DNA of 64,000 nt from Actinomycetes bacterium. GTDB taxonomy: Bacteria; Actinomycetota; Actinomycetes; Nanopelagicales; Nanopelagicaceae. Below, in pieces: positions 1-64,000 of the stretch. The number at the start of each line of letters is the position of its first letter. Within the stretch, counting starts at the first letter, position 1. The stretch covers positions 30,190 to 94,189 of the forward strand of contig BJFT01000003.1 in assembly GCA_014190015.1 (NCBI GenBank), given 5' to 3'. The position numbers and the translations under genes were made by a program. Below the pieces are notes generated by a model, which did no database searches, was not told where the DNA came from, and saw only the letters and a list, made by a program, of their open reading frames with translations.

Positions 1-503
1 TATTAGATGCAGCAGATTTTCATCGCTTCCGTGACCTAGGTGTAATTGCAAACTTTGGTCCGCTGTGGTGTCGTCAAGATCCAATGCAAGCAATTTCATC
101 TGCGCCACGCATTGGTCCAGAGCGCACAGGTCGTCAGTATCAATTGCGTTCACTCATTGATGATGGTGTGCGCGTTGCATTCGGCAGCGACTGGCCGGTG
201 ACATCAGAAGTTGTTTTAGAAGGCTTGCCTGTATCTGTTCACAGACAAACTCCTGAGCGCTCTCCTGAGGGTGGATGGATTCCACATGAGAAAATCACAA
301 TGCCGGAAGCGTTTGCTTGTTACACAAGTGAAGTCGCTTACCAAGCATTTGGTGAAAATATCTGGGGAACATTAGCTCCCGGATTTAACGCAGATTTTGT
401 TGTGTTACCTAAGAATCCATTTGAGATTGATCCGCATGCAGTTAGTGATATGGAAGTTCTATTTACTTATAGAAACGGAGAAGCCATTTACTCCGCTAAG
501 TAG
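1..503 (+). CDS. YtcJ-like amidohydrolase, C-terminal part (cut by left edge)
   Basis: This is the C-terminal 167 or so residues of an amidohydrolase of the YtcJ/Amidohydro_3 type. The frame is open from base 3, so the ATG at 84 in the ORF track is internal. The segment FGSDWPV is the late metal-ligand Asp region of the family, and the C-terminus GTLAPGFNADFVVL is the usual closing beta-sandwich motif. Members hydrolyse C-N bonds in diverse amides, so the substrate cannot be named from this fragment. The neighbouring permease, ureohydrolase and formamidases make a nitrogen-scavenging role plausible. A strong hairpin overlaps its stop codon, so it is probably the last gene of a rightward operon. 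Confidence 0.85.
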   Translation, partial: LDAADFHRFRDLGVIANFGPLWCRQDPMQAISSAPRIGPERTGRQYQLRSLIDDGVRVAFGSDWPVTSEVVLEGLPVSVHRQTPERSPEGGWIPHEKITMPEAFACYTSEVAYQAFGENIWGTLAPGFNADFVVLPKNPFEIDPHAVSDMEVLFTYRNGEAIYSAK

Positions 504-532
504 CGAGGTAAATGGCTTCTACCGTTTTATTT
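480..532 (+). terminator. Rho-independent terminator of the amidohydrolase gene
   Basis: A perfect 12-bp stem, GAAGCCATTTAC (480-491) with GTAAATGGCTTC (508-519), is followed by a T-rich tail TTTTATTT on the plus strand. The left arm lies inside the coding region and the TAG stop sits in the loop. No T-run follows on the minus strand, so it looks unidirectional. Confidence 0.8.
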
Positions 533-534
533 AA

Positions 535-1965
535 TTAGTGCTTTGTTAGGTTTCCTTCTGCTGCAGCCATTGCTGCTTCCTTTTTGAGGTCAATTCCCTT
601 AGCAAGGATTAAGTACACAATCGCACTGACTGGGAGTCCAACAAAGAGTGAGTAATCCACACTTCCTAAACTCTTAGCAATTGGTCCTACGTAAGGTGTT
701 GTCACGAAGAATGGAATCATCGACAGGAAGCCAACGATGTATGCAGTGTTTCCACGCCATCCCCAACGTCCATAGATACCGTCCTTCTTGAAGATTTCTC
801 CAATTACATAAACGCCCTTGCGGACGAAGAAGTAATCCACCAAGTTAACAGCAGTCCATGGCGTGAAGAGGTATGCCAAGAAGACAAGTGCGTTGCCGTA
901 GAAGCTATTGAAGCGATCTTCTCCAACGAACTGAGCAATACCCCAAACTGTTAAGCCCATAATAAGAAGAGCAATTAAACGCGCCTTCTTAGTTGGGTTT
1001 ACACGCTTGATTGAATCTGCCATAGAAATAAGTGTGAGGGATCCACCGTATGCGTTAACTGACATAACAACTAGAAGACCGGCTAAGAGAACAATAAGAA
1101 GGACTGTTCCAAAGCCACTGAAGATCGAATCTCCTACTGCTTTAAATGCTGCAACTGGTGCGAGTTCTCCATCAGGACCTGATGCAAATGCACCAAGACC
1201 AAACACCCACACACCAGAAAGTGCACTCGCTAAATAAGTTGCCTTAAATGTTGAGCGAACACCTTCAGTTGCTGGAAGGTAACGTGAATAATCTGAAACA
1301 TATGGAGCCCAACCAAGTTGGAATCCAGCGATAATCACGAAAGCTGTCATGAATGGCGCCAATTGGAAGTTACCAAGATCGAAGGCACCCTCTGGGAATG
1401 ATCCTCGAAGTACTACTCCGATAGTCATAACACCTAGTGTGATAATTGAAGGCCAAAAGAGAATTCTGTTAATGAAGTGGATTTGGCTATAACCATAAAT
1501 CGCAATAACTGTTGCGATAACGGCTGCTATAAAAAACCCAACTTCTGATGGAATCTTAAAGATTTCATTCATAGCCGCACCAGATAAAATTGCATCGGAT
1601 GTGTTGTAAGTAATGTAATTAACAAGGGCGAAAATCCACACTGTAAATGCAGCGCCAATGTAGCCAAACTGAGCACGAGACTGCACTAGCTGCGGAAGTC
1701 CTAGTTGCGGTCCCTGTGCTGAGTGAAATGCCATGAAGAAGGTTCCAAAGAGTGAACCAAGTACAACTGCGATGAAAGTCCAAATGAGATTTCCACCCAA
1801 TGAGAGTGCAACCACACCAGTAGCCATCGCTACAAGGTTTACGTTTCCTACGAACCAGACGTTTCCTAAATCTCGGGATTTTCCAAAGCGTTCTGAGTGA
1901 GGAATGAAGTCAACGCTTCGCGTTTCTACTTGGGAAGGTGCCAATGCTTTATCTGACGAGCTCAT
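535..1965 (-). CDS. NCS1-family nucleobase/hydantoin-type permease
   Basis: A 476-residue polytopic membrane protein of the nucleobase:cation symporter-1 family (CodB/Mhp1/allantoin permease group). Around twelve hydrophobic segments are visible. Family-like stretches include NVNLVAMATG near residue 42 and the DYSRYLP segment near residue 225, characteristic of purine/cytosine permeases. Members import cytosine, purines, allantoin, hydantoins or thiamine precursors with H+ or Na+, and the sequence alone does not fix the substrate. An AAGGAGA ribosome site lies just upstream of the ATG, supporting the start. It follows the ureohydrolase gene on the same strand after about 118 bases. Confidence 0.85.
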   Translation of the reverse strand: MSSSDKALAPSQVETRSVDFIPHSERFGKSRDLGNVWFVGNVNLVAMATGVVALSLGGNLIWTFIAVVLGSLFGTFFMAFHSAQGPQLGLPQLVQSRAQFGYIGAAFTVWIFALVNYITYNTSDAILSGAAMNEIFKIPSEVGFFIAAVIATVIAIYGYSQIHFINRILFWPSIITLGVMTIGVVLRGSFPEGAFDLGNFQLAPFMTAFVIIAGFQLGWAPYVSDYSRYLPATEGVRSTFKATYLASALSGVWVFGLGAFASGPDGELAPVAAFKAVGDSIFSGFGTVLLIVLLAGLLVVMSVNAYGGSLTLISMADSIKRVNPTKKARLIALLIMGLTVWGIAQFVGEDRFNSFYGNALVFLAYLFTPWTAVNLVDYFFVRKGVYVIGEIFKKDGIYGRWGWRGNTAYIVGFLSMIPFFVTTPYVGPIAKSLGSVDYSLFVGLPVSAIVYLILAKGIDLKKEAAMAAAEGNLTKH

Positions 1966-2083
1966 TGATTCTCCTTATAGGTACCCGGAAAACATCCGGA
2001 CATAAAGAAAATGGTAGAACTCAAAATGGGCTATGTCTTGAATACTGGCGAGTTTTTTTACCTAATTTGAGCGTGGGTGCAAA

Positions 2084-3052
2084 TTATTTTGCTGCAAATG
2101 CGCTGATTAATTCATACATCGCATGCGATGCCGCGATGCCAGTGATCTGGGCGTGATCATAGGCTGGAGCAACCTCAACAATGTCGGCACCAACAACATT
2201 CATGCCTGCTGTTGCACGCAATACAGATAACAACTCACGACTTGTTAATCCCCCCGCCTCTGGTGTTCCAGTGCCTGGTGCATGTGCAGGATCAAGTACA
2301 TCTATATCAATACTTATATATGTTGGACGATCACCAACTCGGGCTTTCATTTTTTCAATTGCTGCACCAACTCCAAGGTCTTGGAATTCAACGCTAGAGA
2401 AAATCTGGAAACCAAGTGCTTTGTCCTCGGTTAAATCCTTTGCGGCATATAAGGGTCCGCGAATACCAATATGCATGCAACCTTCTGGATCCAACAAACC
2501 TTCTTCACTTGCACGTCTAAATGTTGTGCCGTGTGTGTAATCGGCGCCGAAATATGAATCCCACGTATCTAAATGTGCATCAAAGTGCACAACGCTAATT
2601 GGTCCGTGATTTGCTTTGAGTGAGCGCAAGATTGGCAGAGTAATCGTGTGATCTCCCCCGATTGTCACAATCTTCTTTGCGCGCTCTGCAAGCTGGTCAT
2701 AGTTTTTATGAATACTTGAAATCGCTTCTTCAATATTAAATGGGTTGGCTGCGAAATCGCCTGCATCAACAACTTGTTGAGTAGCAAAGGGTGAAACATT
2801 TGTCTCCGGGTTATATGGACGCAATAGTCGTGAAGCTTCGCGCACATGGCTAGGACCAAATCGTGCACCCGGACGATATGAAACTCCTGAATCAAATGGC
2901 ACTCCAACAATTGCTACATCAACATCTGTCACTTCATTGATTTGTGGCAATAAAGCAAAGGTTGCGATTCCCCCATAGCGAGGCATCTGTGTTGCGTCCA
3001 CTTGGCCAACAATTTTGCCCGAATTTACGCGAGGAGTTTTATTTTCGCTCAT
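2084..3052 (-). CDS. Agmatinase-family ureohydrolase
   Basis: A 322-residue arginase/agmatinase superfamily enzyme. The binuclear Mn-site motifs are all present: GGDHT near residue 134, DAHLDTWD near residue 160 and [19 protein letters not shown] near residue 245. The family hydrolyses guanidino compounds to urea plus an amine. Agmatine is the default substrate, but guanidinobutyrate, guanidinopropionate or guanidine hydrolases share this architecture, so the substrate stays open. No urease is seen in the window. The ATG at 3052 is preferred to the GTG at 3055 because a TACTCT -10-like box sits exactly six bases before it (leaderless style). It is divergent from the peptide ABC operon. Confidence 0.85.
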
Positions 3053-3064
3053 CACGCAAGAGTA
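3053..3064 (-). promoter_or_regulatory. Candidate leaderless promoter of the ureohydrolase gene
   Basis: On the minus strand TACTCT (3064-3059) is followed by six bases and then the ATG at 3052. No ribosome-binding sequence is seen. The same spacing occurs before moaD, mobA and the IlvD/Edd gene in this window. Confidence 0.45.
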
Positions 3065-3162
3065 CTCGCTACTTTTTCCTATCTTCCATCTAGCGCTTAT
3101 ACCTATTTACTGTAAGTATTTGCCTTCCAAGCCCACCCCACGCGGGCTAACAAGGAGGATGA

Positions 3163-4890
3163 ATGAGACGCTCTAGAACACTCGTATCTCTCATTGCCCT
3201 GAGCTTTGTTCTCAGTGCATGCGGTAGCTCGAGTTCTGACAGTGGTTCAGATTCAAGCGCACAAGGTCAAGAAGGTGTTCTTGCGCCTTATGACGCATCA
3301 AAAGCTGGTGGAACACTAACTCTGGTTGCAAAAGGTGCAGCTGGAACATTAGATCCACACATTAACTACACACTTCAATTCTGGCAGCTATACCAGGCTA
3401 CATACGATGGTTTGCTTGCATTTAGAAAAGTAGATGGTCCTAAGTCATTCGAAACAGTTCCGGATTTAGCAGAAGCACTTCCAGAACTCAGTGATGGTGG
3501 AAAGACTCTTACATTTACATTGCGTAAGGGAATTAAATTCTCAGATGGCCGTGAAGTTACTGTCAATGATGTTAAGGCATCATTTGAGCGTATCTTCAAG
3601 GTGTCATCACCAACAGCCGGTGGTTTCTATAACGGAATCGTTGGAGCTGATGCATGTTTGGCAAAGCCAGCAACTTGTAAGTTGGATCAAGGCGTAATTG
3701 TTGATCCAGCAACTAACAAGATTGAAATTAAATTGACTGCACCAGATGCAACAATTAACTACAAGCTATCTCTGCCACACGCAGTTATTCTTCCTGCTGA
3801 TGCACCATCTAAGGATGCGGGTACAACTCCAATTCCTACAACAGGTCCTTACATGTTTGCTTCATATGATCCAAACAAGGAACTTAAGATGGTTCGTAAT
3901 CCAAACTTCCAAGAGTGGAACCGCGAAGCGCAACCAGCTGGTTACCCAGATGAAATCGTTTACCAATTCGGTCTTACAGCTGAAGCACAAGTAAACGCAA
4001 TCAAGAATGGCCAGGCTGACTGGATGCTCGATCCAATTCCTGCAGATCGTCTCTCAGAAATTGGAACTGAACTTCCAAACCAGATCAATGTTCATACATT
4101 GACAGCTATGTGGTACTTGCCAATGAACACAAACTTGGCACCATTTAATAACGTCAAAGCACGTCAAGCTGTGAACTACGCAATTGACCGCAATGCAATG
4201 GTAAAGATCTTCGGTGGAGAACAACTTGCAACACCTGCATGTACGTTCTTGCCACCAGGATTCCCAGGGCACAAGGACTTCTGCCAATACACAGCAGGTG
4301 CTTCCGTTGAATCTCCTGCACAAAGTTGGGCTGCGCCAGATATCGAAAAGGCGAAGCAACTAGTTAAGGAGTCAGGAACAGCTGGCCAGAAAGTTGGCAT
4401 CGTTGTATCTGATGACGAAGTGAATAAGCAGATGGGTGAATATCTCCAGAGCGTCCTAAACCAAATCGGTTACAAGGCAACTTTGAAGCCAATCTCATCA
4501 AACATTCAATTCACTTACATTCAGAACACAAAGAACAAGGTTCAAATCTCGGTAACACAGTGGTACCAAGATTTCCCTGCAGCGATGGACTTCTTGTACA
4601 TCTTGCTCGGTTGTGAATCATTTACACCTGGTTCAGATTCATCAATTAACATGGCTGGTTATTGCAATAAAGACCTTAACAAGCGCATGATTGCAGCGAT
4701 GGACCTTGGTGTAACCGATCAAGCAGCAGCAGATAAAGAGTGGGGCGAAATTGATCAAGCGATCATGGCCGAAGCTCCTGTAGCTGTTGCATTTACACCA
4801 AAGCAGATCGACTTCTTGTCTGCTCGTGTAAAGAACTACAACTTCTCCAAGCAGTTCTACATGTTGGTTAGCCAACTACAGGTGAAGTAA
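3163..4890 (+). CDS. Peptide-type ABC transporter substrate-binding lipoprotein (SBP family 5)
   Basis: A 575-residue extracellular binding protein of the DppA/OppA/nickel group. The N-terminus is a lipoprotein signal: basic MRRSR, a hydrophobic core, then a lipobox LSAC with Cys at residue 20, followed by a Ser/Gly/Asp-rich linker. The mature part begins with GGTLTLV and the LDPH element usual for the family, and KGIKFSDG near residue 123 is the family signature region. It has an AAGGAGG ribosome site (3152-3158) five bases before the ATG. It is the first gene of a five-gene importer operon. Ligand could be di- or oligopeptides. A downstream peptidase supports peptides but does not prove them. 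Confidence 0.9.
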   Translation: MRRSRTLVSLIALSFVLSACGSSSSDSGSDSSAQGQEGVLAPYDASKAGGTLTLVAKGAAGTLDPHINYTLQFWQLYQATYDGLLAFRKVDGPKSFETVPDLAEALPELSDGGKTLTFTLRKGIKFSDGREVTVNDVKASFERIFKVSSPTAGGFYNGIVGADACLAKPATCKLDQGVIVDPATNKIEIKLTAPDATINYKLSLPHAVILPADAPSKDAGTTPIPTTGPYMFASYDPNKELKMVRNPNFQEWNREAQPAGYPDEIVYQFGLTAEAQVNAIKNGQADWMLDPIPADRLSEIGTELPNQINVHTLTAMWYLPMNTNLAPFNNVKARQAVNYAIDRNAMVKIFGGEQLATPACTFLPPGFPGHKDFCQYTAGASVESPAQSWAAPDIEKAKQLVKESGTAGQKVGIVVSDDEVNKQMGEYLQSVLNQIGYKATLKPISSNIQFTYIQNTKNKVQISVTQWYQDFPAAMDFLYILLGCESFTPGSDSSINMAGYCNKDLNKRMIAAMDLGVTDQAAADKEWGEIDQAIMAEAPVAVAFTPKQIDFLSARVKNYNFSKQFYMLVSQLQVK

Positions 4891-4894
4891 CTAC

Positions 4895-5911
4895 ATGACT
4901 ACGCACGAACCAGCGTTCGATCTCTCTTCGGAGAGTCCGGGCAAAATTGCCCTCCGAACGCTGGTTCGTGATCGTAGATCGTGGATTGCTTCATCGATGT
5001 TGCTTGTCGTTGTTGCACTCACACTCTCTGCTCCGCTTTACGCATCACTTATTTCAAAGACAGACCCATTTGTTTCAACAATTAACGGAACCGTCGTATT
5101 AGATGGCGTAGAAGTTCAAGTTTTGCAGCAATCCACTGAAGGTCTCAAACTTGGTGTTAATCCCATTGGACCTACGTGGAAGATCGGCCCTTACTTTTTA
5201 GGTGCAGACAATCAAGGCCGCGATGTGGCTGCACGTTTGTTATATGGCGGCACAAATACTTTATTAATTGGTTTTTCAGCAGCCGCACTCACACTCATTG
5301 TTGCAACTCTTGTCGGTGTAATCGCGGGCTATTCAGGAAGAATTATTGACTCTGTTATCTCTCGAATTTTAGATGTTATCTGGGCCTTCCCTGTTTATCT
5401 TTTATCTATCTCCCTCTCTGTTGTGCTCTTAACCAGCGGATTTAAATGGGGGCCGCTCTCTCTAGAAGCAGGTTCGCTCTATTTACCAATATTTATTATC
5501 GGTCTTGTGTATGTGCCATACGTTGCACGCCCAATTCGCGGACAAGTACTTGCACTGCGCGAACGCGAATTCGTAAAAGCTGCAATTGGTGGAGGCGCGA
5601 AAAACTCCACAATTATCTTCCGTGAAATCTTGCCTAACGTAATTCCCAGCGTTTTAGTATTTATTCCTCTGATGGTTTCTCTCGCAATGCTTACTGAGTC
5701 AGCGCTCTCATTCTTATCTATTGGTGTTCAGCCACCGGATGCATCGTGGGGCACAATTATTAAAGATGGACTAGGACTTCTGTATACGCGACCAATCGTT
5801 GCTCTGACTCCAGGTCTTTTCATCGTTGTAACGGCTGTCGCCCTTAACTTGCTCGGCGATGCGGTGCGCGATGCTCTAGATCCTAAAGCTCGTCTGCGTG
5901 GTGCATTTTGA
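4895..5911 (+). CDS. ABC transporter permease, DppC/OppC type
   Basis: A 338-residue inner-membrane permease. A cytoplasmic N-terminus and first membrane span (residues about 32-52) precede an extracytoplasmic loop. LGADNQGRDVAARLLYGG near residue 105 is the hallmark of the DppC subfamily, and five more spans follow. The EAA-like coupling loop contains REFVKAAIGGGA. It starts four bases after the binding-protein stop, so translation is probably coupled. The usual DppB-then-DppC order is reversed here, with the DppC-type gene first. Confidence 0.88.
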   Translation: MTTHEPAFDLSSESPGKIALRTLVRDRRSWIASSMLLVVVALTLSAPLYASLISKTDPFVSTINGTVVLDGVEVQVLQQSTEGLKLGVNPIGPTWKIGPYFLGADNQGRDVAARLLYGGTNTLLIGFSAAALTLIVATLVGVIAGYSGRIIDSVISRILDVIWAFPVYLLSISLSVVLLTSGFKWGPLSLEAGSLYLPIFIIGLVYVPYVARPIRGQVLALREREFVKAAIGGGAKNSTIIFREILPNVIPSVLVFIPLMVSLAMLTESALSFLSIGVQPPDASWGTIIKDGLGLLYTRPIVALTPGLFIVVTAVALNLLGDAVRDALDPKARLRGAF

Positions 5912-6876
5912 CGCGATTTGTTATTAAGCGCCTTGCCGCTGCCGTTTTCGTTCTGGTTTCGATCAGTATCTTGGTATTTCTCATTTTCTTTGCAACCCCT
6001 GGTGTGGATCCTGCAGCACGCATCGCAGGAAGAAATGCTGATCAATTAACTCTGCAGCAAGTACGCGCAACCTTTGACTTAGATAAGCCTTTGCACATCC
6101 GATATGTCTCAATGATGAAACACTTATTCATTGATCGCGACCTAACTTCTTATGTAAACCGCGGTGCAGAAGTGTTGCCACAACTAACTCAAGCAATTCC
6201 AGCAACTCTCTCACTGGTTTTTGGTGCAGCAATTATTTGGTTACTCCTCGGATTAATACTTGGAATAACGGCCGCAGGAATGCGAAAATCCTGGGTAGAC
6301 CCCGCAATTGGAATTATCGGAATCATTGGCGTATCTCTGCCTGTGTATTGGCTCGGCGAGGTGGTCAACTTAATAACGCAAGGGCGTTTGCACGCCACTT
6401 TATTTAGGTGGGTTCCACCTCTTGGTTATGTTCCATTTACCGAAAGTCCGGGTGGCTGGTTCTTAGCACTTCTCTTTCCGTGGCTGACGCTTTCACTCTT
6501 ATACGCAGGTATTTATATTCGAGTGATCCGCAGCGAAATTGTTAGCTTGATGCAAGAAGATTTCATCAAGACAGAGCGTGCAAAGGGTGCGGGCGAGAAG
6601 CGAATCTTGATTAAGCACGCCAGCCGAATGAGTCTTATAACGGTTGTCTCGCTCTTCGGTTTAGATTTCGGCGCTCTAGTTGGTGGCTCGGCGCTGCTGA
6701 CAGAAGTTGTATTCGGTATTCAAGGTGTAGGTCGACTTACTTTTACTGCGCTTCAAAACTTTGATTTACCTTTAATTATGGCAACAGTTATGTATGCAGC
6801 CTTCTTTATTGTTATCGCAAACGCCATCGTTGACTTGGTTTATGCGTGGATAGATCCTCGGGTGCGTCGTGGCTGA
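5908..6876 (+). CDS. ABC transporter permease, DppB/OppB type
   Basis: A 322-residue permease of the DppB group. The N-terminus TRFVIKRLAAAVFVL is the typical first membrane span, followed by FATPGVDPA and a periplasmic loop with FDLDKP. Six predicted spans and the coupling-loop stretch DFIKTERAKGAGEKRI near residue 215 follow. The start is TTG, overlapping the TGA of the upstream permease by four bases, which argues for translational coupling. It should pair with the DppC-type subunit to form the peptide channel. Confidence 0.88.
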   Translation: MTRFVIKRLAAAVFVLVSISILVFLIFFATPGVDPAARIAGRNADQLTLQQVRATFDLDKPLHIRYVSMMKHLFIDRDLTSYVNRGAEVLPQLTQAIPATLSLVFGAAIIWLLLGLILGITAAGMRKSWVDPAIGIIGIIGVSLPVYWLGEVVNLITQGRLHATLFRWVPPLGYVPFTESPGGWFLALLFPWLTLSLLYAGIYIRVIRSEIVSLMQEDFIKTERAKGAGEKRILIKHASRMSLITVVSLFGLDFGALVGGSALLTEVVFGIQGVGRLTFTALQNFDLPLIMATVMYAAFFIVIANAIVDLVYAWIDPRVRRG

Positions 6877-7849
6877 AAAACTATTAGAAGTTAAGAACCT
6901 CTGCGTCTCTTTCAAGACTCGCAAGGGTGTCGTGCGCGCTGTAAATAACCTCTCGTTTTCTATCAACCATGGTGAAGTCTTGGGCATCGTTGGTGAATCA
7001 GGATCCGGTAAGAGCGTTTCGATGAGCGCTGTAATGGGGCTGATTAAAGATGAAAACGCTGAAATTACTGGCGAAGTTTTCTTCAATGGCGAAGATTTGC
7101 TAAAGAAAAGCGATGAAGAGCTACGTGCCATTCGCGGTAAAGATATTGCGATGGTTTTCCAGGACCCAATGACTGCGCTAACACCTGTCTATACAATCGG
7201 CTGGCATATTCGCGAACAGTTGCAACTACATAGCGATATTTCAGATAAAGATGCTAAGGCTCGTGCAATCGAACTTCTAGAAGAAGTGGGAATTCCAGAT
7301 CCTGAAAAGCGTGTGGACCAATACCCACATGAGTTCTCTGGTGGAATGAGACAGCGTGCAATTATTGCAATGGCGCTGTCATTGAATCCAAAACTATTAA
7401 TTGCCGATGAACCGACCACGGCGTTAGATGTAACAATTCAGGCGCAGATTCTAGATCTCCTCGAAAGATTGCGTAAGACCTATAACTCTTCAATCATCAT
7501 CATTACTCACGATATGGGGGTTGTCTCCGAACTCTCCTCAGAAGTTTTGGTTATGTACGCCGGTCGTATGGTTGAGCGATCAACAAAGAGTTCTCTATTT
7601 GCTAATCCGCAGCACCCTTACACAAAGGGATTAATGAACTCTGTGCCACGAGTAGACCGTGCGCGCACATCACGCCTTGAAACAATCTCAGGCCAACCAG
7701 CATCTTTACTTAACTTGCCGAGTGGATGTGCCTTTAGAAATCGATGCCCATCTGCGCACGCTGCATGTACTGAACAACCAACATTTATCTCTGATAGCAA
7801 TGGATACGGCGCTGCCTGTTTCCTTCTCACTGAAGGAGTGCGCTCATGA
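6869..7849 (+). CDS. Peptide ABC transporter ATPase, DppD/OppD type
   Basis: A 326-residue ATP-binding subunit. Walker A is GESGSGKS near residue 42, the signature is FSGGMRQR near residue 156, and Walker B is LLIADEP near residue 174. The C-terminal oligo/dipeptide extension contains a Cys cluster in SGCAFRNRCPSAHAAC, typical of the DppD group. The start is GTG, overlapping the upstream permease by eight bases. It supplies one of two ATPases for the importer. Confidence 0.9.
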   Translation: MAEKLLEVKNLCVSFKTRKGVVRAVNNLSFSINHGEVLGIVGESGSGKSVSMSAVMGLIKDENAEITGEVFFNGEDLLKKSDEELRAIRGKDIAMVFQDPMTALTPVYTIGWHIREQLQLHSDISDKDAKARAIELLEEVGIPDPEKRVDQYPHEFSGGMRQRAIIAMALSLNPKLLIADEPTTALDVTIQAQILDLLERLRKTYNSSIIIITHDMGVVSELSSEVLVMYAGRMVERSTKSSLFANPQHPYTKGLMNSVPRVDRARTSRLETISGQPASLLNLPSGCAFRNRCPSAHAACTEQPTFISDSNGYGAACFLLTEGVRS

Positions 7850-8805
7850 GCCAAGAGATTTTAAGAGTAAATAACGTCAGCAGAATTTATGAAACTAGCG
7901 GTGGCAGTTTTGGTCGCAAAAACAAAGTTTCAGCACTCGACGGAGTTTCATTTAATCTTGTCCACGGAGAAACTCTTGGAATAGTTGGTGAGTCCGGCTG
8001 CGGTAAATCCACTTTGGGCAGAATCATTTCCAGACTTGATACACCAACAAGTGGCGAGATTATTTATAAAGGAAATGACATCGCTAAGAAGTCATTATCT
8101 GCAATGCGTCCTTTGCGTAAAGAGATTCAATTTATCTTCCAGGATCCATACGCATCCCTTAATCCACGTCGCCAAATTGGTGCAATCATTGAAGAACCAA
8201 TGCGCATTCACGGAATGGGCAAAGATGAGCGTCGTGCACGTGCTCACGAACTTCTTGAAAAGGTTGGACTCGATAAGAACTCTTATGAAAAATATCCGCA
8301 CGAGTTCTCAGGCGGACAACGTCAGCGCGTAGTTATCGCTCGCGCCCTTACTCTCAAGCCCGAGTTAATCATCGCTGACGAACCAGTTAGCGCACTGGAT
8401 GTATCTATTCAGGCACAGGTCCTTAACCTCTTTAAAGAACTACAAGATGAGATGAAGTTGACCTACATTTTCGTAGCTCACGATCTTGGAGTGGTTCGGC
8501 ATATCTCAGATCGCATTGCTGTGATGTATTTAGGAAAGATCGTCGAACTCGGTTCTGTAGAAGAGATTTATAACAACCCACAACATCCTTATACGAAGGC
8601 GTTGTTATCGGCTAACCCACGTATTGATCAGAGCGCAAAGAGCACGCGACAGATTTTGACTGGAGATATTCCATCTCCACTTAATCGTCCAAGTGGTTGT
8701 TCATTCCACACACGCTGCCCTATTGCAGTGCCAGAGTGCAGCACACGCGAGCCAGAGCTACGCCGTATTGGCGCAGTTGATGTTGCTTGTAATTTAGTCG
8801 TGTGA
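7846..8805 (+). CDS. Peptide ABC transporter ATPase, DppF/OppF type
   Basis: A 319-residue second ATPase of the importer. Walker A is GESGCGKST near residue 47, the signature is FSGGQRQR near residue 155, and Walker B is LIIADEP near residue 173. The C-terminal Cys-containing segment is [16 protein letters not shown]. It overlaps the previous ATPase by four bases (ATGA). Its 3' end overlaps the convergent hydrolase gene by 12 bases. This completes a standard five-component peptide-type importer. Confidence 0.9.
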
Positions 8806-9672
8806 ATCTAAGAACTCAGCAACAACTCTCTTAAACTTCGCAGGCTCTTCAACGTGTGGCATGTGAGACGACTCAGCAAATAACTCCCACTTAGATCCTG
8901 GAATTAAGCCGTTAATTTCTTTGACCATCGCTGGAGTTGCTTCGTCATATTGGCCTGAAACCAAGAGAGTTGGAGTTTTAATCTCTTTGAGTTGTGGGCG
9001 AATATCCCAATGCTTGAGCGAACCAATTACGTGGAACTCACTTGGTCCATTCATCGTGTGATAAACAGTTGGGTCTGCAGCTAATTGATCAAAGCTTGCG
9101 ACAACATATGGTGGTTGTGGAATTCGGCACAAGTGACGTGAGTAGAAAACATCAACGGCTGCGATGTATTCAGGATCCTCAGTTGTTTCTGCCGCTTCAT
9201 GTTTAAGAAGAGTTGCTTCAACTTCAGGTGGTAACTCTTTGCGAAGTTTGTTTGCTTCAGATACCCAGACTTCCATGCTTGCAGGAGAGTCCGCAACAAC
9301 GAGTGCGTTTAATCCCTTTGGATTTTGGATTGCGAATTGCATACCGAGCATTCCGCCCCATGATTGACCAACAATGTTGTATTTATTTGAAATACCTAGA
9401 TGCTCGGTAAGAAGCACTAGCTCTTCCATGAATAACTCTGGAGTCCAGAACTCTTTTGGCTTATCCGGCAAGTGAGTTGAATTGCCGCAACCAATTTGGT
9501 CATACAAAACGCCTGCGCGACCTGTTTGAGCTAATACATCAGCAATTGGTTCACAGTAATTATGGCCGGCGCCTGGTCCGCCATGCAAAATCATCACAGG
9601 AGTCTTTGAACTCTTTAGATCGCCGACTACTCGATACCAAGTGGTTCCATGCTGCCATTTCATTTCGCTCAT
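8794..9672 (-). CDS. Proline iminopeptidase-like alpha/beta hydrolase
   Basis: A 292-residue serine hydrolase of peptidase family S33. The oxyanion motif HGGPGAG begins at residue 30 and the nucleophile elbow is GQSWGG with Ser about residue 104. Late GQYDEATP and SHMPHVEEP supply the Asp and His. Proline iminopeptidases release N-terminal proline from peptides, and the length fits the shorter PIP/tricorn-factor-like group. Some relatives hydrolyse amino-acid amides. It lies three bases downstream of an acetamidase/formamidase gene on the same strand and faces the peptide importer, so either peptide or amide breakdown is plausible. Confidence 0.82.
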   Translation of the reverse strand: MSEMKWQHGTTWYRVVGDLKSSKTPVMILHGGPGAGHNYCEPIADVLAQTGRAGVLYDQIGCGNSTHLPDKPKEFWTPELFMEELVLLTEHLGISNKYNIVGQSWGGMLGMQFAIQNPKGLNALVVADSPASMEVWVSEANKLRKELPPEVEATLLKHEAAETTEDPEYIAAVDVFYSRHLCRIPQPPYVVASFDQLAADPTVYHTMNGPSEFHVIGSLKHWDIRPQLKEIKTPTLLVSGQYDEATPAMVKEINGLIPGSKWELFAESSHMPHVEEPAKFKRVVAEFLDSHD

Positions 9673-9675
9673 GAT

Positions 9676-10602
9676 TTACATTCCCTTAAATGGACGTGGA
9701 CATGCTGCGATCTTTGGAACGCGCATACGAGCAATAATTGAACCTGGGCATGGATGACAAGCTTGTGCGATTCCGACATCTCCAGCAACAGATAAGAAGA
9801 TAAAGGCATCTTCCCAAGTAAAGCCCCACTGCTCAACCAATAATTGCGCTGCTTCTTCACACGCTAATTTAATTGCTTCATTTAAATCATCAGCTGTTGT
9901 TCCGTGTGTAAACCAAGAATCAGCTGTTTCGGTAATTGGCCAACGTGCAGCTTTGCCCTTTAGAACATTTACTTCGATTAAAACATCTCCCCCGATTTCA
10001 ACACCGGTACCTGAGATTTCGCCATCTCCCATTGATGCGTGCATGTCACCAATTGCAAGGAGTGCACCCTTTTGGAACACAGGCATATGAACAGTTGAAC
10101 CAACGCGATTGAAGTGATCATCCATGTTTCCACCATGAGGACCGGCTGCAAATGTTGCAATTTCACCTTCTGCTGGTGCAACACCGATTACACCGAGCAT
10201 TGGAACTGCTGGAAATGAAACGCGATCATTCATATGAACGATGCCATCTTTAACTTTAAAAATTCTTGTAGCAGGTGCTTTTGCTTTATGAATGAGTTGT
10301 CCCCACTCGGGAATAACCATTCCTGCGCCCTGTGGGCCTGGATCAATGCGGTGAAGTGTTACTGAGAGTGAATCTCCAGGTTCAGCGCCTTCAACATAGA
10401 TTGGACCTGTTGCGCTATTTACTCGTGCTAAATCTAATTTTTCTACGGTGTCATCTTCGGTTTGAACCTGACCGGTAAAACAATCCCAAGTTTCTAAGTG
10501 AATCGTTGCGCCAGATTTAACTCTTAACACTGGTTCCATATTTGTTGAATATGCCCACACGTGTTGGTCTTTACCGATGTGATGATCTGCTTCGTATTTC
10601 AC
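9676..10602 (-). CDS. Acetamidase/formamidase family protein, copy 1
   Basis: A 308-residue FmdA/AmdA-family amidohydrolase. I chose the GTG at 10602 over the track's start at 10833: GGAGG lies four bases before it, the protein then begins VKYEADHH, and the length matches the paralogue next door. The longer ORF would run into the divergent gene. The segment GDMHASMGDGEISGTGVE is the conserved metal/active-site region. Members hydrolyse formamide or acetamide to the acid and ammonia. If formamide is the substrate, the formate could feed the formate dehydrogenase encoded further right. It is co-transcribed with the S33-type hydrolase. Confidence 0.85.
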   Translation of the reverse strand: MKYEADHHIGKDQHVWAYSTNMEPVLRVKSGATIHLETWDCFTGQVQTEDDTVEKLDLARVNSATGPIYVEGAEPGDSLSVTLHRIDPGPQGAGMVIPEWGQLIHKAKAPATRIFKVKDGIVHMNDRVSFPAVPMLGVIGVAPAEGEIATFAAGPHGGNMDDHFNRVGSTVHMPVFQKGALLAIGDMHASMGDGEISGTGVEIGGDVLIEVNVLKGKAARWPITETADSWFTHGTTADDLNEAIKLACEEAAQLLVEQWGFTWEDAFIFLSVAGDVGIAQACHPCPGSIIARMRVPKIAACPRPFKGM

Positions 10603-10689
10603 GCATCCTCCAATGAGTTCAAGATAAGTGCTCATTCTGCCCCAGTTGTATGTGGCATGTGAAGTGAATTTGAAGATAGATTTACCGCC

Positions 10690-11622
10690 ATGACAACTCT
10701 GTATCCCACCGCAAAGCACTATCTCTCCCGCGATCATCACACCCAGAGTTTCGGTGCCGAATTCACTCCAGCCCTTCGTGTGGCCCCTGGAGAGCGCATC
10801 CATGTGCAGACTTGGGATTGTTATAAAGGACAAGTCTTAGTCGATGCTGACTTAACGAAAGTGATTGATGATTCGCAAGTAAATCCAGCAACTGGTCCGA
10901 TTTATATTGAGGGTGCCGAACCTGGTGACACATTGGCTGTAACAATTATTGATATTAAAACTGAAGCTCGCGGTGCCGCACGTTTTTCCGCCGGCGAAGG
11001 TCAACTCCATCAGAAAGCAAAGGGACCTTACGGAACTTTCTTTGATGTAAAAGATGGTGTTATAAAGATGAATGACAAAGTTTCTTTTCCAATTAGTCCA
11101 ATGCTCGGTGTAATTGGTGTTGCACCCGCGACTGGCTCAATTCTCACAATGCCTGCTGGAAAGCATGGCGGCAATCTAGATAACAACATGAACAAAATTG
11201 GTTCAACTATCTATCTGCCAGTTAAGCACTCTGGTGCGCTCTTAGGTATTGGCGACATGCACGCATCCATGGGCGATGGAGAAATATGCGGCACGGGCGT
11301 TGAAATTGGCGGCGATGTTCTTATCGAAGTTAATGTCATCAAATCAATTACGACAGATTTTCCTGTCACCGAAACAGCTGATTCATGGATTACACATGGT
11401 GTTGCAGTTGAAGATATTCAAGAAGCCATGAAGTTGGCCTGTGAAGAAGCTGCAGGTTTACTGGTTAATCACTGGGGATTTACGTACGAAGATGCCTTCA
11501 TCTTCTTATCCGTTGCCTGCGATTTAGGCATCGCACAAAATGTGCATCCTTGCAAAGGAACTGTGATCGCAAAGGTGCGCGTTCCAAAAATCAGCGCGTG
11601 CCCAAAACCTTTTAAAATCTAA
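10690..11622 (+). CDS. Acetamidase/formamidase family protein, copy 2
   Basis: A 310-residue paralogue of the divergent neighbouring gene. Long identical stretches include GDMHASMGDGEI and TGVEIGGDVLIEVNV, showing a duplication rather than a chance pair. The N-terminal third differs more. No clear ribosome site precedes the ATG. A TAGATT box lies seven bases upstream, so the transcript may be leaderless. The 3' end overlaps fdhD by four bases in convergent orientation. The two copies may differ in amide substrate (short aliphatic amides), which the sequence does not resolve. Confidence 0.85.
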   Translation: MTTLYPTAKHYLSRDHHTQSFGAEFTPALRVAPGERIHVQTWDCYKGQVLVDADLTKVIDDSQVNPATGPIYIEGAEPGDTLAVTIIDIKTEARGAARFSAGEGQLHQKAKGPYGTFFDVKDGVIKMNDKVSFPISPMLGVIGVAPATGSILTMPAGKHGGNLDNNMNKIGSTIYLPVKHSGALLGIGDMHASMGDGEICGTGVEIGGDVLIEVNVIKSITTDFPVTETADSWITHGVAVEDIQEAMKLACEEAAGLLVNHWGFTYEDAFIFLSVACDLGIAQNVHPCKGTVIAKVRVPKISACPKPFKI

Positions 11623-12455
11623 CTCGGCAAGAACTGTTTAGCTTTTCCATCTCTGGCAAAGGCCATAAGAGTTAAGCCAAATTCGTGAGCAAGATCGATT
11701 GCCAGAGATGTTGGTGCGCTGACGCCCACCAGTGCTGAAACACCTGCAGCAACTGACTTTTGAATAATTTCATAACCTACGCGACCAGAAACAACCACGG
11801 TCCAATTACTTAAGGGCAAATCCCCCGCCATTAGCGCTGCGCCAATGATTTTATCTACAGCGTTGTGGCGGCCAACATCTTCTCGAACATAGACAGCTTT
11901 TCCTTGCGGATTGACCAACGCAGCAGCATGTAGGCCGCCTGTCTTAGAAAAGATTGCTTGGCGGCCATCAAGAAGTGCTGTCATCCCAGCTAGTTCAGAT
12001 AACGAGTGAGTTGTTGGTGCAACCTTTTTAATGCCGCGTGCATGTAAGTCAGAGATATTTGTTGAACCGCAGACACCGCATGCAGATGTCATTGTGAATC
12101 GGCGTTCCATAGAACGCGGTGGCTTTGGAGCATCGGCCGTGATTTCAGCGATAACAACATTGGCGCGTTGACGCGGTGTTAGAGAGCGGTCTGCGCAAAC
12201 CTTTACTTGCATTAATTCATTTGGATTACTTAAGAATCCTTCGCCCCACAAAAACCCTGCAGCGAGTTCGAGGTCGGCGCCAGGTGTGCGCATTGTGATT
12301 CCGAGTTGTTCTTCCGTGTCGCCTTGCTTGAGTCTGATTTCAAGTGGTTCTTCGACAACAACAGAGTCAGATGTGACATCTGATGAATCTGATTTTTGAA
12401 CCTTTACTTTTGCAATCGATGAAGGGGCGTTATCTATCTCTTCATCTTTTAGCAT
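11619..12455 (-). CDS. fdhD: Formate dehydrogenase accessory sulfurtransferase FdhD
   Basis: A 278-residue FdhD protein. FdhD carries sulfur from a cysteine desulfurase to the Mo-bis-MGD cofactor and is needed for active formate dehydrogenase. The CxxC motif SACGVCGST lies at about residues 125-132, and the C-terminal [16 protein letters not shown] is typical. The ATG at 12455 (MLKDEE) is preferred over the track's 12500 because the longer start lies deep within the upstream gene. Even so it overlaps that gene by 14 bases, so expression is tied to the choline/betaine operon although its client enzyme is encoded 15 kb away. Confidence 0.9.
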
Positions 12456-14091
12456 GGCGGTAGAACTCGATGTTCTCTGGTGGCAGTGGTGTGTTGCCAA
12501 GAATTAAGTCTGCAGCCTTTTCGGCGACCATCATCACTGGTGCATAGATGTTTCCATTGGTTACGTACGGGAAAACTGATGCGTCAGCAATACGGAGACC
12601 ATTTACGCCGTGCACCTTCATTGTCTCTGGATCAACCACTGACATCTCATCGGTGCCCATCTTTGCGGTGCAGGATGGATGAAGAGCTGTTTCTGCGTCT
12701 TTGCGAACCCAATCCAAAACCTCTTCATCTGTTGAGACAGATGCTCCTGGAGAAGTTTCGCCTTCGTTGAAAGGTTCCATTGCTGGTTGAGTCAAAATAT
12801 TGCGAGCAACTCGAACTGCTTCAACCCATTCACGGCGATCTTGATCTGTTGAAAGATAGTTAAATTGCATTGCAGGCTTATCAAATGGATTGGTGCTCTT
12901 AATCTTTAACCATCCGCGCGCATCTGAATACATTGGACCAACGTGGACTTGGTATCCGTGACCACTTGTTGGTCCACTTCCGTCATAGCGAATAGCAAGA
13001 GGTAAGAAGTGGAACATCAAGTTTGGGTAATCGACATCTTCATTGCTGCGGGTAAATCCGCCTGCTTCGAATTGATTTGAAGCACCTGGGCCTTTTCTAA
13101 AGAATAACCATGCGGCACCAATAAATGGACGGCGCCAGAATTGTGTAATTGGCTGTTGTGTTACGGGTTGCTTGCACTTGTATTGAACATAGACCTCGAG
13201 GTGATCCTGCAAGTTTGCACCGACACCAGGCAAGTGCTTAACAACTTTGATGCCTAGTTTTGAAAGATCTTCTTGATTGCCTACGCCTGAGAGCTGCAAA
13301 ATTTGCGGTGTATTAATGGCGCCACCACACAAAATAACTTCCTTAGAAGTAAAGGTGTGCTTCTTGCCCTTAATCATTACTTCAACACCGGTTGCAGTTG
13401 TGCCCTCGAATATAACCTTGGTGACATGTGCTTTAGTTTTTAGAGTTAAGTTCTTGCGGTTGAGTACTGGATATAAATAGGCTCGTGCGGCACTCAGGCG
13501 ACGGCCACGATAGACATTTCGATCAAATGCTGCGAAGCCTTCTTGGCGATAACCATTGACGTCATCAGTACGTGGATAGCCAGCTTGCTCTGTCGCCTTA
13601 AAGAATGCTTCAAAGAGTGGACCCTTGACTGGTCCGCGTTCTAATTTAAGCGGTCCGTTATCTCCACGGAAAGGATTCTTTGGATCTGCTAAACAATTCT
13701 CAAGTTTTTTAAAGTATGGCAAGCAGTGTGCATAATCCCAATTCTGCATGCCTTTATCTTTTGACCAGCGTTCGTAATCTAAAGGATTTCCGCGCTGCCA
13801 AATCTGTCCGTTAATTGAAGATGAACCGCCTAATACTTTTCCGCGTGCATGATAAATCTTGCGACCATTCATAAATGGTTCTGGCTCAGATTCATACATC
13901 CAGTCATAGAACTTACTGCCGATTGGAAACGCGAGCGCTGCAGGCATGTGAATGAAGACATCCCACTTGTAATCGCGACGGCCTGCTTCTAGAACCAGCA
14001 CTTTATGTGCAGGGTTTGCACTGAGGCGATTAGCGAGCGCGCAACCAGCTGATCCGCCACCAACAATGATGTAGTCGTACTGCGCGCTCAT
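12442..14091 (-). CDS. betA: GMC oxidoreductase, probable choline dehydrogenase
   Basis: A 549-residue FAD-dependent glucose-methanol-choline oxidoreductase. The N-terminal Rossmann motif is [11 protein letters not shown] (residues about 10-20), and [13 protein letters not shown] near residue 85 is the first GMC signature. HPSCTAKMG near residue 474 carries the catalytic His in choline dehydrogenase order, and [17 protein letters not shown] closes the FAD fold. Length matches BetA (about 550). It would oxidise choline to betaine aldehyde at the membrane. The betaine aldehyde dehydrogenase and betaine importer genes upstream support choline over other alcohols. Confidence 0.85.
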
Positions 14092-14129
14092 TTTGCTCCT
14101 TTCGGTGTTTTTAACTTGCTAGAGATGAA

Positions 14130-14175
14130 GGTAACGCCCCCACTTAGTAGAAATCTACCAAGTAGGGGCGTTACC
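14130..14175. repeat. Long inverted repeat between the betaine-binding protein and choline dehydrogenase genes
   Basis: GGTAACGCCCC (14130-14140) pairs perfectly with GGGGCGTTACC (14165-14175). The interior CACTTAGTAG...CTACCAAGTAG can extend the stem with a few mismatches. No good T-run follows on the minus strand (TTCATCTCTAGC), so it may be an RNA-processing or partial-termination hairpin that lowers expression of the downstream betA-fdhD pair relative to the binding protein. Confidence 0.6.
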
Positions 14176-14200
14176 CGCTTACTTACTTCGGTTTTATTAC

Positions 14201-15160
14201 TTACTTACCAGTCCATGAAGCAACAGTTTCAGCATTAGCAGCAATCCACTTCTTCGCTGCTTCTTCCGCTGACATTCCGCCTTCTAGATCGGCTGCAACA
14301 CCATTTTGATCAGCATTAGTCCACTTGAAGTTCTTAACAAGTGAAGTAAATGGATCATTAGCATCGTTGAGCTTCTTAGAGATCAACTTGATGAGTGGTG
14401 TTGATGGGTAGTCAGTTAGTCCACTTGCAGCCGCTGGATCGCTCCAGTCATTTGCAGGGAACTTAACGCGAGCTGCCTCAAGTGTTGGAAGCTTGGAGTG
14501 AAGTGTCCAAGGCTGCCATGCATAACCAATGAATGGTGTCTTGTTAGCTTCTGCCTTGATGAAACCGTCAACTAGAGCAGCTTCTGAACCAGAGAAGATA
14601 ACTTTGAAGTTCAACTTGTTAGCAGAAACCATCTTTTCACCGATAGTTGTGTAACCAGTTGGGCCTTCAAACCATGCACCCTTGCCACCTGAATCTGCAG
14701 TCTTAAACAAAGATGCATACTTATTCAAGTTCTTTGAGTCTGTGATGTCTGGATACTTTTCAACCATCCATGGAGCGACATACATACCAATAATTCCAAT
14801 GTTTCCGTTTTCGCCAGCTTCAACTACAGCTCCGCGATCACTCCAGTCCTTCCAGCGTCCGCCGCCCCAATCTTCGATAATGACGTCGATTGTTCCAGCT
14901 TCCATTGCGTCATAGGTGACTGGACCTTCTTCTAGAGTTGTCTGAGTAATTGTGCAACCCAATTCTTGCTTTGCTACTTCTGCAAGAACCTGTGCTGAAG
15001 CTGTGTAACCGCCCCATGCATGCATTGCAATTGCATAAGAACCGCAATCTCCTGAGCCTTCGCTTGCAGAATCATTAACGCTGCTGCAACCTGAAATAAC
15101 AAGTGCTGTTGCAATTGCAGCAGTAACGATTGCCGAACGGCGACCGAATCGTGATTTCAT
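14201..15160 (-). CDS. Glycine betaine/choline ABC transporter substrate-binding lipoprotein
   Basis: A 319-residue OpuAC/ProX-type binding protein. The signal ends in lipobox VISGC with Cys near residue 25. The mature protein has the class features GGYTASAQVLAEV and DVIIEDWGGG near residue 95, and WQPWTLHSK carries aromatic residues of the sort that form the cation-pi box for quaternary amines. It could bind glycine betaine, choline or both. AGGAGGG sits a few bases before the ATG. It is separated from the permease gene by 98 bases, unlike the tightly joined ATPase-permease pair, so it may have its own promoter. Confidence 0.88.
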   Translation of the reverse strand: MKSRFGRRSAIVTAAIATALVISGCSSVNDSASEGSGDCGSYAIAMHAWGGYTASAQVLAEVAKQELGCTITQTTLEEGPVTYDAMEAGTIDVIIEDWGGGRWKDWSDRGAVVEAGENGNIGIIGMYVAPWMVEKYPDITDSKNLNKYASLFKTADSGGKGAWFEGPTGYTTIGEKMVSANKLNFKVIFSGSEAALVDGFIKAEANKTPFIGYAWQPWTLHSKLPTLEAARVKFPANDWSDPAAASGLTDYPSTPLIKLISKKLNDANDPFTSLVKNFKWTNADQNGVAADLEGGMSAEEAAKKWIAANAETVASWTGK

Positions 15161-15258
15161 TAACCCTCCTAATGAGTTATGTATTGCTCAAAGCCTAGGG
15201 CGCAGATGGAGCCAGCACTAGTACTTTTGGAGGCTATTTCCTAGAAGTTATGAATAAG

Positions 15259-17187
15259 TTATGAAGAACGACGGGCGCCGGCTTGCATAATCCGGTCAAA
15301 AATAACGCCTAAAAGCAAGATGGCCACGCCAGCAATAAGACCCTTGCCTTGGAGCTCTGGCTTTGAGTTACCGGCAATTACCAAGTATCCAAGACCGCCC
15401 GCGCCAACGAAGCCACCGATGACAACTACTGCCAAGACGTAAATCAAACCTTGATTGGTTGCAAGCAAAATAGTTTTCTTTGCAGCAGGCAATTGCACCT
15501 TGGTAATAATCTGGCGAGTTGTTGATCCGGCAGCAGTTGCAGCTTCAACTAGTGCATGAGGAACTGCGCGAATTCCTTCACTAACAATCTTTACGACAAC
15601 TGGAATGGCGTACACGATGCCGGTAGCAATAGCTGTGAAACGTGTTGGACCAAATAAACCTAACATCGGTACTAGATAAACAAAGGCAGGAAGTGTCTGT
15701 CCGGCATCAAGGAATGGGCGCATAACTTTCTCTGCTCGATCACTGCGACCCGACCAAATACCAAGGGCTAAACCAATAATCATGGTGAGTAAACATCCAA
15801 CAATTGTCTGGGTAAGTGTCAACATGGCTTCATACCAAAGACCAGATAGCACAATTGCCATGGATAGAACGAAAGCCATGATTGCAGTACGTGTTCCAGC
15901 AATAATCAATGCAAGTGCCACAATCATTGCAACTGTTACATACCAAGGAGATGCGGCAAGTTGTGTTTCAAGCGGGTTGAGAAAACCATAAGAAATTAAA
16001 TCTTTAAAGCCAACTGTAAATATTGTGAGATTCTCTAAAATCCAAGCCGTAATATTATTAGTTACCTTTGCGACTTGAGGTGCAATGGTGACTTCTTTTG
16101 GCCAAACGGCTGCCCACAACATTGTGCGAGACAAAATCACTGATACAACTGCAAGAATTCCACCAACAATAAGTGTGATTCTCTTTGTTTTAATCTGTTT
16201 GTCTGTCGCTGGAACAAATGAAACTTGGCGCTTAGCCGCAGCGCTAGTACTGCGATCTAGCAAAATCGCTAAAAAAACCACGGCAAAGCCCGCGACAAAG
16301 CCTTGTCCAACATTTCGAATAATCAAAGCTTCGATAACTGGCTTACCAAGTCCTGGTGCTCCAATCAGGGCAGCGATTACAACGAATGAAACGGCAGCCA
16401 TAACTGTTTGATTAATGCCAAGCACAATCATCTGCTTGGCCATTGGAATCTGAACTTTGGTCAATTTCTGCTTTTGTGTTGAGCCCATGGACTCAGCAGC
16501 TTCAACGGGTGCTTGGTTCAAACTTCTAATCGCATGGCTAGTAATTCGAATTGCGATTGGAATGGAATAAATCATCGTTGCAATCGTTGCCGAAGCTGCA
16601 CCAATCATAAATACAAGTGCGATTGGTGCCATATAAACAAGGGTTGGCAAAATTTGAGCTAAATCTAAAAATGGGGTGAATATCTTTAAGACACGATCCG
16701 ATAACCCAGCCCATATACCTAATGGAATTCCAACCGCTAATGAAAGCAGTACTGCAGCCAAAGTCATTGCAATGGAATCCATCGTGAACTGCCACATTCC
16801 CAAAGCACCGCATGCGAGTAATAGTGAAACGCACAGAAGCGCAGTTCTCCACTGACTCGTTGCATAGACTGCAAAAGCGACGATTCCAACGACACCTAAC
16901 CAACCAATAATTGGAATGACAGAGTTAGGTGTTGGAACGGAGATGAGGTTTCTGATGGCTTGGACAAAACCATCGATCACTCCACGTATTGGATTGAAGA
17001 AATAAACAAAAGCTGGACTCTCGGTTCGATTGCCGCGAAGATCTAATGCCTTTTCACCAACATAGCTAGTAAATGCAGTGTTCTCATATGTGGCAATTTG
17101 CAATGTGTGTTTGCCATTTAAAAAACGGCCTAGCAAAATCCAGATCGTTACTGAGGCAAGCAGAAGATAGGACTTACGAACCTTCAT
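15259..17187 (-). CDS. Glycine betaine/choline ABC permease with two fused permease domains
   Basis: A 642-residue membrane protein containing two tandem OpuAB/ProW-like permease modules. Each has its own coupling-loop EAA motif: EAAESMGSTQKQKLTKVQ near residue 230 and EAATAAGSTTRQIITKVQ near residue 550. An N-terminal span and soluble loop (residues about 25-85) precede the first module. Family permeases are normally about 280 residues and homodimerise, so this is a fused heterodimer. It overlaps the ATPase stop by one base and forms the channel of the importer. Confidence 0.88.
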   Translation of the reverse strand: MKVRKSYLLLASVTIWILLGRFLNGKHTLQIATYENTAFTSYVGEKALDLRGNRTESPAFVYFFNPIRGVIDGFVQAIRNLISVPTPNSVIPIIGWLGVVGIVAFAVYATSQWRTALLCVSLLLACGALGMWQFTMDSIAMTLAAVLLSLAVGIPLGIWAGLSDRVLKIFTPFLDLAQILPTLVYMAPIALVFMIGAASATIATMIYSIPIAIRITSHAIRSLNQAPVEAAESMGSTQKQKLTKVQIPMAKQMIVLGINQTVMAAVSFVVIAALIGAPGLGKPVIEALIIRNVGQGFVAGFAVVFLAILLDRSTSAAAKRQVSFVPATDKQIKTKRITLIVGGILAVVSVILSRTMLWAAVWPKEVTIAPQVAKVTNNITAWILENLTIFTVGFKDLISYGFLNPLETQLAASPWYVTVAMIVALALIIAGTRTAIMAFVLSMAIVLSGLWYEAMLTLTQTIVGCLLTMIIGLALGIWSGRSDRAEKVMRPFLDAGQTLPAFVYLVPMLGLFGPTRFTAIATGIVYAIPVVVKIVSEGIRAVPHALVEAATAAGSTTRQIITKVQLPAAKKTILLATNQGLIYVLAVVVIGGFVGAGGLGYLVIAGNSKPELQGKGLIAGVAILLLGVIFDRIMQAGARRSS

Positions 17188-18215
17188 TAGACGCCACCAG
17201 AAATTAACCGCAAAACATCCTCGCTAGAGACAATTCCTAGTGATTTGCCATTGTCATTAACCCGTACTGGTTTGTGGGACTGCAAAATTACTTGTGCGGC
17301 ATCGCGAATAATTGTGTTGGCTGCAAGTTCAGGACCATCGGTGGCATCTCCTGGCGCAGCTTGTCTGGCTAAGTGCTTCAAAGTCAGAACATGAGACTTA
17401 GCAATATCGCGCACAAAGTTAGCAACGTATTCATCTGCAGGATTAGCTACTAAATCCTCTGGTGTTCCAATTTGAACGATTGCGCCATCTCGCATAATTG
17501 CAATTCGATCTCCCACTTTTACAGCTTCTGATAGATCATGGGTAATAAAGACCATTGTCTTACCGAGTTCGTGGTGCAGACGGATAACTTCTTGCTGCAT
17601 ATCGCGGCGAATTAGTGGGTCAAGAGCTGAGAAAGGTTCATCGAGGAAAAGGACTTGTGGATCTACAGCCAATGCGCGAGCTAAACCAACGCGCTGTTGC
17701 ATTCCACCAGAGAGTTGTTCGGGGTATGCATGTGAATAACCTTGCAAGCCAACGAGTTCGATAACTTCATTGGCACGCTTGTGTCGATCAGCCTTATTAA
17801 CACCGTTGATTTCAAGTGAGTAAGCGATGTTGTCAATTACATTGCGATGAGGCAGCAAACCAAAGTGCTGAAAAACCATTGAGAAACGTGTTTTGCGAAG
17901 TTCGCGAAGTCGGGCGTTATCAACTTTTAAAATATCTTCGCCTTCAAAATTCATGGATCCTTGAGTTGGCTCAATCAAACGAGTCATGCAGCGAACAAGA
18001 GTTGATTTGCCAGATCCTGAAAGACCCATAACAACGAAGACTTCACCTGGTGCAACATCGAAAGAAACATCGCGGACCGCAATAGTGTTACCAGTTTGTG
18101 CGCGAAGTTCGGGACGAGAAAGGTTTACAAGAGGAGAGCCGACTACCTTGTCAGCATTGGCGCCGAAAACTTTCCAGAGATTCTTTACAGAGATCATCGG
18201 TGCGCCAGAAACCAT
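17187..18215 (-). CDS. Glycine betaine/choline ABC transporter ATPase (OpuAA/ProV type)
   Basis: A 342-residue ATPase. The N-terminal 45 residues contain the family's WKVFGAN element, Walker A is GLSGSGKST near residue 69, the signature is LSGGMQQR near residue 168, and Walker B is VLFLDEP near residue 188. The C-terminal part holds a single short CBS-like region (residues about 290-340) ending [11 protein letters not shown], shorter than the two full CBS domains of OpuAA that sense ionic strength. This suggests uptake for catabolism more than osmotic control. The stop of the preceding aldehyde dehydrogenase and this start are adjacent. Confidence 0.9.
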
Positions 18216-19703
18216 TTATCCATCTCCCCTATCGGAAAACCAACCAGATTTACTTGGCTCATTGTTGGTCCAAATGTGTTTAATTTCAAGGTATTCATCC
18301 AAACCAGCCTCACCTAATTCGCGGCCGACGCCTGAGGCTTTGAACCCGCCCCACTCTGCCTGCGGACGATATGGGCCAAAATCATTGACCCAGATTGTTC
18401 CGTGGCGAAGTGCGCCCGCAACTCGATTGGCAATTTTTTTATCCGCACACCAGACGGCTCCAGATAATCCATAAATGGTGTCATTGCCTAAAGTGATTGC
18501 TTCTTCAACGCTTTCAAAAGTTTCGATTGTCATGATTGGACCAAATGATTCATCCTGAACGCACTTCATCTTTGATTGGCAATTATCAATAACTGTCGGT
18601 GGGAAATACCAACCTTTATTTAAATCTTCACGATCTATGCGAGAGCCGCCAACCAAAATTGTTGCGCCATCTTTAACAGCGTCCTGCATATACGCCTCAA
18701 CTTTAGCTAAGTGTTCTTTGCTGATCAGTGGTCCAGTTTCGGTGCGGGGATCATCTGGTCCACCAACATAAATTGCCTTTGCGCGACGCACGATTTCTGT
18801 AACAACTCTGTCATGAATCGATTTCTCAACAAGAACACGAGTACCTGCAGAACAGACCTGACCTGAGTGCAAGAACGCACCTGTGACAGCGTTATCAATT
18901 GCTGCATCGATATCGCTATTTTCAAAGATAATATGTGGATTCTTGCCACCTAATTCAAGTGCAACCTTCTTAACTGTTTGTGCCGCCGTTGCCATGATGC
19001 GACGACCAGTGACAAGACCGCCGGTAAATGAGACAAGGTCAACGCGTGGATCTTCAGCTAATGGAGCACCTGCTGTAGCGCCTGCTCCACAGATTAAGTT
19101 GGCAACACCCTTTGGTAATCCAGCTTCTTCTAGCAATTTCATAAAGTGAATGGCAGTAGATGGTGATAACTCACTTGGTTTAATGATGAAAGAACAACCA
19201 GCAACTAATGCGGGTGCCGCTTTCCAAGAAATTTGTAGAAATGGATAATTCCAGGGACCAATGAGTGCGCACACACCAACTGGTTCGTGAGTAATAACGC
19301 TTGTGATGTTATCGGCGCCCACATCTACTTTTCTATCTTTAAGTTTTAAGCCAAGGGCTGCAAAGTGGCGAAAAGTAGCTTCGATATCTGCCATGTCATA
19401 ACGCGTTTCAATCATGCGTTTGCCTGTATCGCGAGTTTCAAATGCTGCAAGGATTTCGGCATCGCGCTTGATTAAATCTGCAACTTTTTCAACAAGTGCA
19501 CAGCGATCTTTCATCGACCACGATGCATAAACGCCAGAATCAAAAGATTCACGAGCCGCTTTTATTGCATCTTTAGTATCAGCAGCCGTTGCTTCTGAAA
19601 CAGTTGCGACTACAGAGTTATCGTGCGGACTTCTGATCTCGCGTACTGCTCCATCAGATGATGCAACCCATGCACCATTTATATAGAGCGTACTTTCAGC
19701 CAT
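18216..19703 (-). CDS. betB: Betaine aldehyde dehydrogenase
   Basis: A 495-residue NAD(P)-dependent aldehyde dehydrogenase. Catalytic residues are visible: Glu in LELGGKNP near residue 250 and Cys in SGQVCSAGTR near residue 285. The cofactor motif SFTGGLVTGR replaces the common FTGS. Length fits the BetB/GbsA group (about 490). The specific substrate is inferred from context: choline-dehydrogenase-like and betaine transport genes share the operon. It would convert betaine aldehyde to glycine betaine in the cytoplasm. It starts three bases after the MttB-family gene. Confidence 0.85.
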   Translation of the reverse strand: MAESTLYINGAWVASSDGAVREIRSPHDNSVVATVSEATAADTKDAIKAARESFDSGVYASWSMKDRCALVEKVADLIKRDAEILAAFETRDTGKRMIETRYDMADIEATFRHFAALGLKLKDRKVDVGADNITSVITHEPVGVCALIGPWNYPFLQISWKAAPALVAGCSFIIKPSELSPSTAIHFMKLLEEAGLPKGVANLICGAGATAGAPLAEDPRVDLVSFTGGLVTGRRIMATAAQTVKKVALELGGKNPHIIFENSDIDAAIDNAVTGAFLHSGQVCSAGTRVLVEKSIHDRVVTEIVRRAKAIYVGGPDDPRTETGPLISKEHLAKVEAYMQDAVKDGATILVGGSRIDREDLNKGWYFPPTVIDNCQSKMKCVQDESFGPIMTIETFESVEEAITLGNDTIYGLSGAVWCADKKIANRVAGALRHGTIWVNDFGPYRPQAEWGGFKASGVGRELGEAGLDEYLEIKHIWTNNEPSKSGWFSDRGDG

Positions 19704-19706
19704 GAG

Positions 19707-21146
19707 TTATGCGTCGAGTTCAGATTTGCGCTTTGCAACGAAGTCAGTGAGTTCAGCCAAAACTTGTGGATCCATCTCTGGCTTTTCGTACTCTTCTAAC
19801 TTCTTCTTCCAAATTTCTTCAGCGCGAGCACGAGTATCTTTCGCGCCAAGACGCATCCAGCGCTCGTAGTTATCGCTATTTGTTAAAAATGGACGATAGA
19901 AGCAGTCACGGAAACGCTCCATTGTGTGGGCTGCTCCGAGGAAGTGGCCACCATGGCCAACTTCAACGTGAGCATCAAATGCCAGAGAGTCTTCGTTAAA
20001 TTCAAGTGGTGTGAATTCAGCCATCAATGATTGCAGAATTTCAATATCGACTACGAACTTGTCGTAAGAAGAAACCAATCCGCCTTCGAGCCAACCAGCT
20101 GTGTGCATTACCCAGTTAGTTCCAGATAGGAATGTTGGCATCATCGTCATCATTGTTTGATACGCAGATTGTGCATCAACTGTTTGTGATGAGTTCAAGC
20201 CGCCACCGCCACGGAAAGGAAGGTTAAGCGAGCGTGCAATCTGGCCAGTGCAGAGAAGACCAATTCCTGATTCTGGTGTACCAAATTGTGGTGATCCTGA
20301 TTGCATATCAATATTTGATAAGAATGAACCAAATACAACTGGTGCACCTGGTCGAATCAGTTGAACGAGCGCGATAGCAACAAGTGCTTCTGCCATTTGC
20401 TGTGCAAGAGTTGCAGGAATAGTCACTGGACTCATCGCACCCATGAGTAAGAATGGTGTTGTAACAACTGGTTGTCCGGCTAATGCGTATTCGCGCATTG
20501 AGTCCAACATACGATCATCCCAACGCAGTGGAGAGTTGCAGTTAACGAGAGAAATTAGGGCTGGAGTCTCTTCGATTGCCGCGCGACCACCATGAATGAT
20601 TTCAGCCATACGAATAACATCTTTAGCATTTTCGTGAGTTACGACGTTACCCATAAAGAATTTGTCAGTAAGTGTTGCCGCTGCAAATGCCATATCTAAG
20701 TGGCGTGAATCAAGTGATAAATCATTAGGTTCTGTTACAACGCCACCGACTGAATCGAGTGAGTCAAATGATTGCGCTAGGCGGCAGAAGTTTTCGTAAT
20801 CTGCAAATGAACCATCGCGGCGAACATCGCCTTCACGAACGAATGGTGGGCCATACACCGCACCGAAAACCATTGAGTCGCCACCGATATGAACATTGTT
20901 CTTTGGATTGCGAGCGCGCAAATCAAATTCGCGCGGAGCTTTAGCAACTTGCTTCATTACCCAATCAGGATCGAACTTAACTGTTTCACCAGAGACTTCT
21001 TGTCCTGCTTCGCGCAACATGTCTACCGCCCAAGGGGAAGCAAACTCGATACCAATTTCAGAGACGATGCGACGCCAACCTGCGTGCAGCGTTGCCATAG
21101 ATTCTTGACTCAATATGTCATAACGCGGCATCTTGTTCTGGAACAC
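19707..21146 (-). CDS. mtgB: Non-pyrrolysine MttB-family methyltransferase, probable glycine betaine:corrinoid methyltransferase
   Basis: A 479-residue member of the trimethylamine methyltransferase superfamily (COG5598). True MttB needs pyrrolysine read from an in-frame amber codon. This frame runs full length without any internal stop, so it belongs to the non-Pyl group that includes glycine betaine methyltransferase MtgB. Family-like stretches include FRGGGGLNSSQTVDAQSAY near residue 305 and DAHVEVGHGGHFLGAAHT near residue 390. It would move one methyl from glycine betaine to the cobalt of the corrinoid protein encoded divergently, leaving dimethylglycine. The GTG at 21146 has AAAGG eight bases upstream. 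Carnitine or proline betaine remain possible, but choline-to-betaine genes next door favour glycine betaine. Confidence 0.85.
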   Translation of the reverse strand: MFQNKMPRYDILSQESMATLHAGWRRIVSEIGIEFASPWAVDMLREAGQEVSGETVKFDPDWVMKQVAKAPREFDLRARNPKNNVHIGGDSMVFGAVYGPPFVREGDVRRDGSFADYENFCRLAQSFDSLDSVGGVVTEPNDLSLDSRHLDMAFAAATLTDKFFMGNVVTHENAKDVIRMAEIIHGGRAAIEETPALISLVNCNSPLRWDDRMLDSMREYALAGQPVVTTPFLLMGAMSPVTIPATLAQQMAEALVAIALVQLIRPGAPVVFGSFLSNIDMQSGSPQFGTPESGIGLLCTGQIARSLNLPFRGGGGLNSSQTVDAQSAYQTMMTMMPTFLSGTNWVMHTAGWLEGGLVSSYDKFVVDIEILQSLMAEFTPLEFNEDSLAFDAHVEVGHGGHFLGAAHTMERFRDCFYRPFLTNSDNYERWMRLGAKDTRARAEEIWKKKLEEYEKPEMDPQVLAELTDFVAKRKSELDA

Positions 21147-21208
21147 AGTTGTGGCCTTTCGGATCGATAAAGCTTGTGCGGGTAATTCAACTCTATTGTG
21201 CGTGGCTA

Positions 21209-21267
21209 TTGACCGCTCACACGCCAGAAGAATACGCTAGGAACATGGAACAGGGGTTCCATATAGT
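21209..21267 (+). promoter_or_regulatory. Promoter and IclR-type operator of the corrinoid operon
   Basis: TTGACC (21209-21214) and TACGCT (21233-21238) form a sigma-70-like promoter with an 18-base spacer. Just downstream, near the expected start of transcription, is a perfect 7-bp inverted repeat ATGGAAC-AGGG-GTTCCAT (21245-21262), similar in form to operators of IclR-family regulators. A second -10-like TATAGT overlaps its end (21262-21267). The regulator gene follows directly, so autoregulation and control of both divergent operons are likely. Confidence 0.6.
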
Positions 21268-21290
21268 GAAACAGTTTCGGGAGGGGCCAC

Positions 21291-22088
21291 ATGGCAAAAT
21301 CCGAATTAACAACTGGAACGCAAGCGATTGATCGCGCTACTGCGTTACTCACTGATGTCTTGCAATCACAAAATCCACAACTACTTGGTGCACTTGCACG
21401 CACTCATGACATTCCAAAGAGCACTACATCTCGAATTCTCGGAGCGCTCGAACGCGCAGGCCTTGTTCAACGCGATCGCAACGGTGCATTCTTAGCAGGA
21501 CACGTCCTTACATCTTTTGCACGTGAACAAAATCAGGATTCCGTACTCGTAGCTCGTATGCGCACAGTGCTTGAAACACTCTCTGATCGCACTGGTGAAA
21601 CTTCGAACTTAGCTGTTCCTGGAAATGGATTTATCAATCTCTTAGATCAAGTAGATGGTCAATATTTATTAGGAGCAACAAACTGGATCGGAAAGCGCGT
21701 TCCGTATCACGCCTCAGCACTTGGAAAAGTTTTGCTCGCATACTCTGCAGTGACAATCTCATCTGGTCGCCTTGAGCGCCTGACAGATAAGACAATTACT
21801 TCTCGCACACGTTTACTTGAAGAACTCGAAGAAGTACGTCGTCGTGGATTTGCCATTATCGAAGATGAATTAGAAGAAGGATTAGTTGCAGTTGCAGCTC
21901 CTATTCGCGAACTCGATGGTCGAGTCGTTGGTGCGATTTCTGTCTCTGGTCCATCTACTCGCTTAAGCAATAAAGAACTTATTCGAATCGGAGATCTCAT
22001 CATCTCTGAAATCGATGCAGTACAAATCAATCGCAAGAAAAAACCCCAGATGCCTAATCAAAAAATAGGAAAGGTCGGCGCAGCATGA
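21291..22088 (+). CDS. IclR-family transcriptional regulator
   Basis: A 265-residue IclR-type protein. The N-terminal winged helix (residues about 8-70) contains HDIPKSTTSRILGALERAGLVQRD, and the C-terminal effector-binding domain contains YHASALGKVLLAYS near residue 142 and VAAPIRELDGRVVGAISVSGP near residue 200. Effectors of this family are usually small catabolic intermediates, so betaine, dimethylglycine or choline are reasonable guesses only. A GGGAGGGG ribosome site precedes the ATG. It lies between the two divergent halves of the betaine pathway and overlaps the corrinoid-protein gene by four bases, marking it as their local regulator. Confidence 0.88.
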   Translation: MAKSELTTGTQAIDRATALLTDVLQSQNPQLLGALARTHDIPKSTTSRILGALERAGLVQRDRNGAFLAGHVLTSFAREQNQDSVLVARMRTVLETLSDRTGETSNLAVPGNGFINLLDQVDGQYLLGATNWIGKRVPYHASALGKVLLAYSAVTISSGRLERLTDKTITSRTRLLEELEEVRRRGFAIIEDELEEGLVAVAAPIRELDGRVVGAISVSGPSTRLSNKELIRIGDLIISEIDAVQINRKKKPQMPNQKIGKVGAA

Positions 22089-22750
22089 CACATGACGAGA
22101 TCATCAAGGCTCTCTTTGATGAAACGATGATTGGCAATGCTCCAGCAGTACTCGAACTCACAAATAAGGCGCTTGCAGAAGGAATGGGTCCAGACACCAT
22201 TTTGTTCGAAGCACTTATTCCATCTCTAGAAGAAGTTGGCGCACGTTTCGAACGTGGCGATTACTTCGTTCCAGAAATGCTTATTGCCGGTAAGGCAATG
22301 TCAGGTGCACTAAACGTTTTGCGTCCACTGCTTGCAGAGACAGGCGCTGAAACAGTTGGAACATTCCTTATGGGAACAGTTAAGGGCGATGTTCACGACA
22401 TCGGCAAGAACCTTGTAAATATCATGCTCGAAGGAGCTGGATTTAAGGTTATTGATATCGGTGTACAGGTTGCTCCAGAAAAATTCATCGCAGCAATCAA
22501 CGAACACCAACCAGATATTTTGGGAATGTCAGCATTCCTCACAACAACAATGCCAATGTTTAAGGTCAATATCCACGAGATTACTAAGGCCGGACTTCGC
22601 GACAAGGTAATCATCATGGTGGGTGGCGCACCTGTAACACAGGAATATGCAGATGCAGTTGGAGCAGATGGCTTTGCAGCGGATGCATCAACTGCAGTTC
22701 GCGTTGCTAAGGATCTAATCCAGAAGAAGCGTGCACTGGTAAATGCCTAA
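22085..22750 (+). CDS. mtgC: Methyltransferase corrinoid protein (MtgC/MtbC-like)
   Basis: A 221-residue B12-binding methyl carrier. The N-terminal helical cap domain (residues about 1-85) contains FERGDYFVPEMLIAGKAM. The Rossmann-like cobalamin domain carries the DxHxxG motif in KGDVHDIGKN, His at about residue 104 being the lower cobalt ligand, followed by SAFLTTTM and GGAPVT. It accepts the methyl from the MttB-family enzyme and passes it to tetrahydrofolate via the MtgA-like enzyme. It overlaps the regulator stop (ATGA). No corrinoid synthesis gene is in the window, so cobalamin must come from elsewhere in the genome or from outside. Confidence 0.93.
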   Translation: MTHDEIIKALFDETMIGNAPAVLELTNKALAEGMGPDTILFEALIPSLEEVGARFERGDYFVPEMLIAGKAMSGALNVLRPLLAETGAETVGTFLMGTVKGDVHDIGKNLVNIMLEGAGFKVIDIGVQVAPEKFIAAINEHQPDILGMSAFLTTTMPMFKVNIHEITKAGLRDKVIIMVGGAPVTQEYADAVGADGFAADASTAVRVAKDLIQKKRALVNA

Positions 22751-23138
22751 ATTATTAAACCTGTTGCTAGCTGTCGAACATGGCATGAAAAAGCCTGTGT
22801 GGGATTGCACTATGTGCGGACAATGCGTTCTGCACTCAACAGGTATGACATGTCCAATGACATGTCCCAAAACGCTGCGCAATGGTCCTTGCGGTGGGGT
22901 CCGCGAAGATGGTCATTGCGAAGTAAAACCAGAGATGAGATGTGTTTGGGTTAAGGCCTACGATCGTAAAGTTTCTCTTCCGCTACCGACCGTGTGGAAA
23001 GAGCATTACAACGATCTACGCCCACCCGTTGATATGCAACTCAAGGGAACTTCTTCATGGGTTAACTTGATTACAAAGCGTGATCAACAAACTCCTGCAG
23101 GATGGGCCAAGCGCAAAGAAGAGACGGGCGCACATTAA
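22743..23138 (+). CDS. metV: MetV-like Cys-rich partner of methylene-THF reductase (MTHFR C-terminal domain)
   Basis: A 131-residue Cys-rich protein matching the MTHFR_C/MetV domain known from acetogens and some aerobes. Cys clusters CTMCGQC near residue 21 and CPMTCPKTLRNGPCGG near residue 37, plus later single Cys residues, probably bind zinc or an iron-sulfur cluster. It is shorter than acetogen MetV proteins (about 200). It overlaps the corrinoid gene by eight bases and the metF stop/start by one base, so stoichiometric synthesis with MetF is likely. It is probably an electron-transfer or scaffold subunit for oxidising CH3-THF. Confidence 0.8.
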   Translation: MPKLLNLLLAVEHGMKKPVWDCTMCGQCVLHSTGMTCPMTCPKTLRNGPCGGVREDGHCEVKPEMRCVWVKAYDRKVSLPLPTVWKEHYNDLRPPVDMQLKGTSSWVNLITKRDQQTPAGWAKRKEETGAH

Positions 23139-24040
23139 TGTCTAAGCTGCGCGATTTACTTACACAATCTAAGGACGTTGTTTACACCGCTGAATTTCCT
23201 GTCATAGATGGCGGCGGCATGGAACAAGTTAAGAAAAACGTAGACCGTCTTTCTCCTTGGTTTGTAGCAGTAAATGCAACAGATAACACAGCAGCGCACG
23301 CGCACGCTTCAAATGTCTCTGTAGCAATTGCAATGAAACAGCACGGCCTTGAACCAATCATGCAAATTGTCTGTCGCGATAAGAATCGTCTTGCAGTTCA
23401 AGCCGATATGGCCGGTGCAAATCTGCACGGCATTGAAAACATCGCACTCCTTACCGGTGATGACGTCACCGCAGGTGATGAACCGGAGACTCGGCGCGTA
23501 TTTGATCTAGATGGCCCACAAGCAATTAATGTCGCATCAATTCTTAATGCAGGTACTTATCTTTCTGGTCGCAAACTAAGCCCTGCGCCCAATTTCTTTA
23601 TTTGTTCCGTTGAAAACCCCTTCGCTCCCCCACATGATTACCGCATCGAGCGCGCACTGAAAAAACACCGTGCTGGCGCTCAGATGATTCAACTTCAAAT
23701 TGGTTATCACCCAGATCGTCTCGAAAAATTCTGCGCCGGCGTTGCTGCAACAGTTCCAGATTTAGCAATTATTCCCAGCGTTGTTCTTATTAAGAGTGCA
23801 AAGCCACTCGGCTTTATGAACGATAAAGTTCCGGGCATCAGCGTTCCCCAAGAAGTTATTGATCGTGTTGCTCAATCAGCAGATCAAGCAGAAGCTGCAT
23901 ACCAACTTGCACTCGAACAAGCCAAGCACGCACTCTCCTTGCCAGGTGTGCGTGGATTGCACATCACAGATTTCCGCCACGATGACACTCTTGAGCGGTT
24001 AATGTACGACCTCGGCCGAACACCAAACCAATACAAGTAA
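23138..24040 (+). CDS. metF: 5,10-methylenetetrahydrofolate reductase, MetF type
   Basis: A 300-residue flavin-dependent MTHFR. The start at 23138 (MSKLRD) is preferred to the track's 23102 because it overlaps the upstream stop as TAATG. TAEFPVIDGGGMEQV holds the N-terminal Glu of the first strand, NATDNTAAHA follows near residue 48, and the folate-site motif LTGDDVTAGDE is near residue 105. In most bacteria MetF makes CH3-THF for methionine. Here, between methyl-transfer genes and with a MetV partner, it more likely runs in the oxidative direction, turning CH3-THF from betaine into CH2-THF. Confidence 0.85.
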   Translation: MSKLRDLLTQSKDVVYTAEFPVIDGGGMEQVKKNVDRLSPWFVAVNATDNTAAHAHASNVSVAIAMKQHGLEPIMQIVCRDKNRLAVQADMAGANLHGIENIALLTGDDVTAGDEPETRRVFDLDGPQAINVASILNAGTYLSGRKLSPAPNFFICSVENPFAPPHDYRIERALKKHRAGAQMIQLQIGYHPDRLEKFCAGVAATVPDLAIIPSVVLIKSAKPLGFMNDKVPGISVPQEVIDRVAQSADQAEAAYQLALEQAKHALSLPGVRGLHITDFRHDDTLERLMYDLGRTPNQYK

Positions 24041-24054
24041 CAGGAGCTGCGCAC

Positions 24055-24918
24055 ATGCATACAGTCGTTCAATCAGCATCAAAGACCGTAACTATCGGCC
24101 ACGATCAACCTTTCGTCATTATTGGTGAGCGCATTAACCCAACAGGTCGTAAGAAGTTTCAAGAACTATTGCGTGCAGGAGATCTCTCAACTATTGCTGT
24201 AGATGTTGAATCTCAAATCAAGGGCGGCGCTGACATGCTAGATGTCAACATGGGTGTGCCACTAACTGATGAACCGGCACTTTTGTCCAAGGCCATCAAG
24301 ATGATTCAAGGTATGACTGATATGCCAATTTGTATTGACTCATCCGTTATTGAAGCGCTGCAAGCAGGACTTGAAGCGTACGAGGGTAAAGCACTCGTTA
24401 ACTCAATGACCGGTGAAGATGATCGTATGGAATTAATCCTGCCGCTGATTAAAAAGCACAATGCTGCAATTATTGCGCTACCAAATGATGAGATTGGTAT
24501 TCCAGCAACTGCCGCAGAGCGCATTGTTATTACAGAAAAGATTATCCGAACTGTAGAAAAACACGGCATCTCACTAGATAACTTAGTTATTGATCCACTT
24601 GCAATGACTGTGGGTGCAGACCCTGATGCAGTTAAAATCACGTTGGAAACCATTCACCTCATCCGTGAAAAATTTGGCCTAAACATGACACTCGGTGCGT
24701 CAAATATTTCATTTGGTCTTCCAAATCGTCACGCTCTTAACGCTGCATTCTTGCCAGCTGCAATGTCACACGGTCTGACATGTGCGGTCATGGATGCACG
24801 CACACCAGCGATTAATGAAGCAGTTCGCGCTGCAGATCTATTGCTCGGTATGGATCAATGGGGCGGAAATTGGATTACACGATTCCGTGCACAAGAAGCG
24901 GCAAAGGCAGAGGGATAA
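24055..24918 (+). CDS. mtgA: Methyl-corrinoid:tetrahydrofolate methyltransferase (MtgA/AcsE-like)
   Basis: A 287-residue pterin-binding TIM-barrel protein of the DHPS/methyltransferase fold. IIGERINPTGRKKF near residue 22 is the family's characteristic opening, MLDVNMGVP near residue 61 contains the Asp-Asn pair that binds the pterin, and GASNISFGLPNR near residue 222 is the late conserved loop. It would take the methyl from methyl-Co(III) on the corrinoid protein to tetrahydrofolate. It lacks the homocysteine and B12 domains of methionine synthase. An AGGAG site is 10 bases before the ATG. Confidence 0.9.
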   Translation: MHTVVQSASKTVTIGHDQPFVIIGERINPTGRKKFQELLRAGDLSTIAVDVESQIKGGADMLDVNMGVPLTDEPALLSKAIKMIQGMTDMPICIDSSVIEALQAGLEAYEGKALVNSMTGEDDRMELILPLIKKHNAAIIALPNDEIGIPATAAERIVITEKIIRTVEKHGISLDNLVIDPLAMTVGADPDAVKITLETIHLIREKFGLNMTLGASNISFGLPNRHALNAAFLPAAMSHGLTCAVMDARTPAINEAVRAADLLLGMDQWGGNWITRFRAQEAAKAEG

Positions 24919-24921
24919 GTC

Positions 24922-26826
24922 ATTAGCAAAAAAGAGCTCGACCCGTCACTTATTCCAGCACACGATGGAACAGGTCGCATCAAGCTGACTTTTCGCGTGC
25001 TCGAAAAAGATGGTTCAGTTGCAAATGAAAAAGGTTTCACTGTTCCAACTGGTGTGAGTGCATTTGACGCGGCATCCTGGAACGGAATTGCAATTGATTC
25101 AACCTGCGGTGGATACGGAACATGTAAGAAGTGTCGTATCAAAGTAACAACAGGAGATGTCGAACCTTCCAAACTTGATTACCGTGCCTTTACTGAAACA
25201 GAGATCAAAGAGGGCTGGCGTTTGGCGTGCTTAGTTCGCGCTGCCAAAGATGTCACACTCGATGTTCCACCGCTAACAACTCGTCCAAAGGCTGCAACAG
25301 TTGGTGTTGGACGCCAAGTTATTTTGCGCCCTGCCGTACAAAAGCGTTACGTCGAATTAGAAGAGCCAACGCTTCATGATCAGCGCACAGATATTGTCCG
25401 TTTATTTGATGCTATCGATGACATTGAAGCAACTATCTCCTTAGCTGCAATGCGCAATCTGCCAAAAGTTCTTCGATCTTCATACTTCAAAGTAACCGCC
25501 GTCTTTGTAGATCAAGAACTCATCGACATTGAAGCAGGCGATACAACTGAACTTCGCTACGGAATTGCCTATGACTTAGGCACAACAACGGTTGTTGCAA
25601 CGCTGCTTGATTTAAATACCGGCACACCTGTTGCGGTTAAATCCATGCTCAATAAACAACAACCATTTGGCGCTGATGTAATTTCTCGAATTTCAGCAAC
25701 CATGATGGATACGACCGCACTTGATCGTCTGCGTAGATTTGCGCAACAAACTTTGGCAGAACTCAGTGCTGAAGTATGCGAAGAAGCAGGCGTTGATCCA
25801 CGAAATGTTTATGAAGTAGCACTTGCAGGCAATGCAACGATGACGCAACTGGCTCTCGGTATTGATCCAGAACCACTAGGTGTTGCTCCATTTATTATGG
25901 TCAGCGCATCTTTTCCTGATGTTCAGGCATCAGAACTCGGAATCAACGTTCACCCACGCGCAAAAGCAGTAATCATGCCTTCACTCGGTGCCTACGTTGG
26001 CGGCGACATTGTTGCTGGCGCACTTGCATCCGGTATGGATCGCGACAAGCGCCTTCGTTTGTTTATTGATGTGGGTACAAACTGCGAAATTATCTTAGGA
26101 GATGGCGACAAGATTCTTGCAACCGCTGCTCCTGCTGGACCAGCCTTTGAAGCAGCATCCATTAAATGTGGAGTACGCGCAGCATCTGGCGCCATTGAAA
26201 CAATCAAAGTTGTAGATGGCGATTTAGAAATTGGAACGATTGAAAATACAAAAGCAATCGGTATCTGTGGTTCAGGCCTTGTTGATGCGTGCGCATCCCT
26301 TGTTCAATTGGGATTACTTGATAACTCAGGACGTTTTGTTACACCTGAACAAGCAGCAATTGCGGCTCCAAAAGTTGCACATCGTCTTGTCGAACGCGAA
26401 GGCGAGCGAGTATTTGTATTGACATGGGGCGGAACCGAAGGCGATCTCAATGATTGCGTATTTTTAACACAACGCGATGTTCGCGAACTTCAATTCGCTA
26501 AAGCTGCAATTGCAACTGGTTGGGCGCTATTGCTCGAAGAGTTTGGTGTTGCAGAGAGTGAAATCCAACAAGTTTTATTGGCAGGCTCATTCGGTTCTTA
26601 TCTATCCCCGGCATCAGCGGTAAAAATCGGATTAGTTCCTAAGCTTCCAGTGATGCGCATTGTCTCTGCTGGAAACGTTGCTGGTGAAGGCGCCAAGATG
26701 GTTTTGTTATCTGCCCAAGAGCGAAACGGTGCGATGGCGCTTCTGGATGAAATCGATTACATCGAATTATCTGATCGCGCAGACTTTAACGATAAGTTCG
26801 TTGAGCGCCTGAGCTTTCCTGCGTAG
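24922..26826 (+). CDS. RamA-like corrinoid reductive activator (ferredoxin plus ASKHA-like domain)
   Basis: An iron-sulfur protein of about 634 residues that would use ATP to reduce inactive Co(II) corrinoid back to Co(I). The N-terminal [2Fe-2S] ferredoxin domain has CGGYGTCKKC at about residues 62-71. The large C-terminal part has ASKHA-like nucleotide motifs YDLGTTTVVATLLDL and FIDVGTNCEIILG. The track's GTG at 24997 would cut off the first ferredoxin strand (RIKLTF). The only in-frame start between the upstream stop and that strand is ATT at 24922, with GAGGGA eight or so bases before it, giving an N-terminus ISKKELDP. An ATT start is rare, so an assembly error (ATG) is the main alternative. 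Confidence 0.85.
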   Translation: MSKKELDPSLIPAHDGTGRIKLTFRVLEKDGSVANEKGFTVPTGVSAFDAASWNGIAIDSTCGGYGTCKKCRIKVTTGDVEPSKLDYRAFTETEIKEGWRLACLVRAAKDVTLDVPPLTTRPKAATVGVGRQVILRPAVQKRYVELEEPTLHDQRTDIVRLFDAIDDIEATISLAAMRNLPKVLRSSYFKVTAVFVDQELIDIEAGDTTELRYGIAYDLGTTTVVATLLDLNTGTPVAVKSMLNKQQPFGADVISRISATMMDTTALDRLRRFAQQTLAELSAEVCEEAGVDPRNVYEVALAGNATMTQLALGIDPEPLGVAPFIMVSASFPDVQASELGINVHPRAKAVIMPSLGAYVGGDIVAGALASGMDRDKRLRLFIDVGTNCEIILGDGDKILATAAPAGPAFEAASIKCGVRAASGAIETIKVVDGDLEIGTIENTKAIGICGSGLVDACASLVQLGLLDNSGRFVTPEQAAIAAPKVAHRLVEREGERVFVLTWGGTEGDLNDCVFLTQRDVRELQFAKAAIATGWALLLEEFGVAESEIQQVLLAGSFGSYLSPASAVKIGLVPKLPVMRIVSAGNVAGEGAKMVLLSAQERNGAMALLDEIDYIELSDRADFNDKFVERLSFPA

Positions 26827-26829
26827 AAC

Positions 26830-27411
26830 ATGTCTGTTGCCGTAATTGCATGTGGTGCAATTGCCACACATATCTCAAACATAACTGATGCAGAAAAACT
26901 AGATGTAACCATCTATCCCCTGCCTCCACTTCTTCATAATCAACCTGCAAAAATTGCTGGCGAAGTTGAGAAAACTTATCTAGAAATTAAAGATAAGCAC
27001 ACTAAATGCGCTGTTGCATACGCCGATTGCGGTACATATGGCGCACTCGATACCGTCATTGAAAAACTCGGCTTAAAACGTTTAGGTGGCAATCATTGCT
27101 ATGACATCTTCGCTGGAAAAGAGAAGGTTCAGGCAATTATGGATGCTGACGCAGGAACTTATTTCTTAACTGATTTTCTCGTTAAATCATTTCATCGAAG
27201 CGTTATCGTCGAACTCGGCTTAGATAAGCGTCCTGATCTACGTGATGATTACTTTAAGCATTACAAGAAGATGGTGTGGCTAGCCCAGAATCCAACACCA
27301 GAGTTAAGCGTTATGGCGCAAGCGGCGGCGGATTTGATTGGCTTAGAACTTGAAATTGATGTTGTTGGTGAAGGCAGCCTGAAAGAACAAATCCTGGAAT
27401 TACTTAACTGA
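26830..27411 (+). CDS. DUF1638 protein
   Basis: A 193-residue DUF1638 protein, a family of unknown biochemical role that repeatedly occurs beside corrinoid methyltransferase genes. Conserved-looking residues include IACGAI near residue 5, YADCGTYG near residue 65 and GGNHCYDIFAG near residue 85. The several Cys and His residues could hold a metal or cofactor. It starts three bases after the activator stop and its 3' end overlaps the convergent fdsA gene by 12 bases. A role in corrinoid handling or repair is a guess from context. Confidence 0.85.
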   Translation: MSVAVIACGAIATHISNITDAEKLDVTIYPLPPLLHNQPAKIAGEVEKTYLEIKDKHTKCAVAYADCGTYGALDTVIEKLGLKRLGGNHCYDIFAGKEKVQAIMDADAGTYFLTDFLVKSFHRSVIVELGLDKRPDLRDDYFKHYKKMVWLAQNPTPELSVMAQAAADLIGLELEIDVVGEGSLKEQILELLN

Positions 27412-30387
27412 CTCCAGCTCCATAGCCTTTAGAACAATTGGGCTGAGCTTGCTTCGATCTACATCGTTGTGCAGACGCTCACGCATCTCTGGAGTCCAGA
27501 ACTGAACAATGTGATGAGCAACTTCAATTTCAGGAGCACCCGTAGTTGGAACATTTGCCGCAATTTGATTTGCCATACGAATGATTGAATCTAATTGTGA
27601 ATCTCCAGCAATTTCATGCTCGTGCATAACTGCTGGGCCTTTTTCACTTGGTGAAATTTCAACAGCAGTGACTTTGTATTCAGGGCAGTTTGTTGCCCAA
27701 TCTGAATAATCTGTAGTGATTACGTTGGCACCTGATTCAGGGAAGTGGAAGGTTGTATAGACAACTCCTGCGGGAACGGAATCAGTAATTCGCGCGTGCA
27801 TGATTGTCTCGCCCACGCGTGATGAAAGCTTTACCCACGAACCATCTTTGATACCACGCATTTCGGCATCTGATTCGTGAATGTCCAAAATGTCTTCGCT
27901 GTGCCAGATGTTATTTGCTGTGCGACGTGTTTGTGCACCCACGTTGTACTGACTCAAGATTCGGCCTGTTGTAAGTAATAGTGGGAACTTTCGTGTGGAT
28001 TTTTCTAGTGTTGCGACGTATGGCGTAGCCATGAACTTTCCTTCACCGCGAACAAATTCGTTGATGTGCATTGTTGGCGTGCCTTCAGGAGCCTTTTCAT
28101 TAACTGGCCATTGAAGTGAACCAACGCGATCTAAGTGTTCGAATGAAACACCGGCAAATGTTGGAGTTGTAGCTGCAATTTCATCCATGATTTGTGCAGC
28201 ATTTTCATATGACATCTCATAACCCATTGCACGTGCAAGATCGCACGTTACTTCGTATTCAGTCTTTCCTGTCTTTGAAGGCATTACTGGGCGAACACGA
28301 TTGATGCGGCGTTCAGCATTTGTAAATGTTCCATCTTTTTCTAGGAAAGATGTACCTGGCAAGAAAACATGTGCAAACTTAGAGGTTTCATTGAGGAACA
28401 AATCTTGAACAATAACCATATCCATGGCGCGAAGCGCAGCGTGAACATGCGTGGTATTTGGATCTGATTGCGCAATATCTTCACCGTGCACATAAAGACC
28501 ACGGAACTTATTGCCAAGGGCTGAATCAAACATATTTGGAATACGTAAGCCTGGTTCTGGACGAAGAGTTACGCCCCACTTTTTATTGTAGATATCACGA
28601 ACATCATCACGAGAAATATGACGGTAGCCAGGAAGCTCGTGTGGGAATGAACCCATGTCACAAGAGCCTTGCACATTGTTCTGTCCACGAAGTGGATTAA
28701 CTCCAACACCCTTGCGACCGATGTTTCCGGTTGCCATTGCTAGGTTTGCAATTCCCATAACCATTGTTGAACCTTGGCTATGTTCTGTAACACCAAGTCC
28801 GTAATAAATCGCGCCATTTGGAGCTGCTGCGAACATGCGTGCTGCTTCGCGGATTTTTGCAGCCGGTACACCTGATGCTGCTTCGAGAGTTTCAGGAGAG
28901 TTCTCTGGGAATGAGATGAACTTTTCCCAATCGGCAAAAGCTTGCAGATCGCAACGTTCTTCCACGAACGTGCGATCAATCAAACCTTCTGTTGCAATTA
29001 CGTGAGCAAGTGCGTTGATGACTGCAACGTTTGTGCCGGGCAGTAATTGCAAGTGGAAATCAGCTTCAACGTGTGCGGATTTAACAGTTTCTGTAACGCG
29101 AGGATCAACAACAATTAACTTAGCGCCGCGACGAAGAGCTTGCTTCATGCGTGAGTTAAATACTGGGTGCGCAGCAGCTGGGTTAGCGCCAATAACCATG
29201 ATGACATCTGCGAATTCAACAGATTCAAAATCCTGAGTACCGGCAGATGTTCCAAATGTCTTGCTCAATCCATAACCCGTTGGTGAGTGACATACGCGCG
29301 CGCATGTATCTACGTTGTTATTTCCAAATGCTGCACGCACCATCTTTTGAACGACATAAACCTCTTCATTGGTGCATCGAGATGATGTGATTCCACCGAT
29401 TGAATCAACACCACTTTCGGCCTGAATTTTCTTAAGACCCGCGGCTGCAAAAGCGATTGCTTCTTCAAATGAAACTTCACGCCATTGATCTGTGATTTTT
29501 TCGCGAATCATTGGCTTGGTAATGCGATCGTTGTGAGTTGCATATCCCCACGCAAAGCGTCCCTTAACGCATGAGTGACCAGCATTTGCTCCACCATCTT
29601 TAAGCGGAACCATGCGCACGAGTTCGTCCCCACGCATTTCAGCTTTAAATGAGCAACCAACGCCACAGTACGCACACGTTGTTATAACGGAACGAGTAGG
29701 CGCACCGATTGTTAGCAAGGTCTTTTCTGTCAGCGCACCTGTTGGACACGCCTGTACACATGCTCCACACGAAACGCATTCACTTTCAATAAATGATGTA
29801 CCTGACGATGAAACACGAGCTTCAAAGCCACGGTTTTCAATTGTGAGTGCAAATGTTCCTTGTACTTCATCGCATGCACGCACGCAGCGGTTACAGACGA
29901 TGCACTCTGTTGAATCAAATGTGAAGTACGGATTTGTCTCATCTTTTACAAGGCCGAGGTGAGTTTTACCCTCGTAGCGAACTTCTGTGAGGCCAACCTC
30001 TTTAGCCATTCCGTGCATTTTGCACTCATCGCCTGTTTCACAATTAGCTGGATGATCTGACATGTAGAGCTCCATGACACCACGGCGAATTTTCTGCACG
30101 CGATCGCTCTTGGTAGAAACTTTCATGCCATCTGATACAGGAGTTGTGCAAGAAGAAGGTGTGCCATTTCGTCCATCAATTTCTACAACGCATAAACGAC
30201 ACGAACCAAATGCTTTGAGGCGATCAGTTGCGCATAATTTTGGAATGTTATTGCCGAGCATTGCTGCTGCTCGCATAATTGAAGTTTCAGCAGGAACTGT
30301 TACGGATTTTCCATCAATTTCGACAGTAACTGTTTCGATCTTTTTGCTCGCAGGAGTGCCGAAATCTGGTTCGATGATCATTGTCAT
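27400..30387 (-). CDS. fdsA: NAD-type formate dehydrogenase, molybdenum catalytic subunit (FdsA-like)
   Basis: A 995-residue subunit oxidising formate to CO2. In order: an N-terminal [2Fe-2S] NuoG-like domain (Cys residues 52, 63, 66 and 80), a HxxxC-type cluster near residues 111-122, two [4Fe-4S] ferredoxin motifs (CIVCNRCVRAC from 162; CVSCGACVQAC from 204), the catalytic-domain cluster CAYCGVGC from 238, and the Mo ligand Cys at about 366 in CARVCHSPTG, where E. coli FdhF has selenocysteine. The C-terminal molybdopterin-dinucleotide domain follows. It overlaps fdsB by four bases. The small fdsD seen in some operons is absent. Confidence 0.93.
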   Translation of the reverse strand: MTMIIEPDFGTPASKKIETVTVEIDGKSVTVPAETSIMRAAAMLGNNIPKLCATDRLKAFGSCRLCVVEIDGRNGTPSSCTTPVSDGMKVSTKSDRVQKIRRGVMELYMSDHPANCETGDECKMHGMAKEVGLTEVRYEGKTHLGLVKDETNPYFTFDSTECIVCNRCVRACDEVQGTFALTIENRGFEARVSSSGTSFIESECVSCGACVQACPTGALTEKTLLTIGAPTRSVITTCAYCGVGCSFKAEMRGDELVRMVPLKDGGANAGHSCVKGRFAWGYATHNDRITKPMIREKITDQWREVSFEEAIAFAAAGLKKIQAESGVDSIGGITSSRCTNEEVYVVQKMVRAAFGNNNVDTCARVCHSPTGYGLSKTFGTSAGTQDFESVEFADVIMVIGANPAAAHPVFNSRMKQALRRGAKLIVVDPRVTETVKSAHVEADFHLQLLPGTNVAVINALAHVIATEGLIDRTFVEERCDLQAFADWEKFISFPENSPETLEAASGVPAAKIREAARMFAAAPNGAIYYGLGVTEHSQGSTMVMGIANLAMATGNIGRKGVGVNPLRGQNNVQGSCDMGSFPHELPGYRHISRDDVRDIYNKKWGVTLRPEPGLRIPNMFDSALGNKFRGLYVHGEDIAQSDPNTTHVHAALRAMDMVIVQDLFLNETSKFAHVFLPGTSFLEKDGTFTNAERRINRVRPVMPSKTGKTEYEVTCDLARAMGYEMSYENAAQIMDEIAATTPTFAGVSFEHLDRVGSLQWPVNEKAPEGTPTMHINEFVRGEGKFMATPYVATLEKSTRKFPLLLTTGRILSQYNVGAQTRRTANNIWHSEDILDIHESDAEMRGIKDGSWVKLSSRVGETIMHARITDSVPAGVVYTTFHFPESGANVITTDYSDWATNCPEYKVTAVEISPSEKGPAVMHEHEIAGDSQLDSIIRMANQIAANVPTTGAPEIEVAHHIVQFWTPEMRERLHNDVDRSKLSPIVLKAMELESVK

Positions 30388-31928
30388 TTCTTGGCACCTC
30401 CTGTGAAGTCTTCTGGAAAGTTATTCATGGCACTCTTTACTGGAAGCGGAGTGAGTCCGCCCATTGCGCAGAGAGATCCATCGGTCATCACTTCGCACAA
30501 GTCTAAGAGCAATAACTTATTTGCGGGAACATCCACGCCAGAAATAATCTTCTCAATGGTTTCAGCCCCGCGTGTAGAACCCAAGCGACATGGAGTGCAC
30601 TTGCCGCAGGACTCAAGTGCGCAGAACTCCATTGCAAACTTTGCTTGTTGGGCAAGATCGACAGAGTCATCAAATAGAACAACGCCACCGTGGCCAAGCA
30701 TTCCGCCAGCTGCAGCCAATGATTCGTAATCCATTGAAACACCGAGTTGTGATGAGTTGAAATAAGCACCGAGTGGGCCACCAATTTGAATTGCGCGAAG
30801 TGGTTTACCACTAAGAGTTCCGCCACCAAAAGTGTTTACGAGTGTTTCTAAAGTAACTCCGAATGCTGTTTCAATAATTCCGCCACGAGCAATGTTGCCG
30901 GCCAATTGGAAAACCTGTGTGCCGAGTGATCGACCTGTTCCGCGTGCTGCATATGCAGCAGCGCCATCTGCAATTACTGCAGGAACGCTTGCAAGAGTTA
31001 GAACGTTATTAATTATTGTGGGTTTTCCAAAGAGACCTGCAATTGCAGGTAGCGGTGGCTTTGAACGAATAACACCACGCTTACCTTCAAGGCTTTCAAG
31101 CATTGCGGTCTCTTCACCGCACACATAAGAACCAGCGCCAACTCGAACTTCTAGATTAAATGCATGCTTGCTTCCAAGAACTGAAGTACCTAGTACTCCA
31201 GCACCTTCTGCAATTGCAATGGCATCGCGCAGACGTCTGATTGCTGTTGGATATTCAGAGCGCAGGTAAACAAAGCCTTGTGTTGCACCGACTGCAACAG
31301 CTGCAATTGCCATTCCTTCAATAAGAGTAAATGGATCAGCTTCAATCAAAATACGATCTGCAAACGTTCCACTATCGCCTTCATCTGCGTTACAGCAAAC
31401 ATATTTTTGATCAGCTTGCGCGTCCAGAACTGTCTTCCATTTAATACCTGCAGGAAAGCCTGCTCCCCCACGTCCACGTAAACCTGAAGCAGTAACCTCG
31501 GCAACAATGTCACTGCCACTTTGAGTGATTGCTTTACGCAAACCAACTAGACCACCGTGTGATTCATACTCCTTAAGTGAAAGCGGATCAATTAACCCAA
31601 CGCGCTTGTACGTAACGCGATCTTGACCTGCAAACCATGCAATCTGATCAGTTACACCAAGTGCGAGTGGATGTGCACCACCGTGCAAGAAATCTGCATC
31701 AAATAAAGATGAAACATCTTCTGGTTGCACAGGGCCATATGCGATGCGACCTTGTGGTGTCACAACTTCAACGAGAGTTTCAAGCCACAGAGCACCACGA
31801 GTTCCATTACGTACAATGGTTACATCGAGAGAGCGCTTGACTGCTTCTTGCGCAACAAGGGCAGCTACTTGATCTGCGCCAATAGAAATAGCAGCACTGT
31901 CATTAGGAATGTAGATGATTGTGCTCAT
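30384..31928 (-). CDS. fdsB: Formate dehydrogenase, NADH/FMN subunit (FdsB, NuoF-like)
   Basis: A 514-residue NuoF homologue with a preceding thioredoxin-like region. The glycine-rich GLRGRGGAGFPAGIKWK near residue 148 binds NAD(H)/FMN, ESLEGKRGVIRSKPP is typical of the family, and the [4Fe-4S] motif ESCGKCTPCRLG lies near residue 443. It passes electrons from the FdsA clusters to NAD+. Overlaps of four bases with both neighbours point to tight co-translation. Its presence marks this enzyme as the soluble, NAD-reducing type. Confidence 0.92.
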   Translation of the reverse strand: MSTIIYIPNDSAAISIGADQVAALVAQEAVKRSLDVTIVRNGTRGALWLETLVEVVTPQGRIAYGPVQPEDVSSLFDADFLHGGAHPLALGVTDQIAWFAGQDRVTYKRVGLIDPLSLKEYESHGGLVGLRKAITQSGSDIVAEVTASGLRGRGGAGFPAGIKWKTVLDAQADQKYVCCNADEGDSGTFADRILIEADPFTLIEGMAIAAVAVGATQGFVYLRSEYPTAIRRLRDAIAIAEGAGVLGTSVLGSKHAFNLEVRVGAGSYVCGEETAMLESLEGKRGVIRSKPPLPAIAGLFGKPTIINNVLTLASVPAVIADGAAAYAARGTGRSLGTQVFQLAGNIARGGIIETAFGVTLETLVNTFGGGTLSGKPLRAIQIGGPLGAYFNSSQLGVSMDYESLAAAGGMLGHGGVVLFDDSVDLAQQAKFAMEFCALESCGKCTPCRLGSTRGAETIEKIISGVDVPANKLLLLDLCEVMTDGSLCAMGGLTPLPVKSAMNNFPEDFTGGAKK

Positions 31929-32368
31929 GCGGTTACCTTTTCAACTGTCGCACGACCAACAAGTTCGCCATCAACCATTGCTGCTGGTGAAAGGGCGCAA
32001 TTTCCAAAACAGTACGCTGCCTTAATTTCTACATCTGCGTGTGTTTCATCAATTTTCTTTCCGAGTTTTTTCTCAACTGCTGCAACTAGTTCGCGAGAGC
32101 CGACTGCTTGGCACGCTTCTGCTACACAGATTTGAATGCATCTAGCGGGCGCAGGTGCTGTACGCAGATCGTGATAATACGTAAGTACGCCGTGTACATC
32201 TGCTCGAGATACGTTAAATGTTTCTGCAATTAATCCAACTGCATCCTCATGGACGTAACCAAAACGTTCTTGAACAGCTTGCAGTGCAATCAGCACTGGA
32301 CCTTGAACGTTTTTCAAAGGAGACAACACGCGTGTTGCTTCTTCGATACTCCATGATGGAAATGACAT
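31925..32368 (-). CDS. fdsG: Formate dehydrogenase, NuoE-like [2Fe-2S] subunit (FdsG)
   Basis: A 147-residue thioredoxin-fold ferredoxin of the NuoE family. The four Cys ligands are arranged as C-x4-C (CVAEAC near residue 78) and C-x3-C (CFGNC near residue 119). An N-terminal helical region with FGYVHEDAVGLIAE is usual for the family. It completes the FdsGBA core. One base separates it from the formate-THF ligase stop. Confidence 0.92.
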   Translation of the reverse strand: MSFPSWSIEEATRVLSPLKNVQGPVLIALQAVQERFGYVHEDAVGLIAETFNVSRADVHGVLTYYHDLRTAPAPARCIQICVAEACQAVGSRELVAAVEKKLGKKIDETHADVEIKAAYCFGNCALSPAAMVDGELVGRATVEKVTA

Positions 32369-32369
32369 C

Positions 32370-34034
32370 TTAGAAAAGACCTACAACTTTGCCATCGACA
32401 TAATCGATACGTTCAGCTGATGGAACCTTTGGAAGCCCAGGCATTGTCATGATTTCACCGCAGACAAGCACGATGAATTCAGCGCCAGCAGATAAACGAA
32501 CTTCGCGAATGTTTAGCGAGTGACCACTTGGTGCACCTCGAAGCGCCGCATCAGTTGAGAATGAGTACTGAGTCTTTGCAACACAGATTGGGAAGTGACC
32601 GTAGCCGCCATCTTGTAATTCTTTGATTTTGTTGCGCACCTTGGCATCGGCTGTTACATCTGCAGCTCCATAAATCTTTGTTGCAACTGCTGTGACCTTA
32701 TCCCAGAGAGTCGCACTGTCCTCGTAGACAAATGTCATCTTCGATGGCTTCTCGCAGAGTTCGACAACAGCGTGTGCAAGATCTGCAGCGCCCTTACCGC
32801 CATCAGCCCAGTGAGTTGCTAGAACAATTTTTACACCGAGTGCTTCAACTTTCTTGCGAAGTAATTCAACTTCAGCCTTTGTATCACTGGTGAAGTGGTT
32901 GATTGAAACAACCAATGGCAAGTTATAGACAGTTGTGATGTTCTTGATGTGACGCTCAAGGTTAACGATTCCCTTTTCGAGTGCATCAAGATTTTCATCA
33001 GTGCTTGTCTTGAGGTCCGCGCCACCGTGATATTTGATTGCACGGATTGTTGCTACAAGAACGCATGCAGATGGTGCGATTCCAGCTTTACGGCACTTGA
33101 TGTCAATGAACTTTTCAGCTCCAAGATCTGCGCCAAAGCCCGCTTCTGTTACAACGTAATCAGCGAGTTTGAGGGCAGAGGTTGTTGCAACTACGGAGTT
33201 ACAGCCGTGAGCAATATTTGCGAATGGACCACCGTGAACAAATGCTGGAGTATTTTCTAGCGTTTGTACCAAGTTAGGTTGGAATGCATCTTTAAGAATT
33301 ACTGTCATTGCGCCATGCGCATTGAGATCACTGGCAAGAACTGGCTTCTTATCGCGTGTGTATGCCACAACGATTTTGCCCATTCGCTCTTTGAGATCTT
33401 CAATAGAAGTTGCGAGGCAGAAAATCGCCATGATCTCTGATGCAACAACGATGTCGAAACCATCTTGGCGTGGCATTCCATTTCCAACACCACCGAGGGA
33501 CGCGACGATTTCGCGGAGTGCACGATCATTCATATCTACTACGCGCTTCCACGCAACGCGGCGCACATCAATATCTAATGTGTTGCCGTGATGAATGTGG
33601 TTATCTAAAAGTGCTGCAAGCAAGTTATTTGCCAGTGCGATTGCACTGAAATCTCCGGTGAAGTGAAGATTGATATCTTCCATCGGAACAACTTGTGCGT
33701 ATCCGCCGCCTGCTGCTCCACCCTTCATTCCAAAGACTGGACCCAATGATGGTTCGCGAAGTGCAATCAGCGCGTTTTTACCAATATGGCGAAGTGCATC
33801 TCCTAGACCAACAGTTGTTGTTGTCTTTCCTTCACCAGCTGGTGTTGGACTAATTGCAGTTACTAAAACAAGTTTGCTATCACTCTTCTTTGGCAATGAA
33901 TCCAAGTACTTAAGAGAGATCTTTGCTTTGTAATGACCGTACGGTTCTAAATGTTCGGCACCGATTCCAAGGGATGCGCCAATTTCTAAAACTGGCTTCA
34001 TTGTGGCTTTCTGGGCGATTTCGATGTCGGACAT
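32370..34034 (-). CDS. fhs: Formate-tetrahydrofolate ligase
   Basis: A 554-residue Fhs protein with the P-loop [14 protein letters not shown] near residue 66 and the conserved [23 protein letters not shown] stretch, matching the family length of about 555. The enzyme joins formate and THF using ATP, but the reaction is reversible. Placed between the dimethylglycine dehydrogenase/ETF genes and formate dehydrogenase genes, it most likely runs from formyl-THF to formate and gains ATP. FolD, which would link CH2-THF to formyl-THF, is not found in the window. Confidence 0.95.
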
Positions 34035-34037
34035 GTT

Positions 34038-35000
34038 TTATCCCTTTGCTTCTCGTACTGCAGTGGTTAGTGCTGGAAGTACTTGATGCAAGTCACCAAT
34101 AATTGCGTAATCTGCATAATTTAGGATTGGTGCTTCGGGGTCTGTATTAATGACAACGATTGTCTTGCTGTTCTTCATGCCAGCAATATGTTGCATCGCA
34201 CCGGAAATACCGCACGCAATGTATAGATCTGGCGCAACCTTCGAACCAGTCTGGCCAACTTGCTCTGCGTGTGGGCGCCAACCAGATGCTGTCACAACGC
34301 GTGAACAACCAACTGTGCCTTCCATGAGCGCTGCAAGTTCTTCTAACTTACTGAATCCTTCTGGCCCACCAACTCCGCGGCCGCCAGAAACAATTACCTT
34401 TGCATCAGTAAGTGTTACGCCACCACTCTTTGACTCACCAGAGTCACGGCTTAGTACACGAACAACTGTGTCACTTGCTTCAAGTGTTGGTTGGAACTCA
34501 GAAACAGTCGCAGCGCCACCATTGGCAGACTCTGGTTCTGTTGAGAATGGAAAGATTGATGCAATCAAAAGCGGTGAGTGCACATTTGCTTCTTCAATTA
34601 GATTTCCTGCCCAGCGCGCACGTTGTACAACATGTGGTGTGCCGAGTGTGATTGATGAACAATCAGATGCCATTGGCGCATCTAAAAATGCTGCAAGGTG
34701 TGCCAATTGTTCATTTCCGCGTGGACTTCCGGCTGCAATGACAGCAGCTGGATTTGTTTTTTCAACAAGATTCTTGAGGGCGCGACCAGATGCTTGTGGT
34801 GTGTAATCAGTAATGTCTGCATGAGTTGCAACGTGTAAAACCTTTGCACCATATTCGCCGACAACTCCTGCAACACCTGCGCCATCTTTTCCGATGACAA
34901 CAGCTTCGACATCTTGTCCGAGTTTGCGAGCAGCAGTAAGAGCGCGCAGTGACAATGGATCGAGTTCGCCCCGATCGTGATCTACGAGTACCAAAATCAT
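34038..35000 (-). CDS. etfA: Electron transfer flavoprotein alpha subunit
   Basis: A 320-residue EtfA. The C-terminal FAD-binding domain begins near residue 200 with VIVSGGRGVGGPEGF and contains VAPDLYIACGISGAMQHIAGM and IVVINTDPEAPI, all standard. It partners the adjacent beta subunit and would carry electrons from the dimethylglycine/sarcosine dehydrogenase to the respiratory chain through an ETF:quinone oxidoreductase not present here. It overlaps etfB by one base. Confidence 0.93.
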   Translation of the reverse strand: MILVLVDHDRGELDPLSLRALTAARKLGQDVEAVVIGKDGAGVAGVVGEYGAKVLHVATHADITDYTPQASGRALKNLVEKTNPAAVIAAGSPRGNEQLAHLAAFLDAPMASDCSSITLGTPHVVQRARWAGNLIEEANVHSPLLIASIFPFSTEPESANGGAATVSEFQPTLEASDTVVRVLSRDSGESKSGGVTLTDAKVIVSGGRGVGGPEGFSKLEELAALMEGTVGCSRVVTASGWRPHAEQVGQTGSKVAPDLYIACGISGAMQHIAGMKNSKTIVVINTDPEAPILNYADYAIIGDLHQVLPALTTAVREAKG

Positions 35001-35755
35001 TAGAGCGCTCCGATCTTCTTTAGAACTTCAACTAAGGCTGGAACGGCATCTGCGCCGTTGCCCAAAATTTCTGCTCCTGTTGATTTAGAGGGAGCAATTG
35101 TGAGATTGAGTTTTTCTAGCTTTGGCACGCGTGGATCTGCTTTCTTCATATCCACTGGCTTCTTACGTGCTTGCATGCGACCTGGCACTGATGGATAGCG
35201 AGGAATATTTAAACCATCTCGTACAGTCACAATCGCTGGAAGTGGTGCTTCATAGTGTTCGCGGCCAGTTGCGACAACACGTTCACATGATGCAATTCCA
35301 TTTTCAATCTTCATCGCCTTAACGTTTGTAACGATTGGTCGATTAAGAGCGTGTGCTACACGCACGTGAATTTGGTATCCAGCGCTATCAACTGATTCAG
35401 CACCGAAGATAATGAGATCAAACTTCGTCTCTTCAGCGTTGATCGCATCCACTAGCGCCGCAGCAGTTCCTTGTGGGTCCCACTCTTGTCCATCAGTTTC
35501 TAGAAGAACCGCACGTGTTGCACCAATTGCCAGTTGTGCACGTAATTGTTCTTCTGCATCAGATGGTCCAAGGGTTAGCAGAGTAAGGGTTCCGCCCATT
35601 TGCTCAACTAGTTGCACGCCAGCTTCGACAGCGTTTTCTTCGTGCGGACTGATTCCAAAACCAAGATGCTTAGTTTCAATATCTTTTGCATCCGGTGTAA
35701 GAATTAACGTTCCACCTGCGAGAGGTACTCGCTTTAAACAGACTAAAACATCCAT
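35000..35755 (-). CDS. etfB: Electron transfer flavoprotein beta subunit
   Basis: A 251-residue EtfB. Family features include NPHEENAVEAG-like SPHEENAVEAG near residue 37, DSAGYQIHVRVAHAL near residue 118 and the recognition-loop region NIPRYPSVPGRMQARKKP near residue 186. It binds AMP and forms a heterodimer with EtfA. The start overlaps the stop of the upstream dehydrogenase gene by one base (TAATG), so this ETF is very likely dedicated to that enzyme. Confidence 0.93.
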   Translation of the reverse strand: MDVLVCLKRVPLAGGTLILTPDAKDIETKHLGFGISPHEENAVEAGVQLVEQMGGTLTLLTLGPSDAEEQLRAQLAIGATRAVLLETDGQEWDPQGTAAALVDAINAEETKFDLIIFGAESVDSAGYQIHVRVAHALNRPIVTNVKAMKIENGIASCERVVATGREHYEAPLPAIVTVRDGLNIPRYPSVPGRMQARKKPVDMKKADPRVPKLEKLNLTIAPSKSTGAEILGNGADAVPALVEVLKKIGAL

Positions 35756-38277
35756 TACGCCAAAATCCTCTCATTGGATGGGTCAAATACTGATGTAGCG
35801 CCTACTTCAGCGATTGAACATGGGTAGTGCTCACCAAGGTATTCAACGATGAACTTATTTCCTGCAACTGCTAGTTCGGTTGGCAAGTAAGACATCAGAA
35901 TGTGCTTTCCAAGTGATGGAGCAGAACCAGCACTTGTCACATATGAACGACGTCCATGTGAGTCAGTAATTGGTTGCTTATCAAGAGTAAGAATTGGTTC
36001 GTTACCCATCATGTAGCGCTTTTCACCAGTTGAAGATGTGTGATCATCAACAAACAAAGTGCAGAGCATCGCCGCAGGTTTCTCACTGCGGTGCTTCACG
36101 TGAGCTTCTTTACCAATAAAGTCTGCATCCTTAAGTTTTGGTGTCTGCATTCCAGCTTCAACCACTGTGTACTCAGTCTCTAGCTCTGGACCATATGCGC
36201 GGTAACACTTTTCTAGACGACCAGTTGTTCCGTACACACCGATACCAACAGGAATCATTCCGTGGTTCTTGCCTGATTCCCAGAGTGCATCCCACAGTGC
36301 AGGACCATCGGCCATTGGTACATAGAATTCCCAACCAAGGTCACCAACGTATGAAATACGTGATGCAAGGACTTTCACGCCCTTGATATCGATTTCTTTG
36401 CAAGTGCTGAACTTAAATGCTTCATTGCTCATATCAGCAGATGTAACTTCTTGAACAATCTTGCGTGCGTTAGGTCCCCACACACCAAGAGTTGTGTAAT
36501 CAGAAGTAATGTCTTTGATAGTTGCTGAACCATCTTCAGGCAACAAGTCAGCAAACCACTTCTTATCTGCCATACCGTGCGCGCCACCAGTAACCACACG
36601 GAAATGTGATTCTCCAAGGCGCATAATTGTTAAGTCAGATTTGAATCCACCATTTGGTCCAAGTACTGGCGTATACACAACGCGACCAATTGCCACATCC
36701 ATCTGGCGAAGTGCAGCTTTTTGTACAACAGCAAGTGCTGATGGACCAGTGATATCAAAATAAGCGAATGCTGTGAGATCTACGATGCCAGCAGTTTCGC
36801 GCATTTGTAAGTGCTCTGCATTGATAATTGGTGACCACCAACGTGATTCCCATTCAGCAGTACGTGGCATAACTTTGTCGCCAAACTTTGCAACAAGATC
36901 CTTATTGCACTCATACCAGAATGGACGTTCCCATCCTGCTGTCTCATAAAAGACTGCGCCAAGCTTTGCTTCGCGATCGTAATATGGTGACAAACGAACT
37001 TTACGATTTGATTCGTATTGCTCAAGTGGGTGAACAATTCCGTATGTCTTATTAAATGACTCAGCAACGCGAGCTTTCACATGCTTGTCATCTTTGTGGT
37101 GCTCATGGAAGCGAGCAATGTTTGATGCGTGAAGATCGATCTTGGAATCTCCCAAGACCATCCACTCTGCAACAGACTTAGCAGTTCCTGGACCTTCTTT
37201 AATCCACACAGCTGCAACAGACCAGAGTCCCTTAACTTCAGGAGTTTCTCCCAAGATAGGCATTCCATCTGGTGTGTAAGAAAGAATTCCATTACATGCA
37301 TACTTCTCGCGAACGTTTTCATCTCCAACAATTGATGGCATCAATTCATATGAGTGCTCATCTTGAATATCAAAATCAACCTGCGTGAACGCAAACTCTG
37401 TTGGTGAAAGTGTTGCAGTTGCATTTGAAGGTAGATCTTCTGCGTTATAAAGAATTGGACGGTGCGCATAAGAACCGATTTCAAGACCTGTACCGTGTTG
37501 GCGCTCGTACATGAATGTGTCCATGTCACGAATGATTGGCCATTCGATATCGCCTTTGGTGTCCTTGAAGAATGGAACTGGTCCGATGTCTTTCATCTGG
37601 TGAACCGCTGGTGTTAATGGAATGTGCGCGCCAGCCATTGCTGCAAGCTTTGGCGACCAGCAACCTGTTGCGATTACAACGTAATCAGCTTCGATTGTTC
37701 CTTGATCAGTCACAACTGCTTTAACACGACCGTTTTCAGTTGTAATGTCCTGAACTTCAACATTTGCAAATGATTGTGCAGCGCCCATCTCTGCTGCCTT
37801 TTCGCGCATTAATGTACCTGTACGAAGTGAGTCAACAACGCCCACTGTAGGTTGGTAATAACCACCAAGGATTACCGTTTCATCAATGTATGGAACTAAC
37901 TTCTTAACTTCTTCTGGGGAAATAATTCGACCACCATCGACGCCCCATGATTTTGCAGAAGTAATACGACGAGCAAGTTCTTGCATACGCTCTGGAGTAC
38001 GAGCAACTTCAATTCCACCAGATTCTGTAAATGTTCCAAACTCTTTGTATTGACGCATGCTCTCTGCAGTAATTGCAGTCATTTCCTTGGAGTGATCCAC
38101 AGGGAAAATAAAGTTAGATGCGTGACCAGTTGACCCACCAGGGTTTGGAAGTGGTCCTTTATCAATCTGGACGATGTCTTTCCATCCCAGCTTTGCAAGG
38201 TGATACACCATGCCATTGCCGACGATTCCTGCGCCGATAACGACGCACTTTGCCTTACTTGGTAACTTGCTGCTCAT
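35755..38277 (-). CDS. Dimethylglycine/sarcosine dehydrogenase (DAO plus GcvT domains)
   Basis: An 840-residue FAD and folate enzyme. The N-terminal D-amino-acid-oxidase-like domain opens with VIGAGIVGNGMVYHLA near residue 12. GSTGHA near residue 48 contains the His that binds FAD covalently in mammalian relatives. A linker domain and a C-terminal GcvT/aminomethyltransferase domain (from about residue 430) with YVGDLGWEFYVP near residue 643 receive the methylene on THF. It would oxidise dimethylglycine and/or sarcosine to CH2-THF. Only one such gene is present, so it may do both steps or a sarcosine oxidase lies elsewhere. The ETF genes follow directly. Confidence 0.9.
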   Translation of the reverse strand: MSSKLPSKAKCVVIGAGIVGNGMVYHLAKLGWKDIVQIDKGPLPNPGGSTGHASNFIFPVDHSKEMTAITAESMRQYKEFGTFTESGGIEVARTPERMQELARRITSAKSWGVDGGRIISPEEVKKLVPYIDETVILGGYYQPTVGVVDSLRTGTLMREKAAEMGAAQSFANVEVQDITTENGRVKAVVTDQGTIEADYVVIATGCWSPKLAAMAGAHIPLTPAVHQMKDIGPVPFFKDTKGDIEWPIIRDMDTFMYERQHGTGLEIGSYAHRPILYNAEDLPSNATATLSPTEFAFTQVDFDIQDEHSYELMPSIVGDENVREKYACNGILSYTPDGMPILGETPEVKGLWSVAAVWIKEGPGTAKSVAEWMVLGDSKIDLHASNIARFHEHHKDDKHVKARVAESFNKTYGIVHPLEQYESNRKVRLSPYYDREAKLGAVFYETAGWERPFWYECNKDLVAKFGDKVMPRTAEWESRWWSPIINAEHLQMRETAGIVDLTAFAYFDITGPSALAVVQKAALRQMDVAIGRVVYTPVLGPNGGFKSDLTIMRLGESHFRVVTGGAHGMADKKWFADLLPEDGSATIKDITSDYTTLGVWGPNARKIVQEVTSADMSNEAFKFSTCKEIDIKGVKVLASRISYVGDLGWEFYVPMADGPALWDALWESGKNHGMIPVGIGVYGTTGRLEKCYRAYGPELETEYTVVEAGMQTPKLKDADFIGKEAHVKHRSEKPAAMLCTLFVDDHTSSTGEKRYMMGNEPILTLDKQPITDSHGRRSYVTSAGSAPSLGKHILMSYLPTELAVAGNKFIVEYLGEHYPCSIAEVGATSVFDPSNERILA

Positions 38278-38315
38278 GATATTTCCCCGTTTTTTTCTTC
38301 TTTGGTGGTGGTTGG

Positions 38316-38999
38316 TTAGAGATTCTTTCGAATTGTTGTTTCGAAACCTTCGACGTGATCGCGCATTGCCTTTGCTGCCGCCTTGCCATCATTTGCCGCA
38401 ATTGCTTCAAGGAGCGCGCGGTGCTCGATGATTGCAGCAGAGAGCTCTTCTACTTGATCAAGGGCGAGAAACCAGATTCGAAGTGCGTGGGCATAGTAAT
38501 TATCAAGTGAAGATGCCAAGAAATCATTGTGCGTGCACTCATAAATATGGTGGTGAATTCTTTGGTCGAGTTGAATCAATGTGCGCATCTCTGGCTTGCC
38601 CTTGATTGAATCAATCTCTTTAATCAATTCAAGTGTGATTGCGCGATCAGATTTAGTTGAACGCACCGCGGCTAGTTCTGCGGCTTTGATCTCAAGGACT
38701 GCGCGCACTTCTGAAACCGCAGCTAAGTTTTCGACATCGACATTGGACACAAACATGCCTCGACGTGGGAAAACTTCTACGAGTTTTTCATTTGCCAACA
38801 AACGCAGTGCTTCACGAATTGGTGTGCGACCAAGATTTAACTTCGCCATCAATGTGGCTTCAGAGATTAAGGAGCCTGGTTCTAATTCAAGAGTGATGAT
38901 CTTTGAGCGAATAACTGCATATGCTTCTTCGGCAAGTGAAGTGCCTTCAGGTCCTCTGGTGAGGATCTCTTGGGAGGCGATGCTGCTCATATCCGGCAT
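38316..38999 (-). CDS. GntR-family (FCD) regulator heading the dimethylglycine/formate operon
   Basis: A 227-residue FadR/FCD-type regulator. The N-terminal winged helix (residues about 15-85) contains LNLGRTPIREALRLLANEKLVEVFPRRG, and the all-helical FCD domain has H/D residues typical of the metal-binding class. It stands 38 bases before the dehydrogenase gene on the same strand, so it is probably the first gene of the GntR-dmgdh-etfBA-fhs-fdsGBA operon and regulates it. A later ATG at 38990 is also possible. A perfect inverted repeat touches the start codon. Confidence 0.88.
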   Translation of the reverse strand: MPDMSSIASQEILTRGPEGTSLAEEAYAVIRSKIITLELEPGSLISEATLMAKLNLGRTPIREALRLLANEKLVEVFPRRGMFVSNVDVENLAAVSEVRAVLEIKAAELAAVRSTKSDRAITLELIKEIDSIKGKPEMRTLIQLDQRIHHHIYECTHNDFLASSLDNYYAHALRIWFLALDQVEELSAAIIEHRALLEAIAANDGKAAAKAMRDHVEGFETTIRKNL

Positions 39000-39019
39000 C
39001 GTATATCAGTTGTATACGA
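38999..39019. promoter_or_regulatory. Candidate operator of the GntR regulator
   Basis: TCGTATA (38999-39005) and TATACGA (39013-39019) form a perfect 7-bp inverted repeat with a seven-base spacer, at the very start of the GntR gene. It overlaps TATACA/TATACG -10-like boxes on the minus strand, a location that would allow autorepression. The form resembles FCD-type GntR sites. Confidence 0.5.
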
Positions 39020-39031
39020 ATGGATAGGTTC

Positions 39032-39763
39032 CTAGAAGAGGTATTTTACGAAGAGCCAGGCGCTGGCGCCGAGGCCGGTGATCACAACTAAAGCCTTATA
39101 AAACCCCGGGCTCATGCGTGTTGCCCAGCGCCCACCCAAGGTTCCGCCCACTGTCGAACCTGCCAAGAGAGCTATGACGTAGGGCCAGTGAACAAGGCCG
39201 CTGAAGATGTAGATGAAGTTAGAAACAATGCTCGTGCATCCGACAATTAAGTTTTTAGCCGAATTTAAATCCGCACTCTTTCTGCGAGCATCGCGCGCCA
39301 GAACGGCAATCACCATCACGCCTTGGCCTGGTCCGAAATAACCACAGTAAAAACCGCTGGCAGCAATTCCAATGTTTTCTTTGATCTGAAAATTCTTGCC
39401 TTCCTTTGGCTTGACCTTCAGCAACATACTCAGAGTTGCGAACAGGAGTAAAAATGGAACGATTTTTTCAAAAACCTCAACTGGAACATGTGTCAGCGCA
39501 AACGCTCCAACAATCGAAGCCGCAATTGAAATCCAAATCAGATTCGAATACTCACGGAATATTTCTTTAACACGATGCCTTATCGAAATGAGTGCGAAGA
39601 AATTTGCCGGCGTAATTCCAATCGCATTTGTCATTGCAGCGCTCACAGGTGACAAGCCTGTTGCCAAAATAACAGGAAATGAAATAACCGATGCTCCGCC
39701 AGCCATTCCGTTGATAACGCCAACAAGCAAGCCCACTGCTGCGATGGCTATGAAATCAAGCAT
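39032..39763 (-). CDS. TauE/SafE (TSUP) family membrane protein
   Basis: A 243-residue integral membrane protein with about eight hydrophobic spans. VGVINGMAGGASVISFPV near the N-terminus and FGPGQGVMVIAVLARD near residue 135 are TSUP signatures. The ATG at 39763, with AGGG seven bases upstream, is preferred to the TTG at 39769. Family members move anions such as sulfite, sulfoacetate or other organosulfur compounds, usually outward. It lies between the molybdenum cofactor genes and the formate dehydrogenase operon, so an anion role there (molybdate, sulfite or formate) is only a thought. Confidence 0.8.
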   Translation of the reverse strand: MLDFIAIAAVGLLVGVINGMAGGASVISFPVILATGLSPVSAAMTNAIGITPANFFALISIRHRVKEIFREYSNLIWISIAASIVGAFALTHVPVEVFEKIVPFLLLFATLSMLLKVKPKEGKNFQIKENIGIAASGFYCGYFGPGQGVMVIAVLARDARRKSADLNSAKNLIVGCTSIVSNFIYIFSGLVHWPYVIALLAGSTVGGTLGGRWATRMSPGFYKALVVITGLGASAWLFVKYLF

Positions 39764-39773
39764 CTGCAAACCC

Positions 39774-39785
39774 TATACTCGGCAC
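39774..39785 (+). promoter_or_regulatory. Candidate leaderless promoter of moaD
   Basis: A TATACT -10 box (39774-39779) lies exactly six bases before the ATG at 39786 and there is no ribosome-binding sequence. Transcription would start at or next to the start codon. It also overlaps the 5' end of the divergent TSUP gene. Confidence 0.5.
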
Positions 39786-40028
39786 ATGGCTTTCGTACAG
39801 GTCCGACTCTTTGCAGTTGCGCGTGCAAAAGCTGGTACTGAGTTGATTTCATGCCAACCAGGCTCACTTGCATCCATTATTGAATCACTTAAAGCGCACG
39901 GAGAATTAGCCAACGTATTGCCACAATGCTCATACCTTGTAGATGGTCTTGCACCCTCTGATGTAAATCAAAACATTAGCGCTGGAAGCACCATCGATGT
40001 TCTGCCACGTTTTGCAGGTGGTGCCTAA
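39786..40028 (+). CDS. moaD: MoaD-like molybdopterin synthase small subunit with an extra C-terminal Ala
   Basis: An 80-residue ubiquitin-like protein, only visible inside a longer track ORF. The ATG at 39786 fits the family length (about 81) and the normal first strand FVQVRLFAVARAKAG. The sulfur-carrying C-terminus normally ends in Gly-Gly, but here the end is AGGA, one Ala after the pair. Such tails must be clipped before thiocarboxylation in known cases of related sulfur carriers, so a protease may be needed. It is divergent from the TSUP gene and overlaps convergent moaA by four bases. Confidence 0.85.
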   Translation: MAFVQVRLFAVARAKAGTELISCQPGSLASIIESLKAHGELANVLPQCSYLVDGLAPSDVNQNISAGSTIDVLPRFAGGA

Positions 40029-41011
40029 CCACCTATAGCTGACATTGGTCGCTGTGGTTGAATAAATTTTGGATCATTAATTCCGTGTCCAGGTAATTTT
40101 CCTGCAACAGTTTTTCTAAAACGTGCAGCAATATCTTCATCACTTGCTCCATTGCGCATAGCTGTGCGCAGGTCCATCTCTTCAAGTGAGAATAAACAAG
40201 AACGAAGTTGTCCATCTGAAGTCAGGCGAAGGCGATCACATGCACCACAAAATGGGCGTGTAACACTGCCAATAATGCCCACTGTTGCTGGTCCGCCATT
40301 AACGAAGAACTCTTCAGCGGGAGATGATCCGCGCCCATCACATGGAGTTAACTCATAACGAGTAGATAAATCTGCGTAGATATCATCTGCTGTCACGAGT
40401 GCTGAACGTTCCCAAATTCCACCGGCGTCCAGAGGCATCTGTTCGATGAAGCGCAGAGCTAAATTATTTGTAAGTGCCCATTCAAGAAGCGCTGGTGCTT
40501 CATCAGCATTAACGCCCTTGAGCAATACTGCATTTATTTTTATGGGATTTATGCCCGCATCCTGTGCGGCTTTGATTCCTGCAAATACATCATCGATTCG
40601 ATCACGATGAGTCATTAACTTAAATCGGTCTTTATCTAATGTATCCAAGCTGATATTGATTCGAGTTAACCCCGCATCAACCAGAGGTTTTGCGACTTTT
40701 TCTAGAGTTAATGCATTTGTAGTCATCGTTAAAGTTGGTGCATTTGTAATTGCGTTGATGCGCGAAACAATTTCAACAATATCTGGGCGAAGAAGCGGCT
40801 CTCCCCCAGTTAAACGCACTTCATTGATTCCTTCTCTTACTGCTATTTCAATAACACGTACTAGTTCATCGGTTGTGAGTTGATGCTCTGAGGGCAACCA
40901 CGCAGCAAAATCATGTGGCATGCAATACGTGCACCGGAGGTTGCAGCGATCTGTAAGGGAAACACGGAGATTGCGATGAACACGGCCATACGAATCAATT
41001 AACGTGTTCAT
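40025..41011 (-). CDS. moaA: GTP 3',8-cyclase MoaA
   Basis: A 328-residue radical-SAM enzyme making the first intermediate of molybdenum cofactor from GTP. The SAM cluster motif CNLRCTYCM is near residue 23, LTGGEPLLR near residue 69 binds SAM, and the second cluster lies in FCGACDRLRLTSDGQLRSCLF near residue 260. The C-terminus ends with the catalytically needed Gly-Gly. It overlaps moaE by four bases and is the last gene of the leftward moa operon. Confidence 0.93.
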   Translation of the reverse strand: MNTLIDSYGRVHRNLRVSLTDRCNLRCTYCMPHDFAAWLPSEHQLTTDELVRVIEIAVREGINEVRLTGGEPLLRPDIVEIVSRINAITNAPTLTMTTNALTLEKVAKPLVDAGLTRINISLDTLDKDRFKLMTHRDRIDDVFAGIKAAQDAGINPIKINAVLLKGVNADEAPALLEWALTNNLALRFIEQMPLDAGGIWERSALVTADDIYADLSTRYELTPCDGRGSSPAEEFFVNGGPATVGIIGSVTRPFCGACDRLRLTSDGQLRSCLFSLEEMDLRTAMRNGASDEDIAARFRKTVAGKLPGHGINDPKFIQPQRPMSAIGG

Positions 41012-41421
41012 GCGAAGTTAACCCACTGATCGCTGCCATCGGTAAATACTTGGTGCTTCCAGATCGGTAATTTTTCTTTCACAGTATTAACGAGAGCACT
41101 GCACGCATCAAATGCTGCTTCTCGATGATCGGCGCTGACTGCGACAGCAAAGGCACACTCACCGATTGCGATATCTCCATAACGATGTGCCACCGCTACA
41201 TCGTTAACTGCATAACGCGCACTTACTTCCGCGACAATCGAAGTCAGCACATCTTGCGCACTTGGATGAATTTCATATGTCAGCGTTGACACATCTTTGC
41301 CGCCATCGTGATTTCGAACATCTCCGCTAAAGCTAACTACCGCGCCAGATTTATCACCGCTAACGAGAGTTGCAAGATGGGCTGCTGAAATAACTTGATC
41401 AGTTACGAAAATTTTATCCAT
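41008..41421 (-). CDS. moaE: Molybdopterin synthase large subunit MoaE
   Basis: A MoaE protein of 137 residues from the ATG at 41421 (MDKIFV). The track's GTG at 41433 would add four residues and cannot be excluded. LTYEIHPSA near residue 48 and the active-site KEKLPIWKHQ near residue 115 are diagnostic. It uses MoaD thiocarboxylate to put sulfur on precursor Z. It overlaps the neighbouring genes on both sides. Confidence 0.92.
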   Translation of the reverse strand: MDKIFVTDQVISAAHLATLVSGDKSGAVVSFSGDVRNHDGGKDVSTLTYEIHPSAQDVLTSIVAEVSARYAVNDVAVAHRYGDIAIGECAFAVAVSADHREAAFDACSALVNTVKEKLPIWKHQVFTDGSDQWVNFA

Positions 41422-41887
41422 GGTCTTTGCCACGCAATTGCTCGTGAATATGTCCGGCTAAGCGCTCGATGATTACTAATCCATCTTTAACAGCCCCGGG
41501 AGATCCAGGCAGATTAATTATCAGCGTTGATGAATTAGTGCCGGCAAGTCCGCGTGATAGATCAGCAGTTGGCACTTTCTCACGTGAAAATGCGCGTAGC
41601 GCTTCAGGGATTCCGGGTAATAATTTTTGTATGTGTGGAGCTGTCGCCTCAGGTGTGACATCCGTAGGAGAAATACCTGTGCCACCAGTTGTGACAATCA
41701 AATCTACGTGAGCAGAGAGCGCTGAAGAGATTGCATCTGATATTTGCTTCACATCATCAGGAACGATTACAACATCGAAGACTTCATAACCCAATTTTTG
41801 CAAACCAGTTTTTAGAATCTCACCACTTGTGTCTTCATAAATTCCAGCCGATGCCCGTGCGCTTGCAGTAATGATTGCAGCTTTCAC
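41414..41887 (-). CDS. mog: MogA/MoaB-family molybdopterin adenylyltransferase
   Basis: A protein of 157 residues from the GTG at 41887, which forms a GTGA overlap with the moaC stop and has GGAAG seven bases before it. The track's start at 41899 is less likely. The conserved TTGGTGISPTDVTPEA stretch near residue 64 binds molybdopterin, and INLPGSPGAVKDGL is typical. It adenylates molybdopterin before Mo insertion by MoeA, and moeA is not in the window. Confidence 0.88.
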   Translation of the reverse strand: MKAAIITASARASAGIYEDTSGEILKTGLQKLGYEVFDVVIVPDDVKQISDAISSALSAHVDLIVTTGGTGISPTDVTPEATAPHIQKLLPGIPEALRAFSREKVPTADLSRGLAGTNSSTLIINLPGSPGAVKDGLVIIERLAGHIHEQLRGKDHG

Positions 41888-42360
41888 GGACGCTTCCACG
41901 ATCCGTTTCGCCCACCATCTTTGCTATCTACCTGAACATACGAAATTGCTGCTGATGGATCAACGGCTTTGACCATGTCAATAATTGTTAGAGCAGCAAT
42001 ACTGACAGCAGTCAGTGCTTCCATCTCAACGCCTGTGCGATCTGCAGTCTTTGCCTTTGCAACAATTGCTACCCCTGCACCATCTATTTCGCACTCAACG
42101 GTGACTGAATGAAGTGCAATTGGATGACAGAGCGGAATCAAATCTGGCGTGCGCTTTGCTCCCATAATTCCTGCGATACGCGCAGTTGCTAAAACATCAC
42201 CTTTGGGAACTGTTTTATCTCTAAGCATTGAGATTGCTTCGGCAGAAAGTGAGACATGTCCACTCGCTTCTGCAGTACGTACAGTGACATCGCGATCGCT
42301 GACATCGACCATATGTGATTGACCATCAGCATCTAGATGGGTCAATTTCTTCTCGCTCAT
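41884..42360 (-). CDS. moaC: Cyclic pyranopterin monophosphate synthase MoaC
   Basis: A 158-residue MoaC. LIPLCHPIAL near residue 75 and TGVEMEALTAVSIAALTIIDMVKAVD near residue 110 match the conserved active site of the family. It converts the MoaA product to cyclic pyranopterin monophosphate. It overlaps mobA by four bases (ATGA). Confidence 0.95.
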   Translation of the reverse strand: MSEKKLTHLDADGQSHMVDVSDRDVTVRTAEASGHVSLSAEAISMLRDKTVPKGDVLATARIAGIMGAKRTPDLIPLCHPIALHSVTVECEIDGAGVAIVAKAKTADRTGVEMEALTAVSIAALTIIDMVKAVDPSAAISYVQVDSKDGGRNGSWKRP

Positions 42361-42902
42361 AATCCCGTAAGTCTAGGGCTGGAGTGGGCACTTATTAAAT
42401 CCTCAGGTGTATCAATATCTATCAGCGCACGAGCATCCACCTGCACTTCATCAATTGCCAGCAACTCACATAGGGCGCGCATTGATTGACCATGCGGGTT
42501 ACCGAGTTTTTCAATGGCAGATAAGAGTGCAACGCGGCGATAGATTCCACATAGTGGTTGCTTAAAGCCATCTGCATCTATGGGCATTGCTGCATCACTT
42601 TTAATTGAAGATAGTAATTGCGAAAATAGTGCGGATCCATAGGGCATATCAACGGCTGCAACTGCGACGAATTCGGTATCAATTTCTTGTAATCCACGAG
42701 CAATACCGGCAACCGGTCCACCTAGTGGCGGTTCTTCAAAGACATCTTTACCGACGATGACTGTCTTTATTTCTTTAGGAATGAAACTAAGCACATGATC
42801 TAAAAGAGTAACGCGGTGCAACAGTGCTGCGGCCTTATCAGAACCAAAACGCTTATTTGTGCCGCCAGATAAAACAATGGCACTCCACGTTTGTGATTTC
42901 AT
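42357..42902 (-). CDS. mobA: Molybdenum cofactor guanylyltransferase MobA
   Basis: A 181-residue nucleotidyltransferase with LSGGTNKRFGSDKAA near residue 12, the nucleotide-binding loop of MobA. PPLGGPVAGIARGL near residue 58 and VAAVDMPY near residue 78 also fit. It attaches GMP to Mo-molybdopterin to give the MGD cofactor used by formate dehydrogenases, consistent with fdsA and fdhD in the same window. It is the first gene of the moa operon and appears leaderless: TATTAT lies six bases before the ATG. Confidence 0.92.
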   Translation of the reverse strand: MKSQTWSAIVLSGGTNKRFGSDKAAALLHRVTLLDHVLSFIPKEIKTVIVGKDVFEEPPLGGPVAGIARGLQEIDTEFVAVAAVDMPYGSALFSQLLSSIKSDAAMPIDADGFKQPLCGIYRRVALLSAIEKLGNPHGQSMRALCELLAIDEVQVDARALIDIDTPEDLISAHSSPRLTGL

Positions 42903-42914
42903 GTGTAAATAATA
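42903..42914 (-). promoter_or_regulatory. Candidate leaderless promoter of the mobA-moaC-mog-moaE-moaA operon
   Basis: On the minus strand TATTAT (42914-42909), six bases, then ATG at 42902. No Shine-Dalgarno sequence is visible. The promoter region lies immediately after the terminator of the upstream operon. Confidence 0.5.
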
Positions 42915-42919
42915 GGTGT

Positions 42920-42976
42920 ATAAAAATCATCGCCCGCTGCACTCCTACAGAACAGGTAGAAGGAGTGCTGCGGGCG
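42920..42976 (-). terminator. Rho-independent terminator of the Liv/isomerase operon
   Basis: CGCCCGC and GCACTCCT (42931-42946) pair with AGGAGTGC and GCGGGCG (42961-42976) in a 15-bp stem with one mismatch. On the minus strand the stem is followed by ATGATTTTTATA. It separates the sugar operon from mobA. Confidence 0.85.
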
Positions 42977-42993
42977 TTGATTTGGTATTTAAA

Positions 42994-44001
42994 TTAGTTT
43001 CCTGAGGAGAAGGCGGCATCAAAAGATGCAGCTGGTGGTTCAATCGCACACATCTTGCGAATGAACTCCAGTGATTCAGGTCCACCAATTAAACGATCCA
43101 TTCCAGCGTCTTCCCATTCAACTGAGATTGGACCGTTGTAACCGATTGCATTGAGCATGCGGAAACATGCTTCCCATGGAACGTCACCATGACCAACTGA
43201 CACGAAGTCCCATCCGCGTCGTTGATCTGCCCATGGAAGATGAGAACCTAAACGACCATTGCGACCGTTTAGTTGTTTAACGGACTCTTTGCAGTCCACG
43301 TGATAAATACGATCTTTGAAATCCCACAAGAATCCAACTGGGTCTAGATCTTGCCAAATGAAGTGGCTTGGATCGAAGTTCAAACCAAAAGCTGGACGGT
43401 GCTTGATAGCTTCAAGAGTACGAACTGTTGTCCAGTAATCGTAAGCAATTTCAGATGGATGTACTTCGTGCGCGAACTTAACTCCGACTTCATCAAAGAC
43501 ATCCAGAATTGGATTCCAGCGATCTGCAAAGTCTTGGTAACCAGCATCAATCATTGCTGGTGGTACTGGTGGAAACATTGCAACTGTGTGCCAGATTGAA
43601 GATCCTGTAAAGCCGACAACAACTTTTACGCCGAGCTTCGCAGCTGCGCGCGCAGTGTCTTTCATTTCATTTGCGCAACGTTGACGCACACCTTCTGGAT
43701 CTCCGTCGCCCCATAAGCGTGAAGGCAAGATTCCCTTGTGACGTTCATCGATTGGATGATCGCAGACCGCTTGTCCAACAAGGTGATTTGAGATTGCAAA
43801 TACTTTGAGGTTGTACTTTTTCAATATTGCATGACGACCTTCGATATAACCAGGTTCGTTAAGAGCGCGGTCTACTTCAAAGTGATCGCCCCAACATGCA
43901 ATTTCTAAACCGTCGTATCCCCATGAAGAGGCAAGACGGCACATTTCTTCAAAGGGCAGATCTGCCCATTGACCGGTGAATAGTGTTACTGGACGTGGCA
44001 T
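42994..44001 (-). CDS. Sugar phosphate isomerase/epimerase-like TIM-barrel protein
   Basis: A 335-residue xylose-isomerase-like TIM-barrel protein. Likely metal ligands are seen in order: Glu in FAHEVHPSE near residue 178, Asp/His in NFDPSHF near residue 209, His in IYHVDCKE near residue 236 and Glu in ISVEWED near residue 296. The N-terminus is [30 protein letters not shown]. Such proteins often work with Gfo/Idh/MocA dehydrogenases on polyols or keto-sugars. It is the last gene of the operon, 12 bases after the dehydrogenase and right before a strong terminator. Confidence 0.82.
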
Positions 44002-44013
44002 TTTATTCTCCTT

Positions 44014-45180
44014 CTATTTCACGTTAGTGAGTTGTGATTTATTTTCTGCACTTGCTTCAACCGCATCAAGAACTTGCTGAACGTACAAGCCGTCAGCAAA
44101 CGAAGGAGATGGGTTTGAATTCTTATCAATTGCTACTACGAAGTCATAAACCTCGTGAGTAAATGTGTGTTCGTAACCAATGATGTGTCCTGGTGGCCAC
44201 CATGCTGCAACGTATGGCTGTGCGCCATCTGTGGTCAGAATCTTTCTAAATCCTGCTTCAGATGAAGGTGTTGTGTGATCGTGGAATAACAACTCATTCA
44301 TATCTTCAAAGTTAAAGTACAAACTTCCCTTGGAGCCATTTACTTCGATAGACATCGCATTCTTGCGACCTGCTGCAAAACGAGTGGCTTCAAATGTTCC
44401 GATTGCGCCATTTTCAAAGTTGGCAGTAAATACAGCCGTGTCATCGACAGTTACTTGTCCGCGACCAGAAGATGTACCGGCAGTTAATCCTGTGTAGGCA
44501 GCTGGTAGCGGACGTTCCTTAATGAAAGTTTTTAACTGTCCACTTACAGATGTGATCTTTGAACTTGTGAGGAAGTAAGAGGCATCAATAATGTGTGCTG
44601 CAATATCACCAAGTGCACCAGAGCCTGCAGTTTTCTTATCGAGGCGCCATACCAATGGAAACTCTGGATCAATAATCCAATCTTGTAAGTAATTAGCGCG
44701 CACGTGGAAAATTGTTCCAAGTTTGCCACTGTCAATAAATTGTTTTGCGACAGCCAGCGCTGGAACGCGGCGATAATTAAATGCAACCATTGACTTGGTT
44801 CCATTCTTTGCAGCATCTGCTGCCGCATCTGCCATGGCTTTTGCTTCCTTGCCATTGTTTGCAAGTGGCTTTTCACAAATCACATGCTTGCCTGCTTTTA
44901 GGGCAGCAATTGCAATTTCTTCGTGAGTGTCCCCTGCAGTACAGATATCAATAACATCAATATCGCTTCGGGCGATTACTTTCTTCCAATCAGTTTCTGC
45001 TTCATTCCATCCAAAAGTTACTCGTGCTGCCTCTAGTGCATCTTTGCTGCGACCACAGATAACAGTCATTTCTATTTGTGGGGCATCAAGGAAGAAGTGA
45101 TTAACACTTCTCCATGCATGTGAATGCACTTTTCCCATGAAGCCATAGCCAATCATTGCAACACGCAAAGTTTTTGACAT
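44014..45180 (-). CDS. Gfo/Idh/MocA-family oxidoreductase
   Basis: A 388-residue NAD(P)-dependent dehydrogenase. The Rossmann motif IGYGFMGKVHSHAWR is near residue 9 and the catalytic-Lys motif CEKPLANNGKEA near residue 100. The C-terminal beta-sheet domain has GALGDIAAHIIDASYF near residue 187. Substrates in the family include inositols, glucose derivatives and other polyols. Being inside an operon with an importer and an isomerase, it probably makes the first oxidation of the imported compound. Exact substrate unknown. Confidence 0.85.
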   Translation of the reverse strand: MSKTLRVAMIGYGFMGKVHSHAWRSVNHFFLDAPQIEMTVICGRSKDALEAARVTFGWNEAETDWKKVIARSDIDVIDICTAGDTHEEIAIAALKAGKHVICEKPLANNGKEAKAMADAAADAAKNGTKSMVAFNYRRVPALAVAKQFIDSGKLGTIFHVRANYLQDWIIDPEFPLVWRLDKKTAGSGALGDIAAHIIDASYFLTSSKITSVSGQLKTFIKERPLPAAYTGLTAGTSSGRGQVTVDDTAVFTANFENGAIGTFEATRFAAGRKNAMSIEVNGSKGSLYFNFEDMNELLFHDHTTPSSEAGFRKILTTDGAQPYVAAWWPPGHIIGYEHTFTHEVYDFVVAIDKNSNPSPSFADGLYVQQVLDAVEASAENKSQLTNVK

Positions 45181-45201
45181 TTTCCTGACCCCTTTTTCTT
45201 T

Positions 45202-45897
45202 TTAGGCGACCCCGAGATATTTGTTTTGAAGTTCCGCACTTGCGCGCAATTCCTTCGATGAAACAGTTGCTTGAATTTCACCATTTGAAAGAATCACGAT
45301 TTCATCGCAGAGAGTGGAAGCAAACTTTAGATTTTGTTCGATGAGCAATACACGCTGACCTTGGGCAACAAGATCACGTAATGAGTTTCCAAGGTGCTCA
45401 ACGATGGCTGGTGCCAAACCTTCTGATGGTTCATCCATTAACAACAATGTTGGATCAGTCATCAGCGCACGTCCGATAGCAAGCATCTGTTGTTCTCCAC
45501 CAGAGAGCATTGCGCCACCATTTTTCTTGCGCTCTGCAAGGCGTGGGAATAGCTCATAAACTTTTTTTGCAGTCCACTTACTTGTGCGCTTTTCAAGAAT
45601 GCGTAGGTGCTCATCTACCGTGAGAGAAGGAAATACGCGACGACCTTGCGGAACATAACCAATTCCTGCCTGTGCAATTTTGGTTGGAGTTAATCCCGTA
45701 AGGGTGACATCACCGTATGTAATCGTTCCGGCCGTAGTTGCGTTTATTCCCATGATGGCTTGAGCAAGAGTGGTTTTACCCATTCCATTTCGGCCCATGA
45801 GTGCAACAGGTTTGTCAGAAACTTTTAGGTTAATGCCGTGCAGCACGCGCACATGACCATATCCAGCTTCTACGCCAGAAATAATAAGGTCACTCAT
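45202..45897 (-). CDS. Liv-type ABC transporter ATPase, LivF-like
   Basis: A 231-residue ATPase of the branched-chain amino acid (HAAT) class. Walker A is GRNGMGKTT near residue 36, the signature is LSGGEQQM near residue 132 and Walker B is LLLMDEP near residue 152. LivF typical features GYGHVRVLHGINL and YVPQGRRVFPSLTV are present. It overlaps the LivG-like gene by eight bases. HAAT importers also carry urea, amides, aromatic acids and other solutes, so the operon's enzymes argue against a plain amino acid. Confidence 0.88.
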   Translation of the reverse strand: MSDLIISGVEAGYGHVRVLHGINLKVSDKPVALMGRNGMGKTTLAQAIMGINATTAGTITYGDVTLTGLTPTKIAQAGIGYVPQGRRVFPSLTVDEHLRILEKRTSKWTAKKVYELFPRLAERKKNGGAMLSGGEQQMLAIGRALMTDPTLLLMDEPSEGLAPAIVEHLGNSLRDLVAQGQRVLLIEQNLKFASTLCDEIVILSNGEIQATVSSKELRASAELQNKYLGVA

Positions 45898-46663
45898 GAT
45901 TGCTCCCTAAGTAAAGATCACGTACAGCAGAACTATTACGAACTTCATCTGGTGAGCCCTGCATAAACATTGTTCCGTCGTGCATCACGATTACATCATC
46001 GGCAACTGCGAGAGCCACTGCCATATCGTGCTCAATCAAAATTAATGTCATGTCTTTGTCTAGGGATTTTAATAAATCTACGAGACGACCGCGCTCCGTT
46101 GGACTGATTCCGGCTGCTGGTTCATCGAGCATTAAAATCTTGGGACGCATAGCTAGTGCCATTGCAACTTCTAACTGTCGAGATTCACCGTGGGAAATAT
46201 CTGAAACCAAAACATCTGCTTTTTTGAGCAGATCTACCTTTTCCAAAATAAATGTGCTCTCGCTATGTAAACGATCAGATTCCGAAGGATTTGCCAGCCA
46301 GCTAATTTTCTTCTCTCCAAGAGCCTGACGAAGAGAAGTGTAAAGATTCTCACGCACTGTAAGACCTTGGAATAATTTTGATGTTTGGAAAGTTCTGGCA
46401 ATACCTAACTTGGCGCGACTGTGGGCTGGTTGCTTAGAAACATCTTGCCCGAAAACCGAAATTGATCCACTGCTAAGTGGATAGACGCCCGTAATTAAAT
46501 TAAAGAGTGTTGATTTACCAGCACCGTTTGTTCCAATAATTGTTAATCGCTTTCCGTGGCTGACATCAAAACTGATGTCAGCCACGGCGCGAATACCACC
46601 AAAGTTACGTGAAACAGCGCTCAATGAAAGAGCGTGAGTGCCGGCTTTAGTGGTTGTAGACAT
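45890..46663 (-). CDS. Liv-type ABC transporter ATPase, LivG-like
   Basis: A 257-residue ATPase. Walker A is GTNGAGKSTLFNLITGVY near residue 43, the LivG element GIARTFQTSKLF near residue 88 and Walker B ILMLDEPAAGISPTE near residue 168 are as in the family. The signature is the less usual ISHGESRQLEVA. It lies six bases after the binding-protein gene. Confidence 0.88.
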   Translation of the reverse strand: MSTTTKAGTHALSLSAVSRNFGGIRAVADISFDVSHGKRLTIIGTNGAGKSTLFNLITGVYPLSSGSISVFGQDVSKQPAHSRAKLGIARTFQTSKLFQGLTVRENLYTSLRQALGEKKISWLANPSESDRLHSESTFILEKVDLLKKADVLVSDISHGESRQLEVAMALAMRPKILMLDEPAAGISPTERGRLVDLLKSLDKDMTLILIEHDMAVALAVADDVIVMHDGTMFMQGSPDEVRNSSAVRDLYLGSNHE

Positions 46664-46669
46664 GATTGT

Positions 46670-47902
46670 TTACTTCACATCCGCACAAGTGTTAACGCGA
46701 CCGAAGACCTTTGTACCTTGAGCGACCTTGTCTTGACGCTTAAGAGACTTAGTTGCGAATCCACCCTTGCCATCAGAAACAACCTGATAGATGAAGTTAG
46801 AAACAATTGCGTTGCGGTTCTTATCCATTGAAAGTGGGCCAGTTGGTGTATTCCACTTCAATGTTGAGAGAACCTTGCGGTATGCAGCCTGGTTGTTTGA
46901 AAGGTCACCCTTTACTGCAACAAGACCTGCAAGCATTGACTTAGCTGAGTTGTAACCAAGAACGCTGAAGATGTTTGGTCCAGTGCCAGCAGCTTTTAGC
47001 TGTGCCTTGAACTTGTCGTATTCAGGTGTTGAATATGAATCATCAGGAACTGGTCCACCAGCGATTGTGTTAAGCACTGCATCACCGATGTCAGCCTTTG
47101 ATCCAAGAACTGTTCCATCAACGAGGATTGCTCCACCGATCAATGGCTTCTTAAGACCAAACTGAACTGCTTGCTTCAAGAACTGAACAGCGTCAGCTCC
47201 ACCAAGTCCCGCGTAAATTGCATCGACATCCTTTGGAAGCGCTGCAATTTGTGATGAGTAGTCCTTTGTACCAAGTGCTGGCCATTGTGCTGCAACGATT
47301 GTTCCGCCTGCCTTACAGAAACCAGTAGCGAAGCCACCAGCGTTTGCATATGGGAATGAATAGTCGTCAGCGATGATTGCAACCTTCTTGTAACCAAGTG
47401 TCTTGTAAGCGATTTCACCTACACCACCTGACCACTGAGCAGCATCTCCGTGGAAACGGAAGAAGTTCTTAGATGGGCTCTGGTTTGTTGCCTCTGATGC
47501 AGAACCTGTTGTGTTGATGAAGGTTACTTTTGGATACTTCTTTGATAGACGTGCAATTGCAACACCTTCATCACCTGAAAGTGGTCCAAAGAGAATGTCT
47601 ACTTTGTCCTTCTCGATAAGCTTCTTAGCTTTTTCAAGTGCTAACTGTGGAGTTGCATCTGTTGCTTCTTCAAGAATAACAATCTTTTTTCCTGCAACTG
47701 TGCTCTTGATTTCCTTCAAAGCAATGTTCAGACCAATAGTGATCTGAGGCGCTCCACCAGCGAATGGTCCGATGGTTGCATTGAGGTAACCGATTTTGAT
47801 CGTACCAGCGGCTTGGCTTGAGGGTGCTGTTACTAAGCCAGCTGCAAGTACACCAGCTACAACGCCAACAATGGCGGTGCGGCTTATACGTTGTGCCTTC
47901 AT
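46670..47902 (-). CDS. Liv-type ABC transporter substrate-binding protein
   Basis: A 410-residue periplasmic-binding-protein type I (LivJ/K, Peripla_BP_6) protein. It has a Sec signal with a likely cleavage after QAAG near residue 33 and no lipobox Cys. IKIGYLNATIGPFAGG opens the mature domain, and LFGPLSGDEGVAIARLSKKYPKV is the typical hinge region. The ligand is unknown. It lies between livM and livG, with a hairpin just upstream that may set a separate expression level. Confidence 0.88.
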   Translation of the reverse strand: MKAQRISRTAIVGVVAGVLAAGLVTAPSSQAAGTIKIGYLNATIGPFAGGAPQITIGLNIALKEIKSTVAGKKIVILEEATDATPQLALEKAKKLIEKDKVDILFGPLSGDEGVAIARLSKKYPKVTFINTTGSASEATNQSPSKNFFRFHGDAAQWSGGVGEIAYKTLGYKKVAIIADDYSFPYANAGGFATGFCKAGGTIVAAQWPALGTKDYSSQIAALPKDVDAIYAGLGGADAVQFLKQAVQFGLKKPLIGGAILVDGTVLGSKADIGDAVLNTIAGGPVPDDSYSTPEYDKFKAQLKAAGTGPNIFSVLGYNSAKSMLAGLVAVKGDLSNNQAAYRKVLSTLKWNTPTGPLSMDKNRNAIVSNFIYQVVSDGKGGFATKSLKRQDKVAQGTKVFGRVNTCADVK

Positions 47903-47982
47903 GTATCTCCCCTGTTCGGTTTGTAGTCGAAGAATTTCTTCAACCGTTGTGTCGGAACTGCCTGACGCTAGTTCTGAACAAA

Positions 47983-48004
47983 TCTGTCTTCGCTAGAAGA
48001 CAGA
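47983..48004 (-). terminator. Hairpin between the LivM-like and binding-protein genes
   Basis: TCTGTCTTC (47983-47991), loop GCTA, GAAGACAGA (47996-48004): a perfect 9-bp stem located 15 bases after the LivM-like stop. A short T-rich stretch ATTTGTTC follows on the minus strand. It could be a weak terminator or an RNA-processing site that lets the binding protein be made at a different level from the permeases. Confidence 0.55.
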
Positions 48005-48019
48005 AACTTAAGTGTGCAT

Positions 48020-48979
48020 TCATGCTGATGCACCAGTTTTCTTTGCACGGCGTGCACGGACTTGCGCGGCGATTCCCATTAATCCTTGTGGTGCAAGCAT
48101 TAAAACAACTATGAAGAGAATTCCAGTCGCGCCTACATAGTACTGAGTGAAATCTTGAATGATTGCTTCAAACACAGCAATTAAAATTGCACCTACAAAT
48201 GCGCCACCGAGATAAGTTGCGCCACCGACGACAACGATGACAAGTAAGTCAATTGAACGCACAAGGCCAACACTGTCCGGTGAAATATTTGTAACGTAGA
48301 AGACGCCCATAACTCCAGCGATGGATGCTAGGAATGATGAGAAGACAAAAGCAATCATCTTTAATGGCATCGTGCGATAGCCCATAGAAATCATTCGATC
48401 TTCGTTATCACGAACACCTTTGAGAGCAATTCCAAATGATGTTTTCTCCAGGAATTTGCAGAGAGCAAAGAGCACAACCGCAATTCCAAGGAATAGGTAA
48501 TAGAGCGGCTTTACGTAAGCAAAGTCCATGCCAAAAATGATTGGACTTGGAATGCTGTTGATGCCTGTGTGGCCACGTGTAATTTCTTGAGCTTGATTCG
48601 CAAATGAATATAGTCCAAGAGTTACCGCAAGAGTGAGCATCAAGAAGTACACACCTTTTGTTTTAAGTGCGATCCATCCAATAATCACACCTGAAAGCGT
48701 TCCTGCCAATATTGCTAGCGGAACAGAAGTTCCAAATTTCACATTATGCGTAACCGAGCTGATTGCAACGATGTATCCCGCTACACCTGAGAAGAAGAGT
48801 TGTCCTAATGACATTAATCCAAGATTGCGATTCAAAAACGACATGCTCAAAGCAGTTACGCCAAGCCACAATGCACGGGTACCGCCGCTTGAAACCCAGA
48901 AATCTGGATCAGGAGTAATAAATGGAAAGATGATTGCGAGAATTAATACCGTCGCGTACATGATGCGTTTTCTGGTCAT
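48020..48979 (-). CDS. Liv-type ABC permease, LivM-like
   Basis: A 319-residue membrane permease with about nine spans. Family motifs include SLGQLFFSGVAGYIVAI near residue 56 and the coupling loop GIALKGVRDNEDRMISMGY near residue 185. It overlaps the LivH-like gene by four bases (ATGA) and forms the channel together with it. Confidence 0.88.
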   Translation of the reverse strand: MTRKRIMYATVLILAIIFPFITPDPDFWVSSGGTRALWLGVTALSMSFLNRNLGLMSLGQLFFSGVAGYIVAISSVTHNVKFGTSVPLAILAGTLSGVIIGWIALKTKGVYFLMLTLAVTLGLYSFANQAQEITRGHTGINSIPSPIIFGMDFAYVKPLYYLFLGIAVVLFALCKFLEKTSFGIALKGVRDNEDRMISMGYRTMPLKMIAFVFSSFLASIAGVMGVFYVTNISPDSVGLVRSIDLLVIVVVGGATYLGGAFVGAILIAVFEAIIQDFTQYYVGATGILFIVVLMLAPQGLMGIAAQVRARRAKKTGASA

Positions 48980-49839
48980 TGTTTCTTACCCAAGATTCCT
49001 TGTGGGCGAAACGCCAAAATGAGAATAAGCATTGCGAAGGTGATGATTCCGGCAAATGTTGGGTAATAACCAGTAGCAAATTGACCAATTACACCCACTA
49101 AGAATGAGCCAATTGCAACTCCGCCAATAGAACCTAGCCCGCCAATAATGACGACTTGAAGTGAGAAAAGTAAATAATCACCATCTGTACCCATACCAAA
49201 TGAATTTGTTGTTCCGCCTACAGATCCGGCAAAGCCAACGAGAACAGATCCTAAGAAGAAAATCCAGATAAATACTGCCTGCACATTGATGCCAAGTGCA
49301 GAAACCATTGTTGTGTCATCCACTCCGGCACGAATGATTGCCCCATAACGGGTCTTTGAAATGAAGACCCAAAGGCCCACTGCAACGATGATGGCAAGTA
49401 TCAGTACGAAAATTCTGAAGAAGGGATATGAAAGTCCAAGACCTGGAATCGGCACTGAGAATGAAACGCTTTCAGGAGAATTTGTTTGATAATAGTCTCC
49501 ACCGAAAATTGCAAGCATGGCCTGCGCAAGCACAAGAGATACACCCAAAGTAATGAGCGCTACACGAAGTTCTTCGTATTGAAACTTGCGCAGCAACAAG
49601 ACGTATACAAGTGTTCCAAAAACTCCGAGAGTAAGTGCGCCTGCGACTGCTCCGTAGAACCAGTTATCTGTCTTATCAGCGATTGTCCACGAAACATATC
49701 CGGCTAATAAATAGAACGCACCATGTGCCAAGTTGATCACGCGCATCAAACCGAAAATGAGTGTCAATCCACTTGCAACAAGAAAGTACAAACCTGCAAG
49801 CGTGAGTCCGTTAAGAAAAGTAAAAATGAACTGCGTCAC
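48976..49839 (-). CDS. Liv-type ABC permease, LivH-like
   Basis: A 287-residue permease. The opening FLNGLTLAGLYFLVASGLTLIFGLMRVINLAHGAFY is typical LivH, and the coupling loop GAIIRAGVDDTTMVSALGINV lies near residue 170. The start is GTG with GGAG six bases before it. It is the first gene of the importer operon. A palindromic GntR-like site lies 28-52 bases upstream of the start. Confidence 0.88.
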   Translation of the reverse strand: MTQFIFTFLNGLTLAGLYFLVASGLTLIFGLMRVINLAHGAFYLLAGYVSWTIADKTDNWFYGAVAGALTLGVFGTLVYVLLLRKFQYEELRVALITLGVSLVLAQAMLAIFGGDYYQTNSPESVSFSVPIPGLGLSYPFFRIFVLILAIIVAVGLWVFISKTRYGAIIRAGVDDTTMVSALGINVQAVFIWIFFLGSVLVGFAGSVGGTTNSFGMGTDGDYLLFSLQVVIIGGLGSIGGVAIGSFLVGVIGQFATGYYPTFAGIITFAMLILILAFRPQGILGKKQ

Positions 49840-49866
49840 TGGTACTCCTCTCCTCGGGTACTCCGC

Positions 49867-49891
49867 CTTGTATCTACCCCTGTATACAAGT
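49867..49891. promoter_or_regulatory. GntR-type operator upstream of the Liv importer operon
   Basis: CTTGTAT (49867-49873) and ATACAAG (49884-49890) form a perfect 7-bp inverted repeat spaced by ten bases. The right part TGTATACAAGT (49881-49891) is identical to a site upstream of the FAD-linked oxidase gene at 55340-55350. On the minus strand it contains TATACA, a possible -10 box, so binding there would block transcription. The GntR gene is adjacent. Confidence 0.6.
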
Positions 49892-49963
49892 GGAAGGTGT
49901 GGGTGCTAGTCAATGGACTTGGCCGGATTTCTTAAGCGTTATTCATTCGTTATTGAGCCCTTT

Positions 49964-50668
49964 TTAACCTTGGTTCCCAAAAAATGGCGCCATGGAGGCA
50001 ACGATCTCTTGCATGTTTACCCGAAGGTGGCCGAGGTGACCTTCGACGGATTTCTTAATAGCAGTCATGTCTTTTCCGATGATGCCTTGTGCAATTTCGG
50101 TGTGCTCATCAGAACACGTCACTAGATCACGTGCGCCAGAAACAGAGCGTGCCCAGAAGCGTTGGATACGTCGGCGAGTAACTCGCGAAACATCAGCAAT
50201 CATTTCGTTATTGGCTGCGCGCATAACGGTTTCGTGGAAGATCTTGTCGTGAGATATCCAACCGTCGCGATCGCCTTGTTCGGCGCACTTCGACATATTC
50301 TTCGCAGCTTCTTTAAGTACCTGCGCACCGGCGTTATCAATATTTTTTGCCGCTCGTTGGAACATGTATGTATCGCACAAGATAAGTAAATCAATAGCTT
50401 CATCAACATCTTTAGATGTCAACATGGCAACGGTAAAGCGACCAGCTTCACCACGTTTTACAATTCCTTCCGATTCTAAACGCTTGAGTGCTTCACGGAC
50501 TGGTGTGCGACTAACCCCTAGTTCGGCCGCTAACTTGTTTTCAGAAATTTGTGAATTGGTCGGAATTCGAAAAGACGTAATAGCAGCAATTAACCACTCG
50601 TATGCGTCATCGCCAAGTGACTCTGACGTTGTCGGATCTAACTTAGCCATGCTCTTCTTTGCTGCCAT
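49964..50668 (-). CDS. GntR-family (FCD) regulator of the polyol/sugar-acid region
   Basis: A 234-residue FadR/FCD-type regulator. The winged helix (residues about 18-80) contains LAAELGVSRTPVREALKRLESEGIVKRGE, followed by an all-helical FCD domain with GWISHDKIFHETVMRAANNEM near residue 135. GGGAGAG precedes the ATG. Located between the enzyme genes and the importer operon, it is the best candidate to bind the shared TGTATACAAGT sites. It differs clearly from the GntR at 38.3 kb, so each probably controls its own pathway. Confidence 0.88.
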   Translation of the reverse strand: MAAKKSMAKLDPTTSESLGDDAYEWLIAAITSFRIPTNSQISENKLAAELGVSRTPVREALKRLESEGIVKRGEAGRFTVAMLTSKDVDEAIDLLILCDTYMFQRAAKNIDNAGAQVLKEAAKNMSKCAEQGDRDGWISHDKIFHETVMRAANNEMIADVSRVTRRRIQRFWARSVSGARDLVTCSDEHTEIAQGIIGKDMTAIKKSVEGHLGHLRVNMQEIVASMAPFFGNQG

Positions 50669-50692
50669 TACATCTCTCCCTTAATTTTTAGT

Positions 50693-50715
50693 TCGATTAA
50701 TCAAACTCGATTAAT
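50693..50715. repeat. Direct repeat TCGATTAAT upstream of the GntR gene
   Basis: TCGATTAAT occurs at 50693-50701 and 50707-50715, a 14-base period of more than one helical turn. The second copy is within the last codons of the creatininase-family gene. A binding site is possible, but a local duplication explains it equally well. Confidence 0.3.
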
Positions 50716-51621
50716 GAACTCTCTGTTCTTAACGTTAACAGGAACCTTCATTAACTCAAGAACCCCCTTTGATACGTGAGTGCTGTAACGGTGGAAAGCT
50801 TCTTCACCTTTCGCCTTTGTAGCGCGCATTGGGTTGCCGATGATTCCGTTTTCAACGAACTCATGATGATCCATAGGGAATTGGAAGTACTGATAACCCT
50901 CGAACTCCACATCTGGCATACCGTCATCTTTTGAAAATGACTTAGGTAAGAAAGCTGGAGTATGCGCACGTGTATCTACTGCGCGTTCCATACGAACTAG
51001 ATTGTCATTCCACGCCATATCTTGAGAAGTTTCTAGCTCACTTGAGTGCCATCCTGGAGTTTCCTCAGGTGGGTTTTCCATCAAGCCAGCAAGAATTCCT
51101 GTGTAGCGCTCCATGTATGGCTTCACGAAACCAATCAATGCATTTGTTTCATAACGCAATTTACGGAGTACAGGATCTACAACTTTAATGTTTGAGCCGT
51201 GACCATTAACGAAGATGATTCTGTTGAAACCATGGTGAATCAAAGAACGTGCAACGTCATACATCAAGTTATTGAGGGTCTCTGCGCGAACAGTGATTGT
51301 TCCGCGACCTTGTCCTGGTCCGTACATGTGCTGCGGTGAATATCCTGTCCAAATTGGTGGTGTGTGCAAGATTCCAATTTGTTCTGAGACGCGTGCAGAG
51401 ACTTCAACTGCAGTAATTGTGTCAGTGTAGAGCGGCAAGTGTGGTCCGTGTTGTTCGGTACTCGCCATTGGAACAATTACGACATCTTTTTCTGCAAGAT
51501 ACTCATTGATGTCTACATAAGAGAGATCTGCAATATTCCATGAACGGAACTTACTGCGGAAAGCGTCATCCCCCGTTGTAATGTGTGGAACTTTTCTTGG
51601 GGGTGTTATGTAGCTGGTCAT
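50701..51621 (-). CDS. Creatininase-family hydrolase
   Basis: A 306-residue member of the creatinine amidohydrolase superfamily. Metal-binding motifs are clear: MASTEQHGPHLPLYTDT near residue 52 (Glu, His, Asp), FVNGHGSN near residue 138 and a late Glu. The superfamily includes creatininase, mycofactocin peptidase MftE, FAPy deformylase and, as I recall, the keto-inositol hydrolase IolN of Thermotoga. No mycofactocin genes are here, and an epimerase and a sugar dehydrogenase are near, so a ring-opening hydrolase for a cyclic keto-compound is a reasonable hypothesis. Function not assigned. Confidence 0.8.
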   Translation of the reverse strand: MTSYITPPRKVPHITTGDDAFRSKFRSWNIADLSYVDINEYLAEKDVVIVPMASTEQHGPHLPLYTDTITAVEVSARVSEQIGILHTPPIWTGYSPQHMYGPGQGRGTITVRAETLNNLMYDVARSLIHHGFNRIIFVNGHGSNIKVVDPVLRKLRYETNALIGFVKPYMERYTGILAGLMENPPEETPGWHSSELETSQDMAWNDNLVRMERAVDTRAHTPAFLPKSFSKDDGMPDVEFEGYQYFQFPMDHHEFVENGIIGNPMRATKAKGEEAFHRYSTHVSKGVLELMKVPVNVKNREFINRV

Positions 51622-51636
51622 CTCTGCTCCTTTGGC

Positions 51637-52869
51637 TTATTTTTCTCGTACGCTGATAAGTGATAGAAAACGTTGTGCAACTGCAATGCCAAACTCATCA
51701 GAGTTAGCATGTAAAGGTAATTTCTCAACCGGAATCTCAGGGTTGATATTTTTCATAAGTGCTGCTTCAAAAGTCGCATCTGCATCGCGGTCCCAGAACA
51801 CACCACCTGGAACATTTGGAATTGAATATCCCTCTCCAGGAATAACAATTTCAACTGGACCTACTGATGTATTGGCACACTCGGCAAAGTAGGCACCGAT
51901 TGTGCCCATCTCTTCTTTTGTGCAACGTGCAAGTGCGAACTCTGGATTGTGATCATAAATTGGACGGCTCTTAAACTCATCAGAAATAGAAGTTGTGTGA
52001 TGCACGGAAAAATCAACGCATGCAGGAACAAGAATTTGTGGAATTCCAAGTGGGCCAACGCGCTTCATACGCCGCGGTCCGCCGTAATGAATTCCACCCA
52101 CGAGAGTGCCAACAATTTCAGATGGAGTGAAATCGATAACTCCTACGAATTGTCCCGCTTCTGCAAGCTCTTCCATTGCGGGTCCACCAACACCATTTGC
52201 GTGGAATGTAACAACTTCGAATCCTGATTTTTCCAACTCTTTTTGTAGCGCCATCACAGCTGTAGTTGTGTTTCCAAGCATTGTGACTGCGACGTACTTG
52301 CTGCCAGCAGGTGGCACTGTCAATTCGTGACCGTGATTTACAAGTCCTGCCATCGCTGCAACTGCATTGTCATAAATTGTTTTTGAAATATGGTTTAAAC
52401 CTAAAATATCAATCACTGTGTGCATCACTAACATGTCACTAGTTCCAACGAGTGGACCAAATTCGTGACGACCAGATGCAATTGGTGATAAAACTAATTT
52501 TGGAACACCGATAGGCAAACTCATTAGTGCACCGGCTCCCATTACGGAGCCCTCGGCGCCACCGATACCGATGGCGCCGAGGACTTCCCCCTTGGAATGG
52601 AGTTCCTTTACTTTCTCGATTACAAACGTTCTCATTCGTTCCACTGCGCGCCCGCGAGTTCCAGAATTCTGTAACTCGTGCAGAGTGATACCGCCAAAGA
52701 TTGCTAAATCCTCGTGAGAAATATCAGGTGTAATTCCGAGTGGTTCACCCAGAATTCCTGTATCAATCACAGTCGTCTTAATTCCGAGACGGTTTAAACC
52801 ATCACGAATGTAAGCCGCTTCAGGACCTTTAGTATCTAAAGTGGCAATGATGAGAACGGATTTGCTCAC
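51637..52869 (-). CDS. Tm-1-like / UPF0261 protein
   Basis: A 410-residue UPF0261 (Tm-1-like ATP-binding) protein. The N-terminal domain opens VLIIATLDTKGPEAAYIRDGL and has the glycine-rich GAIGIGGAEGSVMGAGALMSLPIGVPKLVLSP near residue 98. The C-terminal half has FHANGVGGPAMEELAEAGQFVGVIDFTPSE near residue 223. The family includes the tomato virus-resistance protein Tm-1, but the bacterial function is unknown. It starts with GTG, six bases or so after the epimerase-like gene. Consistent operon placement suggests a catabolic or repair step on a small molecule. Confidence 0.85.
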   Translation of the reverse strand: MSKSVLIIATLDTKGPEAAYIRDGLNRLGIKTTVIDTGILGEPLGITPDISHEDLAIFGGITLHELQNSGTRGRAVERMRTFVIEKVKELHSKGEVLGAIGIGGAEGSVMGAGALMSLPIGVPKLVLSPIASGRHEFGPLVGTSDMLVMHTVIDILGLNHISKTIYDNAVAAMAGLVNHGHELTVPPAGSKYVAVTMLGNTTTAVMALQKELEKSGFEVVTFHANGVGGPAMEELAEAGQFVGVIDFTPSEIVGTLVGGIHYGGPRRMKRVGPLGIPQILVPACVDFSVHHTTSISDEFKSRPIYDHNPEFALARCTKEEMGTIGAYFAECANTSVGPVEIVIPGEGYSIPNVPGGVFWDRDADATFEAALMKNINPEIPVEKLPLHANSDEFGIAVAQRFLSLISVREK

Positions 52870-52874
52870 GATAA

Positions 52875-53774
52875 TTAGATCAAAGGAAGCAAATGCTTAG
52901 CGTTCTCTTCAACCAGCCAGTCATAGAACGATTCTGTAAGAATGCTTGAACCGTGGTCAATGATGAACTTAAGTTGTTCTGGACTGATATCCACGTTATC
53001 GAAGTTTGTTTCCAAAGCATTCTTATAGTGGTTAGCAGGAGTGCGATCGATTGGAGCAACGAACTCTGCTGTGAGTGCGCCGTCATAACCAATGCTCTTA
53101 AGTGTTTCGATGAGTTTCTTCCAGTCATAGTCACCGTGACCTGCAGGCATACGGTTGTTCTCAGCTACGTGGAAGTCGGTCAGGCGACCCTTTGTGCTGC
53201 GAATTGCTTCGTATAGATCTGCTTCTTCGATGTTGATATGGAATGCATCAAGACATACACCGCAGTTCGGGCCAGTTGCCTCTGCGAGAGCCATTGCTTG
53301 CTCTGCGCGATTAAGGAAATAAGTTTCGAAGCGATTGAGTGGCTCAATTGCTAAACGAACGCCAGCTTTTTCTGAGTGCTCATAAATTTCTTTCATTGAC
53401 TCAACAGCCCACTTCCACTCCTCATCAGGTGTGGCATCAGGAACAATTTTTCCAACTGTTGCAGGAACAATTGTCATTTCATATCCGTCGAGTTCTTTAA
53501 CCATAGTGATGCAGTCTTTTGTGTACTGCACTGACTTGGCGCGCTGTCCTGGATCTGCTGCTACGAGATTTCTCTCGCCAAGCATGAGAGTTACAGAACC
53601 CCAGCACTTAAGACCATGGTCATCAAGAAGTTTCTTGGTGTCCTTACTGCCATTGAGTCCGAATTGCTCTGGTTCACCGCTGATCTCGATGCTCTTGTAG
53701 CCATATTTAGCTAGACGCGCGATTGTCACCTTAATAGGTTCTGCGCGCATCCAGTTATGCATTGATAGATGCAT
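52875..53774 (-). CDS. D-tagatose 3-epimerase/hydroxypyruvate isomerase-like TIM-barrel enzyme
   Basis: A 299-residue enzyme. The ATG at 53774 (MHLSMHNWM) has AAAGGAGA before it and is chosen over the track's start at 53840, which lies in the upstream gene. Metal-site motifs follow the ketose 3-epimerase pattern: IEPLNRFET near residue 145, LDAFHINIEE near residue 178, FHVAENNRMPAGHGD near residue 204 and LTAEFVAP near residue 238. It probably epimerises a keto-sugar or keto-acid. Candidates include ketohexoses and 5-keto-L-gluconate. Confidence 0.82.
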   Translation of the reverse strand: MHLSMHNWMRAEPIKVTIARLAKYGYKSIEISGEPEQFGLNGSKDTKKLLDDHGLKCWGSVTLMLGERNLVAADPGQRAKSVQYTKDCITMVKELDGYEMTIVPATVGKIVPDATPDEEWKWAVESMKEIYEHSEKAGVRLAIEPLNRFETYFLNRAEQAMALAEATGPNCGVCLDAFHINIEEADLYEAIRSTKGRLTDFHVAENNRMPAGHGDYDWKKLIETLKSIGYDGALTAEFVAPIDRTPANHYKNALETNFDNVDISPEQLKFIIDHGSSILTESFYDWLVEENAKHLLPLI

Positions 53775-53805
53775 GATTCTCCTTTCAAAAAGAATCAGAG
53801 GGTTA

Positions 53806-55293
53806 CTAGTAACGCCCGTTCTTCGGAGGACCGAATCCAAGTTTTCCTGGATTCAGGATTCCATCCGGATCCCACGCGTCTTTTACTCCAAGGAGTAAAT
53901 CAAATGCGGCGCCATGCTGTACTCGCATGAAGCGCCCGAGCTTTAACCCGACACCGTGGTGTTCATTTAATGAACCCCCGTTATCGAGGCTGGCCTTAAT
54001 CGCAGCATCCCAAACTCGGTCGTGAAGAGCAATAGCTTCTTGTGGATCTTCTGGTCCATTATCAATATAGAAACGGTCGTAAATCATTCCGCCCCATGGG
54101 AACCAGTGTGAAAAGTGTGCGGTGTAACGCGCTTTATATTCGGCAAAACCTTCTTCGATAACTTTTTTCTTCGCCCAATAAATTTTTTCTAAATCTTCAA
54201 AGCGAGCGCATGTATCTGTTGTTCCAAAGATCTGCGGTGGCGCAGGAATATTGCCGTGCTTAAATGGTTCGTACTTACCGTCCCACCACATTTTGCCGAT
54301 TTCAGGACCGTATGACTTTCCACCAACTGCTTCACAAAGCTTTGCAATCTCCGCGCTCTCTAGAGCGGTAAGTGCTTTTGTGCCATCGCACATGATGACT
54401 AGAAGCACGCCTTCGACGCCTAAGTTAAGCCATGAAGAGAGTTTCGCGCTATCTGCCTCATCGTATAAACGAATAACAGCTGGACGCCAACGATCAGTCA
54501 TGATGCGACGAGCGGCTTCAATTCCTTCAGAAATATTTTTAAATCCGTATGAAAGAAACTCCATTGACTCTGGAATTCTCTCGATGCGCATTGATGCCTT
54601 AGTGATAATTCCAAGTGTTCCTTCTGAACCAACAATGGCCTGCATAATTCCAGGACCTGATGCATGGTTTGGAACCTTCATTGTTTCGATGAGTTTTCCT
54701 GGTGGAACAGCGGCTTCTAGTTGCAGTACTAAATCTTCTGCTTTTCCGTATTTAGTTGATACAACACCAGAACCACGTGCAGCTAAATAACCACCGAGTG
54801 TTGCACCAAAGTGAAATGAACCCGGATAGTGCGGCATTGTTAAACCTTTTGCATTAAGAATTTTCTCAAGCTCTGGTCCTTCAATTCCAGCCTCTGCAGT
54901 AACAACCATTGATACTTCATCGATATGTAAAACTTTGTTGAGTCGGCGAAGGTCCATTGCGATACCCCCATAGATCGCAAAGGTTCCTCCTTGTGTACCT
55001 GAACCGCCACCACGTGGCACAACTGGAATTTTGTATTCGCATGCGATGCGCAAAACTTCTGCAACTTCTTCTGCAGTACCTGGACGGACATAAATATCTG
55101 CAGTTGGTACAGGCAAAGACTTGTATTTGAGGTATTGCGAAATCCAAGACCAATCCGCAGATTGTTCGTGTAGCAATGTTGCATCCGTATTGACATGCTC
55201 TGGTCCAACAACTGATGCGATCTCACGTTGAACCTGCGCAATCAAATACTGATCACGAATACTGCTCTGGCCTATCTCCCGCTTTTGGTACAC
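53806..55293 (-). CDS. FAD-linked oxidase (GlcD/AGPS-like), copy 1
   Basis: A 495-residue flavoprotein of the vanillyl-alcohol-oxidase fold. The PCMH-type FAD domain contains VPRGGGSGTQGGTFAIYGGIAMDLRRLN near residue 96 and YPGSFHFGATLGGYLAARGSG near residue 157. The C-terminal cap ends with NEHHGVGLKLGRFM and DPDGILNPGKLG. Relatives oxidise 2-hydroxyacids such as D-lactate, glycolate or 2-hydroxyglutarate, or act in ether-lipid synthesis. The GTG start has GGGAGAG upstream. A GntR-type palindrome lies 45-56 bases before the start, so it begins a transcription unit. Confidence 0.8.
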   Translation of the reverse strand: MYQKREIGQSSIRDQYLIAQVQREIASVVGPEHVNTDATLLHEQSADWSWISQYLKYKSLPVPTADIYVRPGTAEEVAEVLRIACEYKIPVVPRGGGSGTQGGTFAIYGGIAMDLRRLNKVLHIDEVSMVVTAEAGIEGPELEKILNAKGLTMPHYPGSFHFGATLGGYLAARGSGVVSTKYGKAEDLVLQLEAAVPPGKLIETMKVPNHASGPGIMQAIVGSEGTLGIITKASMRIERIPESMEFLSYGFKNISEGIEAARRIMTDRWRPAVIRLYDEADSAKLSSWLNLGVEGVLLVIMCDGTKALTALESAEIAKLCEAVGGKSYGPEIGKMWWDGKYEPFKHGNIPAPPQIFGTTDTCARFEDLEKIYWAKKKVIEEGFAEYKARYTAHFSHWFPWGGMIYDRFYIDNGPEDPQEAIALHDRVWDAAIKASLDNGGSLNEHHGVGLKLGRFMRVQHGAAFDLLLGVKDAWDPDGILNPGKLGFGPPKNGRY

Positions 55294-55337
55294 CCGACTC
55301 TCCCTTGTCCCTCATCTACCCTGTCTTCGTATTCCAG

Positions 55338-55350
55338 CTTGTATACAAGT
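55338..55350. promoter_or_regulatory. GntR-type operator upstream of FAD-linked oxidase copy 1
   Basis: CTTGTATACAAG (55338-55349) is a perfect 12-base palindrome. The 11-mer TGTATACAAGT (55340-55350) is identical to the site before the Liv importer operon. It contains TATACA on the minus strand, a possible -10 box. Confidence 0.6.
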
Positions 55351-55389
55351 AGCGATGCTAGGTGCCGCCTAGACCCCCGTCAAGGTCAT

Positions 55390-56775
55390 TTAGTTAAAGA
55401 TTTTGCCCGGGTTCAAGATGCCCTTGGGATCCAGGGCATTTTTAATCGAAGCCATCACAGCCATTGAGCCTGGGCCAGCCTCTTTTTCCAGGGATGAAAT
55501 CTTGCCAGCACCGATTCCATGCTCGCCTGTACATGTTCCACCCATATCAATAATCGCATCAGTCATGTGATGAGTGAGCTCGCGAACTGCTGGCAACTCT
55601 TCTGGCTTATTGGGATCAGTAATGATGAATGCATGAAAGTTTCCATCTGCCACGTGACCAAGAATTGAAAATGGGAATGGGCTCTCGCTCAGAATCTTTT
55701 CAGTAAGAGCAACAGCTTCTGCCAATTTAGAAAGTGGCACGGCTGCATCAGTGCTAATTGCACGCTTGCCAGGGTGCGCCGAAATTCCTGCCCAATATGC
55801 ATTGTGACGTGCTTGCCACAACTTACGGCGTGCACCTTCTTCTGAAGTCCATTCAAAGTTCGTGCCACCAAACTCTGCTGCGATTTCTTGAACAACTTGC
55901 GCATCTTCTTCGACACTGCGCGGACTTCCGTGAAATTCGAAGAGCAACGTAGGTGCCTCTTCTAAATCTAAGCCATCGTGAGCATTTACGTTCTTAATGC
56001 ACTGAGCATCTAAGAATTCGCAGCGAGCAATCGCAACACCAGATCGCACAACTGCAATGGCTGCTTGCACTCCATCTGCAAGAGTTGGAAAGCGTGATAC
56101 CGCTGCAGCCATTTTTTCTGGAATACCGAATACGCGCAGGGTAATTTCAGTAACGATTGCAAGTGTTCCTTCAGAACCAACAATCAAACGAGTCAGGTCA
56201 TACCCTGCAGATAGTTTTCTCGTCTCACGTCCTGCATGAATAATTGTTCCATCTGCAAGGACAGCAGTTAACTTCAAAACATTCTCGCGCATTGAGCCAT
56301 AACGCACTGTCGTTGTACCAGCTGCGCCAGTTGATGTCATTCCACCGATGGTTGCATCTGCACCTGGATCTACTGAGAAGAAGAGTCCATCTGATGCAAT
56401 CTTCTTATTCAAAGCCATGCGTTTAACACCTGCTTGAACGCGAACTGTTAAATCATCCGGACTGATTTCAAGGATTTTGTCCATGGCGCTTAAGTCCAAA
56501 GAAATACCGCCAAAGAGCGGCAAAACATGTCCTTCGAGAGAAGTACCTGCACCAAATGCCACCACAGGAATGTCATGGGTGTTGCAGTATTTGAGCACGG
56601 CAGAGACTTCTTCAGTGGAATGAACTGTAATTACCGCTGATGGTTTTACTGGTGGAAAAGCAGATTCATCTCGACCATGTAAATCAAGTACAGAGTCATT
56701 TGTTGAAATACGTCCAGAAACTAGCGCGCCCAGTTCCGCTATTTGATCAGCCGTTAGATCAGTACGTGTGCGCAT
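55390..56775 (-). CDS. FAD-linked oxidase (D-lactate/glycolate dehydrogenase-like), copy 2
   Basis: A 461-residue GlcD/DLD-type flavoprotein. The FAD domain contains FGAGTSLEGHVLPLFGGISLDLSAMD near residue 76 and DPGADATIGGMTSTGAAGT near residue 137. The C-terminal cap has GHVADGNFHAFI near residue 360 and CTGEHGIGAGKISSLEKEAG near residue 415, close to D-lactate dehydrogenase (cytochrome). It would oxidise a D-2-hydroxyacid, passing electrons to quinone or cytochrome. It lies two bases after the SDR gene. Only distantly related to copy 1, so a different substrate is likely. Confidence 0.85.
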   Translation of the reverse strand: MRTRTDLTADQIAELGALVSGRISTNDSVLDLHGRDESAFPPVKPSAVITVHSTEEVSAVLKYCNTHDIPVVAFGAGTSLEGHVLPLFGGISLDLSAMDKILEISPDDLTVRVQAGVKRMALNKKIASDGLFFSVDPGADATIGGMTSTGAAGTTTVRYGSMRENVLKLTAVLADGTIIHAGRETRKLSAGYDLTRLIVGSEGTLAIVTEITLRVFGIPEKMAAAVSRFPTLADGVQAAIAVVRSGVAIARCEFLDAQCIKNVNAHDGLDLEEAPTLLFEFHGSPRSVEEDAQVVQEIAAEFGGTNFEWTSEEGARRKLWQARHNAYWAGISAHPGKRAISTDAAVPLSKLAEAVALTEKILSESPFPFSILGHVADGNFHAFIITDPNKPEELPAVRELTHHMTDAIIDMGGTCTGEHGIGAGKISSLEKEAGPGSMAVMASIKNALDPKGILNPGKIFN

Positions 56776-56777
56776 TA

Positions 56778-57533
56778 TTATTTAGGTAGATTCAAACTAT
56801 GTAATCCGCCATCAACAGCTAAAACAGTTCCTGTTGTTGATTTTTGTCCCGGATGAGCTAAATAAATAATTGCATTTGCAACTTCGTCTGCGCTAACAAG
56901 TCTCCCCATTGGTTGTCGTGCCTCTAGTGCAGCTCGTTCCTTGGCAGGATCTGATGCTTGCGAAAGTAATCTTCCAATCCACGGAGTTTCAGCTGTTCCT
57001 GGATTAACGCAGTTGACTCTAATTTTTTCTGGCAGCAAATCTGCAGCCATTGCAAGTGTGAGGGATAAAATCGCACCTTTGCTTGCGCTATAGATTGCGC
57101 GCTTTGGTAATCCAACCGTTGCAACAACTGAACACGTATTTACGATTGCAGCATCGGTGCTTTTGCGTAGCAACGGAAGTGCAGCAGCACTGACTCGTGA
57201 AGTTCCGATGACGTTGATGTTTAATACTTTGTTCCACTCTTCGGTGGTTGCGGCTTCGACGCCACCTTGCGCACCAATGCCAGCGTTATTGATCAGAACA
57301 TCAATTTTTGAAACTTTACTTGAAATAGTGGCAAATGCTTGAGTAACTGATTCATCGCTTCCAATGTCACATTGCACCCATGTGCCCGCACCACTTGATT
57401 CGAGTTCGCCTGCGTTTAAATCTAAACCAAAAACTGTTGCGCCTTGAGCTTTTAACTTCTTGGAAACGGCTAATCCAATTCCAGATCCCGCACCTGAAAT
57501 AACAACAGTAAAACCTTGAAAGTCAGTACTCAT
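56778..57533 (-). CDS. Short-chain dehydrogenase/reductase
   Basis: A 251-residue classical SDR. The cofactor motif SGAGSGIGLAVSKKL is near residue 11, NNAGIG near residue 86 and catalytic YSASKGAILS near residue 147; Asp in GLDLNAG favours NAD. In non-phosphorylative deoxyhexose routes an SDR oxidises the 4-hydroxyl of 2-keto-3-deoxy-fuconate or -rhamnonate, and the FAH-family gene immediately upstream would then cleave the product. The adjacent stop and start suggest tight coupling of the two steps. Confidence 0.85.
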   Translation of the reverse strand: MSTDFQGFTVVISGAGSGIGLAVSKKLKAQGATVFGLDLNAGELESSGAGTWVQCDIGSDESVTQAFATISSKVSKIDVLINNAGIGAQGGVEAATTEEWNKVLNINVIGTSRVSAAALPLLRKSTDAAIVNTCSVVATVGLPKRAIYSASKGAILSLTLAMAADLLPEKIRVNCVNPGTAETPWIGRLLSQASDPAKERAALEARQPMGRLVSADEVANAIIYLAHPGQKSTTGTVLAVDGGLHSLNLPK

Positions 57534-58391
57534 TTACTGTGCACCTTTCGAATATGCAACGAGATTTGATTGAATCTCGCCGATTCCTTCTATGCCAGTA
57601 CGCAAGACATTTCCGGCACGTAAGTATTTCGGTGGCTTAAAACCAAGTCCCACACCAAATGGCGTTCCTGTATTAATGATGTCTCCAGGGTGTAGTTCCA
57701 TGAATTGGCTGATGTACCAAATGATGTGATTGATGCCAAAGAGAAGATCATTCGTATTTGAATCTTGGCGCATTTCGCCATCAACGCTGCACCACAGACG
57801 AAGGTTTGAACCGTCGATTTCATCTGGCGTAACAATGCATGGTCCAATTGGATTAAATGTTGGGAAAGATTTTCCTTTAACCCATTGACCTGATCGCTCT
57901 AATTGCCAGTGGCGCTCACTCACATCTTGGCTGATTGAATAACCCAGAATGTAATCTGGAGCTTGATCGGGTGAATCCAAATACAACGCTTTCTTGCCTA
58001 TGACAATAGCCAATTCAACTTCGTAATCTGTAGCATCACTCTGAGGTGGAATCACAATCGCATCATTTGGGCCAACAACACTGTCAGGAGCTTTCATGAA
58101 GATAATTGGTTCTTTTGGAGTTTCCGCGTTTGCTTCTTTGATGTGACCTAAATAATTAAGTCCCACGCAAATAACTTTTGTTGGGTTGTGTACTGGCGCA
58201 CCAATTCTGCTAGCGCCGAGTGACTCAGTAGGCAAAGATGATAAATCTGCGCGAGCAACTTTTTGTAGGGCTCCGTTTTCTAGTTCAGACCTGGACCAAT
58301 CAGAGATAATCGAATCAACAAAGATTACTTTTTCGCCAGAAATCACGGCAGCACGTTCTTTGCCAAGTGCTCCAATGCGCGCGATTCTCAC
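57534..58391 (-). CDS. Fumarylacetoacetate hydrolase-family enzyme
   Basis: A 285-residue FAH-family protein. VICVGLNYLGHIKEANAE near residue 73, the metal ligands in DYEVELAIVIGKKAL near residue 121 and GKSFPTFNPIGPCIV near residue 173 are diagnostic, as is NTGTPFGVG near residue 241. Relatives cleave acylpyruvates, including 2,4-diketo-3-deoxy-L-fuconate or -rhamnonate to pyruvate and L-lactate, or dehydrate 2-keto-3-deoxy-pentonates. It starts with GTG and is adjacent to the SDR gene. Substrate inferred only from pathway context. Confidence 0.87.
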   Translation of the reverse strand: MRIARIGALGKERAAVISGEKVIFVDSIISDWSRSELENGALQKVARADLSSLPTESLGASRIGAPVHNPTKVICVGLNYLGHIKEANAETPKEPIIFMKAPDSVVGPNDAIVIPPQSDATDYEVELAIVIGKKALYLDSPDQAPDYILGYSISQDVSERHWQLERSGQWVKGKSFPTFNPIGPCIVTPDEIDGSNLRLWCSVDGEMRQDSNTNDLLFGINHIIWYISQFMELHPGDIINTGTPFGVGLGFKPPKYLRAGNVLRTGIEGIGEIQSNLVAYSKGAQ

Positions 58392-58424
58392 TGTGTAATC
58401 TCTTTCTTTAAATAGTTGATGAAC

Positions 58425-59276
58425 TTAACCATATCTATGTGGAGGCAGTCCACTTAATCCCGTGCCGGTGACGGCAAGAATCTTTCCCGCCAAAGGTTCT
58501 TTACCTAGATCAATACCTTGGCTGGCAGTTGTCACAATCAGAACATTGCCATCTGCTCCACCAAATGTGCACGATGTTGGTCTACTTACGCCCAGTTTAA
58601 TCTCGGTGATTTTCTTGCCTGAAGGTTCGTAAATCTCAACACGTCCACCATCCCAGAGTGCAACCACGATTTTCCCATCAGCAGTCACACTCATACCATC
58701 CGGAATTCCTTTTGATGTATCGAATGTAATTAAATCAACTGGATTACTTATGCGGCCATCAACAGATTTGTAATCAAATCTCTTTAATACTCCAGGGATG
58801 CTATCTATGTAATAAAAGAAATTAGAATCTGGGCTCCAGCCCATACCGTTGGAGAGTGTGACGTTATCCAGAACTGATAAATACGAACCATCTTTTTCTA
58901 GAACATAAAGTGAGCCGCGATTTTTCTCAAAAGAGAGAGCCATGCTGCCAGCCCAGAATCGACCAACAGGATCGACTTTTCCATCATTCATTCGCATATC
59001 CGCTGCAAGAAATGTGTGCAGCGCAGAAAACTTTCCGTCGATGCTTACGTGCGCAAAGCCTTCTTGAGTTGCTGCGATGTAATCATCGCCACGTGTGTGT
59101 GCAATCGCTCCGACCATTGATGGAGCTGAAAAACTCTGTGTCGCACCTGTATCTAAATCAGCTGTGTGAAATTTATTCTGAGTGATGTCTGTCCATGTAA
59201 CGCAATTGGTCTGTGGGCTCCAGATTGGACCTTCACCTAAATCAGAGACAACATCTGAAATCGCACGAATGTTCAT
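58425..59276 (-). CDS. SMP-30/gluconolactonase-like lactonase
   Basis: A 283-residue six-bladed beta-propeller of the SMP-30/GlcB/LRE family. The Ca/Zn-site residues are suggested by LGEGPIWS near residue 13 (Glu), the NDGKVDPVGRFWAGSM stretch near residue 97 and SNGMGWSPDSNFFYYIDS near residue 142. It would open a sugar lactone to the aldonic acid, between the upstream dehydrogenase and the dehydratase steps. It starts two bases after the zinc dehydrogenase stop. Confidence 0.85.
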   Translation of the reverse strand: MNIRAISDVVSDLGEGPIWSPQTNCVTWTDITQNKFHTADLDTGATQSFSAPSMVGAIAHTRGDDYIAATQEGFAHVSIDGKFSALHTFLAADMRMNDGKVDPVGRFWAGSMALSFEKNRGSLYVLEKDGSYLSVLDNVTLSNGMGWSPDSNFFYYIDSIPGVLKRFDYKSVDGRISNPVDLITFDTSKGIPDGMSVTADGKIVVALWDGGRVEIYEPSGKKITEIKLGVSRPTSCTFGGADGNVLIVTTASQGIDLGKEPLAGKILAVTGTGLSGLPPHRYG

Positions 59277-59278
59277 GG

Positions 59279-60295
59279 CTACATAATTCGCGGATCAATA
59301 TGAATTTTTGGACCAGTGCCAGCGCCATCAATTTTCTTTCCAGAGAGAACATCAGATGTCTTCGATAAACCAACGGTTGCAGCAACTATTGGACGTGGAT
59401 CAATCTCTCCACGTGAGTAAAAATCAATCGTTCCTCTAAGTCCTGGAGATGCCGAAAGAATTCCAACTGCTGTGACATCTTTTAGTACAAGTGAGCGACT
59501 ATCTAACGTGCTGGGTTCGCCAGAGACGCCGATATAGACAACTCGCCCACCAGGTTCTACTCGAGCAAGTGCTTCAGCAGGAACTGCTGCACTATTTGTC
59601 GCATCGATAATTGCATCAAAGCCACCATCGACTTCCTCAAACTCTTGTGTTGAGAAGTGAACACCCAAATCCTTTGCGAGTGAAAGCGTTGAAGGATTGC
59701 GACCGACCATATGAACTTCTGCTCCCATTGCAAGTGCAAATTGCGCAGTAAGTAAACCAATAGTGCCGCTTCCCCACACTAAAACTTTTTTACCTGGTCC
59801 AGCATGCGCTGCTTGAGCCGAACGCAGTGAGTTTCCACCTGGTTCGATGAGTGCACCTACGGTGTCATCTATTGAATCTGGCAATTCATGGAGAGCAAAC
59901 TCTGGGACTAAGAGTTGCTCTGCAAGGGCTCCTGGCCAGCCATTCCTAATTCCAATTTCAAATCTATCTGCGCATACATGTTGTAAACCAGATCTGCATC
60001 GCTTGCATTTCTGGCAACCCAACATTGTGTCGCCAGTTACGCGTTTACCAATCCATTTCTTATCTACGCCATCACCAACCTGTGAAACTGTGCCACACCA
60101 TTCGTGGCCAAGACGTATTGGATATTGTGCTTCACCTGTTTGGAAATAAGCCATATCACCATCAAAGAATTCAACATCGGTTCCACATACGCCAGCTCGT
60201 GCAATATCAATAACAACGTGACCTGGCTTTGCAACAGGTGCATCAACTTCTTCAATACTTGATTGACCTGGTGAATGAACAACGAATGCCTTCAT
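59279..60295 (-). CDS. Zinc-dependent alcohol/sugar dehydrogenase (MDR family)
   Basis: A 338-residue medium-chain dehydrogenase. I start it at 60295 (MKAFVVH), since the track's 60457 would overlap the divergent dehydratase gene. Catalytic zinc ligands are in AGVCGTDVEFF near residue 37 and LGHEWCGTV near residue 63. The structural zinc Cys cluster is CQKCKRCRSGLQHVC near residue 95, and the NAD fold has VWGSGTIGLLTAQ near residue 166. In context it could oxidise an aldose to its lactone (fucose, rhamnose or arabinose type) or an inosose as in the IolM reaction. Confidence 0.85.
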   Translation of the reverse strand: MKAFVVHSPGQSSIEEVDAPVAKPGHVVIDIARAGVCGTDVEFFDGDMAYFQTGEAQYPIRLGHEWCGTVSQVGDGVDKKWIGKRVTGDTMLGCQKCKRCRSGLQHVCADRFEIGIRNGWPGALAEQLLVPEFALHELPDSIDDTVGALIEPGGNSLRSAQAAHAGPGKKVLVWGSGTIGLLTAQFALAMGAEVHMVGRNPSTLSLAKDLGVHFSTQEFEEVDGGFDAIIDATNSAAVPAEALARVEPGGRVVYIGVSGEPSTLDSRSLVLKDVTAVGILSASPGLRGTIDFYSRGEIDPRPIVAATVGLSKTSDVLSGKKIDGAGTGPKIHIDPRIM

Positions 60296-60333
60296 AAGAA
60301 CGCCAATGCTAGACGAAGTATTCGCAGCACGGC

Positions 60334-60345
60334 TATGCTCTTTGA
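60334..60345 (+). promoter_or_regulatory. Candidate leaderless promoter of the IlvD/Edd dehydratase gene
   Basis: TATGCT (60334-60339) lies exactly six bases before the GTG start at 60346 and no ribosome site is present. The whole intergenic space to the divergent dehydrogenase is only 50 bases. Confidence 0.45.
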
Positions 60346-62052
60346 GTGCGAAGTTCAGATTGGTACGCGGGCGATGATAGAGATGCCTATATTCATCGCG
60401 CTTGGATGCGCCGTGGTAATCCAGATTCCGCATTTGATGGACGCCCGCAGATTGCAATAGTTAATACAGCCTCAGATCTTGCGCCATGCAATACGCACCT
60501 CGATGAAATTGCGCAGAGCGTAAAAAATGGAATCTGGGAAGCAGGTGGAGTTCCACTTAACTTGCCGATGATTTCACTCGGTGAAACTCAAGTGCGACCA
60601 ACTGCAATGTTGTGGCGCAATATGGCTGCCATGGCAACTGAGGAAATGATGCGCGCTAATCCAATTGATGGCGCAGTTCTTTTGGGTGGTTGCGATAAAA
60701 CGATTCCAGCTTTATTAATGGGTGCATCCTCAGTGGATCTTCCATCCATTGTTGTTCCGGGTGGTCCAATGCTCACCGGAACTTTTAGAGGTTCACCACT
60801 TGGTTGCGGAACCGATGTATGGCGAATGAGCGAGGAAGTTCGCGCAGGATTATTAAGCAAAGCCAAATTCTTAGATTCAGAGTCAGCAATGATTCGCTCT
60901 CGTGGTCACTGCAACACAATGGGTACCGCATCAACAATGGGAATCATGGCTGAAGCACTTGGTATGACACTTCCTGGAGTTGCAGGAATACCTGCCCCAG
61001 ATAGCAGATTGTTACAAGCTGCCCATAACTCTGGTCGACGTATTGTTGAAATGGTTACGAGTGATCTCAAGCCAAGTGATGTTATGACTAAAGCATCTTT
61101 TGAAAATGCAATTCTTGCTCTCGCCGCAATCGGTGGTTCAACGAACGCGGTTGTGCATTTACTCGCCATAGCCGGTCGACTCGGGGTAAATCTTACGCTC
61201 AATGATTTCGATCGAATAGGTTCTCGAATTCCTCTGCTTGTAAATCTTCAACCATCCGGAAAATTCCTCATGGAAGATTTCCACCGTGCGGGCGGACTTA
61301 GCGCTGTCTTTAAGCAACTAGAAAAACTGATGAATCCGAAAGCAATTACTGTCACTGGTAAATCAATCACTTCAACAATCGGTGATGGAGAAATTTACGA
61401 CACAGAAGTTATTAAAAGCCTTGATGCACCTCTTCAAAAAGAAGCAGGTATCGCAGTATTACGTGGAAACATCGCTCCCCTTGGCGCAGTTATCAAACCT
61501 GCGGCAGCAAGTCCAAAACTTCTCAAGCACTCTGGTCCAGCACTTGTCTTTGAAAGTATTGAAGATTTCCATGCACGAATTGATTCCGATGATTTAGATG
61601 TGACAGCAGATTCAGTGCTAGTACTACGTGGATGCGGTCCTAAGGGTTATCCCGGAATGCCAGAAGTTGCCAATATGAAAATTCCTGGAAAGTTAGTTGC
61701 TCACGGCGTAACAGATATGGTCCGAATTTGTGATGGTCGCATGAGCGGAACTGCATACGGAACAGTTATTTTGCACGTTGCACCAGAGTCCGCAGCCGGT
61801 GGTCCGCTATCAAAAATTAAATCGGGTGACATTATTGAACTAGATGTTGCAACTCGCACAATTAATGTGAAGTTATCTGATGCCGATCTTGCTGCTCGCT
61901 CTGTTTCAGCCGCAACAGAGAATGCTTATGCAGATCCAGGACGTGGATGGCAAAGAATGTATATCGATCACGTTATGCAAGCAGATACAGGCGCCGACCT
62001 TGATTTCTTAATTGGTTCTAGCGGCTCTGACGTGACGCGCGAATCTCACTAA
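60346..62052 (+). CDS. IlvD/Edd-family sugar acid dehydratase
   Basis: A 568-residue iron-sulfur dehydratase. The cluster-binding Cys motifs are DLAPCNTH near residue 43, GGCDKTIPALLMG near residue 113 and RGHCNTMGTASTMG near residue 186. The N-terminus RSSDWYAGDDRDAYIHRAWMRR resembles aldonate dehydratases (L-arabonate/D-xylonate/L-fuconate) more than biosynthetic IlvD. It would turn an aldonic acid into its 2-keto-3-deoxy form. It begins with GTG, is divergent from the lactone-forming genes, and its 3' end overlaps the convergent BenE-like gene by 35 bases. Confidence 0.88.
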   Translation: MRSSDWYAGDDRDAYIHRAWMRRGNPDSAFDGRPQIAIVNTASDLAPCNTHLDEIAQSVKNGIWEAGGVPLNLPMISLGETQVRPTAMLWRNMAAMATEEMMRANPIDGAVLLGGCDKTIPALLMGASSVDLPSIVVPGGPMLTGTFRGSPLGCGTDVWRMSEEVRAGLLSKAKFLDSESAMIRSRGHCNTMGTASTMGIMAEALGMTLPGVAGIPAPDSRLLQAAHNSGRRIVEMVTSDLKPSDVMTKASFENAILALAAIGGSTNAVVHLLAIAGRLGVNLTLNDFDRIGSRIPLLVNLQPSGKFLMEDFHRAGGLSAVFKQLEKLMNPKAITVTGKSITSTIGDGEIYDTEVIKSLDAPLQKEAGIAVLRGNIAPLGAVIKPAAASPKLLKHSGPALVFESIEDFHARIDSDDLDVTADSVLVLRGCGPKGYPGMPEVANMKIPGKLVAHGVTDMVRICDGRMSGTAYGTVILHVAPESAAGGPLSKIKSGDIIELDVATRTINVKLSDADLAARSVSAATENAYADPGRGWQRMYIDHVMQADTGADLDFLIGSSGSDVTRESH

Positions 62053-63259
62053 ATCTGTGCACTGCAATTCCAGCAAGTAATCCCCAAAACGGTGCGCCTA
62101 CGCCCCATCCAGAAACTCCAGAAATCGTTACCAAGAAAGTAACAACAGCTGAATCTCTAAAATCTTTTTTCTCTAATGCATCGGATAGTGAAGCAGTAAT
62201 AACTGGCAAGAGTGCAAGGCCTGCCAAAATTGCAGTAAGTTCTAGAGGAAATGCACCGTATAAAGTTGAAAAAATCCCAGCGAATAACGCGGCAACGCTG
62301 TAGGCAACACCGGAAGCCACACCCGCAAAGTAACGAGTCTTTGGATTTAGATCACTATCTGGTGAAATCGCAATCGTTGCAGTCATCGCAGATAAATTAA
62401 CTCCAGCGCCACCGAAGCCAGCGCCTAAAAGTGAAAGCGTGCCACCGAAATGAACTATCTGATTAACAGGTGGTTTGTAATGAACAGCTTTAAGCAAAGC
62501 AATGCCAGGTGCGTTTTGGGTTGTCATAACCATTAAGAATATTGGAATAGTTAAAGTGAAAAATGATCCAATTGAAAATGTTGGGTTGGTCCAGACTGGT
62601 GTAACCACTTCAAAACTAAGTGGTGGAACATCGATTTTAGATTGTGCAATCACAGTAATTAAACCGACAGCAAATGATGCCAATAGTGGGGCACGCCACT
62701 TAAGAGTGCGGCCTAGATAAAAGACAAAAAGCATCAATAGACCCAAGAGCGGATTAATTCGAGTAGAAGTGAAAATTCGGGTACCGAATACAAGTAAAAC
62801 GCCTGCAAGCATCGCCATGATGATTGCGTGCGGAATTGATTGCATTAACTTATTAAATATTCCTGTGTATCCAACCATCATTAACAAGATTGATGCGCCA
62901 AAGTAGGCACCGATTACTTCTGAAAATGGATGATCCACCAATCCTGTTACGAGTAGCGCTGTGGTTGTGGATGCCCATGAACCAATGATTGGTATTCCGA
63001 ATCGAAGAGTAAGTAATAATCCGAAGAGCCCAGATCCTAAGAAGACCGCAAATAACCACGAGTTTGTTAATTCAATTGGCATATCCGCAGCTGCTGCGGC
63101 CTGGTACAAAATTGCAATTGGCCCAGTAGTAGAAACAAAGACAACTAAAAAACCAGATAGGAGCGCCGTCCAGGAAGCTGCCTTAGGGAGACTTCGAAGA
63201 TTGTGTGCGAGTGCTTTAAATAAAGGTAAATCAGTTGTGCCGGTTTCGATTTCAGACAT
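62018..63259 (-). CDS. BenE-family (benzoate:H+ symporter-like) membrane transporter
   Basis: A 413-residue polytopic protein of the BenE family with about 12 hydrophobic spans. SGFLVVFVSTTGPIAILYQAAAA near residue 35 and the GGTLSLLGAGFGGAGVNLSAMTATIA stretch near residue 270 match the conserved regions. BenE is known for benzoate uptake, but no aromatic-ring degradation gene is in the window. Overlap by one base with the upstream 2-hydroxyacid dehydrogenase gene (TAATG) suggests a carboxylate such as lactate or another hydroxyacid may be the real substrate here. Confidence 0.82.
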   Translation of the reverse strand: MSEIETGTTDLPLFKALAHNLRSLPKAASWTALLSGFLVVFVSTTGPIAILYQAAAAADMPIELTNSWLFAVFLGSGLFGLLLTLRFGIPIIGSWASTTTALLVTGLVDHPFSEVIGAYFGASILLMMVGYTGIFNKLMQSIPHAIIMAMLAGVLLVFGTRIFTSTRINPLLGLLMLFVFYLGRTLKWRAPLLASFAVGLITVIAQSKIDVPPLSFEVVTPVWTNPTFSIGSFFTLTIPIFLMVMTTQNAPGIALLKAVHYKPPVNQIVHFGGTLSLLGAGFGGAGVNLSAMTATIAISPDSDLNPKTRYFAGVASGVAYSVAALFAGIFSTLYGAFPLELTAILAGLALLPVITASLSDALEKKDFRDSAVVTFLVTISGVSGWGVGAPFWGLLAGIAVHRFSEIRASRQSR

Positions 63260-64000
63260 TACTTCGCAAATCTATTGATTGTGCGAACATGTGAAGGATT
63301 GAGATCTGAAACTGATTTAACGCCAAGTAATTTCATAGTGCGATAAATCTGTGTATTTAAGATTTCAATTGTGCGATCTACGCCATCACGTCCACCAGCC
63401 ATAAGACCATACAAATATGCGCGACCAATCCATGTGAAGTTGGCGCCATTAGCAAGGGCGGCAACGATGTCAGCTCCGTGCATGATTCCTGTGTCCATGT
63501 GAAGTTCAGCTTTTTTACCAATCTTCTTGCGAACTTCTGGAAGTAATAAGAATGGAACTGGTGCGCGATCTAGTTGGCGGCCACCGTGGTTCGACAAAAT
63601 AATTGCATCAGCGCCAGCACTAACTGACTTAACTGCGTCATCAACGTTTTGAATTCCTTTAACAACAAGCTTGCCCTTCCAGTTCTTTCGAATCCACTTC
63701 AGATCCTCGAAAGTAACTGTTGGATCAAACATTGAATCAAGAAGTTCAGCGACTGTGCCATTCCATGAATCAAGGGATGCAAACTTAAGCGGATCTGTCG
63801 TTAGAAAGTTCATCCACCAGGCTGGTCGTGGTATTGCATTAATAATTGTCTTAGATGTCAGTGATGGTGGGATAGTCATACCGTTTCGCACATCTCGTAG
63901 ACGCGCTCCAGCAACGGGGACATCAACCGTTAAAACTAGAGTGTCAAAACCCGCAGCTTTTGCGCGGTCAACAAGTGCCATTGAACGATCGCGGTCTTTC
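63259..64000 (-). CDS. FMN-dependent 2-hydroxyacid dehydrogenase/oxidase (LldD-like), N-terminus beyond right edge
   Basis: The C-terminal 247 or so residues of an FMN-dependent alpha-hydroxyacid dehydrogenase. The frame stays open to base 64000 (reading KDRDRS before the track's internal ATG). [19 protein letters not shown] follows. [13 protein letters not shown] holds the catalytic His and Arg, and [18 protein letters not shown] and [23 protein letters not shown] are standard FMN/phosphate-binding parts. L-lactate, glycolate or mandelate are family substrates. L-lactate would fit if the adjacent pathway splits a deoxyhexonate to pyruvate and L-lactate. Confidence 0.9.

Follow-up and report, generated by a model that had tools for sequence, protein, structure and literature searches.

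What does a methylene-tetrahydrofolate (methylene-THF) reductase of the MetVF type do in an aerobic actinobacterium, in which direction does it run, and where do its electrons go? In acetogens, the anaerobes from which MetVF is chiefly known, it is not settled which redox partner the enzyme uses in the cell, and the same enzyme type is found here in aerobes. We analyzed a window of 64,000 nucleotides from an actinomycete genome, whose named relatives and taxonomy (Nanopelagicales) indicate a Candidatus Planktophila-like host. A preliminary description of this DNA had noted a split MetV-MetF enzyme in a methyl-transfer operon and had proposed that it works backwards, from CH3-THF to CH2-THF.

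The two genes lie next to each other on the forward strand. The first, metV (22743..23138, +), starts with ATG and encodes a short iron-sulfur subunit of 131 aa that matches PF12225, "Methylene-tetrahydrofolate reductase C terminal" (E 1.6e-26). The second, metF (23138..24040, +), encodes a 300-aa TIM-barrel flavin subunit of the MetV-partnered type that matches PF02219 (E 1.7e-26; 93.7 bits, cut-off 24). At the junction, TAATG, the metV stop codon ends on the same A with which the metF ATG begins, so that the genes overlap by exactly one base; a longer metF frame from 23102 offers an alternative start upstream. At its 5' end, metV overlaps the corrinoid-protein gene by 8 bases. metF follows metV in 64 of the 66 homologous loci with enough flank to tell, and the one-base overlap is the commonest arrangement among homologous loci (32 loci). 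Therefore, the arrangement is not due to chance. The short Cys-rich protein and its one-base overlap with metF were thus described correctly at the outset, and on sequence grounds the genes are assigned as a MetVF-type (type II, or 2S) methylene-THF reductase pair.

MetV has eight cysteines, at positions 22, 25, 28, 37, 41, 50, 59, and 67, and all eight are invariant across 51 homologues. Purified Clostridium ljungdahlii MetVF contains about 15 Fe per (MetVF)2, which was interpreted as two [4Fe-4S] clusters in each MetV (PMC8760232), and the eight cysteines fit this number. We suggest that MetV here also carries two [4Fe-4S] clusters. A sequence search found no homologue of MetV with a solved structure, and the predicted structure of MetV alone was of low confidence (mean pLDDT 57). 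We also folded the metV-metF pair of a homologous locus (L071) with the metV stop read through, purely as a modeling device. The MetF portion of this model was confident, and a Foldseek search found that its fold resembles those of MTHFRs. The MetV portion and its placement were of low confidence, and the MetV-MetF interface in the model was set aside. In a close-relative MAG, the metV gene (L033:8932-9324, the same place as L003) has an in-frame TAG, which marks either a pseudogene or an assembly error.

In an alignment with Escherichia coli MetF, the equivalents of Glu28, Asp120, Lys172, and Gln183 are retained. The positions of E. coli His88, Arg118, Tyr131, Tyr152, His156, and Asp165, which we take to be contacts to the outer half of FAD, are substituted in the MetV-partnered MetFs that we compared, whereas canonical MetFs of the same genus retain His88, Arg118, His156, and Asp165. 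The loss of these residues would fit FMN as the flavin, as reported for C. ljungdahlii. The MetVF of C. formicoaceticum has been reported to bind FAD (PMC8515935).

The pair resembles the MetVF of acetogens such as C. ljungdahlii (PMC8760232, PMC8515935) in the adjacent metV and metF genes, in the eight cysteines that fit two [4Fe-4S] clusters, and in the retained MetF active-site residues. Neither RnfC2 (type III) nor HdrABC-MvhD (type IV) genes were found among the neighbors of metVF by Pfam search and inspection, and in this the pair is again like that of C. ljungdahlii. It differs from the acetogen enzymes in two ways. MetV has 131 aa here, whereas that of C. ljungdahlii is a 23.5-kDa protein. 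In an alignment with a single acetogen-type sequence, the MetV of Acetoanaerobium, nothing in our MetV corresponded to the N-terminal half. In addition, the pair sits in a betaine demethylation locus, and no CODH/ACS gene was found among the neighbors identified around it.

The operon begins with a gene for an IclR-type regulator (21291..22088, +; PF01614, PF09339). It is followed by mtgC for a corrinoid protein (22085..22750, +; PF02310, PF02607), whose best NCBIfam match is MtgC at 208 bits, below the 370-bit cut-off. Downstream of metF are genes for the methyl-THF:corrinoid protein methyltransferase MtgA, called MtgD in the Ruegeria naming (24055..24918, +; PF00809; NF005719, 301 bits, cut-off 259), a RACo/RamA-type corrinoid reactivase with 2Fe-2S and ASKHA parts (24997..26826, +; PF14574, PF17651, PF17650, PF00111), and a DUF1638 protein (26830..27411, +; PF07796). 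The pair therefore has corrinoid-protein and methyl-THF:corrinoid methyltransferase genes on either side, which places it inside a methyl-transfer operon, as first described. A divergent MttB-superfamily gene (19707..21146, -; PF06253, E 1.3e-187) probably encodes the glycine betaine:corrinoid methyltransferase MtgB; its frame is open and has no pyrrolysine TAG. MtgB, MtgC, MtgD, the RamA-type reactivase, and DUF1638 are thus all present together in the locus, MtgC with a score below its NCBIfam cut-off.

Several further minus-strand genes surround this block. The dimethylglycine dehydrogenase and the divergent MttB protein were identified by Pfam, and the others by inspection and by matches to annotated loci. 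On one side are genes for a betaine-aldehyde dehydrogenase-like protein (BetB-like; 18216..19703, -; by synteny), a ProXWV-type betaine ABC transporter (14201..18215, -; matching annotated ProV/ProW of Azoarcus), and a choline dehydrogenase-like protein (BetA; 12442..14091, -; by synteny). On the other side are three genes for a formate dehydrogenase (catalytic, NuoF-like, and NuoE-like; 27400..32368, -; by synteny), a formate-THF ligase (Fhs; 32370..34034, -; 58% identical to an Fhs-like gene in an Acetoanaerobium locus), EtfA and EtfB (34038..35755, -; matching annotated Etf genes of Azoarcus), and a dimethylglycine/sarcosine dehydrogenase with a GcvT domain (35755..38277, -; PF01266, PF16350, PF01571). 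The BetA-, BetB-, and ProXWV-like neighbors and the dimethylglycine dehydrogenase point to glycine betaine as the likely substrate of the locus. By eye, molybdenum-cofactor-like genes and an FdhD-like gene (window 40025-42902 and 11619-12500) accompany the formate dehydrogenase, and two divergent acetamidase/formamidase-like genes (window 9676-11622) lie near its cluster.

The closest described system is the MtgBCDE betaine demethylase/split methionine synthase of Ruegeria pomeroyi and Phaeobacter inhibens (PMC12478193). Both systems have MtgB, MtgC, the pterin-binding MtgD, a RamA-type reactivase, DUF1638, and a separate homocysteine-binding subunit, and in both MetH was not found. Mausz et al. 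(2025) reported that R. pomeroyi MtgC and MtgD serve betaine demethylation and methionine synthesis alike, and that about 70% of marine MtgBCD genomes lack MetH (PMC12478193). The hosts differ, an actinobacterium here and proteobacteria there. MetV adjoins MetF here, whereas the main text of that report does not mention MetV, and R. pomeroyi has both metF and metF2 (PMC12478193). Judged by its gene content, our locus is the actinobacterial counterpart of the Ruegeria-type system, with MetV beside MetF and with no second PF02219 metF found in this lineage. Oxidative, single-subunit MetF enzymes that act on CH3-THF also occur in aerobes, namely the MetF2 of Methylobacterium in chloromethane metabolism and the MetF of Sphingobium SYK-6; neither is known to work with a MetV.

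This locus is not specific to the window. The same block occurs on Sinorhizobium meliloti pSymB, a Paracoccus aminovorans plasmid, and Azoarcus sp. KH32C pAZKH, where the genes for the corrinoid protein, DUF1638, MetV, MetF, MtgA, and the ASKHA reactivase also form one block. It occurs as well in many loci of Actinomycetota, among them other Nanopelagicales, Planobispora, and a Thermoleophilia bin, and of Chloroflexi. MetV-MetF is found across several aerobes, Actinomycetota, and Chloroflexi, and thus is not an acetogen marker. The Azoarcus locus shares with ours a dimethylglycine-dehydrogenase-type oxidoreductase, Etf, and ProVW, but it also has PurU, unlike ours. MetV is longer in the Azoarcus, Sinorhizobium, and Paracoccus loci than here. 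A PF13769 gene lies directly 5' of metV in Sinorhizobium (L022:11460-11762) and Azoarcus (L028:9534-9869); none was found in the window, and none is annotated in the Paracoccus locus. Therefore, the methyl-transfer context originally reported was borne out, but it belongs to a widespread locus that is coupled to methionine synthesis through a common corrinoid protein.

The genome as a whole is 92% complete. Searches with PF02574 and B12-binding_2 found no MetH, and MetE was not found either; the single-contig relatives G014 and G015 have the same pattern. The only PF02574 gene, on contig C12, encodes a stand-alone 292-aa lone homocysteine methyltransferase (MtgE-type), which scores 287 bits against the betaine-homocysteine methyltransferase model, below the cut-off of 338. 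There are two B12-binding_2 matches, mtgC and an uncharacterized 292-aa frame. MetH is probably absent because the shared MtgC pool feeds the lone homocysteine methyltransferase for methionine.

We tabulated by hand 73 genomes of the same genus, including this one, of which 26 have metV and 47 do not. Full-length MetH was found in 0/26 metV-positive and 41/47 metV-negative genomes (Fisher p 2e-14, uncorrected for kinship). The lone homocysteine methyltransferase showed the reverse distribution (24/26 versus 1/47; Fisher p 7e-16, likewise uncorrected). In an rpoB tree limited to 16 genus genomes, as the rpoB search missed many MAGs, the metV-positive genomes did not group as a single clade (AU p 0.030). 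The tree calls for two or more changes, which gives the swap only about two replicates.

The ordinary metF is also affected. It was kept in 8 of the 26 metV-positive genomes and was not found in the other 18, some of which are incomplete. Its usual slot lies between genes resembling CDP-alcohol phosphatidyltransferase and prenyl-diphosphate synthase (genomes compared, names by inspection). In six MetVF-only genomes, namely this genome (G000), G014, G015, G047, G041, and G011, metF is missing and the flanks of the slot are intact. Therefore, a break in the assembly at this position does not account for the missing gene here. A profile search found a single PF02219 gene here, the metF of the pair, and in G014 and G015, too, no PF02219 reductase other than MetVF was found. 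By "sole reductase" we mean the sole PF02219 member; flavin-independent mycobacterial MTHFRs have been reported to lack a significant PF02219 match (PMC7857596). Because MetVF is the sole PF02219 member and MetH and MetE were not found, MetVF must also run reductively for methionine, or else these lineages take the methionine methyl group from betaine. More telling than the pair itself is a finding beyond the coordinates of the preliminary description: this locus takes the place of MetH and, in some lineages, of MetF. The genus-wide swap carries the connection of betaine demethylation with methionine synthesis, recently shown in marine Proteobacteria, over to freshwater Actinomycetota, and it predicts a dependence on betaine or B12 in abundant lake bacteria.

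The gene set suggests the following pathway. Choline or betaine would be imported, and MtgB would pass one methyl group to MtgC. MtgA would transfer the methyl from MtgC to THF, giving CH3-THF, which MetVF would oxidize to CH2-THF. In this reaction, MetF would hold the flavin and the folate site, and MetV would carry electrons between the flavin and an outside partner through its two [4Fe-4S] clusters. FolD and Fhs would convert CH2-THF to formate, with ATP, and formate dehydrogenase would produce CO2 and reductant. The further methyl groups would be handled by dimethylglycine dehydrogenase.

From context, energetics, and precedent, we infer that the net direction with betaine present is oxidative, a reading that we favor with some reserve. 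In its favor, the genes from import to formate are together in one locus, and FolD is encoded elsewhere in the genome. In the analogous aerobic pathway of Ruegeria, the metF paralogue MetF2 was proposed to oxidize methyl-THF on betaine, where it is strongly induced (PMC12478193). In the eight relatives with an ordinary MetF, a catabolic MetVF beside it would be a natural division of labor. The proposal that MetVF works backwards thus gained support from the betaine uptake, demethylation, formate-THF ligase, and formate dehydrogenase genes. However, the preliminary description had named the lack of a second metF as part of what would count against it, and no second PF02219 gene was found in this genome, where the ordinary metF slot is empty, so MetVF may also be used reductively for methionine.

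A bidirectional enzyme, which we consider rather unlikely, would be oxidative on betaine. When betaine is scarce, it would convert CH2-THF to CH3-THF with electrons from flavodoxin, ferredoxin, or another low-potential carrier, and the methyl would pass through MtgA and MtgC to the homocysteine methyltransferase and methionine. The loss of metF from the same slot in the six MetVF-only genomes and the retained homocysteine methyltransferase agree with this, as does the ability of C. ljungdahlii MetVF to take ferredoxin, flavodoxin, and thioredoxin in vitro (PMC8515935). However, with ETF or menaquinone as acceptor, the reverse reaction would be strongly uphill, the methionine methyl could come from betaine itself, and eight relatives keep MetF alongside MetVF. 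Those eight would carry two anabolic enzymes if MetVF simply replaced MetF for methionine and owed its place in the betaine operon to the shared corrinoid protein. Such a solely anabolic role would accord with the mutual exclusion of MetH and MetVF in the genus and with the homocysteine methyltransferase gene that five Anaerolineae-type loci (L103, L108, L109, L110, and L112) carry within the block. It is nevertheless highly improbable, as the Fhs, formate dehydrogenase, and betaine genes are catabolic in logic and the Ruegeria paralogue responds to betaine. Conversely, MetVF-only lineages (this genome, G014, G015, G047, and others) might lack any methylene-THF reductase that works reductively. 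MetVF would then be purely oxidative, with ETF or menaquinone as acceptor, and the cell would have to obtain the methionine methyl from betaine or choline that it takes up, by way of MtgB, MtgC, and the lone homocysteine methyltransferase. We regard this as unlikely; if true, an abundant freshwater bacterium would need both an osmolyte and B12 to make its methionine.

For the favored oxidative direction, energetics narrow the choice of acceptor. The CH2-THF/CH3-THF couple lies at about -200 mV, NAD at -320 mV, and menaquinone at -74 mV, and CH3-THF oxidation with NAD+ is uphill by 23 kJ/mol (PMC13391211). From these potentials, we calculated about -24 kJ/mol for menaquinone; ferredoxin would be energetically unfavorable as acceptor. 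Purified C. ljungdahlii MetVF, a type II enzyme, is inactive with NAD(P)H (PMC8760232, PMC8515935) and was assayed by methyl-THF-dependent viologen reduction (PMC8515935). Therefore, the acceptor is most likely a high-potential carrier. Transfer to NAD+, directly or through the NuoEF-like module of the formate dehydrogenase, is improbable. The NuoE/F-like genes are in the cluster, and the RnfC2-MetVF complex of A. woodii slowly reduces NAD+ with CH3-THF (PMC8760232), but no RnfC2-like gene was seen beside metVF, and the reaction is uphill. Moreover, three loci (L044, L047, and L050) keep MetVF and lack formate dehydrogenase genes between DUF1638 and Fhs, and we set aside formate dehydrogenase as a required partner.

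The ETF encoded in the cluster is the best, though still tentative, candidate for the acceptor. No ETF-QO of PF05187 was found in the genome search. However, a 610-aa protein on contig C57 has as its only match PDB 9ojn, "Iron-sulfur-binding reductase" (E 1.4e-190), which we take to be the mycobacterial EtfD of PMC13083937, an ETF:menaquinone oxidoreductase. A route from MetVF through ETF and EtfD to menaquinone is thus plausible. Proximity does not single out ETF as the MetVF partner: the 13 loci with Etf all have dimethylglycine dehydrogenase, a known ETF-partner type, and Etf is absent from the retrieved flank in many loci. The possible partners in aerobes (ETF, EtfD, and menaquinone) differ from those in acetogens. 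Aerobic MetVF hosts include the genetically workable S. meliloti, in which direction and acceptor can be tested outside strict anaerobes.

Other arrangements of the pair were seen among the homologous loci. Fused MetF-MetV proteins are encoded on plasmids of Burkholderia arboris (501 aa; L030:2047-6384) and Acinetobacter lwoffii (463 aa; L025:6921-13948). MesX-, MesD-, and flavin-reductase-like genes lie near both, with those of B. arboris named by inspection; Price et al. (2021) did not settle where MesD obtains its methyl group (PMC7857596). An Anaerolineales locus (L103:1527-8159) has two MetV-MetF pairs, with MttB, MtgC, and homocysteine methyltransferase genes between them.
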